A stretch of 64,000 nt of DNA from Clitopilus passeckerianus (Eukaryota; Basidiomycota; Agaricomycetes; Agaricales; Entolomataceae), in NCBI GenBank assembly GCA_944990035.1, contig CALYLX010000066.1, positions 1,116,001-1,180,000 on the forward strand, read 5' to 3'. Each line of letters starts with the position of its first letter. The first letter of the stretch is position 1. The notes under the pieces are model-generated. The model searched no databases. It had not been told where the DNA came from and saw only the letters and a program-made list of their open reading frames with translations. The translations under genes were made by a program, and so were the position numbers. Below are positions 1-64,000 of the stretch, in pieces.

Positions 1-1175
1 GCATCTTCCTCGGTACGAGTGTTCTTTCTTGGGTTATGGTCAGGGGCCGCCTGCCAGCCAACCCCAAGGATCAGCTTGGATCCTCGAATCATCGGATATT
101 GCTCGCGACATGCTCTGGCTTGTAGAGGCTTTGACCAACAGAAGGATGGGGGCTTGAAACTGAGGCGCAACAAAACGATCCTGCCGGTCAGGCCGTGCAT
201 CCTTGCAAAATCCTCATTTCCGGTGAGGGAGGTAAAGTAACAAAGGCTGCATGGTCATGCCTCTACGCCTCGGAAAAGTCAAGGAAGATAGAGAGCGGCG
301 CTGAGGAGACCTGGCGCACATAGTGGTACATATACGCCAATGTAGAATACGATTCCCCCGGACAATGAGTAAACGCCTGAGGCCTTAGTTTGAAGCGACT
401 CTTACCTGGTAGGGAAGATGATGATGTAGGAATTCTCACCATGCAGTCGAGTACTGTTCGATTAGACGATGGGATATTTCAAGCACACTCAGACTGGCAC
501 ACACAGTACTCCGACTTTCGTCTCCCCGAGGTTTTGGTGTCGGATGAGAGTGTACATCTGAAGAGATGCATTGAAGACCTGCTTGTATTAATTGAAGAGG
601 TCAGGGACGAATGTGGTATCCCGCGTTAGGCGATATCTATGTTTTGAGCTTTAGACTTCACAGCATTCGTGTTGGAAGGTCGAGATGGTCTTCATGCCAT
701 TCGTGTGTGGCTCGTTCGGTCTCAACGGTGCCCGCTTTCAATTCGTCATTAAAGTCGAACCTTTAGTCCTCCAATAATATCACACGTTTCTAATCCGCCA
801 TACTCTAACTACACCTTGACTTGATGGGATACAGTAGGAATAGATAAACCAGGGTCTCCAAATGATATCTAAAATGGGGCCGTGCTTCGCCGGCAGGGAC
901 CTTGACCACCTGTGTCAGTAGCGAGAGAAATATTCTAATATACGAACGGTGAATTTGTGACCTCACGAACCGAGATCTTTACTGGCGCCCTCACAGGCGC
1001 GATGCATGACAGAAGCTCGGAAAGGATTACAGACTCCGAAAAGGCTTTTGGTAAACGACTGTATCGTAACGACATACACAACCACAATTATGCCGTTTGA
1101 ACTGACCTTGGTGGACAACGTGATTTGTGACTGCGAATAATACAAATCTATTTACAGGTATTTCAAGGTGTTTTC
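1..1175. other. No gene recognised at left edge
   Basis: No exon chain or family match was found. A 62-codon ATG reading frame at 441-629 (plus) could be the last exon of a gene that starts outside the window, but it has no recognisable motif and I do not call it. Other frames here are short and often lack an ATG. Confidence 0.5.
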
Positions 1176-1722
1176 TCAGTAGTTTCCACCGAAGTCCTGA
1201 GGGCTAACATTATAGATGTGCTCCCTAGCATGGCGTTTGGCACGTTCCTTGTCAATGAAGTCTAACTGGAAGTTCATCAGATGATTGACGGACGACAATT
1301 GGAGTTGCAGACTTACTCCCTTGGTCTCAACCTCACGATCAATGAAAGCACCAGCAAGGCCCATGCTATCATGCAATGTCATTATGCGGCATTTCTACGT
1401 CAATTCTAAAGTGGATACATACGCGAACTCTTTGGCCTTAGCATGAGAGTCTGGATGGCCGTTGGCGGCGGCATGCTCTTCGTAGGCCTTCATGGCCTGT
1501 GTATATGACCTTAGCCTGCTGGAATTATTACGAGGACGAACTGGCTTACCTCAAAGGCGGCAGCGCCCCCAATAAGTTCATGAGAGAGATGTGCCTGGTG
1601 GGGTCGAACGGTCTGGTACTGGAGCAAGATGGCCATTAGTCCTCACGAGAATCGTAGCCATAGAGCCAACATACGCTGTTGTAGGACTGAGCTTGTTCAG
1701 AGTCGTTAGAAAACCAGCCCAT
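1176..1722 (-). CDS. cipC: CipC-family (concanamycin-induced protein C-like) small protein
   Basis: Five exons (1675-1722, 1550-1618, 1423-1496, 1317-1365, 1176-1265) join with correct phase into 330 nt, or 109 residues, the usual size for CipC. The product starts MGWFSNDSEQAQSY and carries the family blocks HLSHELIGGAAAFEAMKAYE, HPDSHAKAKE, AGAFIDREVETKG and LDFIDKERAKRHARE. CipC proteins are small cytosolic fungal proteins, first noted as antibiotic-induced in Aspergillus and often abundant in hyphae or under stress; the biochemical role is unknown. All introns have GT...AG ends and are about 50 bp. No truncation or frameshift is seen. The family call is firm because most of the length matches; the function is not known. 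Confidence 0.9.
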
Positions 1723-2984
1723 TATTGAATGAAGTGAGAGTAAAGTGAGAGATGTTAGTGATTGTTACTGTTCTAACCTAGCCATTGCGACCCTTTTATA
1801 TCTGAAAAGACTGCTGGTCACGACACTGACGACAAATTAGTGGGCAGCACGCAGATCTTGATATCAGCCGAAGAGTTGGGGCACGTGTCCACTAAAAATA
1901 GATGTGCTAAAAATAGATGTGCTGTGCGGGCCGTCATTAATTCATTTCGTAGGCATTTCGTTTAGCGGCTTTTAGCCACCTGGACTCATTGTGCCTCCTT
2001 GTACCTGGTTTACCGTTATCACTGGGTTAGGTAGGAGAAGACGACGTACAGTGCGATATTACGCCTACCTCCTTCAGAAACTCTAGAAGCGCGCCAGGTA
2101 GACCTCGAAAGCCTAATATTCTTTTGTACCGATGGCGTGGGTCCGATCTAATAATAATGCATCTGTGAACGGAGGCATACAATTTGCGATGGCATAGGAG
2201 CCTGTCATTGGGCAGTGGCGTGCGCAGTCGCAAGAACTAATCATGTGGGCATACTTTTGTTCCACATCTCTCAGGAGGACTGCCGATCAGTGACGGTTCT
2301 CTTGGAGATTGAGGTCTAGGTTCGTATGGAATGCCAGGCTAAAAGATACTTATGGCATGCCGGATTCGTCACAACAATTCGTCGTTGTTACGAAAGGCGA
2401 TTGAACTCAGTCCATTGGTTAGAGATGACTTTCCCATAATATTTTCAAAGACTTATCACCATCTCGGCCAGGTTGACCGCAGGAGAGGTTTGAATCCCTT
2501 AGACGGGATGGGGTCTCTGTCGACCCAATACTCGATCTAGCTCGCAGACTTTGCGCACTCCAATTGGACATGAACGGGGGATGGTAGAGATGTGTTGGTA
2601 CTGGTGCCACAGAATATGGAGTAATCGGCATTCAGCGTTCAGCCATGAAGGGCCGCTTTATGTCCCCGAATGAGGTTACTATAGAGTCGGCTGGACCTTG
2701 CTGATCGAGATTGATGTTGCATTTCTTGTCCCACACACCATAAGTAACGCAGGCTGAGGTGCGGCGAGAGGAAGCATCTGTGGCTCCATTGAAAGTGTGG
2801 CCTTTATTCCAGCGATGTCATGAGTAGAAACATCCAGCTCACTATGCCTATTACTCCTCGTCATATTGCCGGAAACCTATTCTCTTCCTGCTTGCGACCT
2901 CCCGGGCTCGAGTGCGTGTCTCCTTGTCCCTATCCCCCGTATATATCGAATTTATCCCCCATCCGCCTACTTCCATTGCTTCTA
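1723..2984. other. Intergenic, upstream of the cipC-like gene
   Basis: Presumed promoter side of the minus-strand cipC-like gene. It holds a 15-bp tandem duplication (1892-1921), listed separately. Beyond that I see only short open frames on both strands with no motif. Confidence 0.5.
1892..1921. repeat. Two perfect tandem copies of a 15-bp unit
   Basis: CTAAAAATAGATGTG occurs twice head to tail (1892-1906 and 1907-1921), 170-200 bp upstream of the cipC-like start codon. It lies where a promoter element would be expected. Whether it has a role is unknown. Confidence 0.9.
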
Positions 2985-4749
2985 CTAGATTGCGTAGGAC
3001 TTCCTCTCCGGGATAGGTAAGAACTTGAATGATCTCATCAAACTTTCAGAAGTACTGGAGGCAGTGGTATTTCTCGCAATGGAAAGGAAGTTATAGCATT
3101 CCTCATACAATTCCAAGGACTGAAGGGCAGTTAGCTCGAGATAACCCTGTCGACGCCAAACTCTTCGGTCGGAGCCTTCACTGGCAGTATGTCGGTACAT
3201 TGGATTATAAGCTCGACGAGTGAGTTGGAAACCAATGAAAGTGTATTGTGCAGTTCATCGTTAGATAGTCCCGATACCTCTTGTAATACAAGCGGTCTCA
3301 AACAAGGCTTGGGTGTGTTGATAATGTTAAATAGCTGGGAGTTAGAGCTGTGCACCCCATTGATGTCAATGTCCTCGAGATTGCACTGCAAGGGATGCAG
3401 ACGAGAGACCTGAAGCGTTCATGTCTGTCAATCGGTCAAAGCCTTCCGAACTAACCTTGAAGAATTCCGAGAAATTCTCGATCCTAGAATTAATTGTGAA
3501 CACGTTTAGGCGCACAACGTCGCGGAGTCGTACCTTTCACCTTTTTGCCGTGCTAGCCCTACCACCTCTAATTTGGTCATATTAGGCCAAAATCTCATGA
3601 GTGCAGGCATGGCATCGAAAACAAGGCATCTGTCTTGACGGACCACTGCAGCCTGGTTTGGCCAGAACGAAATCCCTGGGCCCATGATGCAGCAAGCGTC
3701 GAGATCGGCGAACAATGGATAAGTGGGAGTCATGTCAGGGCGATAAAAGTGGTCAATATGATCAATGTAGAGCCCTGTTAACCCTGTTGTCATCTGGAGG
3801 ATGTTGACTGCGGCTTTCATTATTTTTCGCCTGCGTTCTTCCTCTATGACTTTGAAGTCTTTGGACTCTGAGTAATTTGTGAGTCCGAATTGTCATATAA
3901 CCTTGGCTCTGTCAGGACGCCGGCGCAGCGAGTTCAGGTAACTGAATATGCTCGGCCTATCGTAATTTTCGTTGGGGAGTAGGTCAAAGTACAGATCAAG
4001 TACTTTCGACCACGCCTTGTTGACAAATCCAAAAGACACTTGCAAAAGGTCTTGTCGCCAACCTGCCTCCAGAGGTTCTACAGCAAAGTAAGCTATCTGA
4101 CGAAGTAGTTCGGGTGGGAGAACAAGGGAACGACAAGGAAGTAGAGTCCGTCGTAGAAAGCAGCCGCACTTCATGAACGAGGATATAATGCCGTTCATAG
4201 TCAAATCTTTGCGTCCAAACCCTACCATGCTCGATCGGGTCGTGTATGGGCTGTGAGGACGCCAGAGTCACAAGAATATGCCTTCCGGAGGTTCCTATGT
4301 AATGCTTGTCAAAGAGGACGGTCATGATCTCTGAAGGAGTTTTCGGTAGAGGGATGAGCTGGACCGATTATTGATGTACCCTCCGCATCTCGAAAATAAG
4401 AGGTATGGTGGTAGAGGATTGATGTCCTCCCATCCTGGCTTTAGTCCGGGTTAAGACGGTTCGAAAAGACGCGTCATAGTGAATGCGGTCAGATACAACC
4501 TAAAACCCATGTTTAGATTGACTGGATAGTGCTACAATTTTACTCACGAGGTCGGAGAGTGTGTCGTCAGTGGCTTTTCTGACCAGTGAGATATCAAGAG
4601 TGATTGAGATCTGGAAAATGCGTCCATAGCCTGATACGTACTGCCCTTTGTACCTGCTGAAGCTCAGCCAACAAGTCGACATGTCCCGGTTGTTGTGGTT
4701 GGCGCGGTCGAAAGTGAGTGGGATTGGAAATTGATTCTTCTTCCGCCAT
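2985..4749 (-). pseudogene. F-box-like protein, decayed copy 1
   Basis: Alignment with the copy at 49.3-51.4 kb shows the whole gene. It has an ATG at 4749, a short first exon, an exon with ATDDTLSDL matching GTNDNSLEHL, a block MTVLFDKHYIGTS, an F-box-like stretch (LPPELLRQIAYFAV then GWRQDLLQVSFGFVNKAWSK), and leucine-rich C-terminal exons near 3131-3391. Breaks seen: an in-frame TAA at 4368-4370, a frame change between the 4325 and 4228 frames, and a 1-nt shift near 3139 where the LTALQSLEL block leaves frame. F-box proteins recruit substrates to SCF ubiquitin ligases; this copy is probably dead. Introns with non-standard junctions could hide one break but not all of them. Confidence 0.65.
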
Positions 4750-4809
4750 GATAATAATATTTTGATCTGGGGTCTTCGTGCCGTAAAGGAGTCGAAATGG
4801 TATTATAGT

Positions 4810-5463
4810 TTACATTTTGAAAACTTCGTATGTATTCTCTACAGATAAGAGTGTGGATAGCCCAAAAGACAGGTCGTTAAGACAGATACGTGAACCATCT
4901 TTAAAGCAAATCGCATGTTCAACGAGAAAGCCGAAATGCCCTCTGATTAAGGTTGAACGCCTGACCCCACACGCAAACGTCGGGTTTGAACATGAGCCAG
5001 CCGTCTTTGGCGTACAAGCGCGTGGATCCAACTGCAAATCCTGGAATGTTGAATAGGTTTATCACCCCACGGTCGTCGAGGGAGCCATTGAGGTCTCCCA
5101 GGGAAATGACGGGCATGAAGTTGATCGTCATCTTGCACTGCAGCGAGACAAGTAACGTTGTGGGAGAAATTCTTCCTCGATACTGTGGACGGATGTTAGA
5201 CCAGAAATTTCGAATGAAGCCGAGAAAAAATGACTTGCCTTGAACACTGCTGGGCCCACAGGTATTCGTAGGTCAAATATTTCAGACCATGGCTGCTCCC
5301 CTATATGGGAGGGTCTGCTGGGAAGGTTATGGCTTGACGAACGGTAATGCTCATTTGCGCAGTATGATCTTGATAGCTCTGCGTAATTAACAGGTTTAAC
5401 GAAGCCTGAATCCGGCTGGTCTAGTTCCTTCCTGGCTGAGGGTATCTGTTCGCTGACCGACAT
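4810..5463 (-). CDS. Uncharacterised possible gene upstream of F-box copy 1
   Basis: An ATG at 5463 opens a frame of about 76 codons (MSVSEQIPSARKELDQPD...). After a possible intron around 5180-5240 it can continue in a second frame (VISLGDLNGSLDDRGVINLF, then DGWLMFKPDVCVWGQ) to about 4920. The donor for that intron would be GC rather than GT. I recognise no family, and the end of the gene is unclear. It may be a remnant of another gene or a chance open frame; the coordinates are the outer limits of the two frames. Confidence 0.2.
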
Positions 5464-5958
5464 CAGTTTCGGGTATGATGCAGAGAAGGATCCAAGGGCT
5501 GTCCAACGCAGTGTTCAGAAAACCTGAATTCTAAAAGTAGTTGAAACGGACCTTTCAGCGCTGCAGAGACTTCCAAAGAGGTTTTCCCGCATTATAAGGC
5601 GCGCAGCGTTTATAGGAGAAGAGGAGCAGTATTCTGAAGTGGGTCGATCGTGCCTCCTTTGCCTTGGGCGTCATCTGTGACGTCCTTCGATCGCCCACAA
5701 GAAATAGGAGTGTGCCTCATGAGCAGAAAGCCGTTTGTAGGCGACGTTGGGCTCGCCGTGGTCGTCGTTGGAAGTCACGGTGCAATCCCGCACATTTCCG
5801 AGTGTGGTGATCTGGGCCGCTTGGCTAACCGCCGGACCACTGCAATCTCATCATCAGCCACAACGTCGTCAACGACGACCTACAACTTCAAGGTAGCTTC
5901 TGAGAAATACAGGGCAGAAAGACGTGTATAAGTGCGGCGGCGTTGCTGTATTGCGGCC
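5464..5958. other. Intergenic, upstream of VPS36
   Basis: No gene seen. It lies between the start of an uncertain minus-strand gene and the VPS36 start codon, so it probably holds the VPS36 promoter. Open frames at 5650-5930 lack any match. Confidence 0.5.
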
Positions 5959-7961
5959 ATGTCACTGCGTCGAAATACAAAGCTTGTTGATGGCACGATA
6001 CCGGTACAGGCCCTGCTTTATCCCGATGAAATTCTACACGCGAGTCAAGAAGACGTCGGAATTTACGATGGGTAAGCCTATTTTATGTACGTTCTATTTC
6101 GTGATATCGACGAAAAATAACGCAGCCAGCAGAAAGCGACGAATCATCAGAATGGAACCGTCCATGTAACTTCACATCGGCTGTTTTATATCGACAATCG
6201 GAAGCCCAGCAAGTACTCTTTCGAGCTGGATCTGTCGAGAATTGCGCAGACAGACTCCTATGCCGGTCTATTCACGTCTTCTCCCAAAGTCACCCTGCAC
6301 CTTTCTGCGCCAGAACCAGTGACATCGAACCAATCGGAATCCTTGACCAACGGTGGAACTTTTGGAAATCCAGGCTTTGAAAGCTGGGTCTGCGAAGTTT
6401 GCGACTACCGTAACCCTCCTGGCCTTAGCCCTGCCGCTGCGAAGGTCTGTGGGCTCTGTGGCGTACCACGGTCATCCATGCCTGGGACAACGTCATCATC
6501 GGTCACTTCAACTCAGCTGCTTTCCAAGTCCCTACCCTCCTCCATGTCACATCGCACATTCTCGTCGAACTCGCCAATGCCTCCTACGACAGCGAGCTCA
6601 GATTCAATATCGTGCCCAGCTTGCACTTTCCTGAACCACCATGCCTTACGCCAATGTGAGATGTGTGGGACTGACCTTCCCCAGCCAACTTCGCGGGCAA
6701 CGATGCGTTCGGCCCCTACCTCACGCCCGGATTCTCCAGATGACGACGAGGAAGATGACCCAATCACTGGACGGATGCTGAAGGTCAGCTTCAGGAAAGG
6801 CGGCGATAAGGCATTCTATGCTTTACTAAAGAGAAGTCTACAATCCAAGTCTTGGGAGGTCTGTTTTCTCCACGGTCTCACGCAAGATCTTCCTTAACAT
6901 ACATTTTTTCAGTCAAGCTCGACTTCGTCGGCTGCCACCCTGAGAGCCAACGGCGACCAGAGACGCTTAACTGCGACCCCAGGAATATGTGTGTCTCTTC
7001 TGATAACCGAATATAACGCAATCTAACTAGCCGCTACGCAGCTGGAATCCTTCGAAACGTTGAAACATCCGTTTCACACCAGCACAATTCTATGACTGAT
7101 GCACTACAAGATTTAGATGCATTGATGATCAAAGCAAAGGACATGGTCCGCCTAGCCGCAGAGCTGAATGAGAAGCTCACTGCAGTGTCATCTCCTACTC
7201 TGGCATCGACCACAATTGGCCCCTCCGGCTCTTCAATACCTACTACCACTGTCATGTCGACTACCGCCACAGAGCCCGAAGAAGCCACGTTCATACGATC
7301 GTCGCTTTCCCAGCTGGGACTGCAGATGTCGAATGCGCCGGTGACCTTGGACATGATCAAAGATGAGAGGAGGTGGCTCGAGGAATCGGCCAAGGAGTTG
7401 TCTCAGATTCTGCAAGGATCGACTGTATCTCCATTTACCTCGCGGCCGGGACTGATGAAGGACAGAGGTATCATCGCTCTTGATGAAGTCTGGGGAGGCT
7501 GGAATCGTGCTCGTGGAGTTGGTAAGGGACGACTCTCTGTTCGTTGTCTACAACACCTAATCTATGTTTCCATAGCCCTAATACCACCTCAAACGCTTCT
7601 ACAAGTTCTTCCTCACCTCCCAAACTTTACATCTCCACCGATCGACACTAGGCTACTGTCTTCCGGCCTTCGGGTTCTGCATACCCCACAGTACACCCAC
7701 TTGGCCTTTTCATCTAGGCTCCTATCTGTTCTGCGAGCTGAAGGTTCAAAGACAACTCTCGAAGTGTCCAAGGTCGAACACTTGACGATTGGGATGACAG
7801 CAGAGATGATCGGTGCTGTGGAGAGTGACGGCAGTATATGTCGGGACGGAGTTGGAGATGAGAAGACAGGTGCTGGAGTCGGTGGCAGCGGGGAAGGTGG
7901 AAGAGTTGTTCGCTGGTGGTGGAATGTATTTGAAGGCTATACCTGGGATGGTCAAGCCTAA
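5959..7961 (+). CDS. VPS36: ESCRT-II subunit Vps36 with two NZF zinc fingers
   Basis: Five exons (5959-6071, 6126-6858, 6913-6988, 7042-7521, 7576-7961) sum to 1,788 nt, or 595 residues. The N-terminus is a GLUE domain (start MSLRRNTKLVDG, later HVTSHRLFYIDN). Two NZF/RanBP2-type fingers interrupt it: WVCEVCDYRNPPG near residue 124, and SCPACTFLNHHALRQCEMCG near residue 200. The C-terminal half has the EAP45/Vps36 helical region (DALQDLDALMIKAKDMV) and winged helices, ending RWWWNVFEGYTWDG. Vps36 is a subunit of ESCRT-II on endosomes and binds ubiquitinated cargo and phosphoinositides. Two inserted NZFs are the arrangement known from yeast Vps36. The C-terminal frame after residue 545 is low-complexity and glycine-rich; an alternative reading frame overlaps it, so the last about 40 residues are less sure. 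Confidence 0.92.
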
Positions 7962-10173
7962 AGCCAACCGTCAAATGACGTTGGTGTGTTATTTGGAGTT
8001 TACGAGGGAGGCCAATGTTCTTTATCTGAATGCCATGTGTTGTTGAAGTTGACATCATACACTACCATACAGACTATCGCAGTAGACGATTATAAGACTG
8101 GTGGGTTTTGAGGATTGCGATCACGTTCACCAACCACCTCCGAAAGATGCGGTTTCAACAAGTTTCCCTGCAGCTCACAGTCATGGCGATGTATATATCA
8201 GCTTTGGATCATTCATGAATAAGGAGCCTGCCTCCTGTCCTTTTGATAGTATCTTCACGCACCACCAACGAAGGACGGGATTTCAGAAGAACTCCTGGGA
8301 AGCGCAGCGCCCTGCCAAGCCGGGAAGGCATAGTGTATCTCGGCGGAATAAACCATAGCTGTGGACCTAACTGAGTTTGAATTTGACCTACCGTATATGG
8401 TAGGTCGTTCTACTCCATTTAGACCATTTATTTGCTTCAACCAATCAGTGTCCTCAAAACCTTGGCTCGTTGTTCCCGCGAATTGGCAAGCGCGTTCGCC
8501 GTAGGCTGTGTGGATAATCAGTAGAAGTAGTTAATTGAGGGCTAAAGATGTAGATACCGACGCGATCCTGCCTTCAAACCGCGTACAGACGCGCTGATAG
8601 TCAAATGCGCGACCACAGTGATGGTTTGGGTTGGTCGGAGGCGCGACTCGGAAGCGCGTCTTGAGAAAAAACTTGGCCGTGAACACCTCCAAACATGGTA
8701 TTCGAAGCCGAAATGCTTCTGCACATGCGGTGCATGGCGTAATTATGAGATAAAATAAGGCCCGACGCGTGAATATTGCTTTTTGCAGCCGAAGCGGTAG
8801 TTTGGGCTGTGTGTCTCACGAACCGTGTTTCGAAAAATAGCACCTTCAGCACGTTGGGTGTTACAAGCCACCAGATTGAGTTACGTACTAAATGTCAGTC
8901 GTAACAAAGAAATTCCCAAAGAAATTTAGGTAATTAAAATGAACTTGAAGCCGGGGAACCCGTTGGCTCGGGATGGATTTCCGAGCCTGCATGCATGTGT
9001 ACCGCGCCGGAGGCACCGCTCTTGTGGTCTGGTAGGTTCTAAAATGTCCAAAGGTGCCCGAATCTGTCCTATCTTTGACTCTTCGAAACCAAAATCAGAA
9101 AAGAAGGCGACAACATGAATGCCCCGTTTGAGCCAGCGCTTTGCATCGTCAAAGCGATTTTATATAACATGACGGCGCCGGAGGCGCCTCTCTCGAGAAT
9201 TGCAACACTCTGAGAGGCATCTAACACCTCTTTTGCACTCGGAATGCTTGTGCTTGAATTATTTTTTCGCTCTCTCGATCTAATTAATTAATTAGTTTTA
9301 ATTAATTTTTGCTACTGGACCCCACACCTATGGTAATACCGCCAGTGTATCTGGTCAGCCCAAGTAACTAAGGTCTGCGTAGTCTTTGCCCAATTCGAAG
9401 TAGTGAGTCACAAACCCCGTTGTATTTGAATGAAAAGAATCTCATTGAAGTAACAAATGCGATAACTAAAGATTGCACAGTAAAAGGACCATGGTTGCAT
9501 GATGGTCTTCGAAGTAGACAAGAGGGGGCCATCGTAGATTCCTCCTCAACCCCCGGATGCGGGATCGGAGTGATTTACTGCGTAGATGCGATAGATTAGA
9601 TTTGACAGTGCCATGCTCTGGAGCTACCCCGATTTCAATTCGTCTACCTAGCCCTTCTCCGAGCTGGAATATTTACGAATCTCCGGGTTTTTGAACTTAC
9701 GGATTCGCACAAACTCGGGCCGAACGCCCTCTGTCGTGAGATCCTGATTTCTGACGAGTTCTGTACGTGCATCGTCCTGTTTTTGCTCACGTCACTCGTT
9801 GTATTCTGCGACTGGCAATCTATGGAGGATGGTGCACCCAGGTCTCTACCTACAACTTGGACTGATTGTCCTCATCCTGCGGCATTTCTCGGTTCACCTG
9901 AGTCTGTCGGCAGTCAAATTATCAGCGAAAAATAACAAAACGAGGGGTCCGAGTGTTGTTTTTGTATCGGAGGGCATTAAGCGGTCTAGATTTACCAAGA
10001 GCCTCGTTCATCAGCGTGTTGTGCGACCAATGGAAGGCCCAAAACCCAGGGTACTCAGAGTCGGCTGATGTTTTCTTCCCGATAAGGCAACTTACCAGAG
10101 TGACGTCACGTCAGAAATCAACCATATGATGAACGTTTGCTCGAGTTTCTGAGGTTCCTTTGTATCTCTCACC
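7962..10173. other. 2.2-kb region without a recognisable gene
   Basis: No exon chain or family match on either strand. It contains an AT-only patch built of TTAA/ATTA units at about 9279-9310 and two copies of GCGCCGGAGGC (9004-9014 and 9174-9184). The last few hundred bases should hold the glycogen phosphorylase promoter. It could be a decayed mobile element, but no terminal repeats were found. Confidence 0.45.
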
Positions 10174-13100
10174 ATGACTTCCACCATCGACCCCAAAACC
10201 ATTGGGAGAACCGCTCGGCCTCGTCGCCATGTGCGATCGCTGACTGGTACGTATTTATCGTCGTTGAGCTCGCCGAGAACGATCACGACGTAATCTTATC
10301 AGGGTATCTCCCGGAGACGGACGCGTCCGGTAAGGAGAAATGGCCTAAGGGCGAGGAGAAAATCTGGAAAGCAGGAATGAGGGTCCTAGACACAGGTAAT
10401 CACCTACGCTGCATAATTCATTGTGACGAGCTAATAATTATCTCTGTTGACCGTAGACGTCGAGTCAATCTCAAAGTCTTTCGTTAATCACGTTCAAACA
10501 TCGCTTGCGCGTCAAGCATACAGTCTTGGTACGAACCCGACTTTGCCAGAGGGGCCTGTCTAACACCCATATACTTCATAAGATGATCTTGGTGCCTACC
10601 AAGCGGCAGCGTTGTCTGTCAGGGACAACCTTCTTGTGGGTCGCGCTGCTAAAAGTAACTATATGCGTACTGAAACTTTCCTTAGATCAACTGGAATGAT
10701 ACACAGCTTCACTACACTCGCAAGGCCCCAAAGAGGGCGTACTATCTGTCTTTGGAATTCCTCATGGGTCGTACCCTCGACAACGCTGTGGGTATTCTCA
10801 TAGATATGCCTATATGCGCCCCAAGGCTGATTGTTATCCAGCTCCTGAATCTTGGCCTAAAGGATGAGTACAAGGACGGTATCAAGCGTCTCGGTTTCTC
10901 CCTTGAGGATCTTCTCGAGCAAGAACGCGACGCCGGCCTTGGTAACGGTGGCCTAGGCCGGCTTGCCGCCTGTTATTTGGATTCTTCTGCTTCTCAGGTC
11001 CGTTTTGTTCCACATTCACAAGGGATCCATTCGACCGAAACCGCTCTCAGGAACTGCCTGTTTGGGGCTACGGACTTCGATACAAATATGGTATTTTCCA
11101 ACAGCTGATTTCTCCGGAAGGCAATCAACTTGAAGTGTGTGAATTTCCCAAACCCTTCTGTGTTTCCCCCTAACGTCGTCCATCAGGCTCCCGACCCATG
11201 GCTCGATAACCAAAATCCTTGGGAGGTGAGAAAATCAACAAGAGGTCCGCATATGAATGGCTAAACGTTTAGTTCAGCTACCTCGCTTGGATGTTCAGTA
11301 CGACGTTCGCTTCTACGGATACGCTGAGAGGGCTGGTGACGGCTCTGGCCGCGCCAACTGGGTTGGTGGCCAGGAAGTTTTGGCCATTGCCTATGATGTG
11401 ATGATTCCGGGATATAACGTCAAGACAGTCAACAACTTGAGGTTGTGGGAGAGTAAGCCCAAGCGTGGTTTCGATCTCAACTCGTTCAATGGTATGGGTT
11501 TTCTGACACGATTCTGACTAATTTGCCGACTTATCTGCTCCTAGCTGGCAACTATGAAGCGGCTGTAGAGTCTTCTAATAGCGCTGCAGCTATTACTTCG
11601 GTTTTGTACCCTAATGATCACACGTTTGTCTATTTCCATCTGATAAAAAATAATCATAGCTCACTAATCTTGACAGTACCTGTAAGTACCTATGCCTCAG
11701 TCACCGACACGTCTGACTGATCATATTTTAGTTGGAAAGGAGCTTCGTCTCAAGCAGCAATAGTGCGTTCTTCGATTACGACCCTCAATTTTCGCTGATG
11801 CCCTATCAGCTTTTGGACGGCTGCCAGTTTGGCTGACATCCTTAGGCGTTTCAAGAATCTTGGCAAGCCTGTGGAGGAAATTCCAGATTGTGAGTGCCCA
11901 TCGTTCTATCCGCCTATCTTCTTGTTAACGTTGGTCCCAAGATGTTGCCATCCAACTTAATGATGTTGGTCGTCTTTTTCCTTGCTAGCAACTATGTCAT
12001 TTACCCGAATGTATAGACCCATCCTACTCTTGCTATACCGGAACTTATGAGGATCCTCATCGACGAAGAAGAGTTGGGTTGGGACGCTGCCTGGAAGATT
12101 GTCACCAACACATTCTTCTACACGAACCATACAGTATTGCCTGTAAGCATGACCCATCCAGTATTACGGACCGCAGATCTCACACTTACTACAGGAGGCA
12201 CTTGAGAAATGGCCTGTTCCCCTACTTGAGCATGTTCTGCCGAGGCATCTGCAAATTATTTATGACATTGTAAGTCGTTCTCGACTTCAAATTGATTCAC
12301 CAAAGTGACCTCTTCCTTCCTTAGAACTTGTAGGACAATAAGGTTTCATATTCGACCATTTTTCTAATAAACCACTAGATTCTTCCTGCAAGCGGTTGAA
12401 AAGAAGTTCCCTGGAGACAAGGAGAGGCTCTCCCGAATGTCCTTGATAGAAGGTGAGTAGTCCCTCCAGGACCTGAAAATGACAGCCCATGGATGTTCGT
12501 TTTCAGAGGGATACCCCAAGCAAGTCCGAATGGCGCACCTCGCCTGCATTGGAAGTCGCAAAGTCAATGGTGTTGCAGAGGTTGGTATTTTCCGTGGTTA
12601 TTTTGGAGACAAGGCTCATACCCCTCCCAGCTCCACAGTGACCTCGTCAGAACCACCATTTTGAAGGACTTCGTCGAGTTTGAGGGTGTGAGCAAGTTTG
12701 GAAATGTCACCAACGGCAGTATGTTCGCTATGACTACTCACTTTGCATACAACCCTCATCATAATTACAGTTACGCCCCGTCGCTGGCTTGATCAGGTGA
12801 GGACCGACGCCAGAAAAATAAACATTGTGCTGACAACCCTTCCAGTGCAACCCCGAACTCAGCGCTCTCATTACCAAGACGCTTAAGATCGAGAAGAGCG
12901 TGTGGCTGAAGGACCTCCCCAAACTTGAAGGCCTGCTAAAATTCACCGAGAATAAGGCGTTCCGCGAGGAGTGGGCAGCCGTCAAGCAAAAGAACAAGGA
13001 GCGCCTTGCGGCATATGTCAAGCAAACCCTTGGGTTGACCGTTAACACGAACGCTCTGTTCGATGTTCAAATCAAGCGCCTACACGAGTACAAGCGTCAG

Positions 13101-14314
13101 ACTCTGAACATTTTGGGTGTCATTCATGTTAGTGGCGCTCCATCTCAACGCAACCAGGACTGACCTCTGGTGTAGAGTTACCTCGAACTCAAGAAAATGA
13201 AGCCCGCAGAGCGCAAGAAGGCGGTTAAACGTGTGGTGTTCTTTGCAGGAAAGGCTGCGCCTGCATGTACGTCTTTTCTCTTTAGTTCCCGCGGTGTTTT
13301 ACTCACATGGTCTACTAGACTACATTGCCAAACTAGTTCGCAGATCCCGTTGCTGAAGCATCTAACTCATCCTGATGATTTATTTCCTAGACCATCCGTC
13401 TCATTGTCAACGTCGCCAAAACCATCAACGGGGACCCCGACACCAAAGACTACCTTGAAGTCTTCTTCCTCCCTGATTATTCCGTCTCACTCGCCGAGGT
13501 GCTCATCCCCGCCTCCGATATCAGCCAACATATTTCGACTGCTGGCACAGAAGCTTCGGGTACTTCTAACATGAAGTTCTGCTTGAATGGCGGCCTTCTC
13601 TTGGGCACCGTTGGTAAGTGAACTATTCCGCTGCCTGGTAAATTACTAATGCAGTCTCCCAGATGGTGCCAACATTGAGATCGCAGAAGAAGTTGGCGAG
13701 AGCAATGTTTGTGAGTGTTGAGATTTATTATTGTCATTTAATATTGCCCAACGTCTCCTACTTAGTCTTCTTCGGGCATCTCACTCCGTAAGTTCCAACT
13801 TGTCAAGTATGGCCAGCTTTTTGATTGAAAACCCAACTTGTGCAGTGCCGTTGAGGACCTCCGCTACCAGCATCTGTATCATTCTATTCCAGTTGAAGAG
13901 AAATGCCCCGCTCTCGCCAACGTCTTGAACTCCATCTCGGCGGGTACTTTCGGTGGAGGAGAGGTCTATGAGCCGTGAGTCACTTCGAGTTCTAGCTACT
14001 TCAATGTCGCTGACGAGTTCTGCAGTCTCCTGAACACCATCAGGCAGGGCGATTACTACCTGATCACTGATGACTTCGACTCCTACCTGGGCGCTATTCG
14101 CATGGTCGAGGAAGCATACCGCGACAGAGATGAATGGATCAAGAAGTCTATTTCTACAACCGCCAAGGTACAGTACACTTGGTCCCTGTCGTAATACACC
14201 GTACTGACAACGTTGGAATAGATGGGCAAGTTCAGCTCTGATCGTGCCATCAACGAATACGCGGAAAGTTACTGGAACATCGAGGCTGTTTCTGTCAAGG
14301 AAACGAAGAAGTAA
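10174..14314 (+). CDS. GPH1: Glycogen phosphorylase (30 exons)
   Basis: Thirty exons join without any frameshift into 2,619 nt, or 872 residues, the normal size for the family. It releases glucose 1-phosphate from glycogen in the cytosol using pyridoxal phosphate (PLP). Family blocks in order: [60 protein letters not shown], and the PLP-lysine site [12 protein letters not shown] (Lys about residue 716) followed by [15 protein letters not shown]. Two exons are only 5 nt (11677-11681 and 12325-12329). Both are required to keep frame and restore conserved residues ([27 protein letters not shown]). Two donors are GTGGGT (after 10635 and 10787) and one is GTTGGT (after 11964). The N-terminus keeps the short basic stretch ([12 protein letters not shown]) where fungal phosphorylases carry regulatory phosphorylation; this site role is inferred. 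Confidence 0.95.
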
Positions 14315-14464
14315 AAGATTGGGATAACCCGACTTTCGTTGTAGAATGCATATGGTCGTGTACGGAAATCTGTAATTAAATGGACATTAAAGTTCGACGA
14401 GAAACTATGAGAAAACGTTTGAGTGCAGAGAGTATTCGGTATGCCGAGCTTTCATCTCAATGCC

Positions 14465-16162
14465 CTACAGCCGATTACGGGCGCAACGCTTACAGGCTCT
14501 AAGGGAGCAGTTCTGGCATGCCTGCAAAGAGAATTTGAGTTCGACACGGAATTATAGCAAACCTTCCGTACCATGATAAAAGCTGGCATGATATTTGAGC
14601 ACTCTTCGCATTGCGCTGGTCCACCCCGGCTCTTCCATCTATGATTAACGCAGTCATGGTGGTCTTGAAGGACATTGACCATAGCGTCCACGCGCTCTTG
14701 ATACGCTATCGGGTTGGCGGGGGCACCAGGACCCATATCTTGCCGAACGCGTTGCTGTGCGGTATAAACGATACGTTCTTCGTCCCATTGTGGGCAGGTG
14801 CAATTCTTCCACGTCTCAGCGCATACATAGCAAAATTGAGCACGGCATCGGCAGGTGATATGATAGCAGCCCTGGTTCAGTTCGATGATGGCTTTGCATT
14901 GTGGGCATGTCTGCCAATGCTCGGTCCGCGCGAGCTCCCTGACAGCTTGGGTGGCAACATTGTCGGAGCAGGAGTCCCAATGAGCAACCTGGCGACATTC
15001 GGGGCAGACGAGGGTGCGGCATCCGGTACAGAGGATATTCCTCTCGGCACCTTCACTGGAGCCAAGGAAACGGGAACAGGCAGAAGTGGGGCAGTATATG
15101 CGACTCTCAGCAGGAACGTCGAGTTCACGCCGTTTGGCATCGAATGTTCTGCGAAGCTGAGCGTTGAGCATGGATACGAGGTCTTCGTAATTGAATGGGC
15201 GATGACAGCAACGTGGTGGGTAAAGGGTTTCATCTCTCGTGCATGCTTCTATGAGGGAAACTGTACAGTCCGTGCAGTAGTCATGACCGCAGCTGTTGTG
15301 TAGGCGAGGGCCACGGATGAGGTCCCCGCATATGATGCACTGGGCTCTGGAGTTCAGGGGTTAAGCAAAGGCAAAGAAGGCTGGTAAACAAAACACGGAC
15401 CTGGTTTGCTTGAGGGCAGAGATGGACGGCTCTTTCCCTTTAGTTGAGACATCGATGTGCCTAACGGGGGGAGAGTTAGGGTAATGCGGGAAAACCCATG
15501 GATAAACCTCACGTTTTGCGGACGGAATCCGTAATCTCGTGGATGGCCTTTTCTTGGTCTGCCTGACCATTTCTCGAGCCTGAACTACTCGGACCAGCCA
15601 TGGCAGAACTTCCTTGCAAGGGCTGTTTGAACGCAACTTGGCGTTCAGCAATAGGCGTAGAACTGGAAGTGAGTTTGCACCAGCCGTAGTCGAAGAGTGC
15701 GGCATATGAAATAACCTACTTTGGCCGTTCGACCAATGGCTCGAAGAAATCTTTTCTGTCCATCAACCGCTGGGCTTGAGAAGGTGCCGGCATAGGGAGA
15801 CCTCTGGATAACGCTAGGGCAGCTTCATGATCGTCCAAAGCGGCCTGCTCCATAGTAGACAACACGTTGAGGTGCGCACTATCCGACTCGACCGCATTTC
15901 TGATGCTTTGAGCAAGGAGATGGTCGTCGATGGTTCGAATGATGCCTTCCCAGTACTCGCACTGGACTTTGAATGCTACTTCCTCATCGGAAAGAGGTAA
16001 GTCATCACGGGCCTTGCCTTTTCGCCTGCCAGTGACACCAGTGATGTCTTCGAGTGTTAACTGAGCAATCAGTCTGGAGGTTTCAAGATCAAGAAAATCG
16101 ATTCCGTCGGTGGGCAATACAGGCGGATGTGCTCCAACCATAACCTGGCTAGAGGAAGCCAT
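14465..16162 (-). CDS. RBR (RING1-IBR-RING2) E3 ubiquitin ligase, copy 1
   Basis: Five exons (15720-16162, 15513-15662, 15401-15460, 14572-15346, 14521-14465) sum to 1,485 nt, or 494 residues. The N-terminus has the family block LETSRLIAQLTLEDI. RING1 (CIICGDLIRG...CGHDYCTDC) begins near residue 220, then an IBR (CTGCRTLVCPECRQVAH), then RING2 near 365-400 (CPQCKAIIELNQGCYHITC), where the Cys after QG is the expected thioester cysteine. The last exon adds a Cys-rich tail ACQNCSLRACKRCARNRL, a pattern common at the end of fungal RBR proteins. RBR ligases accept ubiquitin from an E2 onto RING2 before passing it to substrate. Nearest relatives are copies 2 and 3 next door, suggesting tandem duplication. 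An upstream in-frame extension to 16276 exists but has no conserved residues, so I chose 16162. Confidence 0.88.
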
Positions 16163-16536
16163 GATGATGGTTGGAAACAAGGAGCGAAGAATGGTTTTGG
16201 GGGAGATTATATATGGTTGATGCCCGAAGAATTCTGATGGAATGGTGGGATAAGGTTTGCACGAGGCCTGAGGCACCTGCCGATTTAAATATGGCGCCGC
16301 AGAGAGCTGAGTTCTTCCATGGTGAACTTCCGAGCTTGGCAGAGGATGTATTTAAGGTAGTAAAACACGGCGAGAAAGACGCCAGGAAGAGTCTAGCTGG
16401 AGCACAATCTGATTATTGTAGCACAGGAACAGGCGGGGGACGTGTCATGGTTACATGAGGAAGGTATCACGACCGTAGCAGCATACTATCGCCCCGTGTC
16501 CCTATTGCGTTCAAGAATCACTGGATCCGGAAGTAG

Positions 16537-17891
16537 TTATACTCGATTGAACCCGCACTGGCCACACACCATTGTCCTGCACCGATGGCACGTCTATCCA
16601 CATCCGTTTTGTCAGCATTGGTCCAGACGCTAGAATCAAGTACACTCACGTAAATGTACCAAGGCATGAACCTATGGCAGTTCTCACAACGAGAGGGCAC
16701 TTCCCTTCGTGCCCATTCATGAACCTCGCAATGGTAGTTATCTCGCAGGATTTCAACCATTTGCCTGACTCCGTATTGACGAACGGTATCATTCATCCGT
16801 AGTTGAGGCCCAACTTCAGCCTGTACACGCTGCTCTGCAGCATAGATGGTACCAGCTTCGTCCCACTGGGGACAGGCGCAGTTCTTCCATGGGACACCAC
16901 AAAGGTAGCAAAATTCCACTCTGCACCGACATGTGATGTGGTAGCATCCTTGATTGAGTTCGACGATAGCATTGCATCGGTGGCAGGTTTGCCAGCGTTC
17001 GTTTCGTGCCAGGTTTCGAACTTCCTGTGTTGCTTGATCCTCTGGGCAAGGACCCGGATGGGCCACTTGTCGGCACCGAACACATGCAAGCGTCTTGCAC
17101 GCCTGACGTCGGACGGCACCTCTGGCACTCGTCGAAGAACCGAGGAAACAAGAGCAAGTTGGACCGGGACAATATAGTCTATGGTCGGGTGAAACCTCGT
17201 ACTTCCGACGCTTTATGTTGAAAGCCATATGGGTCTCTATGGTCAAAAAAGGTATAGCGCGTTGAAGTCAAAGGGATCGCTGCAACAGCGGGGTGGGTAG
17301 AGGGTCTCGTCACGGACACATCCCTCAACAAGCGAAGCGGTGCAGTCGGGACAATACTTGTGCTTGCAAGTGTTCTGGTAGCGGTCGCCTTGCATTACTT
17401 CCGTACAGGCAATACATCTGCAAGACGGTGGTCAGCATCTTATATAGGTATAGGAAGCTGCCACATCACGAACCTGTATCGTTTGTTGGAGCGTCGTGTT
17501 GTTCCATTTGTTGGTTTGGCAGAGCCACCTGCGCTAGTACTGGGGCCAGCGATATGTGGTTCTTCTGGGATACGGCTGTGTGCCATCAGCAAACGCTGCC
17601 TTCGGCAAAATCCACGAAAGTACACACTGCATAGGCTCTGCAACAGGAGATGGGGGCGTCTGTTGACCGTCTCTTGGTGCACCACCCTCTCGTTCAGCCA
17701 AACTTGAAGTCGCCTGTGTTAAACGATGTTCGTCGATTGTAACAAGGAAGCTCTCCCAGTATTCCTTCTTTGAGGCAATAGCGGCCGCGGACAGGATCAT
17801 CGTCGGTATTGTTGCCGTTGAACTGCGCAAGGTCCTCCAATGCCAACTGTGCGATCAGCCTTGGCATTGCTAGATCGTCGGCATCTGACAT
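16537..17891 (-). pseudogene. RBR E3 ligase copy 2, frameshifted
   Basis: Aligned to copies 1 and 3, every section is present: MPRLIAQLALEDLAQ at the N-terminus, KKEYWESFLVTIDEHRL, RING1 (CIACTEVMQGDRYQNTCKHK), RING2 (CHRCNAIVELNQGCYHITC), and a separate last exon (TCHRCRTMVCGQCGFNRV) ending at 16537. Two breaks are visible. The frame changes within GCGGCCGCGG near 17781-17790, and again at an A6 run (17245-17250, T6 on the coding strand) between the RING1 exon and the KRRKYEV block. No GT...AG intron explains either. The gene would be intact except for these 1-nt shifts, so it is young as a pseudogene. Sequencing error at short runs is the alternative. Confidence 0.7.
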
Positions 17892-18346
17892 GATTGGGTT
17901 GGATGTAGTTACCAGTAAATCAAGACACGATATTCGGAAGCAAATCGAGCTAAGGAAAAACAGTATGAGCATTGGTGAGGCATATAGTCAAGATTGTAAA
18001 CCTACTGCTGGCTTGAAGGGCAAGAGGAAGAATGGCGTTATCTGGGAGAAGAACGAATGGGAAGCAATATAAAGAAGCTCGTGATCAGGCCTGCTGTCAA
18101 GGCACTCGGGGGCGAATACTAAATGGCTGATGAAAGTAGGGAAGATAACAAGATAGGAAAGTGCAGGCTAAGGTACGAAGAACGAATTACTTTGAATGGT
18201 ATAGTAACAAAGGGTCACTCAGTAAGCGAAAGGCGAAACATCTATGAGATACCAAAAAAGAAGAACACATTGAAAGGAGAATATGCATAGGATTTCTATA
18301 TGCGTCTAGTTTTCAAGTACCAGGTATGTTGACGGTATTGAAGAGC
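17892..18346. other. Intergenic between RBR copies 2 and 3
   Basis: Presumed 5' region of RBR copy 2 and 3' region of copy 3 (both minus strand). No gene or repeat recognised. Confidence 0.5.
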
Positions 18347-19790
18347 CTAGGCGACGCGATTAAATCGACATCGGCCACATACTCTCGTTCCACAGTTCCG
18401 GCAAACCTATAGCATATGCTCATCAGCAACGATCTCAAGAACCGGGAAAAAGCTGACTTACGTAGCTGTAAACTGGCTCATGCGCTTGGCACATCTCGCA
18501 GTTCGAAGGACCGTTGAACTGGTTCCATATATGCTCCGCACAATTAACGCCATTCCTCAACACCTGAACCGCAATCCTGACCCTCTCTTCCCTCAGTGCG
18601 AAATTGACCTGCCTCCTTGGCCCAACCTCCGCCTGCACTCGCTCTTGCGCAGCATACACGAGCCGACCCTCGTCCCACTGAGGACAGGTGCAATTCTTCC
18701 ACCGCACACCACAGAGGTAGCAGAACTCAGCTCGGCACCGACAGGTGATGTGGAAACACCCCTGATTGAGCTCGACGATGGCGTTGCAAAGGTGACACGT
18801 CTGCCAGCCTTGGGTCCTGGCCATCTCCCGTACTGCAAGGGTTTCTCTGTCGTTTGGGCAGGGATAGACCTCATGTGCGACCTGCCAGCAGAGGGAACAT
18901 GTGGCGGTTCGGCATCCCTTGCATCGGATTACACCCCTGTCGGCGGTGGCTGAAGAACCGAGGAATCGGGAGCAAGTGGGAGTTGGGCAGTAGACACGGC
19001 GATCTGCTGGGGTATCGTATTCTCGGCGTTTGAGGGTGAACCTGGATTGGAGATCTTCGTTGAGCAGAGAACGGAAGTCGTCTATAATGAATGGTTGGTT
19101 GCAACAGCGCGGTGGATATAAGGTTTCGTCGTGTATACAGGCCCCGATGAGAGTTGTGATGCAATTGGAACAGTAGAGGTGGTTGCAGGAATTCTTGTAG
19201 TGGGGCCCTTGGATGGGGTCTGTGCAAGCGATACATCTGTTGTTTTGAAGACTTGGTCAGTAAGAGAATGAAGGAGACAGGATAGTGACAAACCTATCCC
19301 TTTCTACCTGGACCTGGACATTCGTGCTACGACTGGGGCCAGCAACGGGTTGTTCCGTTGGGGGACTGCATATAACTACCATTCAGACAGCTGAAAGGTC
19401 TTTGGACAATGTTACATACCTTGGAGGCCCTCCAAAGGTGAAGAAAAAGCGGGTAGGCGCTTGCTCGCCGCCTTGAGGTAATTCGAGGGGTACATCCTCG
19501 GCAGCAAAAACAACCGCATTATCCGTAGGATTGTTCTCAGCGAGAACACAAGGCGCGTTTTCGGATACATCCTCTAGGTTCTCTCTGGGCTGGGCACGTA
19601 GATGTTCATCAATGGTCCTCAAGAATCCTTCCCAGTGTTCTCGTTGAGATTCAATGTCTGCAGCTCGGAATGGATCCCGCCCAAGCTGGTGGTCCAGACG
19701 TTCCAAGTCCTCTAGAGCCAGCTGCGCTATCAACCTTGAAGTTTCAAGGTCCTCCGCATCTCCGATAGGTAGCGTTTCAATTGAAGCCAT
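18347..19790 (-). CDS. RBR E3 ubiquitin ligase, copy 3
   Basis: Four exons (19420-19790, 19294-19365, 18462-19236, 18406-18347) sum to 1,278 nt, or 425 residues, with no frameshift. Blocks: DLETSRLIAQLALEDLERLD at the N-terminus; RING1 from about residue 149 (CIACTDPIQGPHYKNSCNHL, then CSNC and PPRCCNQPF); IBR (CKGCRTATCSLCWQVAH); RING2 (CHLCNAIVELNQGCFHITC, then FCYLCG and CTC); and a last exon VCRNCGTRVCGRCRFNRVA. The main exon is 775 nt, exactly as in copy 1, and intron positions match, so the two are recent duplicates. The expected catalytic Cys in QGC is present. A further ATG at 19841 would add 17 residues with no conservation. Confidence 0.88.
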
Positions 19791-20554
19791 AGTGCTCAAA
19801 GATCGCCGTTCGAAAGAACGTTTGATTTCGTCCAGTGACAATATCGGCTGAAAATGACTCGTGAGCGCCGCATATAGGCACGATTCCTAAGCACATACCT
19901 AATTGGATTCGATTGCGGCTTGATAGGAGAACTATCATCGTGGCAGGAAGAATGTAACGGGGTTGAAGAACCCGTGATCCCCTTAGAGGCCGAGAATCCA
20001 TGGAAAGACCATCGCTGGGAGTTACGTATCCGTAGATTGGCGCTGTCTCCTAACTGATTCCCTCACGTTGTGCGGTAGCTGATTTACGACGTTGTCCTGT
20101 ATGTCGACTGTATGCACATTGGCATGCACGAGTAAAAGAGGCAGGAGACAAAATCCATATGCTGAAACTTTCCCACGGTTCGGCTCTGATCGGTCCGTTC
20201 AATGTTGAACAGATATTTGATCATGAACGGGATTGGACAGTTGAACTTTCAATGTTCAGTGGGATGTAAGGCTGTCAAAATCTACCAATATACATGCAAT
20301 AAAAGACTGCGCCGTTGGGGAGTCTCGACGCGAGTGAAGCTGCCTTGAACCATTAATTACAACCCATGAAATTTCCAATTACAATATTCGTGTAGAGAAA
20401 CAGTACGGAGGGTAGGAAAACATGTGGCAATTTCAAGATCATCTACTCATCGCGAATGAATAAGCCTTTTTTCTACTACACATTGTTTTGTATCTGAATT
20501 CTGACCGTGCTCAAGCATATCCTAACCCCCGCATGATATGCACGAAGGCTAACT
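19791..20554. other. Intergenic between divergent RBR copy 3 and F-box copy 2
   Basis: No gene seen. It contains the perfect inverted repeat GTTCAA-TG-TTGAAC near 20200 and related GTTCA-type half-sites in the following 60 bp. These could be regulatory, but nothing else supports that. Confidence 0.4.
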
Positions 20555-22735
20555 ATGCGGTTTGGAATGGACCATTCGTCAGATACCCACCGTTTGCCAA
20601 ACGAGCTTGGCTCAACAGCTGGGCGTGATCGATCGATCAACTATAAGCGGAGACGGAAGCACCCAAACTTAGTTCGATTCCTCGCCGTTTGTCACCTTGG
20701 TTCAACCCCGATGAGTAGTATCCTCGACGACCACTTCGATATGCAGAAAAGTGACGGCACAAGCCTCGTGTTCGACTATCTTATTCAGACGCTTGCTCCC
20801 CCTCGCCCAGGGGCGAATATATTCGATCGACAGGGACTCCTTGCTATATCACTATACTTGAACTCGAGTGCCTTGCATAAGTACTCACAGATTCACCTTG
20901 TCATTCTAAGAGGCACTGATGACAGCTCCCTCGGCAACCTAGTGAGCTTCAAGTTTATTCTGAGCTGTTAGCATACCTTAACTCAATTGAATCTCCACTA
21001 CAGGTGATCACGGAGAGTAGGTATCCACAGTCGCGACCCAAAGACGATCAACCTATCGTGTCATACAGGACCGTCCTGTCGCGCTGTAGACGCCGCCGAC
21101 CTACCCCAACGGATGCGCTCACAGTACCCTTCTCTGTCACCGAATTGTGGATTAATACTATGAACTATAAACCGCTCACATCCAGGCAAATATTGTCCGG
21201 GAAATGGACGTTGCCTTCGATCGCACATATCCTATTGACCCCTCCACTCACAGCACCCTGATCTACCTGGAATCCTCGATCCGCGCCAATGTACCGTTGA
21301 ACAACAATCTGACTTACTCTGCTGCCTTCCTGTGCACTTACAGAGCTGTCACAAACCCACGATCTAGATCTATCTCTAATCCAGGGCTGCGATTTTCCAC
21401 TCGGATCCTCCGAGAGATTGTCACTTGGTTGAGGAGCGACAACTCCATTGGCGAAAAGATCTAATGGTACTCGGATTGACTTGCAAAGCATGGGCGAATG
21501 TTCTAGATTGGTTTTTCCAAATCCACTGCGAGACGTGCCCCGAGAAGTATTTTCCTAACACCCAAATCAGGCGCGAACACCAGGATCGCCCCACACTCAC
21601 ACAGAAAGTGCATTCCTTGCAGCATTGGCGCCAGGATAGAGCCCTACTAGTGCGTCAGTTCGCCATCACCAATTATTGTGACTGCGATAGATCGAGTCTA
21701 CAAAACGATCCTCTAACCCTTTACACTTCGATCACATCCCTTCTGCGACTAGCAAGCTTGCTCAGAGTGCTATGGATACCTCATTCCCTAGGAATCTTTG
21801 ATCATCAAGGAATCCTTGAAGCAATCGGGGGTCTCAGAGAAGTCGAAGTATTTCAAGTTGTGGAACTTACAGAATATTATGGATTACTGCCAAAGACGTA
21901 CTATGTCCGTCTGCACAATGTCTTAAGTTCTATTAGCCAGTGGGTGGAACTGACCAAGTTCGAGTGGCATGGGCAAAGGTACGTGACGTGTGATACGTCT
22001 CATAGACCGACAGCCGCTAAAGCGGTTCAACAGGATATATGAGCGGTACGATAGTCAAAGGTACGGTGACACCCTTACACTGGCATCCCAGGTCACGACA
22101 GTGTGCTAAATACATTGAGAATGACGTCAGATATCTCCCTTAGTTTTCTGCAGGCTACAGCAAGCCTTCAGTCTGGAGAAACTTTCTCTCAACACCGAGT
22201 TCTTGGCAAGCAAACAATTTCTTTCCTTCTTCGACGTCCCAACCCCTAGGCTGAAGCACCTCACCCTTGAGAGTGTACACGGAATTGCCAACAAGGACCT
22301 TCAGTCTGCCCTAGTAGTGGCCTCTTCCACCCTTGCGAAAATCGATTTCAAGAAATGTAGATTTTTGAAAGAGCCAGGAGAAACGCACGCCTTGGATGCC
22401 GCAATACACCTCCTGAATGCATTGGAATCCATCGAGATCGACAGTTGGAATGCCAGTTGGCTCTTAATTGCGAAAAAGCAAAAGCAATTCACCTTACAAC
22501 CTCCGCGGTTGATGATCAAACAGATTTCGGATCCAACTTCTTTAGAAAAATCCCAGATGCGCTTCGGGCATCTGAGGGGGCATGGAGAGGGTTAGGGATG
22601 ATGAGCCGCCTACCCGACACTGAGTTGGCCGAGAACAGTGCTCAGATGCAAAATATAGGTTCCAGGGTGAAGGAAATTCGATCTGTTGCCATGAAGCTTG
22701 GTATAGAGTTCGGAATGGACTCGATGGAGTGGTAA
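20555..22735 (+). pseudogene. F-box-like protein, frameshifted copy 2
   Basis: The full length aligns with the copy at 49.3-51.4 kb: SSALHKYSQIHLVILRGTDD, SYRTVLSR, AFDRTYPIDPSTHSTLIYLE, the F-box-like stretch (ILREIV...HWRKDLMVLGLTCKAWANVL), YYVRLHNVLSSISQWVEL, then LRR-type exons ending EIRSVAMKLGIEFG. Three 1-nt frame breaks are visible with no intron to explain them: near 21205 (GGGAAATGGACG), near 21428 (ACTTGGTTGAGG) and at an A5 run near 22545. Introns at 20950-21003 and after about 21977 look normal. F-box proteins are substrate receptors of SCF ubiquitin ligases; this copy can give only fragments unless the shifts are assembly errors. Confidence 0.75.
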
Positions 22736-23042
22736 AGGAAGAACTTACAAACCAGGGGGCTTACTGAAGGTGATGACCCAAAGTAGAGAAGCGACTACAC
22801 CAAGACGATCACGCAGACCAAGGGTGGCCACCTTCACTCCGTAGTTACGAAGCGAGTCACGAAAGCTATAAGAATGCACTGCTGAGAGCTCGATATGCAG
22901 GCCTTTGAAAATGATTAATGAGCTCCCGGAGGTTGTGTTTCTGCGATAAGAACGCAAATGTTCGCGGTGACGTATGTATGCTCGGATGGTTTTGAACAAG
23001 TGCAGATTTTTCTACGTAAGCGATTACATTTACTATTGTCGA
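22736..23042. other. Short gap between convergent genes
   Basis: Lies between the 3' ends of F-box copy 2 (plus) and RBR copy 4 (minus). A minus-strand open frame at 22745-22999 has no match. No repeat seen. Confidence 0.4.
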
Positions 23043-24919
23043 TCAACACGTACATGTCTTCCACTTAGCCCCACATAAATAACAAAACTCCAATGTACAA
23101 CGACAGACCATATGATGACACCCTCCTGTTGTTTCCACATATGTCTTGCAATGAGGGCACAGCTGCCATTTCTTCGTCTCCGCAAGATGTTTCAAAGCAT
23201 GGGCGCCCGTACTGTTGTCACAAGTTTCTTCCGGATGAGCGTACTGTTTGCATTTGGGGCAAACTAGCGTTCCGCACGTTGAACATTTTATGTCGGCAGC
23301 GCTTCTTTCTGATGACCCAAGGAAAGCTGAACAAGTCGGAACAGGACAGAAGACACGGAAGCTGGCTGGTACTGCGTATTCGACCTGCTTCTGAGTCAAC
23401 GTCGATTCAAGTTTTCGTGTAAGGAATGGGCTAAGGGTATCGGCTGGAATTGCTTGGTTGCAACATTTCGGTGGGAACAGAGATTCGTCCGTCGTAGCCG
23501 TGTTGACGTTATCCTGGACACAATCGACACAATGGTCGTGTCCGCAGGGTGCTTTGAGTGTCGGCTCTCCCACAACAAGATCTCCGCAGACAAAGCATAA
23601 TATTGTCGGAAACCCATTCTGAACGCCGTGCAATGTGACGGGATCGGCAGGGCTTTGTGGCCGACTGGCCGCTGGGCTGAAGTCTGGGGTGTCGTTGCTG
23701 ATTGAAGGCATAGCAGACAGGCTGCTGAGTGGACTGGGTGAGGCCATGGTAGGCGACATCTGCAAGCTTGCTGCTGGGCTGGGAATAAGCGATCCGCTTC
23801 GGGTTGGGGTCGAATGGGTAGGACTATGGATAACAGGGGTAGTAAAGGCCCTGGAGTGAGAACTAGGACTAAGTGGTATTGGGAGGGACCCCGATTGTGG
23901 GCTCGGTGGGTCGATAGCTTGGTTGAAATTGAATGCGGAGCTGCTGAACAGATCCCATGGAAGCATCGGTGGTTCACTGGGGCTGTAGGGTAGCTACTTA
24001 GCCGCATATATGCGCCCAACTAAGCCTCGACTGACCTCTTTAGTATCTTGATATTCTCATCTGTGATCATATTGTCTTGGCGGTTCGTAAGAAGAGGTAC
24101 GGGATGTTGAGAAGGATTTCTGTGTTATCAGAGAGTAAGTCCACGTCTTGCAGGCAGAACAAGCGACGCTTACTGAATTCTGAAATTGACTACTTGATCT
24201 TCGTTTCGTGGCTTCTCGGCAAATGGGTTATCTGCCTGCACACTGGAGGGACCAGGTCGGCCGACATTGATGTCATATCGAAGGTTCGCTCGTCTGCTTT
24301 CTGCAGGTGCATAATCCCACACAATCAAATCTTCTGGCTCATCCAGGGTGGTTGTATCCTGAGCATCTTCTTCCTCAATCAGAGGAAAGCTATTACGCGC
24401 TTTAACGTTGTCGTTGACCCTGTCGTACCCGTTAGAATCAAGAACATTCCCTTCTGAGCTATGAACGAGAACTAACCTCTGACGATCGTCAAAGTCGTTG
24501 CTGGTACCAGGTTTTGGTGCATCGGCATTAAAGGAGCATGCAGGCAGTCCAGCTTTGATAGCGAAAGCCAGACTGGCTCTGCTGCGAGCGAAATCCCCTG
24601 CATGGCAAGCAAAGGGGTCTGAATCCAGGTTGCTTGCATAGTTGAAGTCTTCCATCGTGTCCAATGCATCTTGCAGGAACTCTAACTGAAGCCTGACCGC
24701 CATTTCTTCGTCATCGAGCATTTCTGCGTCTGGATCCTGCCGGCGCTTTCCCTTGAGTTGATCATTGTTCAGGATGTCGGTGAGTGATCGTTCGGCGTTG
24801 ACAAGCGAGGCAGCGTTTTCAGCATCATCTGCGAAGACAGTGCGCTTGCCAACTACAACAGAGGAAGTTGCAGTAGCCATGGTATCAAAAGAAGATGAAC
24901 GGCGTCCGAGACTGGCCAT
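23043..24919 (-). CDS. RBR E3 ubiquitin ligase, copy 4, ends just after RING2
   Basis: An N-terminal exon (from ATG 24919, MASLGRRSSSFDTMATATSS) with an acidic helix-rich region (DDEEMAVRLQLEFLQDALDT) ends near 24170. Small exon(s) follow, then a long exon from about 23975. The long exon has a Ser/Pro-rich linker, RING1 (CFVCGDLVVGEPTLKAPCGH...CVDC, PPKCCNQAI), an IBR (CSTCGTLVCPKCKQYAHPEETC) and RING2 (CPHCKTYVETTGGCHHMVC...FCYLCG...CTC), with the expected catalytic Cys in GGC. It stops right after CTC, whereas copies 1 and 3 continue about 100 residues to a Cys-rich tail. It is clearly more distant from copies 1-3 than they are from each other. The exons between 23975 and 24170 are not resolved. 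It shares a 340-bp upstream region with SPC25. Confidence 0.75.
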
Positions 24920-25258
24920 TATCGGGAATCTGGCTTCCCCTTGACCAAAATGAGCGGTTGGCACATGATCATGACATGGGCGCCTATTGCCTCGTGGTGT
25001 TCATTTGAAGCAGGTGGCGGGCCTTCGAGGTTTCTTCGTAGAAAGTAGTAGTATGGAAGGCCTCAAATAGTATAAACTTGGTGCTAGACGTCGCACTTGA
25101 CGATGAGCAGTCCTCGGAACGTGCTCCCGCCGGAGATCGGATTGAGAACCAGAAAGCTTTCGCCAAGCAGGAACAAACATAGACACGCTACCACGTGACA
25201 CGATTCTGAACACGTCTGGAACGGTCAACGCGACTTGACACCTTGACCAACGACCACC
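24920..25258. promoter_or_regulatory. Shared upstream region of RBR copy 4 and SPC25
   Basis: The two genes diverge from this 339-bp stretch, so both promoters must lie in or near it. This is inferred from gene order only; no factor site was identified. Confidence 0.5.
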
Positions 25259-26152
25259 ATGGCGCCAGTACATCGTGTACCACAGATCCAACTTGCGGCC
25301 ATATTAGCCCAGCAAAATCCCCAGATTGATCTTAAACTTGAAGCATACGAGTCATCAACACGAAATTTTCTTAAGGCTGTTACAAATTACAAGAATCGAG
25401 CAATAGCAACGATAACGGAACGACGAGCGAGCCAGGAGAACGAGAAGAAGAGGATGCAGGAAAAGAGCCAGGCATTTGAGACGGAAACAAATCAATGCAA
25501 GCTAAAGGAGATAGATCTGGTGGAAAGTAGGTTGTATGGTTGACTCGAACTTTGCTAGAGCTCATACTCTTTAGCGCTGGAAAGGGAGAAAGAGGAGCGA
25601 AAAGATGCTGAACTTTCAGTTGCTGCTCTCAAACGACAGTTCGCATCTCAGAAGGATAAATGCTCGACTATTGAGGCCGAGATAGAAGAATACCGAGCAA
25701 TAACGGCCAACCTTCGTCGAGGTGTGTTGTTCGGTACACCTTAGTTATTCTACTGACTTACTGCTGGACCAGAGCGAGACAAGGAGCGAACAACACTCAG
25801 TGCTCATGCCCTACAACTATCTCCGGAGCTTCAAAACTGCGAAAATTATCTATCCTGCGTCATTGAAGGTATGGGAAAGGGACGATTGCTCATACGATTT
25901 CTTGAACTGGATAAATCCGACATCGAGAAAGAGTTCAGCTTCGTGATCGACGTCTCTGGGACAACCTATAAAGGTATTCATTAGCGAATCCTTGTGTGAT
26001 CCCCGGAACTAACTTGTGTGGTAGTTGTCACATCCTCCCCACCGCTCAATTCATTGTCGCTTCTGGTGGAAAATTTGAATGACACAAAGGATATTTTTGC
26101 CTTTATCAGGCAGATGCGGGAAGCATTCCACACCCAATCCGGCCTTTCATGA
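25259..26152 (+). CDS. SPC25: Kinetochore protein Spc25 (Ndc80 complex)
   Basis: Four exons (25259-25526, 25575-25721, 25773-25973, 26025-26152) sum to 744 nt, or 247 residues, typical for Spc25. Residues about 20-150 are a charged coiled coil rich in E, K, R and Q. The C-terminal globular part carries the Spc25 pattern: ENYLSCVIEGMGKGRLLIRF, then DKSDIEKEFSFVIDVSG and a final helix. Spc25 pairs with Spc24 at the inner end of the Ndc80 complex, anchoring microtubule-binding Ndc80/Nuf2 to the kinetochore. All splice junctions keep phase 1 and no break is seen. The start is the first ATG in a good context (CCACCATGG). Confidence 0.9.
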
Positions 26153-26933
26153 GGCCACTATTTATCTCAGTAAAATATCTATAACATGTATTTTAGGGCA
26201 AACTTTTTAATATGTACACCATGGACTACCCTGAAACGATGGTTATGGGTAGCTATAAACCCATTCAATGTCAAACATCTTCTAGATGATGGATTTCAAA
26301 GGCGAATTCCTCCTATACGCCTCGAGGTACGAGAAGTCCCCATGATCTGGAACTTTTCAATTGATGAGTTCGTTGAAGAGAGGCCGTGTACTAAGGCTCT
26401 GACCAAACCACAGTCTGGAATATCGTAGAGCTATACTCTTAGATGCGTTGAATTGTGTGTTGTTTGTAGTTTTAGATGGACGACTTCAATCAGGGACCAA
26501 ACAGTTGATTGTCGATTGGATCATTGACACTGACCAGATGTCGCCTGCATGAGAGCGCACCGACTCAGGGTTTCCGATTGTTAATCCACCGTATGCCCCC
26601 GTCTGGACCTGCCACATGATACTGCCAGGATAACAAGTCTACAGTGATTTGCATAATGTTTTACAATCGGTTTTCGCAGAAATGTCGTTGACAGCTGTAA
26701 TTTCATCAGGACGGAGGGCGACCACGATCCTTTAAAGGTAAATCACCTCCATCAAGTGGCAAGTCTGAGAGATGACTACCTGATATGGGCGAGGGATGTG
26801 CTTCAGGCAGTAATTCACCAGTTAAATAGATTGAATAGCGAGAGAGGGAGGTAATATGCGTAAAAGTACATGTTGTAGAGTTCTAGGCCTGTCCTATCAA
26901 TGTATCGAAAGAAATATGTTTTCAGGGAAAAAG
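26153..26933. other. Intergenic after SPC25
   Basis: No gene seen; only short open frames. Contains the SPC25 3' flank. Confidence 0.5.
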
Positions 26934-27015
26934 AAAAAAAAGAGTTCAAGCTAGGATTCGAACTGTCGACCCCTTCCTCTTGTAGTTCACGCGTTACCAC
27001 TGAGCCACCTGGCCG
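26934..27015 (-). tRNA. tRNA-like pol III element or tRNA pseudogene
   Basis: On the minus strand an A-box match TGGCTCAGTGG (26997-27007) is followed at normal spacing by a B-box match AGTTCGAATCC (26954-26964) and then a T8 run (26934-26941), a pol III terminator. This is the layout of a tRNA gene. But the cloverleaf folds poorly: about 5 of 7 acceptor pairs, a mismatched D stem, almost no T-stem pairing, and no good anticodon loop. It is best read as a decayed tRNA or the head of a tRNA-derived SINE. I assign no amino acid. Confidence 0.4.
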
Positions 27016-27910
27016 AGCTCGGAACCAACAAGTAATATCCATGATTTGTCAGAGCTTACACCACTCAAAGAGGAAATGCTGGCTCCGCCGAACAACAGAG
27101 CCTCTACCCATCGACGAAAACAGGCATTTGCGGCCGAACTTCTTGCTAATATGATGACGGCTGACAGCTGTCAAAAAGGTTTCTTCGAAGGCGATTGTAA
27201 AACATTAAGCAAAACACTGTAATAGCAACCACGACAAAGGCTCCTCAGAGGTGAAAATATCACCATTTGTGCACCCAAAGAAGAGTGAGCCGTTTCGAAA
27301 TCAGCGGAGAAAGGGGAAAGAGATTCACCATACGACAAGGCGATTTTTGTATTACAGCACCCCTGCCAAGTGCTCGGAGGGTAAGCCTGAGCGTACTTCA
27401 AGCGTACCCGTTGGTTATACGAGGTGAGCATTGGACCTCTCCTTCGTATTAACATGTTACGGTAAATTTTCAGATGCGCCTACGTCTAACCTTGTTGTCT
27501 ATTAAATTTCTGTGCACGCAGACAAAATCCCCAACAGCAAGTGCTAAGTATTTTTGGTGCCTGTGATGATCGCCGTGATCACCGTTCCCACAAAAAATGT
27601 TGATCACCAAGTGACTCTGTTCCTGCCAACGACACCCATTTGGCCTGAGCGCTGAGCTCCTTTGGGAGGGCAAACGGGGAAGCCGCTGACGTCTTTTGGC
27701 CTCAAGTCTTACCTGACTGTGGCTAGCATGTAGATCCCTGTAAGATCCCTCAGGGTAGTGGGGTTCAAACATTCAACAGTTGGTCCAGACTCCAGACTAA
27801 ATTGAGGGACCGTGTTGAGAGCATAAAACCTGGACCGTCGCAATCGTTCGCCAATTCCTCATGTTCCCTCTCGTCCTCAATCTTCCACCCCTCCATCTCA
27901 CCCCCAGTCG
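27016..27910. other. Intergenic upstream of the DUF6534-type gene
   Basis: No gene recognised. Frames at 27171-27772 (minus) are short and unmatched. The last about 150 bp should hold the promoter of the gene starting at 27911. Confidence 0.45.
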
Positions 27911-29488
27911 ATGACAGAGTATCACTGGGATCTAGGTATCCCGATTCCTATGATCGTTCTAGCTACCGATGCTAACTCGAAGCCACTTGATATTGACAGG
28001 CACTTTCTTCATTGGTGCAACCTGTATGTCTCATCACATTGTAAACAGCTGATAGATTCAAATGTTATTCAAGTCAACACATTTCTTTTTGGCCATGTTG
28101 CTGCTCAATACGTTCGTTATTACTCTGCAAGTACGTGTTTCGCCTACTCCGGTTGAAGGCCATAAACAAATGTTTGGGCAGACTTCAACGATGCTGTCTG
28201 GGTTCGGTAAATGCTGAGCCCCTTCGAACGTGAAATGACTTTGCTAACGAGCCTGAAGTGCCACGGTGCATGCCTTGCTTGCCATCGACATAACTCATTC
28301 TGCAATGTGAGCCGGATGGGAATCATTCAGTCAAGCATTGACATATGCGAACTCTGCTACAACAACAATCTAGTATAATCTATATTGTTTGGTTCTATAT
28401 GTGAGTCAGCGGCAAGAGCGCATCGCATCTCGCCGCGGCTAACTCGACGTCTAGTGTCGATAACTTCAATAATCCAGCCAGTCTTCAAGGTGAAAGAGCT
28501 TCAGGTTGATATCTCTCGCCTTCATTAAGGTTTCTCATTTAGTCAACGTCTGGGCATATCTTGTTACACCGTTGATGGAGACACTCTCATCCGTCCTTGT
28601 ACAATTGTTTCTTGCCCGCCGGTAAGGAATTTCCCTACCTCGTTATCAATCAGTCTTCCTTGACCATCTGCAGACTTTTCAGTTTGAACAGACGAAGGAG
28701 CACCTATGCCATCCTTTCAGGGTTGATTTCACTGAATCTCGTCCTTGGCCTATTCGCAGGAGTACAGTACGTTCTTCCATGACTGACTGCCTCTTATATC
28801 CGTTGAATAATCAATATTATACAGGTCTATTGCGACGAGTCCGACGTATGTCAAACACAAATTTCTACGCCGATGTCAGATGGATAATCCTAGGACAGGT
28901 GGAAAACACTGATCTTGCACACCCGACGACTTTACGTTGCATGGATGCTTCTCCAATCTGTAATTGACATTTTTCTTTCCGGTATGCCTCTATTCACTCC
29001 CTTTGTGGTTCCATACTTACCCTTGTAAACTTCAGCATCCCTGGCTTACGAATTCCGTTCTCATCGTACCGGCTCAAGGACCGACTATATCCTCTCGCTC
29101 CTTATGAGGAAAGCTATCCAAACAGGGCTCTTCGCAACCATCCTCGTTATCTCTTCCGCCTTCGCCATGCGTGAGCCGTTTCGCCTGTTTGATTCACTTG
29201 ACACAGCTCACATAGCCTCACTCCCCACCAGTATTCGTCAGTAAAAGGACGGGTCACCTATCTGGGATGTTCATTCTGCCGGTCGGGCGGGTTTATACGA
29301 ACGTTTGTGTTTTTTTCATTACTGGCCCTTTGTACGAACTGCTCTTCTAACCTTTCTATTTCTAGACTCTGATGGACACCCTTCTTATGAGAACCAACTT
29401 CAAAGCGATATTTTCAGAGCCAGAGAACCTAACGGAGATCGTCTCTCGGGACTTGCAGAATCTGGGGTATGAGAACCAGTCAACGTAG
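27911..29488 (+). CDS. DUF6534-type multi-pass membrane protein
   Basis: A chain of short exons from ATG 27911 (MTEYHWDLGTFFIGAT) to TAG 29486-29488 matches the order of the agaricomycete DUF6534 family: NTFLFGHVAAQYVRYYS, ANFNDAVWVR, ATVHALLAIDITHSA, YLVTPLMETLSSVLVQLFLA then RRLFSLNRRRSTYA, LYVAWMLLQSVIDIFLSASL, RTGSRTDYILSLLMRKAIQT, and the tail TLMDTLLMRTNFKAIF. These hydrophobic blocks suggest about seven membrane helices. Function in the family is unknown. The region 28310-28540, which should hold one or two exons, is not resolved and contains stops in each frame tried, so the gene may be damaged there. Total length is therefore not given. Confidence 0.6.
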
Positions 29489-29830
29489 AGAAATGGGTCA
29501 CAATTTGTACCTAGGGCTCGAAATTAGTATTTGTCATGTAGAAAACCGTCCAATTTTGCTCTCTTGAGTTGAAGGATGTTGATCAGATGAACAAGAAATG
29601 AGACAGTTTTCCCTGGCCACGCAGGACTTACCGCTGTGCTTGTATACGTTGTAGGACGCAATCATGCGAAAGTTACTGGTCGTTGGGTGAAGTATTTTGG
29701 ACTTAGCTCATCGTAAAGGACCGCAACACTGGTAATAAACGTCTGTACATAGATTGAAGGTCGATCGAGTAGTAAACCACATATCATTCAGAAAACAGAA
29801 GGTTCAAGAGTGATATGGTGGCCCATAAGA
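29489..29830. other. Gap between convergent genes
   Basis: 3' flanks of the DUF6534-type gene (plus) and RBR copy 5 (minus). Nothing recognised. Confidence 0.45.
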
Positions 29831-31330
29831 CTAAAACGGTGGCATGCCTGGGGGTAAGACGGGAGGGCGAAAATGTGTGGAATGAGGTACCCAAGGATGC
29901 GTAGGAAAAGAAGTAGGAAGGCGTCCACTGGCAGGTGGTATAGGTGGGAAATCTGTACTGAATCTTCTCTCATCATAGGGATCACCATAGTACTGGTATA
30001 TGTGAACGTTCCCAGGAGGAGGACGATGATGAGGGTCAGGCAGAGGAAATTGAGTATGGGTGAATTGAACCTGCCCTGCGACCGGGGCATGGGTTGAATC
30101 GGGTTGTGGTGGTGGAGGAGGAATGATAGGAATCGATCGCTGATGTGACTGTCGCTCCGTAGGTGGCCTGCCAGCGTCAGGTGCCCTATTTTCGTAATTT
30201 GCTGGACGCCCATGGTTTCCCGAAGGTGATATGTAATTATTCTCGACTTGACGCCGGAGTTCTTGATCACGTCCTTGATCACGAAGCATAGCTTGAGTCT
30301 GGTTCCGGTGTTGATTAGCGCTTTGCATCGATGGGTAGATTGATCTCGGTTGGTCCGTCGCAACGGCAGAGGAAGGTTGAGGAGGGGGAGGGGGAAGAGG
30401 AAAAGGTGGGGCTGACGACACCGTAGGAGCGACATTTGCAGGGTGTTCGTTAGGGAGAGGTGGGAGGTTGCTGGAGGGCGGAAGGATTAGAGGTAGCTCC
30501 CCATTGCACTGATGGTCACGACCGGATACCGGGATCGTGGAACAATCGAAGCAAAATCGTGAATGGCGATTACCAGAACAAGCGACTTGTGTCCCTTCCC
30601 GAGGCTGTCCAACAGGCTTTGCGCACTGCGGGCATGGTTTCCATATGAATCCGTCCATTCGTTGGCTATTTTCCATTCGACTCCTTTCGTTAGAGGTTCG
30701 AAGGGGGTGTTCCGTATGCCGACACTGCCTGCAAAAGAGAAGCTTTGCATTTTGGGCAGGAAAGAGGCGGTGCGAAAGCCAGAGGTGAGTCATCGGCGCA
30801 GATAAAGCAGCACAAGATGCAGACCAATTTCGACAGTAGAGCCTCCGAATGCCGAGGGGTTGTTAGTTCTGCCCGTCGTTCCCGATACTGGTGGAGTTCA
30901 GGCTCACGAAGAAGCGACTCGATGGACGACTCGGATATAAGGCGATCGCAGCGCCGCAGAAGGAACGTCCATTCATTTAGCCTCAACTTAGAAGAGAGGT
31001 AAGTGGAACAGAGGATGTGGTTGCAAGATGCTATAAGATATCCCGCAGTACAAACTAATTTACATGTCGAGCATTCTCGATACGTAGGCAGTGCAAGAGT
31101 AAGGTTCAATGGATCGTTGCGGGGATAATCAACAGAGATGTGTTTAGGGCACCACTGGGAAGTTCGTAAGCTGGTATTGGGATGGGGCAGGATGTTGTGA
31201 GGACTGCTCTGCGACGTGGAGGCCCTCTGAGACGTGTCTTCAGCAGGAGCATGGCTAACGTCCGTGGGGTTTCTACCAACTTTATCACGACGAGTCTCTG
31301 TATCCAAGGCTTCTAGATTCCTTTGCACAT
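29831..31330 (-). pseudogene. Degenerate RBR-type ligase, copy 5, proline-rich tail
   Basis: The 5' part (about 31330-30730) reads through a worn RING1 (ECSTC, then ASCNHILCSTYLSSKL, FLLRRCDRLISESSIESLL) to SCPKCKASL. The frame then shifts by one at an A4 run (30733-30736). The second frame continues the IBR (CRQCRHTEHPLRTSNERSRM) and a RING2-like segment (CPQCAKPV, FCFDC), then about 230 residues of Pro-rich, low-complexity sequence with PPPPP runs. Removing one base restores the spacing C-x2-C-x4-C-x2-C-x4-H seen in copies 1 and 3. RING2 lacks the GC-x-H-x2-C catalytic pattern, so even a repaired protein should not be a normal RBR ligase. The 5' end has no clear ATG. It could instead be a divergent gene with an unrecognised intron. 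Confidence 0.5.
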
Positions 31331-31906
31331 ACTATACTTCCTCTGTCACTAGAGGGTCTCGTGAAGCTTGTTTGGCTCGTTTCCGTAGAGGGGCGGGAAG
31401 GGTGGGGGGAGAGACAGGTTCTCGGGTTGTGGTTGGGTGTTGCATGCACAGAAATTCTGAAGGGGGGAAGGATGAGAGTCGATAGCAGTAACACTCCTTT
31501 TATGTCACGTATCGCGCGGTGTTGGCGCACTGGCAATAGGTGCGTTTGATTGTTGTTCGTTGGGTTGTCCTCGCACGATACAAAATGATCTTTGTGGATC
31601 CACATAAACGCTCAGTGTTCCCATTGTAGGGTGCATAACAGCAGGGAACACAAAGGGAAACAAGCTGGTAACCTAAAGTCGTCAGGCTTCTCGTTAAAGA
31701 AACTCTTAACAATGCTGGTCCTCAGCTCCCAGGCGTGGGAAATGTTGCCATATTGAGGTCAGACGCCTGTCGTCTCGGGATGGGTTTACCTTCCTATTGT
31801 CCACCGCAACAAGTCAGCGGTCATCCATAGAAATCTTATTGGGTTAGATCACCTACATAGGATTAATGGACCACGATATTTATCGATTGTGAGGCAAACT
31901 AAGAGT
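31331..31906. other. Intergenic
   Basis: Upstream of RBR copy 5; a minus-strand frame from ATG 31446 could be an extra 5' exon of that gene but ends at a stop before joining. No other feature seen. Confidence 0.4.
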
Positions 31907-32811
31907 TCACGAAAGTAGGTCGTCGAGGAAATCCTCCATCTGCTGCTTCGGGTCTTTCTTTCGCGGTTCAACCCCCTCTGGCAAAGGTAGTGGAGGTGCC
32001 TCCACGTACAAAGCATCTAGTTCTGGGCGTGAGAGGGATGGTGATAAAGATACAACCTTCACTCACCTTTCTTACTCTCAAGTTCTATGACGGGTTTACT
32101 TGATAATTTACTAGCCTTTGCACGGAACCTCGATTTCAGATCTAGTGGAGTGTAAGTGCCATAAAACTATGGGTATGATAAGAATGAACATACCCCGTGT
32201 TGCCTCGGCCGATGTCTTTTCTCGCTGCAACTCCTCCAGTTGGTTGTCCCACTCAATGTTCTCCACCTTCCCTTTCTTGGAGACAGGCGCATTGTGATGC
32301 TTGGTTGAAATATGTGCAAGGGTTTGATCAACATCTTCCTCGTCTTCAACTTCTTCTGAGGCGAGGGATGGGCCAACATCCGATATCTTTTGCCGTTCTA
32401 AGAACTTCGATATATCAACCTCAGGATCGACGATTGGTTCCCCTGGGCGATCAAGCAATGTCAGACTAAGAACTTTGATGACACCTTGATATACATACCG
32501 TCGGAATCTAGTTCTGGCTCTGGCTCGGCGTAACGATCAGCGTTTGATCCCAGCTGGCGCCTGGAATACTTAGCAGCCCTCTCAGCTACTTCTTCCTCAT
32601 CGTCCTCCTGAGCACCTTCGCCATCGAGAAGTAGACGTTCGTTGAATACCGCTGGCCGACCACCTCCTCGTCGCCCTCGGGCGCGTAGAAATTTGCCCCG
32701 ACCTCCACGGTTCCTGCCTCTGCTGCCCTGGCCACGACCACGCCCCGAGCTTTGTCCAGAAGTGCTGCCCTTCTCAGATGATGTTGTTGCGGCCTTCCCT
32801 GTGTCGGACAT
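31907..32811 (-). CDS. RGG-rich acidic protein, unknown function
   Basis: Four exons (32499-32811, 32194-32442, 32067-32141, 31907-32022) sum to 753 nt, or 250 residues. Residues 20-55 are rich in RG/RGG repeats (GRGRGQGSRGRNRGGRGK), a pattern of RNA-binding and arginine-methylated proteins. The middle is acidic with coiled-coil character (EEVEDEEDVDQTLAH; EWDNQLEELQREKTSAEAT). The C-terminus ends DPKQQMEDFLDDLLS. I do not recognise a named family. The splice chain is clean and the composition is that of a real, expressed nuclear or RNA-linked protein, but that role is inferred from the RGG region only. Confidence 0.7.
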
Positions 32812-33015
32812 GGCTGCCAGTCAGAGGCAACTCTGAAACTGGGATTGACCTCCCCTAACGCACGATCGCGCCTCGGCAGGCTCCCTGATCGCATCACTCG
32901 GTCTCTGTCAGCAGTCCTACTTCGTCGAACGAAATTGACTCGAAGTCTTCAGCGTTTTGGACAAATGTATCCCTTTTGATAGGTCAAAGTATTCGAGAAT
33001 TGCGTACACGTATGA

Positions 33016-33748
33016 CTAAAAAATGCCTGGAAACAAGACATAAGGTACTCGCTCTGCGTATTCGTCCCACTCCTTTCCGAACTTATCCCTCAGGATCTTG
33101 TCCTCGCTCGGTATCCTCCAAACCAACAAAGAACCCAGAAGTCCAAGCTCATATATAGCGAGGCTAGCCAAATACAGGCTCACTGGTAGTATCTTTGGAA
33201 TGGTTGATTCTGCTATCCACGAGCCAGGCAAGGCGCACCATAGAACGACGCCGATGTATTGGATGATCATCGCCGTATAGCCAGGATGGCGAACCATGGA
33301 GTAGGGGCCGTGAGTTGTCAATGTGTGATTCTTTCGAATCGCGAGGTCGAAGGTGTAATTATCAGACATGGCCTCATAGCATTTCTTCCTCATCCACTTC
33401 CCAATGAGGATGAGGTTTAACGCAAATCCGGAGGCAAGAGATAAATCCAAGTACGGTCTGCTTTCCCCTCCAAGGATGATCGAGGCAATTTCAGCAATTC
33501 CGACTACCCAGAAGGATGCCTATCAGTGGTTGGTGAGTTATTACAGCCATGCTTTAGGGGTCACAACTCACGATTCTCAAATGTTGTATCCATCCTTTAC
33601 CAGCATCGATCCAATAATACCCAAAGGCAGTCGTTGGGATACATTCGTCCTTTTTGGCAGTGTGCGGAGGCACGAAGGTGTACTGCCATGCGAGGCAAAC
33701 TGCGATGATGCAAGGTACTTTGATTAATAGCCTCAACTCGTGCTCCAT
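33016..33748 (-). CDS. ICMT/Ste14-family isoprenylcysteine methyltransferase, copy 1
   Basis: Two exons (33572-33748, 33016-33519) give 226 residues. Several hydrophobic segments and the two family motifs are present: GPYSMVRHPGY (the RHPxY S-adenosylmethionine region) and EDKILRDKFGKEWDEYAERVPY. ICMT enzymes sit in the ER membrane and methylate the prenylated C-terminal cysteine of CaaX proteins such as Ras and fungal farnesylated pheromones. The nearest relative in the window is the copy at 62106-62845 (shared start M[ED]HE[LA]RLL[IL]KVPCI, and AESTIP / VESTIP), not the adjacent copy 2. Intact; substrate unknown. A more general PEMT/ICMT-fold methyltransferase is the alternative reading. 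Confidence 0.85.
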
Positions 33749-34146
33749 GCCGATAACGTTGAGGAAGGTTGAAACGCTGGCGTTTGGGTATGAGGGTGAG
33801 TGACAGTTTGGAATGCATTCTTACATGTAAATCGGGCTACATCTTATATCTCTGGTTCGCTTGGAGTCTTGAACTCCGCAAAACGTGTCAAATTCGGGTA
33901 ATTCCTCCATGACTTCGTCAAAATTGATAAACTTGCATCAAGTTCCGCAATCCACTACCGGAGCCGAGCACAAGTCTTTCATTGAAAATTATGAAAGCGA
34001 CCTCAAGCTATCTTATTACCGCCAAATCGGTTGAATGTTCTCCATTCATTACACACTATTGATATCACTGACATACTATATGTCAGATTGCAGCGTATTC
34101 CGTCAAACTACTCGATGAGATCCTAATGATGAGACCTATGATACGT
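33749..34146. other. Intergenic between ICMT copies 1 and 2
   Basis: Promoter side of copy 1 and 3' flank of copy 2. No feature recognised. Confidence 0.45.
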
Positions 34147-34906
34147 TCAGTACATTCCGGGAACTATTCTAGCAGGCACTTTCCGCGCATATTCCTCCCA
34201 TTCCTTTCCAAACGCCTTTTTCAGCTCCCGATCCTCTCGCCTTGCTCGGAACCCTAGCAAGGAAATACAAATACCAAGCATAAACGTGAAGAATGGCACC
34301 AAGGTGAGGAAACCAGGAATCGTTCCCAACACTCCCGATACCCTGACCCAAGAACTGGGTGCGAGGAACCAAAAAGAGTACCCGACATAGATGAGGCCCA
34401 ATCCTGTGTATGCTGGGTGCCGAACGACGCCATACGGTCCATGTTGAATGAGCTGGTGGCCCTTACGGATGGATAGCTCGAAAGTGTACCAACGCCCCAT
34501 GATGATGTAGCACCAGGCGCGGAGGGCTGTTCCAGCAAGGATGAAGGCGATTCCGAGTGCAGAAAATTGCTCAATTCCAAGAGCATCGACATTCCCAAAG
34601 ATCATGAGCTGGCCGGCGAGCGGATGGGAGGTGGATTTGAGGACGATTGCTAGTATCTCAACCAGACCTAGAGCATGGAAGATAGCCTATCACATATAGT
34701 AGATCAGCGTCAGATCAACGGTCTACTGCTCGTGTACATACTCTAAGCAGAGGCAAAATAACCAGTTCAACTTGGATCCAGCGTTCTGCGAGTCCGTCGA
34801 CTTGAACGTGCTCCGTCTTCGTCGAAGTATTAGTCGGCGTCCAAGTGTGGTGATTTGCGAAAATAAACGCGAAAACGCATGGTATTTTGGCCAGGAGCGT
34901 ATCCAT
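34147..34906 (-). CDS. ICMT/Ste14-family isoprenylcysteine methyltransferase, copy 2
   Basis: Two exons (34742-34906, 34147-34686) give 234 residues. A hydrophobic N-terminal segment (LLAKIPCVFAFIFANHH) is followed by membrane helices and the motifs GPYGVVRHPAYTG and EDRELKKAFGKEWEEYARKV. Exon structure matches the other copies: a short first exon of 54-59 codons, one intron of about 55 bp, and a second exon of 165-180 codons. It sits head to tail with copy 1 but is clearly divergent from it, so the duplication is old. No break seen. Confidence 0.85.
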
Positions 34907-35260
34907 CGTCTGTTAACAAGATGTTGGGCAGGAAAGGATCGAACGAAGGGATAATCTTCACCAATTCGAAAACCAACAACTATTTATCCAGTCCAGATCC
35001 AATCAGTCCGTCGAGGAAGCTCGCAGTCTGACGGTGGTCGTCGCTTCGGTGCCGAATTAGTGGACGATCGGTCAGTTGCGGGCAAAATTTAATTAAGGAT
35101 GGGAGTTCCAGCCCCAATTGTCATTGGACAAATTGTATGGCCCGCCGACCCCAAGTCCGAACGACGAGGGTCAACCTTATATAGAATGTACCGACCAAAG
35201 CCAGTTTTGAATCGAACCTCGCTGACAGCATCGAAAGTTCAAGTTAAAGCCTCTACCTAA
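34907..35260. other. Intergenic
   Basis: Upstream of ICMT copy 2. No feature recognised. Confidence 0.45.
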
Positions 35261-36288
35261 TCATTCGTTCGTCCGACTAAACATTTCCAGATTACAGCCC
35301 AGTAAGATAGCGAGGAGAACCGCCAACAGATAGCCAATGAAACTGATGAGAACCACAGAAAGCAATAGTGTGACGACTCCCGCAAAGAACATCCCTACCA
35401 TCGGTCCTGTCCACCAACGACCTCCTCTCATGGTGGTAATACTGCTACTGAGGCGAATAGGGACATGTCGGTCCTCCTTTCCGCAGTATGTGCTCCGCTC
35501 CTGTACCCTCATTAGAGATACATGTGTCACGGGCGAGCAATCCTCGACTGGATATCTTGATCGGGGCTGTGGCAATACAGGGGCTGTGGGCATCGGATGA
35601 GTAGATCGACAAGGCATGTTTGACAAGTCCCCCAATACCACCGGTGCTGAATACGATCGGCGGCGAGTAACAGGCCGTTCAACAGGCGACTCTTCCATAC
35701 TGCTCGTATGACTCAGAGGATGCAATGGGGGCAGATTGATACGAGGTAACGCGGGTCGAGCAGGTGGGAAGGCCGGAGAATCGTCGTCCTTCATTTTCCA
35801 AGGAAGCTTGCGTTTCGGCGATCGGAATACCTTCTGTTCAAAGAATCGTTTGATCGGCGAGCTCGGTGGAGAGCAGGCAGGTTTATTGGGCTCATTCTAG
35901 GAGGTCGACACTTTAATGAGCAGCCGAATCCCGTCGAATGTCTTTCTTGAACTCACTGCGAAGCTGATTTTCCTCTTTGGTGGTTCAGGCCTTGACAAGA
36001 ATCGTCCATATATAAGATACTTCTCGATCCTTCGCTGAGCAGAATTAGGGCAGTCGGTGACAGTCTACGCTCGAGAAATTCAGATTCGTAAAGACAAAAT
36101 GCGGATATCAGGAGCCTGCTTACACTGTGAGGTGGTTTGGTAATTCCGCGGGCGTTTCTCCAGATCTTCCGGGTGTCTGTGTACGCATCCGCTAGAAGCT
36201 GCAGAAGCATGAGCCCGGGTACATCTTCCTCTTCCCTGCCGTTATTAGGGCGTATATAGTAGAGATCGGGGGTGCTTTGGTTTTTCAT
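35261..36288 (-). CDS. Uncharacterised protein with hydrophobic C-terminal tail
   Basis: Exons can be chained from ATG 36288 (MKNQSTPDLYYIRPN) through a helix-like region (GLMLLQLLADAYTDTRKIWR), a second exon (VTDCPNSAQRRIEKYLIYGR), and a long last exon of disordered Pro/Ser-rich sequence. The last about 55 residues are strongly hydrophobic (GMFFAGVVTLLLSVVLISFI, then GYLLAVLLAILLG), suggesting a tail anchor or a two-helix hairpin. No family recognised. Motifs such as RRRSYSAP look like phosphorylation sites. The 5' end is the least certain part; a longer frame opens at 36342. Confidence 0.55.
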
Positions 36289-36751
36289 AGGTGGTCGATT
36301 CTTGAGAATGTCGGTAGCACCAGTGTGGAAATACTCACGCAAGCGACCAGTGGCTAATAAGTACCCTAAAGAGCTTTGACTCGACTACCAAAAGCATCGA
36401 ATGTATTGTAGCCAGTGTGGCATACAAGGCAATAACAAGAGAGCCACAGAACATGTTCCTTTTCTCAGTGCATTGTCTGGGCTAGTTGATGCCTCATGTC
36501 GAGGCCAGGATCACCAGGACGTTAATGTAAACCGCTTTGACGGGGACAAAGCAAGTCACAAGTAGGCTGATCAGAGGAAAATCACTCTGCCGCCAGGACA
36601 TATCCCCAATCATGCATTTGTATTCTATATGGAATAGGTTTTGAAGCCAGTGCAGGTATCCGGTATGGTTTGTTGAAAGGTGCATTGGATCGGGCATTGG
36701 GATTCGATGCGTACTGATGTCAAACAGGGGCCAAGCAGCGTTATTTAGGGT
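36289..36751. other. Intergenic left of the transposon
   Basis: Upstream of the gene at 35261-36288. No feature recognised before the left target-site duplication. Confidence 0.45.
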
Positions 36752-36760
36752 ATGTAGGCC
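36752..36760. repeat. Target-site duplication, left copy (ATGTAGGCC)
   Basis: These 9 bp are repeated exactly at 43669-43677, directly outside the two inverted repeats. A 9-bp duplication is the hallmark length of Mutator-superfamily insertion. Confidence 0.9.
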
Positions 36761-36783
36761 GGGCTACATGATTTTTGCGTGCA
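36761..36783 (+). repeat. Left terminal inverted repeat
   Basis: Pairs with 43646-43668 in inverted orientation with two mismatches (positions 5 and 8). The inner 15 bp TGATTTTTGCGTGCA are identical. Confidence 0.9.
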
Positions 36784-36829
36784 AAGAGCGTGCATGCCCG
36801 CATGGCTGCACGCTCAAACCCGCAAAAAT
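36771..36829. repeat. Foldback hairpin at the left transposon end
   Basis: Outer arms ATTTTTGCG (36771-36779) and CGCAAAAAT (36821-36829) are perfectly complementary. Inner arms GAGCGTGCA (36786-36794) and TGCACGCTC (36807-36815) are too, around a 12-nt loop. The left end thus contains part of its own inverted repeat twice. Confidence 0.85.
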
Positions 36830-37344
36830 GTCGGAGTTTGAAATGACTTTGCGTCGAGTTCTGGAGTCAGATCGAGAGGTAACGAGGAGGTGGGGTGCGT
36901 CAAAACGTCAAATAGATTAGTAGGCCTTTGATGGCTGTAATTTAGAATACCACATTTGTGACTCTGTCCACAGTCTTAAAATAATTGTTGGCGAAGTCGT
37001 ATGAAGGGGATTGATTCTTGGAGTGACCAACCGACTATGACAGCAGTGGAGGCCGGTGCGCCTGTCATTAAGCCTTCAAACTCCCTCTACATACTTTGTT
37101 GGTCCTTTTCCACGGCTGATGAGAAAATCTAGACCATACCAGCCTAATTGACATATCCAGAACCCTCCGAATGGCCGTTTATACCCAGCTGTCATCCCAA
37201 ATCACGATTGTACAGCCACCAGAGGGACCAAGTTGATCTGCTTCATTGCCAGTCGCCCTCACGTTTACTGCGTTCATGTTTACTGCTTTCGATGACTCTG
37301 CTAAGGTTAACGGGCTAACATGGCTGCCATATGGCTCTGCTTGG

Positions 37345-37488
37345 TGCACGCTTGGTGCACGCTTCTGCACTCATGCACGCAAAATCATGCACGCATGTGC
37401 ACGCATTCACCAGAATATGCACGCTTGACGCACGCTTGGCTTCCAAAACGCTGGCATTCATGCACGCTCGTTGAATCTTCCTGCACGC
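37345..37488. repeat. Left subterminal array of TGCACGC
   Basis: Eight copies of TGCACGC, all in the same orientation, within 144 bp, plus near matches (GACGCACGC). The heptamer is also part of the terminal repeat. Likely transposase-binding sites. Confidence 0.85.
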
Positions 37489-37684
37489 TGGTACTGTTTT
37501 GGCTATACTAGGTCTACTCTGGAACAACTTTGATGCATGGCTTTGAACTGTATATCCGCTCTTACTCTTTTTGGTAATGTGATCGGGATGCCATTCGGTA
37601 TTGCTCTTTGGTGATCGTAAAATATTCTACACCCTTTCTACGCTGTACTTATCACTTCTATAATCATTATATGTCTCTTTTAAT

Positions 37685-40600
37685 ATGATCTGGGTGAGTG
37701 ACTCTGCTTATTGAGTTCGATCCCTCGAAGGAACTTACCAACATCTTGATCGCCAGAAAACGATTAAGAAGTTCCTGTGGTCCAAACGTCGAAGGAAATC
37801 GAAGCGGAGAGGCAATACAGGTGCCCTGGAGTTTGTAGACGGAGATCAGGATCTTGAAGTTCATTTCCGGGTTAGCGGTGCGTCGTCCCTTTCACGTATA
37901 TGGATTGTCCTCTCACTATTTGAAAAGGTGGGGAATTGGCAGTTGCCGGTTATTATCCAAAATCACCTCCAGAATCGTCCACCATAACGGTCCCACCAAA
38001 GAGCGCACTGAGGGCAAAATTTGACAACCAAAGAACGTCTAAATGTATGCCCTATCAATTCTATTCGGCTCTTCAGAGCTGACTCTCTGCTGACCGTTCA
38101 AGTGTCCCGGCAAGAAGCAAAAGAAGTTGTAGTCCGCGAAGCCAAATCACTCTCTAATACAACAGGAAGCTCTAACGTCACAGTCACAACCTGGGATGGA
38201 TTTCCGGACGGAAAATTCAAGATTGACTTCACTCACGAAGAGGCTGAGCGGGCAGGCGGTCCAATGATACACTGGGCTACCAAGGGCAGTTCCGGATACC
38301 GAAACGCCCCAGAAACGGCTAGATTCAGCGAGCGTGGGTGGGAGAATGGCTACAAGAGAGTCAAAAGATGCTTGGGACTCATCGGATGCAAGAAGTGCAC
38401 AAGGCTCACTCGGTCAGCCACCTCGGAGGCAGCTCAGCAGGCAAGACTGCTTGCCAAGTGTCCATGTAAAGGTCCTCGCTTTCATGTTGCCTGTAACGTG
38501 AAGATCACCATATGGGAATGGGCAGGTGGATTTCATATTGAGGGATCTGGTCCCCATTCACATATGAGGCCGCCGCAACACCTCCATACAATTCCTGAAG
38601 AAGATGAAGAATTTGACGAGCTAGTCTCGTCAAATCCAAAAGTCGGTCCCTATGGCCTAATGGTTGGAGTTCCTCAACCAGGGAAGGAGCCCAAATCCGT
38701 CAAGAACATTTCTCCAGTCTATCATAACGTCGATAGGGTTGCACGGGATCGTCGAAACTCGCGCAGGAAGCATAAGGTCGTTGACGAGCGTACATTTGTC
38801 GATGCCCTCGGTGAACTGCAACGGAAACGACCTGGCTTCGTCAAGAAATGTGTCATCAACGCCGATGTCACGGTTATTTCAGTACAATCAGACTTCATGC
38901 TCAGCCAACTCACCAAGGAAGATGTCCTTGACGATCCAGTCAATGGAACGGTGAATGACGCAGCCATGGGCTTCTGTAAGAACGCAAAAGATCTTCTTAT
39001 GATCACGTCAACGTTTGCTCCGAGTCTCCAGCACTGGATCCCTGGCGTCATCTCCTACATGAATGGCGCTACTGCAGAGCATTTCAAGCATCATTTTCTC
39101 GTTCTTTTTGAAACTGTTGCAGAGGAGGTGTCGAGGCAGGGTAGGCAAGTCTGAGACGAGCTTTTTATTGGGGTTTGTTTCTTTTATGATTTCTTTATTG
39201 AATTGAGGACTAATCATAAGCAAAGGTCATGGATTTCAGCGATGCTGAGCGGTCTGGTTTCATCCTTGCATTCAAGAGGTTCTGGAAAGATCGCCGGGAT
39301 AATACACGTTCAGATGAAGAACTCGAAGCGGCCGCTCAGCCTCTTCTTCGGGGATGTCAAGAACACTTCAGAGCGTCGATCACCCGTATTTGCAGACTGG
39401 GGCCAGTTGCAGCCACCGGAAAGGTAGAAGACCTCCGAACCCGGGCTCTCGGGCTATTGAAACTCAAAACAACGGAAGAGTTTCGGTCACATGCGCTGGA
39501 TCTTGCTGCAGACTATCCAATGATACAAGATTGGATCTCGTGGTGGCTCAGAGAGGCTCACGCAGCTATGCTCTTCGAATCCGAGCGCAAGATGCTTCCT
39601 GCAATCTGGGACTCTATCCCTTCGACAACAAATGCTCAGGAAGCTATGCATTTCAAGTTATACCAAGGCATTGGCAAGAAACTCGGCATTATCGAAGCCT
39701 TAGAAAGGATTGGAGATGCGGCTGACGAAATGAAGTCCACATTTGAAGCCGAAGAAGGTACGCCTAACTGTCAGATCACTCGATATTTGAATGTCATTCT
39801 AATCGTTTTAATCATTGATCATGCAGCGGGAATTCCAGTCCGGTATGGTACGGCAGCTTTCATTCGACGAAAGCGTACGGCAGACATTATTGGACGCACA
39901 AAGCCAAGCCGTGAACCATCAAAAAAGCGAAAGAGAGATGATACTCAACGACCTCCTGATACTCTTGACGAGTTAGGGATGAATAAATCTCAGTCACTCC
40001 TTAAGACGGTTGGAGATTCAAAGCAGCAGGTTCTCAACTTCCAACCGACGAAAAAGGCCGAGAAGATTCTCTGGGTCAGCTATTCTTGGAATCACAACTC
40101 GTGCTACCTGGACACCGCCCTCGAACTCATCTATTGGGCAGTGTATCGCAATGCGGAGGCGTTTACTATTGCCTTCGGAGATGCAAAGGAGGACAGTGGT
40201 CACAAGGAGCTCTATGTAGCCATGCGAGCTCGCTGGTCGCTTCAACAGAAGATGGAGCCTCAAGACTTCAATACTACTCGGGATTCTGTACGAAGTGCGC
40301 TCTACAAGAAGAAAATAATTCCTGGGGAATTCGGTCAGCCACAGCCTGCTTGGGTGAGTCAATTCAAAGAGATACATCTTTATATATTGAGCACGAAATG
40401 ATAGTCCTGGCTATGGGATTCCTTTCATCCCCAGCTAAATCCTGGGGTGTCCAAACGTGCCTCCATATTCTTTCGTGCTACCTACCTCAATGTCCACCAC
40501 TGCGCTGGTTCGCAAATCACAAAGGGACCTCACATGGAGATTGTAGCCCCTCAGGACCGTCCGTTCTTTCGCCTGACCCGCACAGAGAATGTCCGGTTCA

Positions 40601-43343
40601 AGGGTAAGGTTTCCACCTGGTTTCAGTCAAAAATGTCACTTCCCAACGGCTATTCTCCAACAAATCGGCCTTGTTGGAGGGTCAACGCTGATGCTCAGCC
40701 TGCGTATAGCTGTTCGGGAGAGAGGGCCGATCTAGAGAACATTGTCCTCTCGATTCCGGTTGTTCTCATTCTTGAATTCAGTGAAGGCTCAGTCCGGGCC
40801 AAGCGAACATGGTCTTTTCCAAAGACACTGACACCTCTGACGACCAAGCTCACAAAACAAGACAAGATCATCTACGACTTTGTCGGTCTATCACTCTATA
40901 GCGGCCCAGGTGTGGCCCCAGGACCTACGTCTACTTCACCCGAGGAAGAAGAGGTCCCAACAGATTCGGAAGATTCTAGGTCTGTATCTGGCCCTCAAGG
41001 CGGTGTTGGTCACTTCACGGCTCGCATTCTTGGCAAAGATGGGCGATCTGTATTTGACTACAATGACATGGACAAGGGACGAGCAGTCAGGGATATTAAG
41101 GCGACCCCACAATCACACCTCTATTCAAAGTATCCACCACTCCCTACTCGAAACACCCGTGTCTGGTCGGCTGTATACACACTTCGAGGTGGCATTACCG
41201 CTCAAAATGAATTCTTTAGAGTTCGATCAGAGGAGCTGAAGAAGACCTTCAATATATCGGTGACGACAAATGATCTCGACGACTCACCAGGTGTACTCTA
41301 TACAGGAAGTGATTTCATACCGATGGAACCTTCTGACCGCGAGTGGTTGAGTGAGAGCAGGCGTATCTCCTCTCTAAACCGGGAATACAATGCCTCACCC
41401 AACCCCCCTCCTGTGAAGTCAAATAAACGCCGCCCTCTTGCCAAAATCAAACAAGCACACGAGGAACTCGGGCCTGAGTCGGAAGAGGAGGATGAGCCTG
41501 CCACGAAGCGTCAAAAATTGGACATCGACATACCTTCATCAGTGTTACCCGCCCAGAATCTCATCGCTGAAGCCCTCCCTGGCGCCGCATCATCACCTCC
41601 CCTGTTGTCCTCCCCCCAAAAGACAATATCCCCGTTCCCTTTGTCCCCACTTCCCAAACCTGGCAGGCCAACTACCAATGCAGAACGGGCCAGATCACCA
41701 TCGAGTTCATCCATGACGACTGATTTGGGTGACGGGCCTGAATGGTACTGTCGGTGTGGCAAGAGGGGGCGTCGGGATCCGTCATACCGTTCAAAAGAGG
41801 AAGGCGAGGCAATCCAATGCCAAACCTTGGATAGGGGAAGACCTGGCTGTCAGAACTGGTCGCATAAGGCATGTCAAAGCGATGGTCTTGCTGACATACC
41901 TGAGCCTAGATTCCGATGTGACTGGTGCACTCGGAGACTTCTACCTGCAATAGAGCCGCTAGACTCTGAGATGAGCCAGACCGCTAGAAAACGACGGGAT
42001 AGTTCAAGACGACAGTAAGTGAATGGAATAACTATTGCAGGCGGCGGACCACTTACCATTGAACACAGGCGGAACAAGGCCGAGATGATGCTCGGTAAGC
42101 CCCTGAAATCACGACTACGGTATGTTTGCAATTCAGTCAATCAAATTTGAGATATCTTGACATTACATACCAGGGCTGGCATTGGCGGCCTCGTGAGACT
42201 GGAAGAGTACTGGTACCCAGTACGAATCATTCATGTACACCGCAACACGGACATGTGCACAGTCCGATGGTGGCGAGGGTGCCAATTTCACGAAAGGGTC
42301 GCCACCGCTGTTCCTGGGTCCGTCAGTGAAGTGTCACTCAATGATGTCGTTGACTGCCTCTGGGGTGATCGATATGCAAGACGGGAAATACGGGTGTGTA
42401 AACTCTTGATCAACGGGTAAACATTGGGACTTACCATGTTTTCTTTGTAGCTTGGTCAGTTCACCGATTCTGTTGCCCCAGAGAATCAGCAAGACTATCT
42501 TCTCGAACATTTTGAGCATGCTCCTTACACAGATGACGTGAATGCAGCCCTGACGCCAGCCCTTCCTACTTTACGGCAACTTCTGGACCTCATGGTGAAC
42601 AACGAAGCGCCGCTGCCAGATCAATCCCGAGTTCCAGCACTGGAATATGTCACCAATACGAAGAAAAACATTCAGTTTGAGCACGTACCATTCCCTGGAG
42701 ATCTCAGCATTTTGGAAAGGGCCCGTATCAGCAATTGGTTTGAGCAGCATGTTGCCCAAGATCGCAACTTGCGGCGGAAATGGGTTACTTCAGTTCCGAT
42801 GGGGCATGCGATCACAGCCTTCATTTCGTATCGGTTATTGGCGGGGAAAGGGGAAAACAAGGAGTTCTCCGCTCACCTGACCTCCGAGAGTCTGGACACG
42901 GCTTGGGAGCAGCAGGTAGCGATGACGAGTCGACAGGTGAATGGTGTCGATGTGGACTCCGAGTGCCAAGCCATACTTGAAGAGCGGATGTTCGAAGTCT
43001 CCCATTGGGCAGGAGTTGCCGGTCATTACCAGTGGGGTCTTGATGCAGGAGATCATCAAGATAACTGGGATCCATACGAGGGTAAAGCAAAGTACAATGA
43101 TGGTTCACGTGAAGGAAGCGACAAGGAATTGTTGGTACGTAATTAGAAGGTAAAATTAACCTGAACGAAGCAACTAATACTCACGCCTGTCAGCTGGGAC
43201 GCAATTACGTCTACCTCAACCCGCCGAGCGCAGAAGCGTCCAATACGGCACCAAGAGAAACCCAGGAGCAAGGGTCTAGGCCTCCTCGACAACGGCCCAA
43301 AGCTCGAATTATCAAGCCCAGGGTTGAACTTGAAGCCCCTTAA
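37685..43343 (+). CDS. MULE transposase: GCM zinc finger + RNase H core + USP-like protease + PHD finger
   Basis: Eleven exons (37685-37693, 37757-37877, 37928-38044, 38103-39140, 39221-39757, 39827-40353, 40405-42014, 42069-42119, 42174-42393, 42451-43134, 43194-43343) sum to 5,064 nt, or 1,687 residues, with no break. Order of domains: a GCM/WRKY-type zinc finger at about 159-240 (CKKC, KCPCKGPRFHVAC, GPHSH); a RNase H-like transposase at about 335-580 with candidate acidic residues in VNDAAMGF, VMDFSDAERSGF and the end block WDSIPSTTNAQEAMH; a USP (C19)-like cysteine protease at about 690-1005 with a Cys box NHNSCYLDTALEL and a His box GHFTARI...FDYNDMD; a PHD-like finger at about 1230-1293 (WYCRC, HKAC, RCDWC); and a C-terminal region beginning with a Tudor/chromo-like stretch (YWYPVRIIHV, CTVRWWRG). 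The first 9-nt exon is the weakest part of the model. Gene order and terminal repeats make it the element's own gene. Confidence 0.85.
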
Positions 43344-43538
43344 AAGTATATAATTCTCGTCGATGCGGCTTCACAGCCACCTAGTAACCAAGATTTCAAA
43401 GTCGTGATATATTGTAAGAATTGTTTTGCATTTACTACACGAGGTACTATACATTGGGGATGTTCTACATCTGAATTGAAGAGTATTGAACGCAAATAAA
43501 TTATAAAACTTAATGTATCAGCTTGACGACTGGATTGC

Positions 43539-43652
43539 TGCACGCCTACACCTTGTTGATGCACGCTCACAATGTTCTGATGCAAGCGTGCACGCGCGAG
43601 TTGCCGTCAGTCTGCACGCTCACAATATACTATGCCCGCTGGTGATGCACGC
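43539..43652. repeat. Right subterminal array of TGCACGC
   Basis: Five TGCACGC copies in the same direction as the left array, plus one reverse copy inside the palindrome GCGTGCACGC. The last copy is the start of the right terminal repeat. Confidence 0.85.
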
Positions 43653-43668
43653 AAAAATCACGTCGCCC
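43646..43668 (-). repeat. Right terminal inverted repeat
   Basis: Reverse complement of 36761-36783 with two mismatches. It ends GTCGCCC, directly followed by the 9-bp duplication. Confidence 0.9.
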
Positions 43669-43677
43669 ATGTAGGCC
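43669..43677. repeat. Target-site duplication, right copy (ATGTAGGCC)
   Basis: Identical to 36752-36760. No mismatch suggests the insertion is young or the site is little changed. Confidence 0.9.
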
Positions 43678-43936
43678 ATCCTGATTTCGCTTCTAGATCA
43701 ATGTGCCGACTGAACGGAGACGATATTCAAGAAGTCTTTAACCGTAAGTTCATCCGCCAGTGCGTTAAAGATGATAAAGGATTAGACCTAAGAATACAAA
43801 AGAAGGTGTCTGCTAGGCAACATATAGTACATAGTCAGTATGTACAGTACAATAGTCCGAGTCAAAGGCGAAGTTCAATAAAAACATCAGTAATAGTACA
43901 GAAGTGATGTTGTCATAACCAAGATTCAACTTCAAC

Positions 43937-44952
43937 TCAAGAACAGGTTCTTTCGGTGCCTTCGGAATCAGTGATTACCGCATGTGCTTGATCCGCTCTG
44001 CTCGACGGATGGCTGAGGCCAGGGGGTGTTGAACGCTCGATGTGCTGTGCCTGATCATCACCATCATTAGCCGGCGGACTGCTGAGATTTTGCTCTCCTG
44101 TTCCATTACCGCTAACATGGTTATCATGATCAGCAGCAGTTGGCCGAGGGCCGGTACCAACAGCACCAAGAGGCGACTGATCGGAACCGGAGTTCCTCGT
44201 TCCATTGGGATTCAACTCCAAATACTTTGGAGGTCCACCATTGGGTTCGTATGCAGGCAATTGGTCTTTATCGTCAAAGCCGCCTGGTCCGAGTCGTCGC
44301 CCAAAAGCATCAATGTCGTTGGAACGGATGGGATGAGAGTGGGAGAGTGGAGGATAGGCTAGACCGACACGTGGAAGACCGTGGGTTCGGGGATAGTTTG
44401 GACGATAGCAAGGGAGGTTTTGGTCCCGGGAACGTAGTGTAGAGAGGGAGAAAAATGCAGAAGTAGGTTGATTGGCGCGTCTTAGCCTGCTAAGTCTGGG
44501 TTTTGGAGATTCAGATGAGTTACTGGATGGAAGGTCCCAGAGAGATTCTTACCTATGGAGTATTGCGCACCCTAGAACTACGAGCACTACTGCTAGAATT
44601 GCGTACTCCAGAACAGCCTACATGATTACAGTAAGTCGGAGTAGGAGTGAGGAGATATGTTTGTGCTGCGTACTTTTGCTAGAGAGCCTGAAGGCGAATC
44701 GTTGTCATCGGAATCGGAACTGGCCGTGGCAGCCGGGGTCACGCTGGCAGGATCAGGAAAAAACGGTCTATCTGTGGTAGATGTAGGATGCCCAGTCGTC
44801 GTCGGTGCTATTGAGACCGTCTGCAGGGTATACAAAGAAGTAGCCTCCGAAGTATCAGCCTGCGGCGCCCTTCGAATGCCAGGCACAGCCTGAGCACCAG
44901 GCCAAGTTGTAGCCAAGGGCTCGGAATTGTGCAAAATGTATAGATCGTTCAT
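43937..44952 (-). CDS. Single-pass membrane protein with PPxY motif
   Basis: Three exons chain from ATG 44952 (MNDLYILHNSEPLATTWPGA). The first exon is Thr/Pro/Ser-rich and ends GSLAK. The second is a membrane helix (EYAILAVVLVVLGCAIL) after an intron at about 44625-44670. The third, after 44480, is a basic then disordered tail (LSRLRRANQ) with LPAYEPNGGPPKYLEL. PPKY fits the PPxY motif bound by WW domains of Rsp5/NEDD4-type ubiquitin ligases. There is no cleavable signal peptide, so the topology is probably type III (N-out). No named family recognised. The Rsp5 link is inferred from the motif only. It shares a 246-bp upstream region with RSM19. Confidence 0.6.
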
Positions 44953-45198
44953 TTTTCACTTCGGTTGGCTAGAACTATGCAAGCATGAGAGCCTTGCTGC
45001 CCAATCTTTGAGCACGACGAGCGTTGGAGGTCGTGGAACGTGGGGTCTGCAGCCGAGACGTCACTCGTGCACAACCGAGGTCCTTTCGGCTCGGACACGG
45101 CTATCTAACGCTTACATAAGGCTTCTGTCACGTGATCCAGAGGAAAACATTTGCCCAACCCGACACTGCTTATGACGGTGAGGACCCGATTCGCGACG
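44953..45198. promoter_or_regulatory. Shared upstream region of the PPxY gene and RSM19
   Basis: The two genes diverge from this 246-bp stretch, so it probably acts as a two-way promoter. No specific site identified. Confidence 0.5.
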
Positions 45199-45647
45199 AT
45201 GAGGCCAACACTAACGCTGCTGAAATCTGGACGTTCGGCATGGAAAGGTGAAAGAAACTCAAACTTAGCCCTTTGACGTTCACTTATGACCCCCTTTCCT
45301 CATAGGTCCCTACTTTGTCGCCTTCCCCGGCTTGAAGGAAGCTCTGACGAACCACAGAGCTATCGAGACTAACGCCAGAGCATGTACGATTCTACCAAAT
45401 TTCGTTGGGTAAGTTCTCGTATTCTGACCCTGGAACCACATATTGAGTGAGAACCACAGCGTCAAGTTTATGGTGCACAATGGAAAGGACTACATACCCG
45501 TCACCGTCACACAAGACATGGTTGGACATAAACTGGGAGAGTTCGCTCATACGAAAAAGAGGTTCAGCTACAAGTACGTTATTTGCCAACAAACCTATGC
45601 ATTCTTGCTGATATTTTCGGTCTGCTAGGGCTACCAAGAACAAGTAG
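45199..45647 (+). CDS. RSM19: Mitochondrial small-subunit ribosomal protein uS19m
   Basis: Four exons (45199-45247, 45306-45408, 45460-45573, 45629-45647) sum to 285 nt, or 94 residues. The uS19 family blocks are all present: [54 protein letters not shown] and the tail KATKNK. The short length, the bacterial-like sequence and the start [17 protein letters not shown] indicate the mitochondrial form (yeast Rsm19) rather than cytosolic uS19. It sits in the head of the mitoribosomal small subunit. No break seen; the last exon is only 19 nt. Confidence 0.92.
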
Positions 45648-46044
45648 AAGATGTTCCCTCAATTTACCTTATTACCGCTGTGCTCGCTATCTTACTCATA
45701 ATTTATTCCACTTCAACCCTCACGCAAAGGCCACCCTGCCATTCAGAAGACGTCTCCTGGATTCTTATCATTGCAGGAAGTTGCCAGAACTTTCCTCACT
45801 GTGTTGGTGCAGAAATAGGCGCTCACCTGGTGTCTTCAATGTCACTTGATCAATTGCCTGGTACAGCCTCAACCTCGTTGCAGGTTCGATTGCACTGAAG
45901 AACACTGCAATCTACATTCGGTGTTGCCCAGGTCTACAACTGAAGCGCCTAAAAGCTATCAATCCTCGTTGACTCTCTGGAACATTCCCCCACTTGCTGT
46001 CCGCTCCTACTGACTCATTATCATTCGAGTCAGGCCTCTGCATA

Positions 46045-47598
46045 ATGGCCAGCGTTGGTTTTGGGTCTGTGGGCGACATCATCGCTGTTGCACAGCTTGC
46101 ATACCGGATTGCTCAAGCTCTGAGCGAAAGCCGGGGAGCAACTTCGGAGTATCAAGAGCTTATCATTGAGCTTGATACGCTCGCTGAGGCCCTACGAGGT
46201 CTTGACGAAATCATCAGCCGCCACCCTCTGGATGTGGCTGTACGGAATGCAATCAAGCATGCAGTCAGTCGGTGTTGGACACTCATGACGAGTTTCTTGG
46301 GCAGGATTGACGGCTACAAGAGTTCGTTGGCGAAGCGGGAGAATGGAAAGGGCGGGAATAAGTGGAAGGCTGTGTGGAGGTCGATTGGGTGGATGTTGTT
46401 CAAGAAGGAGGAGCTTGTTGAGTTGAGGGAGAAATTGAGCGACCAGAAGGCAACGATTACATTGATGCTGACGTTGTCGCAGTGGTGGGCTGAATCCTCT
46501 GCCATACACATGGCAATGCTTAATTTCTTTGACTTGTAGCGCTTCCCTAAGCAAGCAGGAGAACCAGGCTCGGGATCCCACCCCTGTTACTGTCAACCCT
46601 GAACCTGCGCCGTCGTCGAGAGAAGAACTTGCAGCGTACATACAGCAAGTCATCGACTCTCAACGGGCCGACACTCAGAAATCCTACCAAGAAGTTCTGG
46701 AAGCCATGAGAAAAAGTGCCCAAGAGCAAGTTCCGTTCAACGTCCAAGGAGTAAGACCGTTCCCATTGGGCTTGATGCAATGCTAAACTTTGTTCATAGT
46801 ACATGGACGAATTTTCGAGGACCATCGCCTCGGAAGTCCGTGTGCTCCTTGGCGAGGTTGGTCAGTTGCGTGAAGAACGTCGCCAGCTTCAGTAGTATGT
46901 GGCCTCCTCTGCTCTCCTGAACCTCTGAGACTGATTGTGATATAGTGAAGTCGGCGAGCTGCTAAGGCTTCGGTCCCAGGCCACGCCATCTACCGACGAG
47001 AAGTCCCAACCTCCACCACCCCTACCACCTAACGAGAAGAAATATCCAGACGAGAAGAAGAATGAGAAGCATGATCAGCCTGCGCCTGAGCAATCCTCCG
47101 ATTATCTCAAATCGCTAGCAGCTGCTCAAACGTAAGGAACCGTCCCTCTTTTCACTACTTTCTCTGACACTCATGTTTCCCCTCAGTGAACTCGGCCTTC
47201 TGCTCCAAATGAAATCAAAATACAGCCCTGGTGGTGAATTCGACCCGGACTGGCAACCATCCAGTGCGAATGTCCCCGGGCCACCAATGCCTCTCCGACC
47301 ACCCGTGGACGACATAACTCCACCTGAGAGTCCCGTTGCACCGCCCGCCTGGCGAAGGACGACTATTGGAAGCCGGAGGTCTCGCCGTGCTGCGGCTGAA
47401 GGAGTGTCGATTGAGATTCCTCAGAACGGTGAGGATGACTGGGCTAGTTGGCAACCGTCTCGGGGTAAGTGTGCTTTTAGATGGCCTTAAGACAAATTAG
47501 TGTGCTAACCAGGAGTCGTTCCAGATTTTGCACCCTCACCGCCACCCGAGTATTCTGGGAGGCCAGGCCGTGGGTTGTTTGGACCTAGGCTTGATTGA
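46045..47598 (+). CDS. Protein with STAND-type fungal N-terminal helical domain
   Basis: Six exons (46045-46481, 46540-46750, 46800-46891, 46946-47131, 47187-47464, 47525-47598) sum to 1,278 nt, or 425 residues. Residues 1-145 (MASVGFGSVGDIIAVAQLAY...ELIIELDTLAEALRGLDEII) resemble the all-helical N-terminal domain found on many fungal STAND/NLR-like proteins, in the same group as HeLo-like domains. Unlike those, no NACHT/NB-ARC ATPase follows. Instead there is a coiled-coil segment (EELAAYIQQVIDSQRADTQK) and then Pro-rich disordered sequence with RRSRRAA. It could be a stand-alone adaptor of that group. The name rests on the N-terminal pattern only; role in immunity or cell death is not shown. 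Confidence 0.65.
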
Positions 47599-47744
47599 CC
47601 AAGATGAAATGACAGGCAATAACCTGAACGTTCTTGAACATCATAAATCCCATGCTATGTATGAGTATTTCTGTGCAGTAATTGCAGTCACGGTTGTTAA
47701 GGGTATCTATATACTTCGTGTGAGGTTTGTCTCAGAAGGGACGC

Positions 47745-49356
47745 TTAAGTTGCCCACTCCGAGAATTCAATTCCAAGCTCTCTTGCTACCTTCCGGACAG
47801 CCTTAACCTTCTTGTTCTTTCCCTGGTTTAAGGTCGACTGGTACATCCACCAGTGGTCCTCCCCCTGGTCCTCTTCCTGCTTCTGATCCTCCTTGTTCAT
47901 ATCCTCTTTCTCGTCGTCATCGTTGTCCTCGTCGGATGACTGCTGCCACCCATTGAGCACCAAGTACCATAATGCCCCTTGAGAAACTGTGAGAGCCTGG
48001 GGAAAGTCCTCCAAAAAAGATGATGTATTCTCAATACCGTGAATGGAGATTCCTGGTAATTCGGGGATGGACTGCTTTTGCTTTCTGACGAGAACGATTG
48101 AGCCAATGCTGTTGGCGTTGGCATCGAGGGATTCCAGGGAGTTGAGAGAGGATATCACGGCATCCAGGGCATGAACTTCGTCCTTCTCCCTAGGAAATTT
48201 GCAAGTCTAAACTTGTATGATTGCGAGAGTGGGAGCAACTGCCTCAAGTGCGGATCGGAATTCCTTGTTGCTAACGCCTTGCAAATAGACCAACGCCAAT
48301 TCCCTGAGCTGAGGTTTCGGAACAAGGAAAAAGGCCCGGAATTGACTAATGGCAGTTATCTCGTTGGCTATTGCGAGTGTCTTCAAGCCGCACGAAAGGT
48401 TGTAAGTAGTCGCCACAACCGAATGCTGAAGGATAATTTTGGGAGTCAGTACGTGCCGTATGTAAACCCTCCTCGCCATGGCTTGCTGACCCGAGAAGTT
48501 AATTTCAGGTTCTCGGCCTCAGAAACGTCGAGGTCACTACACAATCATATGAGCTTTATCTTCAACAGATACCAACTCAGACAAACCTCCGTTTGCGTCT
48601 ATGCCCAAACCTAAGCCCATCCCATTCGAATTTCAACAATTTCGGCCAGTTACGGATGACGGATAGTAAATTGTGCAGAGGGATGTAATAATCTTCCCTG
48701 CTCGATAAGATTCCTTCAAACGTTGAGAGCTTCGCAGTGCGGAATGATTTCACTTCTCTAAGGCGACTAAGGGTTTCAAGCAACTGCTGTTGCTCAAACA
48801 CTGCCGGGAACTGATGGATGGTGACATCGTGAAGAGCGCGTGCTGCATCGAAAACTGGTCTGTGGTCAGGTGCGCTCGGGTTTCTTGATAAGTGTCGAGG
48901 GTAAACTTTTGCATGAGAAGTTCTCCTCTCCCTGCGTCCATATTGTAGAGAGTAAATTACATTTAGCAATCGCGGGCGAATGTAATCTTCCCAAGGCTGA
49001 AGGCCATCCAGCCTAAATGCTTCGCAATGCAAACCGAAGAACCAATCAAGGACTATCGTCCATGATTTACAGGCTAGTTCGAGTGCCAGAAAGTCTCCGC
49101 GCCACGACCGGCCGATAGGGTCGATCAGCAGATTAACAATCTGCCTTAGTATGCATAGTGGCAAGGTTTTCAGGGACTGGGGGTGTCGCCCTTTGCTACA
49201 ATCCTTAGAACGCGCACCAGGGATGGTCTCCGTTCCGTGCGAGGAAGAGAGTATCTCCGCCGGGCCTAAGGCAGTTATGGTCAGAATCTGGAGAGCTCCG
49301 AGTAAAATCAAGCTCCTTTTTCTGCAAGTAGTTAACAGTCTGATTCTGAAGTCCAT
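47745..49356 (-). pseudogene. F-box-like protein, truncated copy 3
   Basis: Aligned with copy 4, the first about 150 residues (SSALHHYS to STLIYLE region) are absent. Sequence resumes just before the F-box-like stretch (CILRQIVNLLIDPIG, WRGDFLALELACKSWTIVLD) and goes on through YYIPLHNLLSVI and the LRR-like exons (KTLAIANEITAISQFRAFFL). An in-frame TAG at 48207-48209 interrupts the conserved block between TLAIIQV and TCKFPREKDEVHALD. The C-terminus carries an acidic insertion (DEDNDDDEKEDMNKEDQKQE) absent from the other copies. Its ATG overlaps the last 25 bp of copy 4, so the junction looks like an incomplete tandem duplication. Confidence 0.65.
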
Positions 49357-51353
49357 GCAAAGTCAATCCGAAGCTCCCTAGCTACAGAGCGTATTTCCTC
49401 GATCTTTAACTCCATAGCGTTTACATGGCTCGGAAGCCCCCTAAATTGACCCTCATTTGATGTGTATTTAGATGGATAATTCAGGTCTACCCTTCTCCAC
49501 GCTCCCTCAGCTGCCCGAAGCGCGTCTGAAAAATATTCCAAATGGGATGTTTCCGAAATCTCCTTGATCTTCAGCCGCGGGAGACATGAGGTGGATTGTC
49601 TTTGCTTTGTCGCGATCAAATTCCAACTGGCATTCCAATTGTCGACTTCAATCGATTCCAAAGCGTTCAGGAGGGGTATTGCGACGTCCAAGGCGTGCAT
49701 CTCCGTTTCCTCTTTTTGGAATCTGCATTTCGTGAATTCGATAGTCGCAAGTGTCGAAGAAACTGCTACGATGGCAATTTGAAGATCCATATTGGTAATC
49801 CCCAACACGCTGTGTAGGACGAGTTGCTTCAGCCTGGATGTCGACGCCTCGAAGAGCGAAAGGAATTGACAGCTTGTCAATAATTCGTATTTCAGGGAGA
49901 GTTTCTTAAGATGGTAGCTGAAGCTGTAGGGCGCCGAAAACTGCAGGAAATTTGGGTGCATAGGCTTAGTCTTTGGGTTTCGCAGTTGGGAATTGGGCGA
50001 CTAACCTGCGCTGCAAGTCTGGGGAAGTCCATGTGGCTGTTCCTAGGTTTGTACACATGATTCCTGTCGAGTTCCGTTAGCAGTGGGACCACCTATACAC
50101 TCAGAGGACAAACCGTTCTCCGTCCCATTCAAATTCGGTCACTTCTACCCATTGACTCGTGGCGTTCAGGGCATTATGTAGGCGAACATAGTAATCCGTC
50201 TGCCCTTGCACTATGGGTCGGGTATATCCAATTCCCACAACTTGAAGTACTTGGACTTTTTGAAGACCCCGAATGGCTTCGAGGATGGCTTGATCCTCGA
50301 AGATGCCCGGAAGTTGAGGAATGCAAAGCACCGTGAGCAAGCTAGCAATTTGCCAAAGGCGTGTCATTGAAGCGTAGAGGCTGGTGTGGTCCTCCGGTTT
50401 TAACATACTGCTGTCACGATAGTTTGTAAGTGTGAATCGATCCATCAGGCAGGTTCTAGTCGGGCCCCGATGTTGCAATGAATGTGTTACTTGGTTGAGC
50501 GTAGGGCGGCGCTCGTACTTCAAGTTGGGGTTAAACCAAACGAAAGGAAAATCCATGTCGATCCCGCTGTGGATTCTGAAGAACAAATCAAGGGCACCAG
50601 ACCAGGCTTTGCAAGTCGTCCCGAACGCCATTAGGTCTCTCCGCCAGTGGATTTGTTGGCGTTCGGCCAAGTGAAATGCAATCTCTTGGAGGATACTAGG
50701 GGAGAATCGTAGGCCGGGACTAGAGATAGATCCAATTCCCGCGTTCGTGACAATCCTCAAACTGCGTAGGAAGATGGCCACATGATTAATCGAGTCCACA
50801 GAAGTATTGGCACAGATGGAGGATTCTAGATATATCAAGGTGCTGTGAGTTGCGGTGTCAATGGGGAATGTGCGATCGAAGACGACGGCGTTCCATGTTC
50901 CGGAAGAGAGTTCGCTGGCTGGGAGTGATTGGTAGTGGACACCAGTCCTGGGTCCTCTTGTGACGGAGAAAAACACAGCGAGGGAATCCATTGTACCGGA
51001 TCTTTGGGAGGTCCTTTCACGTTTGAGAATGGTTCGATACGGAATAGCAGGCTGTCTGTCGTTTGACGGCGTGAGCTGTGGACGCCTGCAGACCGTGATA
51101 AGCTATGAATGAAATAAGTTTTAGTCGATGTTGGAAGAATCAAGATGAAACTCACTAAATGCTCGAGGGAGTTGTCGTTGGTTCCTTTTACGAAGACAAG
51201 GCGAACGTACGAGTAGTGGTGTAAGGCGCTTGAGTCGAGGTGTAATGAAAAAGCAAGGAGCCGCTCTAGATCTAATCTATCCTGCCAGTGAGTTTCCGTG
51301 CTCACCTGGGTATGGTAGGCAGACAAGAGAGTCGTGGTGTTAGTTGTCTGCAT
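49332..51353 (-). CDS. F-box-like/LRR protein, copy 4, probably intact
   Basis: From ATG 51353 (MQTTNTTTLLSAYHT), exons carry SSALHHYSYVRLVFVKGTND, PYRTILKRE, VFDRTFPIDTATHSTLIYLE, then an F-box-like stretch (ILQEIAFHLAERQQIHWRRD, FGTTCKAWSGALD) and YYVRLHNALNATSQWVEV. The frame reaches a stop at 50101 unless spliced. A donor after GAACG, a 13-nt exon reading (R)LAAQ (near 50006-50018) and a last exon from about 49942 give a continuous frame FSAPYSFSYHLKKLSLKY...VRELRIDFAW ending at 49332. F-box proteins are substrate receptors of SCF ubiquitin ligases; LRR-type C-termini bind substrate. Copies 1-3 are broken, so this may be the only working member here. Confidence 0.6.
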
Positions 51354-52488
51354 GGTGTGGTTGTGGACAGTCAACGACAACCTCTTGGCGAATATTTAAG
51401 GCGACAGCTCCAGTCTGCTTGTCATCTCCGCTGACTCCGCATTCCTTGAAAAGTCTGATTACACTTTTGGTAGGTGTCTATTGATTGGGTTGTTCCTACG
51501 GGGAATGTATCCGAACTTAACTCAGGCCCATGGTGGTGAGCCGTAATGCGTATCATGTAGGGTGACTGGGCTGCTTCAAAGAGGGAGGCTGGAAATATTG
51601 GGAATGGCGGAAGGCAAGTCATCCGTTCAGACTCTTTCGTCGTGGAATCATAAGGGTCCCGACATTGCCCCGAAATCCGTCTGGGAACATCATAGGCCGA
51701 TGGACCGGATGATCTTCAGTTTTTGGGAGCTCTTCCGTGGCTGATGGGGCTCCGAACTCAAACCCCTTCCCCCCTTCTCTTCACGTGAACCTATGGACGT
51801 GATTCCTTGCGCCACATTCCACCTGATGCGCTGGATGCCTTATGTGTTGTTCATTTACAATAAACGAGTCAGTGAATTTCTGAGGGTCATTTAACGGTCT
51901 GCTGCTTCGACTCGACTCTAGTGATTCTCAAAAGTAACAATGCAGTAGCTGGTGGCTTCGCTCTGCAGTACAAGCACATTCACGTTCACGTTCAATTGAC
52001 CCACATTTACCGACATGTAACAGAGCTTTTGAATACAGTTGTCCGACCAGACTTCGTTCCCAGTCCCTGAAATGATATGCATGGTGCGCTTATTTTGCGG
52101 CGTACCTTGTTGCGTACTTGCCAACGGCCACGGCCACGGCAGTCCTTGGATTCATTATTGAATTTATTGAATTCATTTTATTGTCTTGTTTTCTGTTGAG
52201 AAATCATGTCCCCTTGACGATGGAGGCCAGCTTTGAAACCGCCGGATAGATCCGATCGCACTGCTACCAAACAAGGCCCACCCATTCTATCGTGCCAAGT
52301 TTCACTTACAGCACCCTTTCGACAACGGCGACGCCTATTTAGACGGCGAGCAGCCTATCCGGACAGCCCTTTGCGATCTTGAATCGAAAGTATACCCAAA
52401 GGACCGCAAGGAGGTCACGTTGATCTCTGTAGGATTGGCCTGACCAGCAGGTAACTGCTATAAATCACCCCGCCATTGCCGTTTGCCC
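51354..52488. other. Intergenic between divergent F-box copy 4 and CLA4
   Basis: No gene recognised. Contains short direct repeats (TTCACG three times near 51978) and CGGCCA repeats near 52125. It must hold both promoters. Open frames at 51422-51744 have no match. Confidence 0.45.
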
Positions 52489-55376
52489 ATGGCATATCAC
52501 CAGGTTACAGCGACGTCGTTGACTCCATCGCGACCTGCACCACAGGCACCCCAGAGACGCCCCTCTGATAGCCCGCAACAGACATTCATCACAAATCAAG
52601 CACTAGCTAATTCGGGTTACAACTCCTCGTTCACGTTTTCGCCATCATCTCCTTCGGCTTCATCTTACACACCAATGTACTCGGGAATTGGAGGAACGCC
52701 TCTGCCAAACCGAAGTATTGACTCTGGCAGCTCACCGATCGTGCGGTATGGCCCAGTGAATATCAAGGAGGAAGGCACGTTCGCTAGCTGGATGTGGAAA
52801 CTCAAATGGCTCGTGTTGAAGGAGGAGACACTCAGCATTCACAAATCGGAGGTACGTTCCTGTCACTTTGATAGCGAAGACGTGGGCTAATCGCTGCCTT
52901 ACAGCATTCCCCACAACAAACCATTATCTACCTGCGAGACATCTCCAACATCGAACGGACAGATCTTAAGCCCTACTGTCTTTTGCTCGAGGCCAAGGAT
53001 AAGCGGTGGCATCTCTCCCTGAAGAATGACGAGGAACTTTACGGGTGGCAAGATGATATATATTCCAGAAGCCCGTTAATGGGCGTTAGTAATCCGACGA
53101 ATTTCGTCCACAAGGTCCATGTTGGTTTTGACCCAGTTTCTGGTGCCTTCACGGTGCGTGTCGTTGTCCTCTGACATGGCGGGCTATAGTCTGACCTGTC
53201 ACGTAGGGAATGCCGGATGCATGGGCAAAACTTTTGACAAAATCTGCAATTACACGGGAGGACTATGCAAAGGATCCACAAGCCGTTCTTGACGTTTTGG
53301 AGTTCTACACGGACCACCAAAAGCGAGAGATGGAAGACATGGGTACGATTAGCTGTCCTTCTCCAACTCATTCCACAAAGGCTAATTCTATGCAAACAGG
53401 TGCTCCTGCAAGATTCAACGCAGGAACAGGACTTGGCGGTATGGCCAAGCTGGGCGGTGCACTCCCAACACCATCAGCCTCGTCATCCACACTAGTGTCT
53501 TCACGGCCGTTACCCAAACGGCAAGAAAGCTCCCCACCAGGTCTCTCCTCCGACAGTGATGATCTCGCATCTGCCGCGGCTGCCGCTGCCGAACTCGTTA
53601 ACGGCTCCCATGCTGCCCACACCGCATCAAACGCTGCTGGAGGTGTGGTTGGCCCACGGCCACCAGCATCAGCAGCCGGTGGTTTACCGTCTGCTTCTCG
53701 TCCGGCGCCTGCCCGGCCATTGCATGCTGGACGACCGGCACCTGCACCACCCTCAGGAGCTTCATCTGGTGCTTCCACCCCAAAGAACGAGAGGGATCAT
53801 TTACCTTCCACTGCCGATCTAAGCGCGAGGAAACCCGCTACGGGGCCCTCCTCGGGGTTGCCACCTGCCAGGAAGGAGTCGTTGCCTGAGAAACAGCAGA
53901 GGGAGCAGCAGCAGAGGCAGTTGCCGTCTACGAGGGATGAGAGGGAGAGGCAGGAGAGAGAACAGATGAGGAAGGAGTCGCCGCAGGTGCAGGCGCCGAC
54001 ACTTGGGTTGCAGACTTCGGGCTCTGCGTCACGGGGAGAATTGCCTCGCCCGCCTATTGGAGCTCCTGCGAAGTCGTCGCCTGCTGTGACTAATGCTGCT
54101 ACGCAGCCTGTTTCTGGTGCTGCTGGAGCTACTGCTGGCCCGCCGCCTGTGAAGCCGCTACAGCCGAAGAAGATCCAGATACAGGAACAGGAGAAGGAGA
54201 AGAAGGCTGCTGGTGGGGGAGTTGCTGCTGCGGCTGCTGCGTTGGAGAAGCCGAAGGAGAAGAGGATAAGCACTATGACGGAGGTGCAGATTATGGAGAA
54301 GTTGAGGCAGGTTGTTAGCGATGATGACCCCAAGCAGATTTATAGCAAGATTAAGAAAGTTGGTCAAGGGTGAGATTTCTCCTCGATCTTGTGTGATGGC
54401 GAGGGCTGACATGGCAATTGCAGAGCTTCTGGACACGTTTATGTTGCGAAGACTCTGGCGACTGGGAAGAAGGTTGCAATTAAGGAGATGGACCTCTCAC
54501 ACCAGCCCAGGAAGGAGCTCATCGTCAATGAGATCCTGGTCATGAAGGAGTCTCAGCATCCGAACATTGTCAACTTCTTGGAATCGTACCTGGTCAAGAA
54601 CAATGAGCTTTGGGTCGTCATGGAGTACATGGAGGGCGGTGCTTTGACGGATATCATCGAGAACAACACGCTTGAGGAGGATCAGATCGCTAGCATTTCC
54701 TTAGAGGTATCACACACCATAACCTACACGTGGAATTCTTCTGACTGCGATTTCTAGACTTGCAAGGGTCTTGGTCACCTCCACAGTCAGAGCATTATCC
54801 ATCGAGATATCAAATCAGACAACGTTCTCCTGGATGCACAAGGCCGAGTCAAAATCAGTGCGTTATCTCCTCTTCTCCATCTAGCTCCTAGACTAACAAT
54901 GTCCTTTTCAGCTGATTTCGGTTTCTGCGCCAAGCTCACTGACCAAAAGTCCAAGCGAGCGACGATGGTCGGAACACCCTACTGGATGGCTCCTGAAGTC
55001 GTCAAGCAGAAGGAGTACGGCGCCAAAGTCGATATCTGGTCGCTTGGTATCATGGCGATCGAAATGATCGAAAACGAGCCACCGTATCTGGATGAGGAGC
55101 CATTGAAGGCGCTTTACCTGATCGCTACCAATGGAACGCCTACCCTCAAGAAGCCTGAGGCTCTGAGTAAGGAGCTGAAGGGATTCTTGGCTGTATGTCT
55201 CTGCGTGGATGTCAGCAGTCGAGCAACTGCGAAGGAGCTGTTAGAGGTACGACGGTTTGTTCGATGCTTTTATGGGCAATTTCTCATTCTATCTTTAGCA
55301 TGAATTCTTGAAAAAGTCTTGTGCCCTCTCTGGACTTGCGCCTCTCCTACGATTTAGGAACAGGCAAGCCTCATGA
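52489..55376 (+). CDS. CLA4: PAK-family serine/threonine kinase Cla4 (PH-CRIB-kinase)
   Basis: Eight exons (52489-52851, 52905-53153, 53207-53342, 53400-54369, 54424-54706, 54758-54857, 54912-55246, 55299-55376) sum to 2,514 nt, or 837 residues. Domains: a PH domain at about 90-190 ([18 protein letters not shown]); a CRIB motif near 195-215 ([15 protein letters not shown]) for Cdc42/Rac binding; a long Ala/Pro/Gln-rich linker; and a kinase domain at about 565-820 with [12 protein letters not shown] and the activation loop [16 protein letters not shown]. All catalytic motifs are present. PH plus CRIB plus kinase is the Cla4 arrangement (Ste20 lacks the PH domain). Cla4 acts under Cdc42 at the membrane in septin assembly and polar growth. 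The first ATG in frame is at 52489; the upstream codons are not ATG. Confidence 0.95.
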
Positions 55377-55734
55377 AGTGGCTATTTTGTGGACATTTGC
55401 GTCCTCCACGCACTATCACCTCATTCATACGCGATATTTTCATCTTGTATCTCTACATTTTCTGTGGAAGACTGTGCAGTCCATCTGGCATTCTTGTATC
55501 AAGTTCGCTACGGATCTTTCTCTTTTCTTTCTTACTGATATAGTGTAGCCATTCAACGCGCAATAGTGTATTTTCCGTGAGCAATGTACGCGAGGAACAA
55601 TGATTGCGTAAAATTGGCTGGATATGGATGTCAATTGAAATGATCGATCATCCTTGTCCGGTCCCGCCACCGTCCACCATTCTGACGAACACCCGACGAG
55701 CTTGCGTCGAAGCGAGCTGGCTTGCATCCAGGCC
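55377..55734. other. Intergenic between CLA4 and CNOT11
   Basis: 3' flank of CLA4 and presumed CNOT11 promoter. The CNOT11 frame is open upstream to about 55654 but has no ATG there. Nothing else seen. Confidence 0.45.
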
Positions 55735-57348
55735 ATGCAGCAAAGTTTTCATTCGCCCGTTTCGCCGTCGTCGTCAGCAGTAGCAGTGAGCAACGTGACT
55801 GCTGCAGGGGACCATGTCCGGCAAGCCCTGGGTGTGCTGTTGACGAAAGCTTACACGCTGCCTTGCTCAGCGGCGGCACAAGCGTATGCGCAAATCGTAC
55901 AGCCCACAGCGCGATTTCAGCTGGCACTTGACGCGTTGCTTCCTCTTCTTGATCCCAATAACGTTACCGTTGAGGTATGTTCATCTTGTAATTCCAAAAG
56001 TTGAGGAAAGAACATTGACACGAAACATTTGGGACGCCATTTTCAGCTTTCTCAAAGGATTCTTGTGGCTTTCATTCTGTATGCGCTGTATGCACCGCAT
56101 CCAATCGCTATCAACCCCTTCAAGTCGGTTCTGTTCCTCGTGTTCGTAAAAGAGAGACAGAAGGCGTTAGGCGTGACACAGGGAAGCGAGTCGAGCCCTA
56201 ATGAGCAGCTTGTATGGGTTCTTTGGAAGATTTTGAAGGGGGATGGGAACGATGTACGGTTGCCTGGCTTTACCGCTCTATGACCCCAGCTCTGACTCGC
56301 TCTCCTTTTGCAGATTGGACCATATTCACCAAGCACTCTAGCACGATCACCATTACCGCCCAAGCTTAGAGCGACTAATTTAATCATTGATGACGAAATG
56401 TACAATAATGTTTTCCAATTGTGCGTATCTTTCCTTGGACCTACTTTGCGGATGCTGATTGCGAAAATCCTCGTTCAGAGACGAGGTTACCTACTCGAAT
56501 ACTTATTTGCAGCAACACAACAGCACCCAAAGGCAGAGATCGGCCTCCTCCGATCGTCCCTTATCTCGCAATGGCAATATTTCCCCTCAAGGCGTTCGCT
56601 CTCCTGGACTTTATGAAGGTCGTGATCGATTGGACGACCAGGTAGCCCAGGCAATGAAATTGTTTCTGGCGGCAAAAGAGCGCACATTGACGTTATCCGA
56701 ACAACGAGTATGTTTTGCCGCTATCTACTCTCTTCCTCATTCTGAACAACCTTACAGACGATTGCTCCTATAATTCCCGAACTTGCCTCGTCCCAAATGA
56801 TTGTTACATTCGACTTAGCGTCATTTATCTCCTACAATCCCACACTTGCCCTCCCGCTGTTTGTCGGACTTCTCAAGGCAGCAAAACAAGATCATCTTCC
56901 GTCTCCCTTCATCGACGTCTTACCCTTCCTCCCGCCTACCCTCCCCACTTTTGACCTACTCGGTCGATTGCTTCGGGACCAAACACCATTGGCTGGTGGT
57001 GCATATACGGTCGCCGATGTTGTCCGCGCCGAGGTTCTTGGTCGGTTCATCCACGAGTGTATCAACTGGTTAGACCATGCCGAGCAGGACGAGCGGGAAG
57101 GCTTGATTTCTGACGACCGGTTCACTAAAGGCACGCAAAATGTGGGTTTCGTCACTTTTCTAGACTCTTGTTCTTGACTTACCTCCAACCCGCAGCTATG
57201 TCGGTTCTACCTGTCTCTGATCAAGCTCGGTATCGTCGACCCAGCCCTGGACGCGGATTCAGCAGAAATGGCACACTTCAGCCTCCGAAATGCCAGACTC
57301 GAAGATGCGAATGCACTTTATCGAGCTTTGGCTCTTGGCAAGTTCTAG
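55735..57348 (+). CDS. CNOT11: CCR4-NOT complex subunit 11 (CNOT11)
   Basis: Six exons (55735-55974, 56047-56253, 56314-56420, 56479-56707, 56758-57141, 57196-57348) sum to 1,320 nt, or 439 residues. The N-terminal half has the family block RILVAFILYALYAPHPIAIN followed by PFKSVLFLVFV. The C-terminal half matches the conserved CNOT11 end (IVTFDLASFISYNPTLALPL, LCRFYLSLIKLGIVDPALDA, LEDANALYRAL). CNOT11 binds CNOT10 and the N-terminus of CNOT1 in the mRNA deadenylase complex; budding yeast has no CNOT11, while many basidiomycetes and animals do. No break seen. The start is the first in-frame ATG. Confidence 0.85.
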
Positions 57349-57725
57349 GATTCTGGCCCCGTCCCCCGGCTTCCTACATACAAAACCAATACCGTCCGTT
57401 CGTCCCCAAATGCTCATGTCTCATGTTTGCCTGGTTGCATATGGCATGCCTGCCTTCTGTCCCACGTTACGCGTTACGCCTTATGCATCCACCCTTTGCC
57501 TTCGCTATTCGCTATCCGACCCGGCCTTGCTACTTATTATGATGATTCCATAGTCAACGCTTTCTTCGCCCATCGCCCATTGTATAGTCTGTATACGGAC
57601 GCTTTAGATAAGAGTATGTTTTCTCAGTACGTAAAGTTGAGAGATAATTGATATCAAAATGTACATTATTTGTGCTATACCCTTGGCTCCTCTGCATTGT
57701 TCCACCATCCTCCTACCAGGTTTGT
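57349..57725. other. Gap between convergent CNOT11 and ICMT copy 3
   Basis: 3' flanks of both genes. Nothing recognised. Confidence 0.45.
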
Positions 57726-58453
57726 CTACGGCACTCCTGGTATAACAGCATAAGGAACTCTTTTCGCCCACTCATCCCACTGCTTTCCGAACACCTTCTT
57801 CAGCTCTTTGTCCTCTGTCGTCGTCCTATTCCCCAGCAACGAAAGCAAAACCCCGATCATATAGAACGTGTAACTTCCTAGAATCACGAACCCCACACCC
57901 GTCTCCAAAACGCCCGATTCCCTCACCCAGGAGCGTTTGGCTCCATGCCACAGGCCAAGTCCGATATAAACCAGAGTCAGGCCTGAATATGCAGGATGTC
58001 GGACGACGCTGTATGGCCCATGGGTGATCAATTGGTGATTTTCGCGGATGGAGAGGGTAAATGTAAAGTTGTGGGCCATCGTTTTGAAGCAAAGATGCCG
58101 GATGTACACGCCTGCTAGAAGTATGAGGACACCGGATAGGGAAGCTAGGTTGACAGAGAGCTCTCTGGAGCCAATTGCGTTGGTCGAGAGAGATGTGTAG
58201 AGCTCGGCGAACCCAACGAGCAGATGGATGCCCTGCCAAAATCCACTCAGTTCTGATATTCGTGTTGGAAGACGGGATTCCTTGCCTTTACGAGGTAGTT
58301 ATATTGTTGCCCAAACTCAAGCCATTTTTCGGCTAGTGACTGGCCGGGGATGGCCTCGTTTGACTTCGGCTGATTGGGAGGCGTGAAGGTGTAGAAGTGG
58401 GCCGCATAGACGATCAGAACGAGGGGAATCCTAGTAGACCCTTGGAATGTCAT
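57726..58453 (-). CDS. ICMT/Ste14-family isoprenylcysteine methyltransferase, copy 3
   Basis: Two exons (58292-58453, 57726-58232) give 222 residues. The motifs GPYSVVRHPAYSG and EDKELKKVFGKQWDEWAKRV are intact, with several membrane helices and a hydrophobic start (IPLVLIVYAAHFYTFTPP). The family methylates prenylated C-terminal cysteines in the ER membrane. First of four head-to-tail copies in 57.7-62.9 kb. The N-terminus differs most from the other copies. Confidence 0.85.
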
Positions 58454-58632
58454 GACTTGAGAGGCTGAGAGGAGGAAAGAAACCCTGCAGATGAACCAAC
58501 AGTCTGTATAAATGACTCGAGGCCAAGGATAAGCGTAGTTGACAGGTGACACAGGACAAGTATGGATCAACGCCAAAGTGTGGAGATTAGCGCCCGAAAC
58601 TAAGAAGTGGTACAGACTATGAACATAGAGGA

Positions 58633-59355
58633 TTATACGATGTATGGAATCAAGATATAAGGAACCTTCTGTGCCCACTCATCCCATTGCTTCCCAAAGT
58701 GCTTCTTCATCAATCTATCTTCCCTTGGGATCCTAAACAACAGCACGGCAAGAATCCCCACCATGAATGCCGCGTAAGCTCCAATGAAAGCTGCTGCAGG
58801 CAACACGTCCATGACGCCAGACACTCTCATCCAAGAGCCGGGAGCGGAATGCCAAAGGAAGATGCCAATGTACACCAGAACCATGCCAGTATACGAAGGA
58901 TGCCGTACCACGCCATATGGCCCTTGCGTGATGAGCCGGTGGTTATCGCGAAGGGAAACCTCGAACGTAAAGTTCTCCGCCATGATGATGTAGCAGGCCT
59001 TGCGAAGGAGGGTTCCGAGGAGGGCAAGGGAGGTAGCTGCGAGGGATAGTGTATTGAGGTGGACGTTGGAGGGGTCTGAGCGGAGGATGGAGATGATTTC
59101 AGCGGCGCCAATGGCGTGAAAGATAGCCTGTAGTGACAGCACCTATTAGCATCGATCCCTCCATCACGATAAAGATCTTACCTTTGTTAAATCTGGGTGG
59201 TCAACATAGACTTTGTGTAGCTTTTCGTCCCAGCGTCCTTCCTTGAACGTTTCAGTTTTCTTCGCCTGGTGGGGGGCCGTAAAATTGAAGTGCAAAGTCC
59301 AAGATAAAGCGAGAATGCAGGAAACCTTGGCGAGAATAACGAGTTGGTTATCCAT
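58633..59355 (-). CDS. ICMT/Ste14-family isoprenylcysteine methyltransferase, copy 4
   Basis: Two exons (59182-59355, 58633-59127) give 222 residues. The hydrophobic first exon (LVILAKVSCILALSWTLHFN) and the motifs GPYGVVRHPSYTG and EDRLMKKHFGKQWDEWAQKVPY are intact. It is closest in sequence to the dead copy 5 and to copy 2 (shared CYIIM before the NFTFE / WYTFE stretch). Confidence 0.85.
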
Positions 59356-60605
59356 GGCTTCGAAGAAGGAGCGTGAGGACCACACTTCCCCATACCCTCC
59401 CTAGCTTTATACACATTGGCATCCGAGCAGGCTACGAAATTCCCTCCGCCGACGCGAGTGCAGGGCCCACCGAGAGACACCGCGTGTCGCCATCTGCAAA
59501 TTGACGAGATATGAATACTGACGCTGGATCCGATGGCAAGAAATTGGCGGCTTGGTCGGATAGCCAGGTTGCCGCATGACAGGCCAGAGTCAGGGGACGA
59601 TAGGGATACAAGATCCGTTTCTGACAGACCCGTGTCCCGAGGAACCGAGAAATTCGACCTTGATCCTCCTTCAAGCTGGGATACTATCCTGTGGCCCGTC
59701 AGTACGAGCCTCGTGCCGCTTCAGACCCGATGGAAGCTGTCAACGTGGTGCGCCGCAAGCCAGGCGCTCGTATGCCAAGGACCCTAGCAGAAGGCTTGCT
59801 GGGCGGCCAAATTCTTTACAAAACCTGGCATCGTTTGTGAAAACAAGTTGAATGTCGTTTCCTGAGTGGCTGGGCCAACTTGAAGGCAATTGCCGATGAT
59901 TCAATCATCGATCAGCGTCAATGCCACCGCCGCCGAAACGCGTCTTTGTCCCCGCACTGAAAAGTTGGATATTAAAAATCCATCATACAACTCTGGAGGT
60001 ATGAGTGAGGCTTCAGGGATGAAGATTTTTACATAGCCTAGACCCTCGCCTAGAAATGCTGCGTCGAAGCTCGGAAGTCCTTTGGGGGCCCGAATAAAGG
60101 CATTGAATAGTCGCACTTATTCACTTTGACGCTCGCCACGATCCGTGGCTTTTCTTGTCCTTGCATCTCCCCAGAGTACCCCGCCGGAGTCCAATCAACA
60201 TGTTAATCGAATATGGGGCTGTCAGGTGGCCGTCAGGTGGGATCAAAAGCCAATTCTTCGAGTGTCTCTTAGTCCCGGAAGGGTGGCATTTTCGCGTTGT
60301 CCTTTACCCTGCCAGCCAAGGAGGTGGACCGTCACCAGATGATTTCGCCTTCGAAGGCTGTTCCAGGACAAAACCTACTACCACACTGTCGCAGGGATTC
60401 CGACCCTGTCAAAAGAATGGTACAGCAGTCTCGCCTCAAATCATGATATTTTCGAATGCTGTCATCTCGTTATTACTCTACACTATTGGGTTGGAGAAAG
60501 AAAGATCATAGAGCCATCTACGGGCTCGGCTATCTGTTATCGAAAGGCCACAATTAAGAGGGCACAGCCGCACCATGCGCCGTCTGTTCCGACGCTACCA
60601 TGATG
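59356..60605. other. 1.25-kb intergenic stretch between ICMT copies 4 and 5
   Basis: No gene recognised on either strand; frames at 60145-60511 (plus) have no match. Holds the promoter of copy 4 and the 3' flank of copy 5. Confidence 0.45.
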
Positions 60606-61308
60606 CTAAACTACTCCGGGAATTATCATGTAAGGCACCGTGACCTTCTGTGCGCATTCGTCCCACTCCGTCCCAAAATGTTTCCTGAGAAGTAACCAAC
60701 GCAGTGATCTGTGCGGCCGAGTAGAGGGCAAGAACCATCGCGATAGGGGCAGAGCTCAATACTCCCGACTCTCTGAGCTACGATCCGGGCGACACATACC
60801 AGACCCTGAGCCGACATATAAGAGAAGGTCGCTGGGTACGAGGGATGTCGTACGATGCTGTATGGGCAGTCGGTGACCAGGCGATGGTTATTGCGAGTAG
60901 ACATCGTGAACGTGAAGTGCTCGGCGAGGGTGTCGTAGCATCGTTTGCGCATCCATCCACCGAGGATAGCAAGGCTGAGGGCAATGACGGATAGTGAGGT
61001 CATATGGCAGCTTGTGCTCGTTGTGTTGTCGGTCAGTATTGAGAGGACCTCAGCAGCGCCGATAATCCAGTACATAGCCTTGGATGAGGTATGAGGTCGA
61101 TGATTCGTTCAATAAAATTAGGGGGAGACGTTACCTTCACCAAAGGTGTGAATGTATGAGAGCCTTTGTTCCAGCGGTCACTCCAGTCTCCGACGTGCAC
61201 AGTCTCTCCCTCTGAAGAGTAGTGAGGAGCGGTAAAGGTTGTGTGATATGCGAAATACATGGCTAGAACGCAAAGCGACCTCGCAAGAGCGGAAATTTCG
61301 TACGGCAT
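60606..61308 (-). pseudogene. ICMT-family methyltransferase, dead copy 5
   Basis: The first exon from ATG 61308 (MPYEISALARSLCVLAMYFA) and the start of the second (SILTDNTTSTSCHMTSLSVI) match the family, including CPYSIVRHPSYPA. After this the frame breaks: VWYVSPGS lies in another frame and is followed directly by a stop. The end motif LLRKHFGTEWDECAQKVTVP is in yet another frame, with sequence missing before it (the ED pair is lost). At least two indels therefore remove the C-terminal half of the enzyme. Splice sites of the single intron are still recognisable, so loss is fairly recent. Confidence 0.8.
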
Positions 61309-62105
61309 CGTGAGGGATGAGTGAGTTGATACGTGAGTCAATAAGTAAATCTTCTTCGTGAAGTTCCAGCCTTTTATCCCTCCAAAAATCGAGGCGGTTT
61401 GACATTATTTATATGACAGAGAGTGGCTGAGATCCACCGCAGGACATAAGCCATACTTGAGATCCAATTAGGACAATCTTTCCGGCCAAGATAAACGTTT
61501 TGACAGGTCTGGATCCTATCACTGTCTTCTCAGCGTGGCTGGAATATATGTGGAAATGCACGAACGGCAATTCCATCCAATATAAGAGTCCCTGTACCAC
61601 TTTATTCTGTACATATTCAGGTGGGAATCCTGCAACCCTCTGAAATTTCGACGACGGGATTAGATATGTTCATCGAACTCGAGGCATTCACTGCGTGCCG
61701 CATTTCCGAAGGCACTGTATTTGTCAGCGTTTTCAATAGTAGTAGAAAACTGAAATTTTTTGCATGTCACCTCAGGCTGAAGCGGAGGAAGCTATGCTTG
61801 GGGGAACCGATGAAGGACATACAAATGCCGAGGCTCTGCGATTGAACGGAGTATCGAAGGCAGAGAACCTCACTCTGTGCGATCATCTGAACAGTGGTGA
61901 CGGCCGCCTAACGTAGTTGCTACATGGGGACAGGTCGAGAATCACGGCAGACTACCGTTGAGCATCGTTTAACCAAACAGAACCACTCAGTGAAAAGTTT
62001 ATTTTTTCAGAGCCCAGGAGCTTAGATTAGGCCCAAAGGTACACCGAAAAGAAATGACATATTTTCCTCGGCTTGAGTACATGCGAATCGACATCCGAGC
62101 GGCTT
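61309..62105. other. Intergenic between ICMT copies 5 and 6
   Basis: No gene recognised. Short frames at 61409-61845 have no match. Confidence 0.45.
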
Positions 62106-62845
62106 TCACCATACACCTGGGACCAAAGCATATGGGACCTGTTGAACCCATCCTTCCCACTCCTTCCCAAAGGTCTTCTTCAACTGCTCGTCCTCTGCTG
62201 GTATCCTTGAGAGCAATAATGAGAGGAGAACACCAATCTCATAACCACCATAGAGCGTCAAAGACGCCGCAAGGAGAGGCATACGCGGAATTGTAGACTC
62301 CACAAGCCAGGAGCCCGACGAAGTGTACCAGATACCCAAGCCTGCGTATATCAGAGCAAGGGCTGTGTACGCTGGATGGCGGACGATACCATACGGTCCT
62401 TTCGTGACCAAGGTGTGATTCTTGCGGATAGCGAGGTCAAAAACGAAGTTTTCGTCCATGATCTTGAAACACTTCCACCTCCACCACGTCCCCAGCATAA
62501 TACAGCCCAATCCTACGACAGAGGCACTATTTAGGTCTAAGTCGGGCCGACTTCTACCTCCAAAGAGGATGCTAGCGATTTCAAGCAAGCCGATGGCCCA
62601 GAATGTGACCTACAGTGTGTGGTGAGTGATGATTAAAACATGGCTAGCAAATAGGTTAAAGTTGTGCTTACCACTCTGTAAAGCCCGTAGGGATTGCCAG
62701 CCTTAAGCCATCGCTCCCCAAGATCGTCAGTTTCGATGCGTTCTTCGTCCTTGGCGAAGTATGGAGGAGTTCCGTTCCATTGCCAAGCCATACAAATTGC
62801 AAGGATGCATGGAACTTTCAGCAATAATCGGGCTTCATGGTCCAT
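62106..62845 (-). CDS. ICMT/Ste14-family isoprenylcysteine methyltransferase, copy 6
   Basis: Two exons (62672-62845, 62106-62609) give 225 residues. The motifs GPYGIVRHPAYTA and EDEQLKKTFGKEWEGWVQQVPY are intact. The start MDHEARLLLKVPCILAICMA and several inner blocks (GGRSRPDLDLN, FDLAIRKNHTL, VESTIP) match copy 1 at 33.0 kb far better than the neighbouring copies. The two ICMT clusters therefore share this lineage. Confidence 0.85.
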
Positions 62846-64000
62846 GTTTGTAGTTCGCCAGTAGAGTGAGAGGGTGGTTGGGTGGAAGAAAGGCACCATA
62901 GAATGCAGCGCTATGCGTCATATATACCATTAAACCCTGCGCCTGAAAAGCGGAAATGTTCAAGACAATCGAGGTCATATGACGCTTCAAGAAGACACTC
63001 AAGAGTTGAGGCTCAAGTTACCGTGGGTACATTCTGCCTCCTCGAGCCTTCAAGCGTCAAGCAGTATGAGGCGTAGAGGAATCGCCAGGCGGAAAAGGAA
63101 AGATAATCTACAAGGCGCTTTTCGACTTTTCCGCCGTCCGAGACGCATGAGGTGGTCGCCAATTCCTTCAAAATAAAACAGCAAGTGTGGTTGCTGCTAA
63201 TGCGGCAAGGGACGGGCCTACAGACCCTACATATCTACCTTCCGTACTGCCAACAAACTGGTGGTCTCTTCCATTTAGCTCTAAATTCCGCCGTCATTTT
63301 CTTTGACAAAGAGAAGGGATTTGCAAGAATATTTCCAAGTGCTACATCAAGGCGAAAAAGTTGTGGAAGAACAAAAGGAGTAAGATTGGCCACGGTCACA
63401 TGACTCTGATGCCAAACCGCGTACATCCGTATTGGTGCTTGACGAAAGCTCTCGCTTTGTATCGTCCCAAACGGTAATACTGCCTTGGTGGTCCCCATGC
63501 TCTTAATATCACGATACGCTTCTCGTCTTGTCTTTCGGTGTCGAAAATATCATGGCAATATATGGACTGTGGGCCTATCATAGTATCAACCCTCAACTTT
63601 CGAACCAAATGGCAAATATTAATCGAGCCTCAAATCTTCCCGACGACCACAGTGGGGAACATCTTGGCGCTGTAGGCTTCTGGTAGGAAATATTGGACGC
63701 TTCAAGTAAATTATATCGAAGGAATTGGAGGCCGCTTTGCTGCATCGTTCAAGTCTGCGCTCCCAACAGGAAGACAACAAAAAGTGACGTAGGGGTTTCT
63801 GGCAACCGCCTTGATGAATAGACGACTGCAACCGGCAGAAGCTTTTACTTTGCTTGTGATCATCCTCGCAATTCTGTAGCATCCCTGGGGGTACAGTCCC
63901 CTCAACTACGGCCCTCAAGCAAAGGTGATAGCTGGAAAGCATCGTTGCAAGACTAGCTCAGTAAACTGGATCAGTGCGCCTACATCAAGCTCTGCTATCC
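62846..64000. other. Right edge without a recognised gene
   Basis: Promoter side of ICMT copy 6, then 1.1 kb with only short unmatched frames on both strands. A gene entering from outside the window cannot be excluded. Confidence 0.45.

Follow-up and report, generated by a model that had tools for sequence, protein, structure and literature searches.

The closest described relatives of the element reported here are the MuDRF transposons, a branch of MuDR described in 2011, which combine a GCM domain, a DDE transposase and a 9-bp target duplication and are known from Puccinia, Melampsora, Laccaria, Schizophyllum, Coprinopsis and Naegleria; their authors needed four PSI-BLAST rounds (PMC3164196). 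Like them, the element of the basidiomycete Clitopilus passeckerianus analysed here unites a GCM domain with a DDE transposase in a single predicted protein and is flanked by 9-bp duplications; unlike what is found here, the words protease, ubiquitin and PHD each occur zero times in the main text of the MuDRF paper (PMC3164196). Transposases joined to a ubiquitin-type cysteine protease, some also with a PHD finger, are found in Ulp1-carrying Mutator elements and in Ginger1, which carries Ulp1 or OTU and of which Ginger1-9_HM has Ulp1 and a PHD finger. Their protease is Ulp1 or OTU and not USP-like, and the passages of that paper drawn on here mention neither a GCM nor a Tudor-like domain (PMC2836005). 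Trichomonas vaginalis XP_001314237.1 shares with our element the fusion of a transposase to a USP-family (C19) domain, but its transposase belongs to transposase_11 rather than MuDR, and the same passages mention no GCM, PHD or Tudor-like domain in it (PMC2836005). Ubiquitin- or chromatin-directed enzymes are also carried by MuDR-6_HM (ovarian-tumour, OTU) and by the SET MULEs of Phytophthora, although, in the parts of the paper cited, these belong to other enzyme families and other hosts (PMC6446971). Helitrons encode tegument-like (VTD) or OTU deubiquitinases, which their authors propose to protect transposition proteins from degradation; these elements differ from ours in being rolling-circle transposons with another protease family and another active-site order, as far as the cited sections describe them (PMC9741609). 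Among solved structures, a repeat artefact aside, the USP-like and PHD parts are best matched by Ubp6 (a USP) and by the PHD fingers of Bye1, Set3 and MLL5; none of these is a transposase, and the Ubp6 match is weak.

A sequence-only reading of this DNA had called the architecture not a standard one. This holds for the full combination, which no paper in the literature searched describes, but not for its parts, since GCM-bearing MuDR elements are known as MuDRF (PMC3164196) and Ulp1, OTU, PHD and C19 transposases are in print (PMC2836005). No publication on a fungal MULE with both a USP and a PHD finger was found in a literature search that took in a minority of subscription papers. The new part is the C-terminal half, with its USP-like domain and PHD finger; the half made up of GCM domain and DDE core is known.

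The element, its gene and its N-terminal half

The window, a stretch of 64,000 nucleotides from contig CALYLX010000066.1, contains a complete transposon of 6,908 bp (36761-43668), with inverted repeats at its ends and a 9-bp target duplication on either side; an allele without the insertion also exists. The interval singled out earlier, 37685..43343, corresponds to its gene. The features are as follows.

36752..36760, no strand: target-site duplication, left copy, 9 bp, ATGTAGGCC (sequence; diverged empty allele on contig C69)
36761..36783, plus strand: left terminal inverted repeat, GGGCTACATGATTTTTGCGTGCA (identical ends in copies L009 and L016)
36777..37488, no strand: left subterminal array of 11 TGCACGC sites, 2 of them reversed (putative targets of the GCM domain)
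37685..43343, plus strand: transposase gene, 11 exons, 1,687 residues, predicted splicing (intron 6 acceptor set by conservation)
38174..38599, plus strand: DNA-binding domain of GCM type, residues 107-248 (matched to 1odh by profile, E 2.5e-12)
38795..39735, plus strand: RNase-H-type DDE core, exons 4-5, with D368, D433, C474-x2-H477 and E569 (invariance)
40087..41247, plus strand: USP-like domain, residues 695-1064, with Cys700, His986 and Asn1003/Asp1004, and intron 6 inside (motifs, profiles)
41746..41928, plus strand: PHD finger, residues 1231-1291; 7 residues inserted in the window copy (alignment, profile, Pfam in relatives)
42175..42393, plus strand: predicted Tudor-like domain, low confidence, residues 1338-1410 (PDB comparison)
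42547..43083, plus strand: conserved C-terminal domain of unknown fold, residues 1443-1621 (shared motifs)
43539..43652, no strand: right subterminal array of 6 TGCACGC sites, 1 reversed (motif count)
43646..43668, minus strand: right terminal inverted repeat, GGGCGACGTGATTTTTGCGTGCA in minus-strand reading (sequence)
43669..43677, no strand: target-site duplication, right copy, 9 bp (sequence)

Perfect duplications flank the window copy, L009 (GTTGCTGCA) and L016 (TATGTCATA), the last of which is a short deletion derivative of the element. L009 is 99.55% identical to the window copy over 6,905 aligned bases, and the diverged allele on contig C69 is empty at the window insertion site. The element was inserted as one 6.9-kb unit and is likely a fungal transposon. 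Among more distant relatives in the genome, L012 has a 9-bp duplication and L013 one of 8 or 10 bp, and the same scan found none at L023, L024 and L026. Protein relatives outside this genome were not found when a large protein set was searched with region 695-1110 and an exon 7 alignment, nor in single scans of viral contigs and of genome contigs (the latter bacterial and archaeal only).

The gene model of the sequence-only reading was reproduced exactly, with 11 exons, 1,687 residues and GT...AG introns of 50-80 nt; its splicing is predicted. The acceptor of intron 6 in this model was chosen because the ten residues that it adds (SWLWDS...) are conserved in L012 and L013 and because the alternative site, which gives a 1,677-residue model, reads CCCCGG in copies L009 and L011. 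The introns near residues 430/431 and 783/784 are also present in L012 and L013. In L009 the reading frame has no stop and no exon indel (exons of the 1,677-residue model), and over the 1,677 codons of that model it differs from the window copy by 13 synonymous versus 9 nonsynonymous changes, including 4 versus 1 in the USP-like part.

In the N-terminal half, the GCM-type finger proposed earlier was borne out: a 6-sequence profile matches mouse GCM1 (1odh) over 139 positions, and the ligand-type residues C172, C178, C181, C202, C213 and H234 are invariant; the Pfam GCM model has no match to this finger. The motif TGCACGC occurs 20 times in the window, 17 of them inside the element (shuffles: mean 6.47, largest 15). 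The DDE core lies in the same predicted frame as the GCM domain. The MULE-type core claimed earlier has in its favour the 9-bp duplication and residues D368, D433, C474/H477 and E569, invariant in all five aligned sequences (window, L012, L013, L018 and L024), but it draws no support from family models: neither of the 2 genome-wide matches of PF10551 lies at this element, and hhalign against the MULE on contig C97, the genome's one PF10551 element above the cut-off, gave P 0.15, within shuffles. With a GCM domain, a DDE core and a 9-bp duplication together, the element is, as judged from its sequence, of MuDRF type, and its N-terminal half already known. A KDZ transposon was also considered; the presence of a GCM domain and of 9-bp duplications led us to drop it.

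The USP-like domain, the PHD finger and the domains beyond

The Cys box NSCYLDTALEL (Cys700), the His box GHFTARI (His986), FDYNDM (Asn1003-Asp1004) and a C4HC3-type finger at about residues 1231-1291, all quoted in the sequence-only reading, are present. They are not chance matches, because they are invariant in relatives: the His, the Asp and the Cys/His ligands of the finger in alignment A1 (the window protein, L012, L013 and L014), and NSC in the window protein, L012, L013 and L024. Even where relatives share as little as 20% identity, Cys box, His box and [ND]D pair are retained in the order known from USPs, with NSC[YWF] in 4/4 sequences covering the region and the His-box H and Y-[ND]-D in 5/5 covering them.

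Profile A4, compared with 177,635 distinct PDB sequences, gave 4 matches at E<=10; the top row is a coiled-coil repeat artefact, and the other three are Ubp6 with weak E-values (0.061, 0.061 and 0.13). Cys box and His box are collinear in the one Ubp6 alignment shown, and its two stretches, taken singly, have E-values of 3.9 and 360. In hhalign comparisons with a profile built from USPs of the host itself, the His half scored 24.06 with four sequences and 24.45 with five; 0/200 column shuffles per alignment reached the score (maxima 21.11 and 15.72, respectively), and the highest score among ten blocks drawn from the core of the element was 17.02. The corresponding hhalign probabilities are low (7% with the untrimmed alignment, 16% and 23%). 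The match with four sequences covers just 23 columns; with five sequences, C, an IPVVL-type strand, FP, YdfVGL, GHF and Y[ND]D line up in register with their counterparts in the host USPs across 81 columns. L024 singly scored 16.16 against the host USPs and aligned out of register. The Cys half singly was not significant against USP Cys boxes (14.4 versus shuffles up to 19.4), with its alignment in register.

Neither the 1,677-residue model of the window protein (E<=10) nor its exon pieces gave a match with Pfam, NCBIfam gave no relevant match in the window protein, and none of the 63 genome-wide matches of PF00443 (Pfam UCH) is at these loci. As the Pfam UCH model misses the domain, it is filed as USP-like only. 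The earlier claim of a USP-type protease stands in part: motifs, Ubp6 match and His-half scores speak for it to a moderate degree, and the absence of a Pfam UCH match speaks against it. An AlphaFold2 model of the protease part from one sequence had a pLDDT of 32.8. We regard the domain as USP-like, an assignment moderately supported by these comparisons, and not as a proven USP.

The PHD-like finger is secure in the relatives: that of L014 is recognized by PF00628 (28.8 bits, cut-off 24), and that of L024 matches PHD_4 below its cut-off (8.3e-6). Pfam does not recognize the window copy's own finger, in which 7 extra residues lie between the third and fourth Cys (metal ligands). The C4HC3 ligands and a conserved Trp are invariant in 4/4 sequences of A1, and the best solved matches by profile are Bye1 (1.7e-7), Set3 (2.3e-4) and MLL5 (6e-4). 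In comparisons of the exon 9 domain with the PDB, the leading rows are Tudor domains, all weak. The C-terminal domain has no Pfam or NCBIfam match and shares the motif 'AGvAG..QWGLDaGDH...WDP' among the window protein, L012 and L013. Transposase, Cys box, His box and PHD finger follow one another on one strand in both subfamilies, the cores of which are 24-27% identical; the predicted products thus point to a single gene for transposase, USP-like domain and PHD finger, in the same order in two deep subfamilies.

Possible roles in transposition

The reading that we favour, and consider probable, is that of a MuDRF-type cut-and-paste transposon with one 1,687-residue transposase, in which GCM domain, DDE core, USP-like domain, PHD finger and possible Tudor-like domain would work together. 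The GCM domain would bind the TGCACGC arrays near both ends, and the DDE core would excise the element and rejoin it at cuts staggered by 9 bp. Held by PHD finger and Tudor-like domain, the complex would sit on methylated-histone chromatin, probably H3K4me, where the USP-like domain, predicted to cleave ubiquitin, would strip it, most likely off the transposase complex itself. The complex would then be spared from degradation before insertion. Such an element may handle ubiquitin and chromatin without help from the host.

A different substrate is conceivable, if rather unlikely: guided by the PHD finger to H3K4-methylated promoters, the USP-like domain may act on host chromatin and deubiquitinate histone H2B, opening the target or keeping the copy expressed. 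The PHD fingers of Bye1, Set3 and MLL5 read H3K4 methylation, and H2B ubiquitin and H3K4 methylation co-occur on chromatin. Consistent with this, a finger resembling these three follows the His box of the predicted protein at a distance of about 245 residues, and subfamily 2 has the same domain order. However, the residue just before the third PHD ligand, a position that presumably lines the reader pocket, is Ala in 4/4 sequences, as against Met in Bye1 and Thr in Set3.

Somewhat less probable still is a USP fold that is catalytically dead or only binds ubiquitin, as a scaffold between transposase core and PHD finger. The great distance of the sequence from USPs and the non-significant Cys half would fit this, as would the His part of young subfamily 2 copies, where three comparisons gave 4 to 6 nonsynonymous changes, no synonymous ones and so no sign of constraint; yet even the deepest split leaves the catalytic positions in place (NSC 4/4, H and Y-[ND]-D 5/5). 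We also doubt that the domain belongs to some papain-like cysteine protease family other than USP that has similar short motifs. The missing Pfam UCH match, the low pLDDT and profile evidence that is weak in absolute terms would allow it, but the motif order is in register with the host USPs (81 columns, five sequences) and with Ubp6. In Ulp1-type enzymes, moreover, His precedes Cys. Tegument-type deubiquitinases have an Asp-x-His active site, according to the cited part of the Helitron paper (PMC9741609). A gene-prediction artefact, with a transposase gene beside a separate host-like protease/PHD gene, is very improbable, as everything lies within one inverted-repeat pair and moves together (copy L009), an open frame at 39220-40401 runs from exon 5 into exon 6 with intron 5 included, and the order is identical in two subfamilies.

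Ulp1, OTU, tegument-type and C19 enzymes have been acquired by unrelated transposons, which hints that transposition commonly requires control over ubiquitin; the passages cited propose such a role and describe no test of it in transposition (PMC2836005, PMC9741609). In C. passeckerianus, a USP-like enzyme, a histone-reader-like finger and a transposase are united in one predicted protein. As the element also has a second, nearly identical copy, a short deletion derivative and an empty site, the ubiquitin question could be addressed in a laboratory host by changing one cysteine. We tentatively suggest, as a possibility with the odds against it, that this is a MuDRF branch with its own chromatin-reading deubiquitinase, in which PHD finger and Tudor-like domain would dock on H3K4-methylated promoters and ubiquitin, on H2B or on the integration complex, would be edited during transposition. 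If so, it would be, to our knowledge, the first single-protein reader-eraser-transposase.

The N-terminal half and the enclosing transposon

The N-terminal half of the predicted transposase is MuDRF, the branch of MuDR reported from several Basidiomycota and Naegleria and described in PMC3164196 by a GCM domain, a DDE domain and 9-bp duplications; all three features (3/3) are present in the window element. The GCM-type finger claimed by the sequence-only reading was recovered with a profile of six sequences, all from the same genome, which matches the DNA-binding domain of mouse GCM1 (1odh; E 2.5e-12), the remaining four matches being unrelated (E at least 0.2). In the core, D368, D433, the C474/H477 pair and E569 are kept in 5/5 sequences. 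The Pfam GCM and MULE models gave no match to the element, and comparison of the core by hhalign with a PF10551 element on contig C97 was not significant; the MuDRF authors likewise had to run PSI-BLAST for four rounds before other MuDR transposases were reached (PMC3164196).

The proposed gene of 11 exons at 37685-43343, with a 1,687-residue product, was reproduced as a prediction. The acceptor of intron 6 is the TAG preceding 40405, since SWLWDS is kept in the related locus L012 (the counterpart in L013 is SWLYDT) and the AG of the alternative acceptor is absent from copies L009 and L011. The transposon enclosing the gene spans 36761-43668, in the following setting:

6121-7961, Vps36-type ESCRT-II gene
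14452-30862, minus strand, array of RING/IBR (RBR-type) ORFs
36761-43668, element ends GGGCTACATGATTTTTGCGTGCA and GGGCGACGTGATTTTTGCGTGCA (sequence)
Both sides of the element, target-site duplication ATGTAGGCC (sequence)
53207-54373, ORF with a P21-Rho-binding domain

Four ORFs of the array have IBR domains above the Pfam cut-off and a fifth, diverged, is without IBR; an E3-ligase-like family lies here close to a ubiquitin-related transposon.

L009 is a second copy, identical to the window element at 99.55% of 6,905 aligned bases. A 9-bp duplication of its own (GTTGCTGCA) flanks it, its exons contain no stop and no indel, and the two copies differ by 13 synonymous and 9 nonsynonymous changes (1,677 codons). 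An internal deletion derivative of 2,759 bp (L016) retains element positions 1-1580 and 5746-6908 and is flanked by the duplication TATGTCATA. Contig C69 lacks the element; both flanks are matched there at 81% and 92%, and its target has diverged, with a 4-bp gap within the aligned duplication. Given that this allele-like contig lacks the insertion, and that MuDRF is reported from Basidiomycota (PMC3164196), the 64.8-Mb assembly searched is probably that of a heterokaryotic basidiomycete. Counting both strands, the window has 20 TGCACGC sites, against a mean of 6.47 and a maximum of 15 in shuffled windows; the two ends of the element contain 17 of the 20. In the relative on contig C100 (L013, about 7200-7010, minus strand), a subterminal TGCACC/TGCAAC array replaces TGCACGC, which suggests a possible joint change of array and GCM domain.

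The USP-like domain

The Cys box and His box noticed earlier held up in residues 695-1064, where NSC[YWF] occurs in 4/4 sequences covering the former and 5/5 have H-F together with Y-[ND]-D. In the window family the two boxes enclose a strand of IPVVLILE type, an FP motif and then a YdfVGL strand, and this whole succession of motifs is the USP order. A profile of this domain searched against 177,635 PDB sequences gave four matches at E<=10. Three are Ubp6 sequences (E 0.061, 0.061 and 0.13), and above them stands a coiled-coil repeat protein, aligned in several short stretches (E 0.0069). Both boxes are collinear in the printed Ubp6 alignment, the two stretches separately scoring only E 360 and 3.9. 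Compared by hhalign with a profile built from the USPs of the same genome, the His half scored 24.06 with four sequences (23 columns) and 24.45 with five (81 columns), with one-pair P-values of 0.0016 and 0.0009. By comparison, 200 shuffles of each alignment peaked at 21.11 and 15.72, reversing the four-sequence alignment gave 8.36, and the highest of ten blocks from the core of the element was 17.02. L024, a copy from a second subfamily, scored 16.16 on its own, out of register.

We keep the label "USP-like" because the Ubp6 and His-half matches stand against low hhalign probabilities for the His half (16% and 23%; 7% untrimmed), a Cys half that alone scores within the range of its shuffles, no match to the Pfam UCH model and a pLDDT of 32.8 for the AlphaFold2 model of this part from a single sequence. 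Residues 695-1064 are likely to fold as a USP-like domain, and on balance, though less surely, the predicted domain would be active. Two pairs of Cys, CRGC and CSRC, in the protease half of L024 (4042-4680) are reminiscent of the zinc-binding fingers of USPs and are only partly retained in the window family.

Copies and subfamilies in the genome

Exon 4 has at least 17 matches in the genome, and the 17 found all lie in the window or the loci examined. Beyond the window, the USP-like part is complete in L009, L012 and L013, partial in L010, L011 and L014, and also present in the four copies of subfamily 2 (L023-L026), whose core is only 24-27% identical to that of the window. Cys box, HF...YDD box and PHD finger follow one another in L024 in the same order as in the window; the predicted architecture is that of a single protein, long kept. 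Over the 384-residue His box/PHD exon of L024, the other three copies (L023, L025 and L026) show 98% identity to it; three comparisons of the His part, where differences are few, gave 0 synonymous and 4 to 6 nonsynonymous changes and no sign of constraint. A possible 9-bp duplication was seen at L025, and the same scan found none at the other three copies. Arrays of AAGTAACTT/AAGTTAACTT-like units lie close to the subfamily 2 element end (L024, about 6750-6900).

Other loci are reduced. Deletion has removed the USP-like part from L016, L020 and L022, and the match of L021 is confined to residues 60-301. L019, on contig C110, copies the C100 element at 99.7% over 3,096 bases from the left end and ends after residue 607; it is a recently moved, later truncated or interrupted copy. 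The copy on contig C114, with L018 as its 5' part, is split by a Ty3/gypsy element. The retrotransposon interrupting this copy (L014 plus L018) has, by eye, protease-RT and integrase-chromodomain-like ORFs.

Precedents and a proposed mechanism

The architecture had been called non-standard, which applies to one half only: the GCM-MuDR fusion is already published as MuDRF (PMC3164196), whereas the literature searched yielded no MuDR transposase that combines a USP-like domain and a PHD finger. The nearest cases reported in PMC2836005 are Ginger1 with Ulp1 or OTU (once together with PHD), Mutator elements carrying Ulp1 and, in Trichomonas, one C19 domain joined to transposase_11; PMC6446971 describes one cnidarian MULE with OTU, and oomycete MULEs with SET.

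In the mechanism we propose, the GCM domain would bind the TGCACGC arrays, the DDE core would cut and paste with a 9-bp stagger, the PHD and putative Tudor-like modules would sit on methylated-histone chromatin, and the USP-like domain would strip ubiquitin locally. The main rival for the predicted substrate is histone H2B. Deubiquitinase-type domains also occur in Helitrons, where the authors of PMC9741609 put forward a role in protection from degradation, and in Ginger1 families listed without PHD (PMC2836005); the most likely substrate would thus be the transposase complex itself. Since both subfamilies have the USP-like and PHD half, this predicted half may be an overlooked trait of MuDRF at large.
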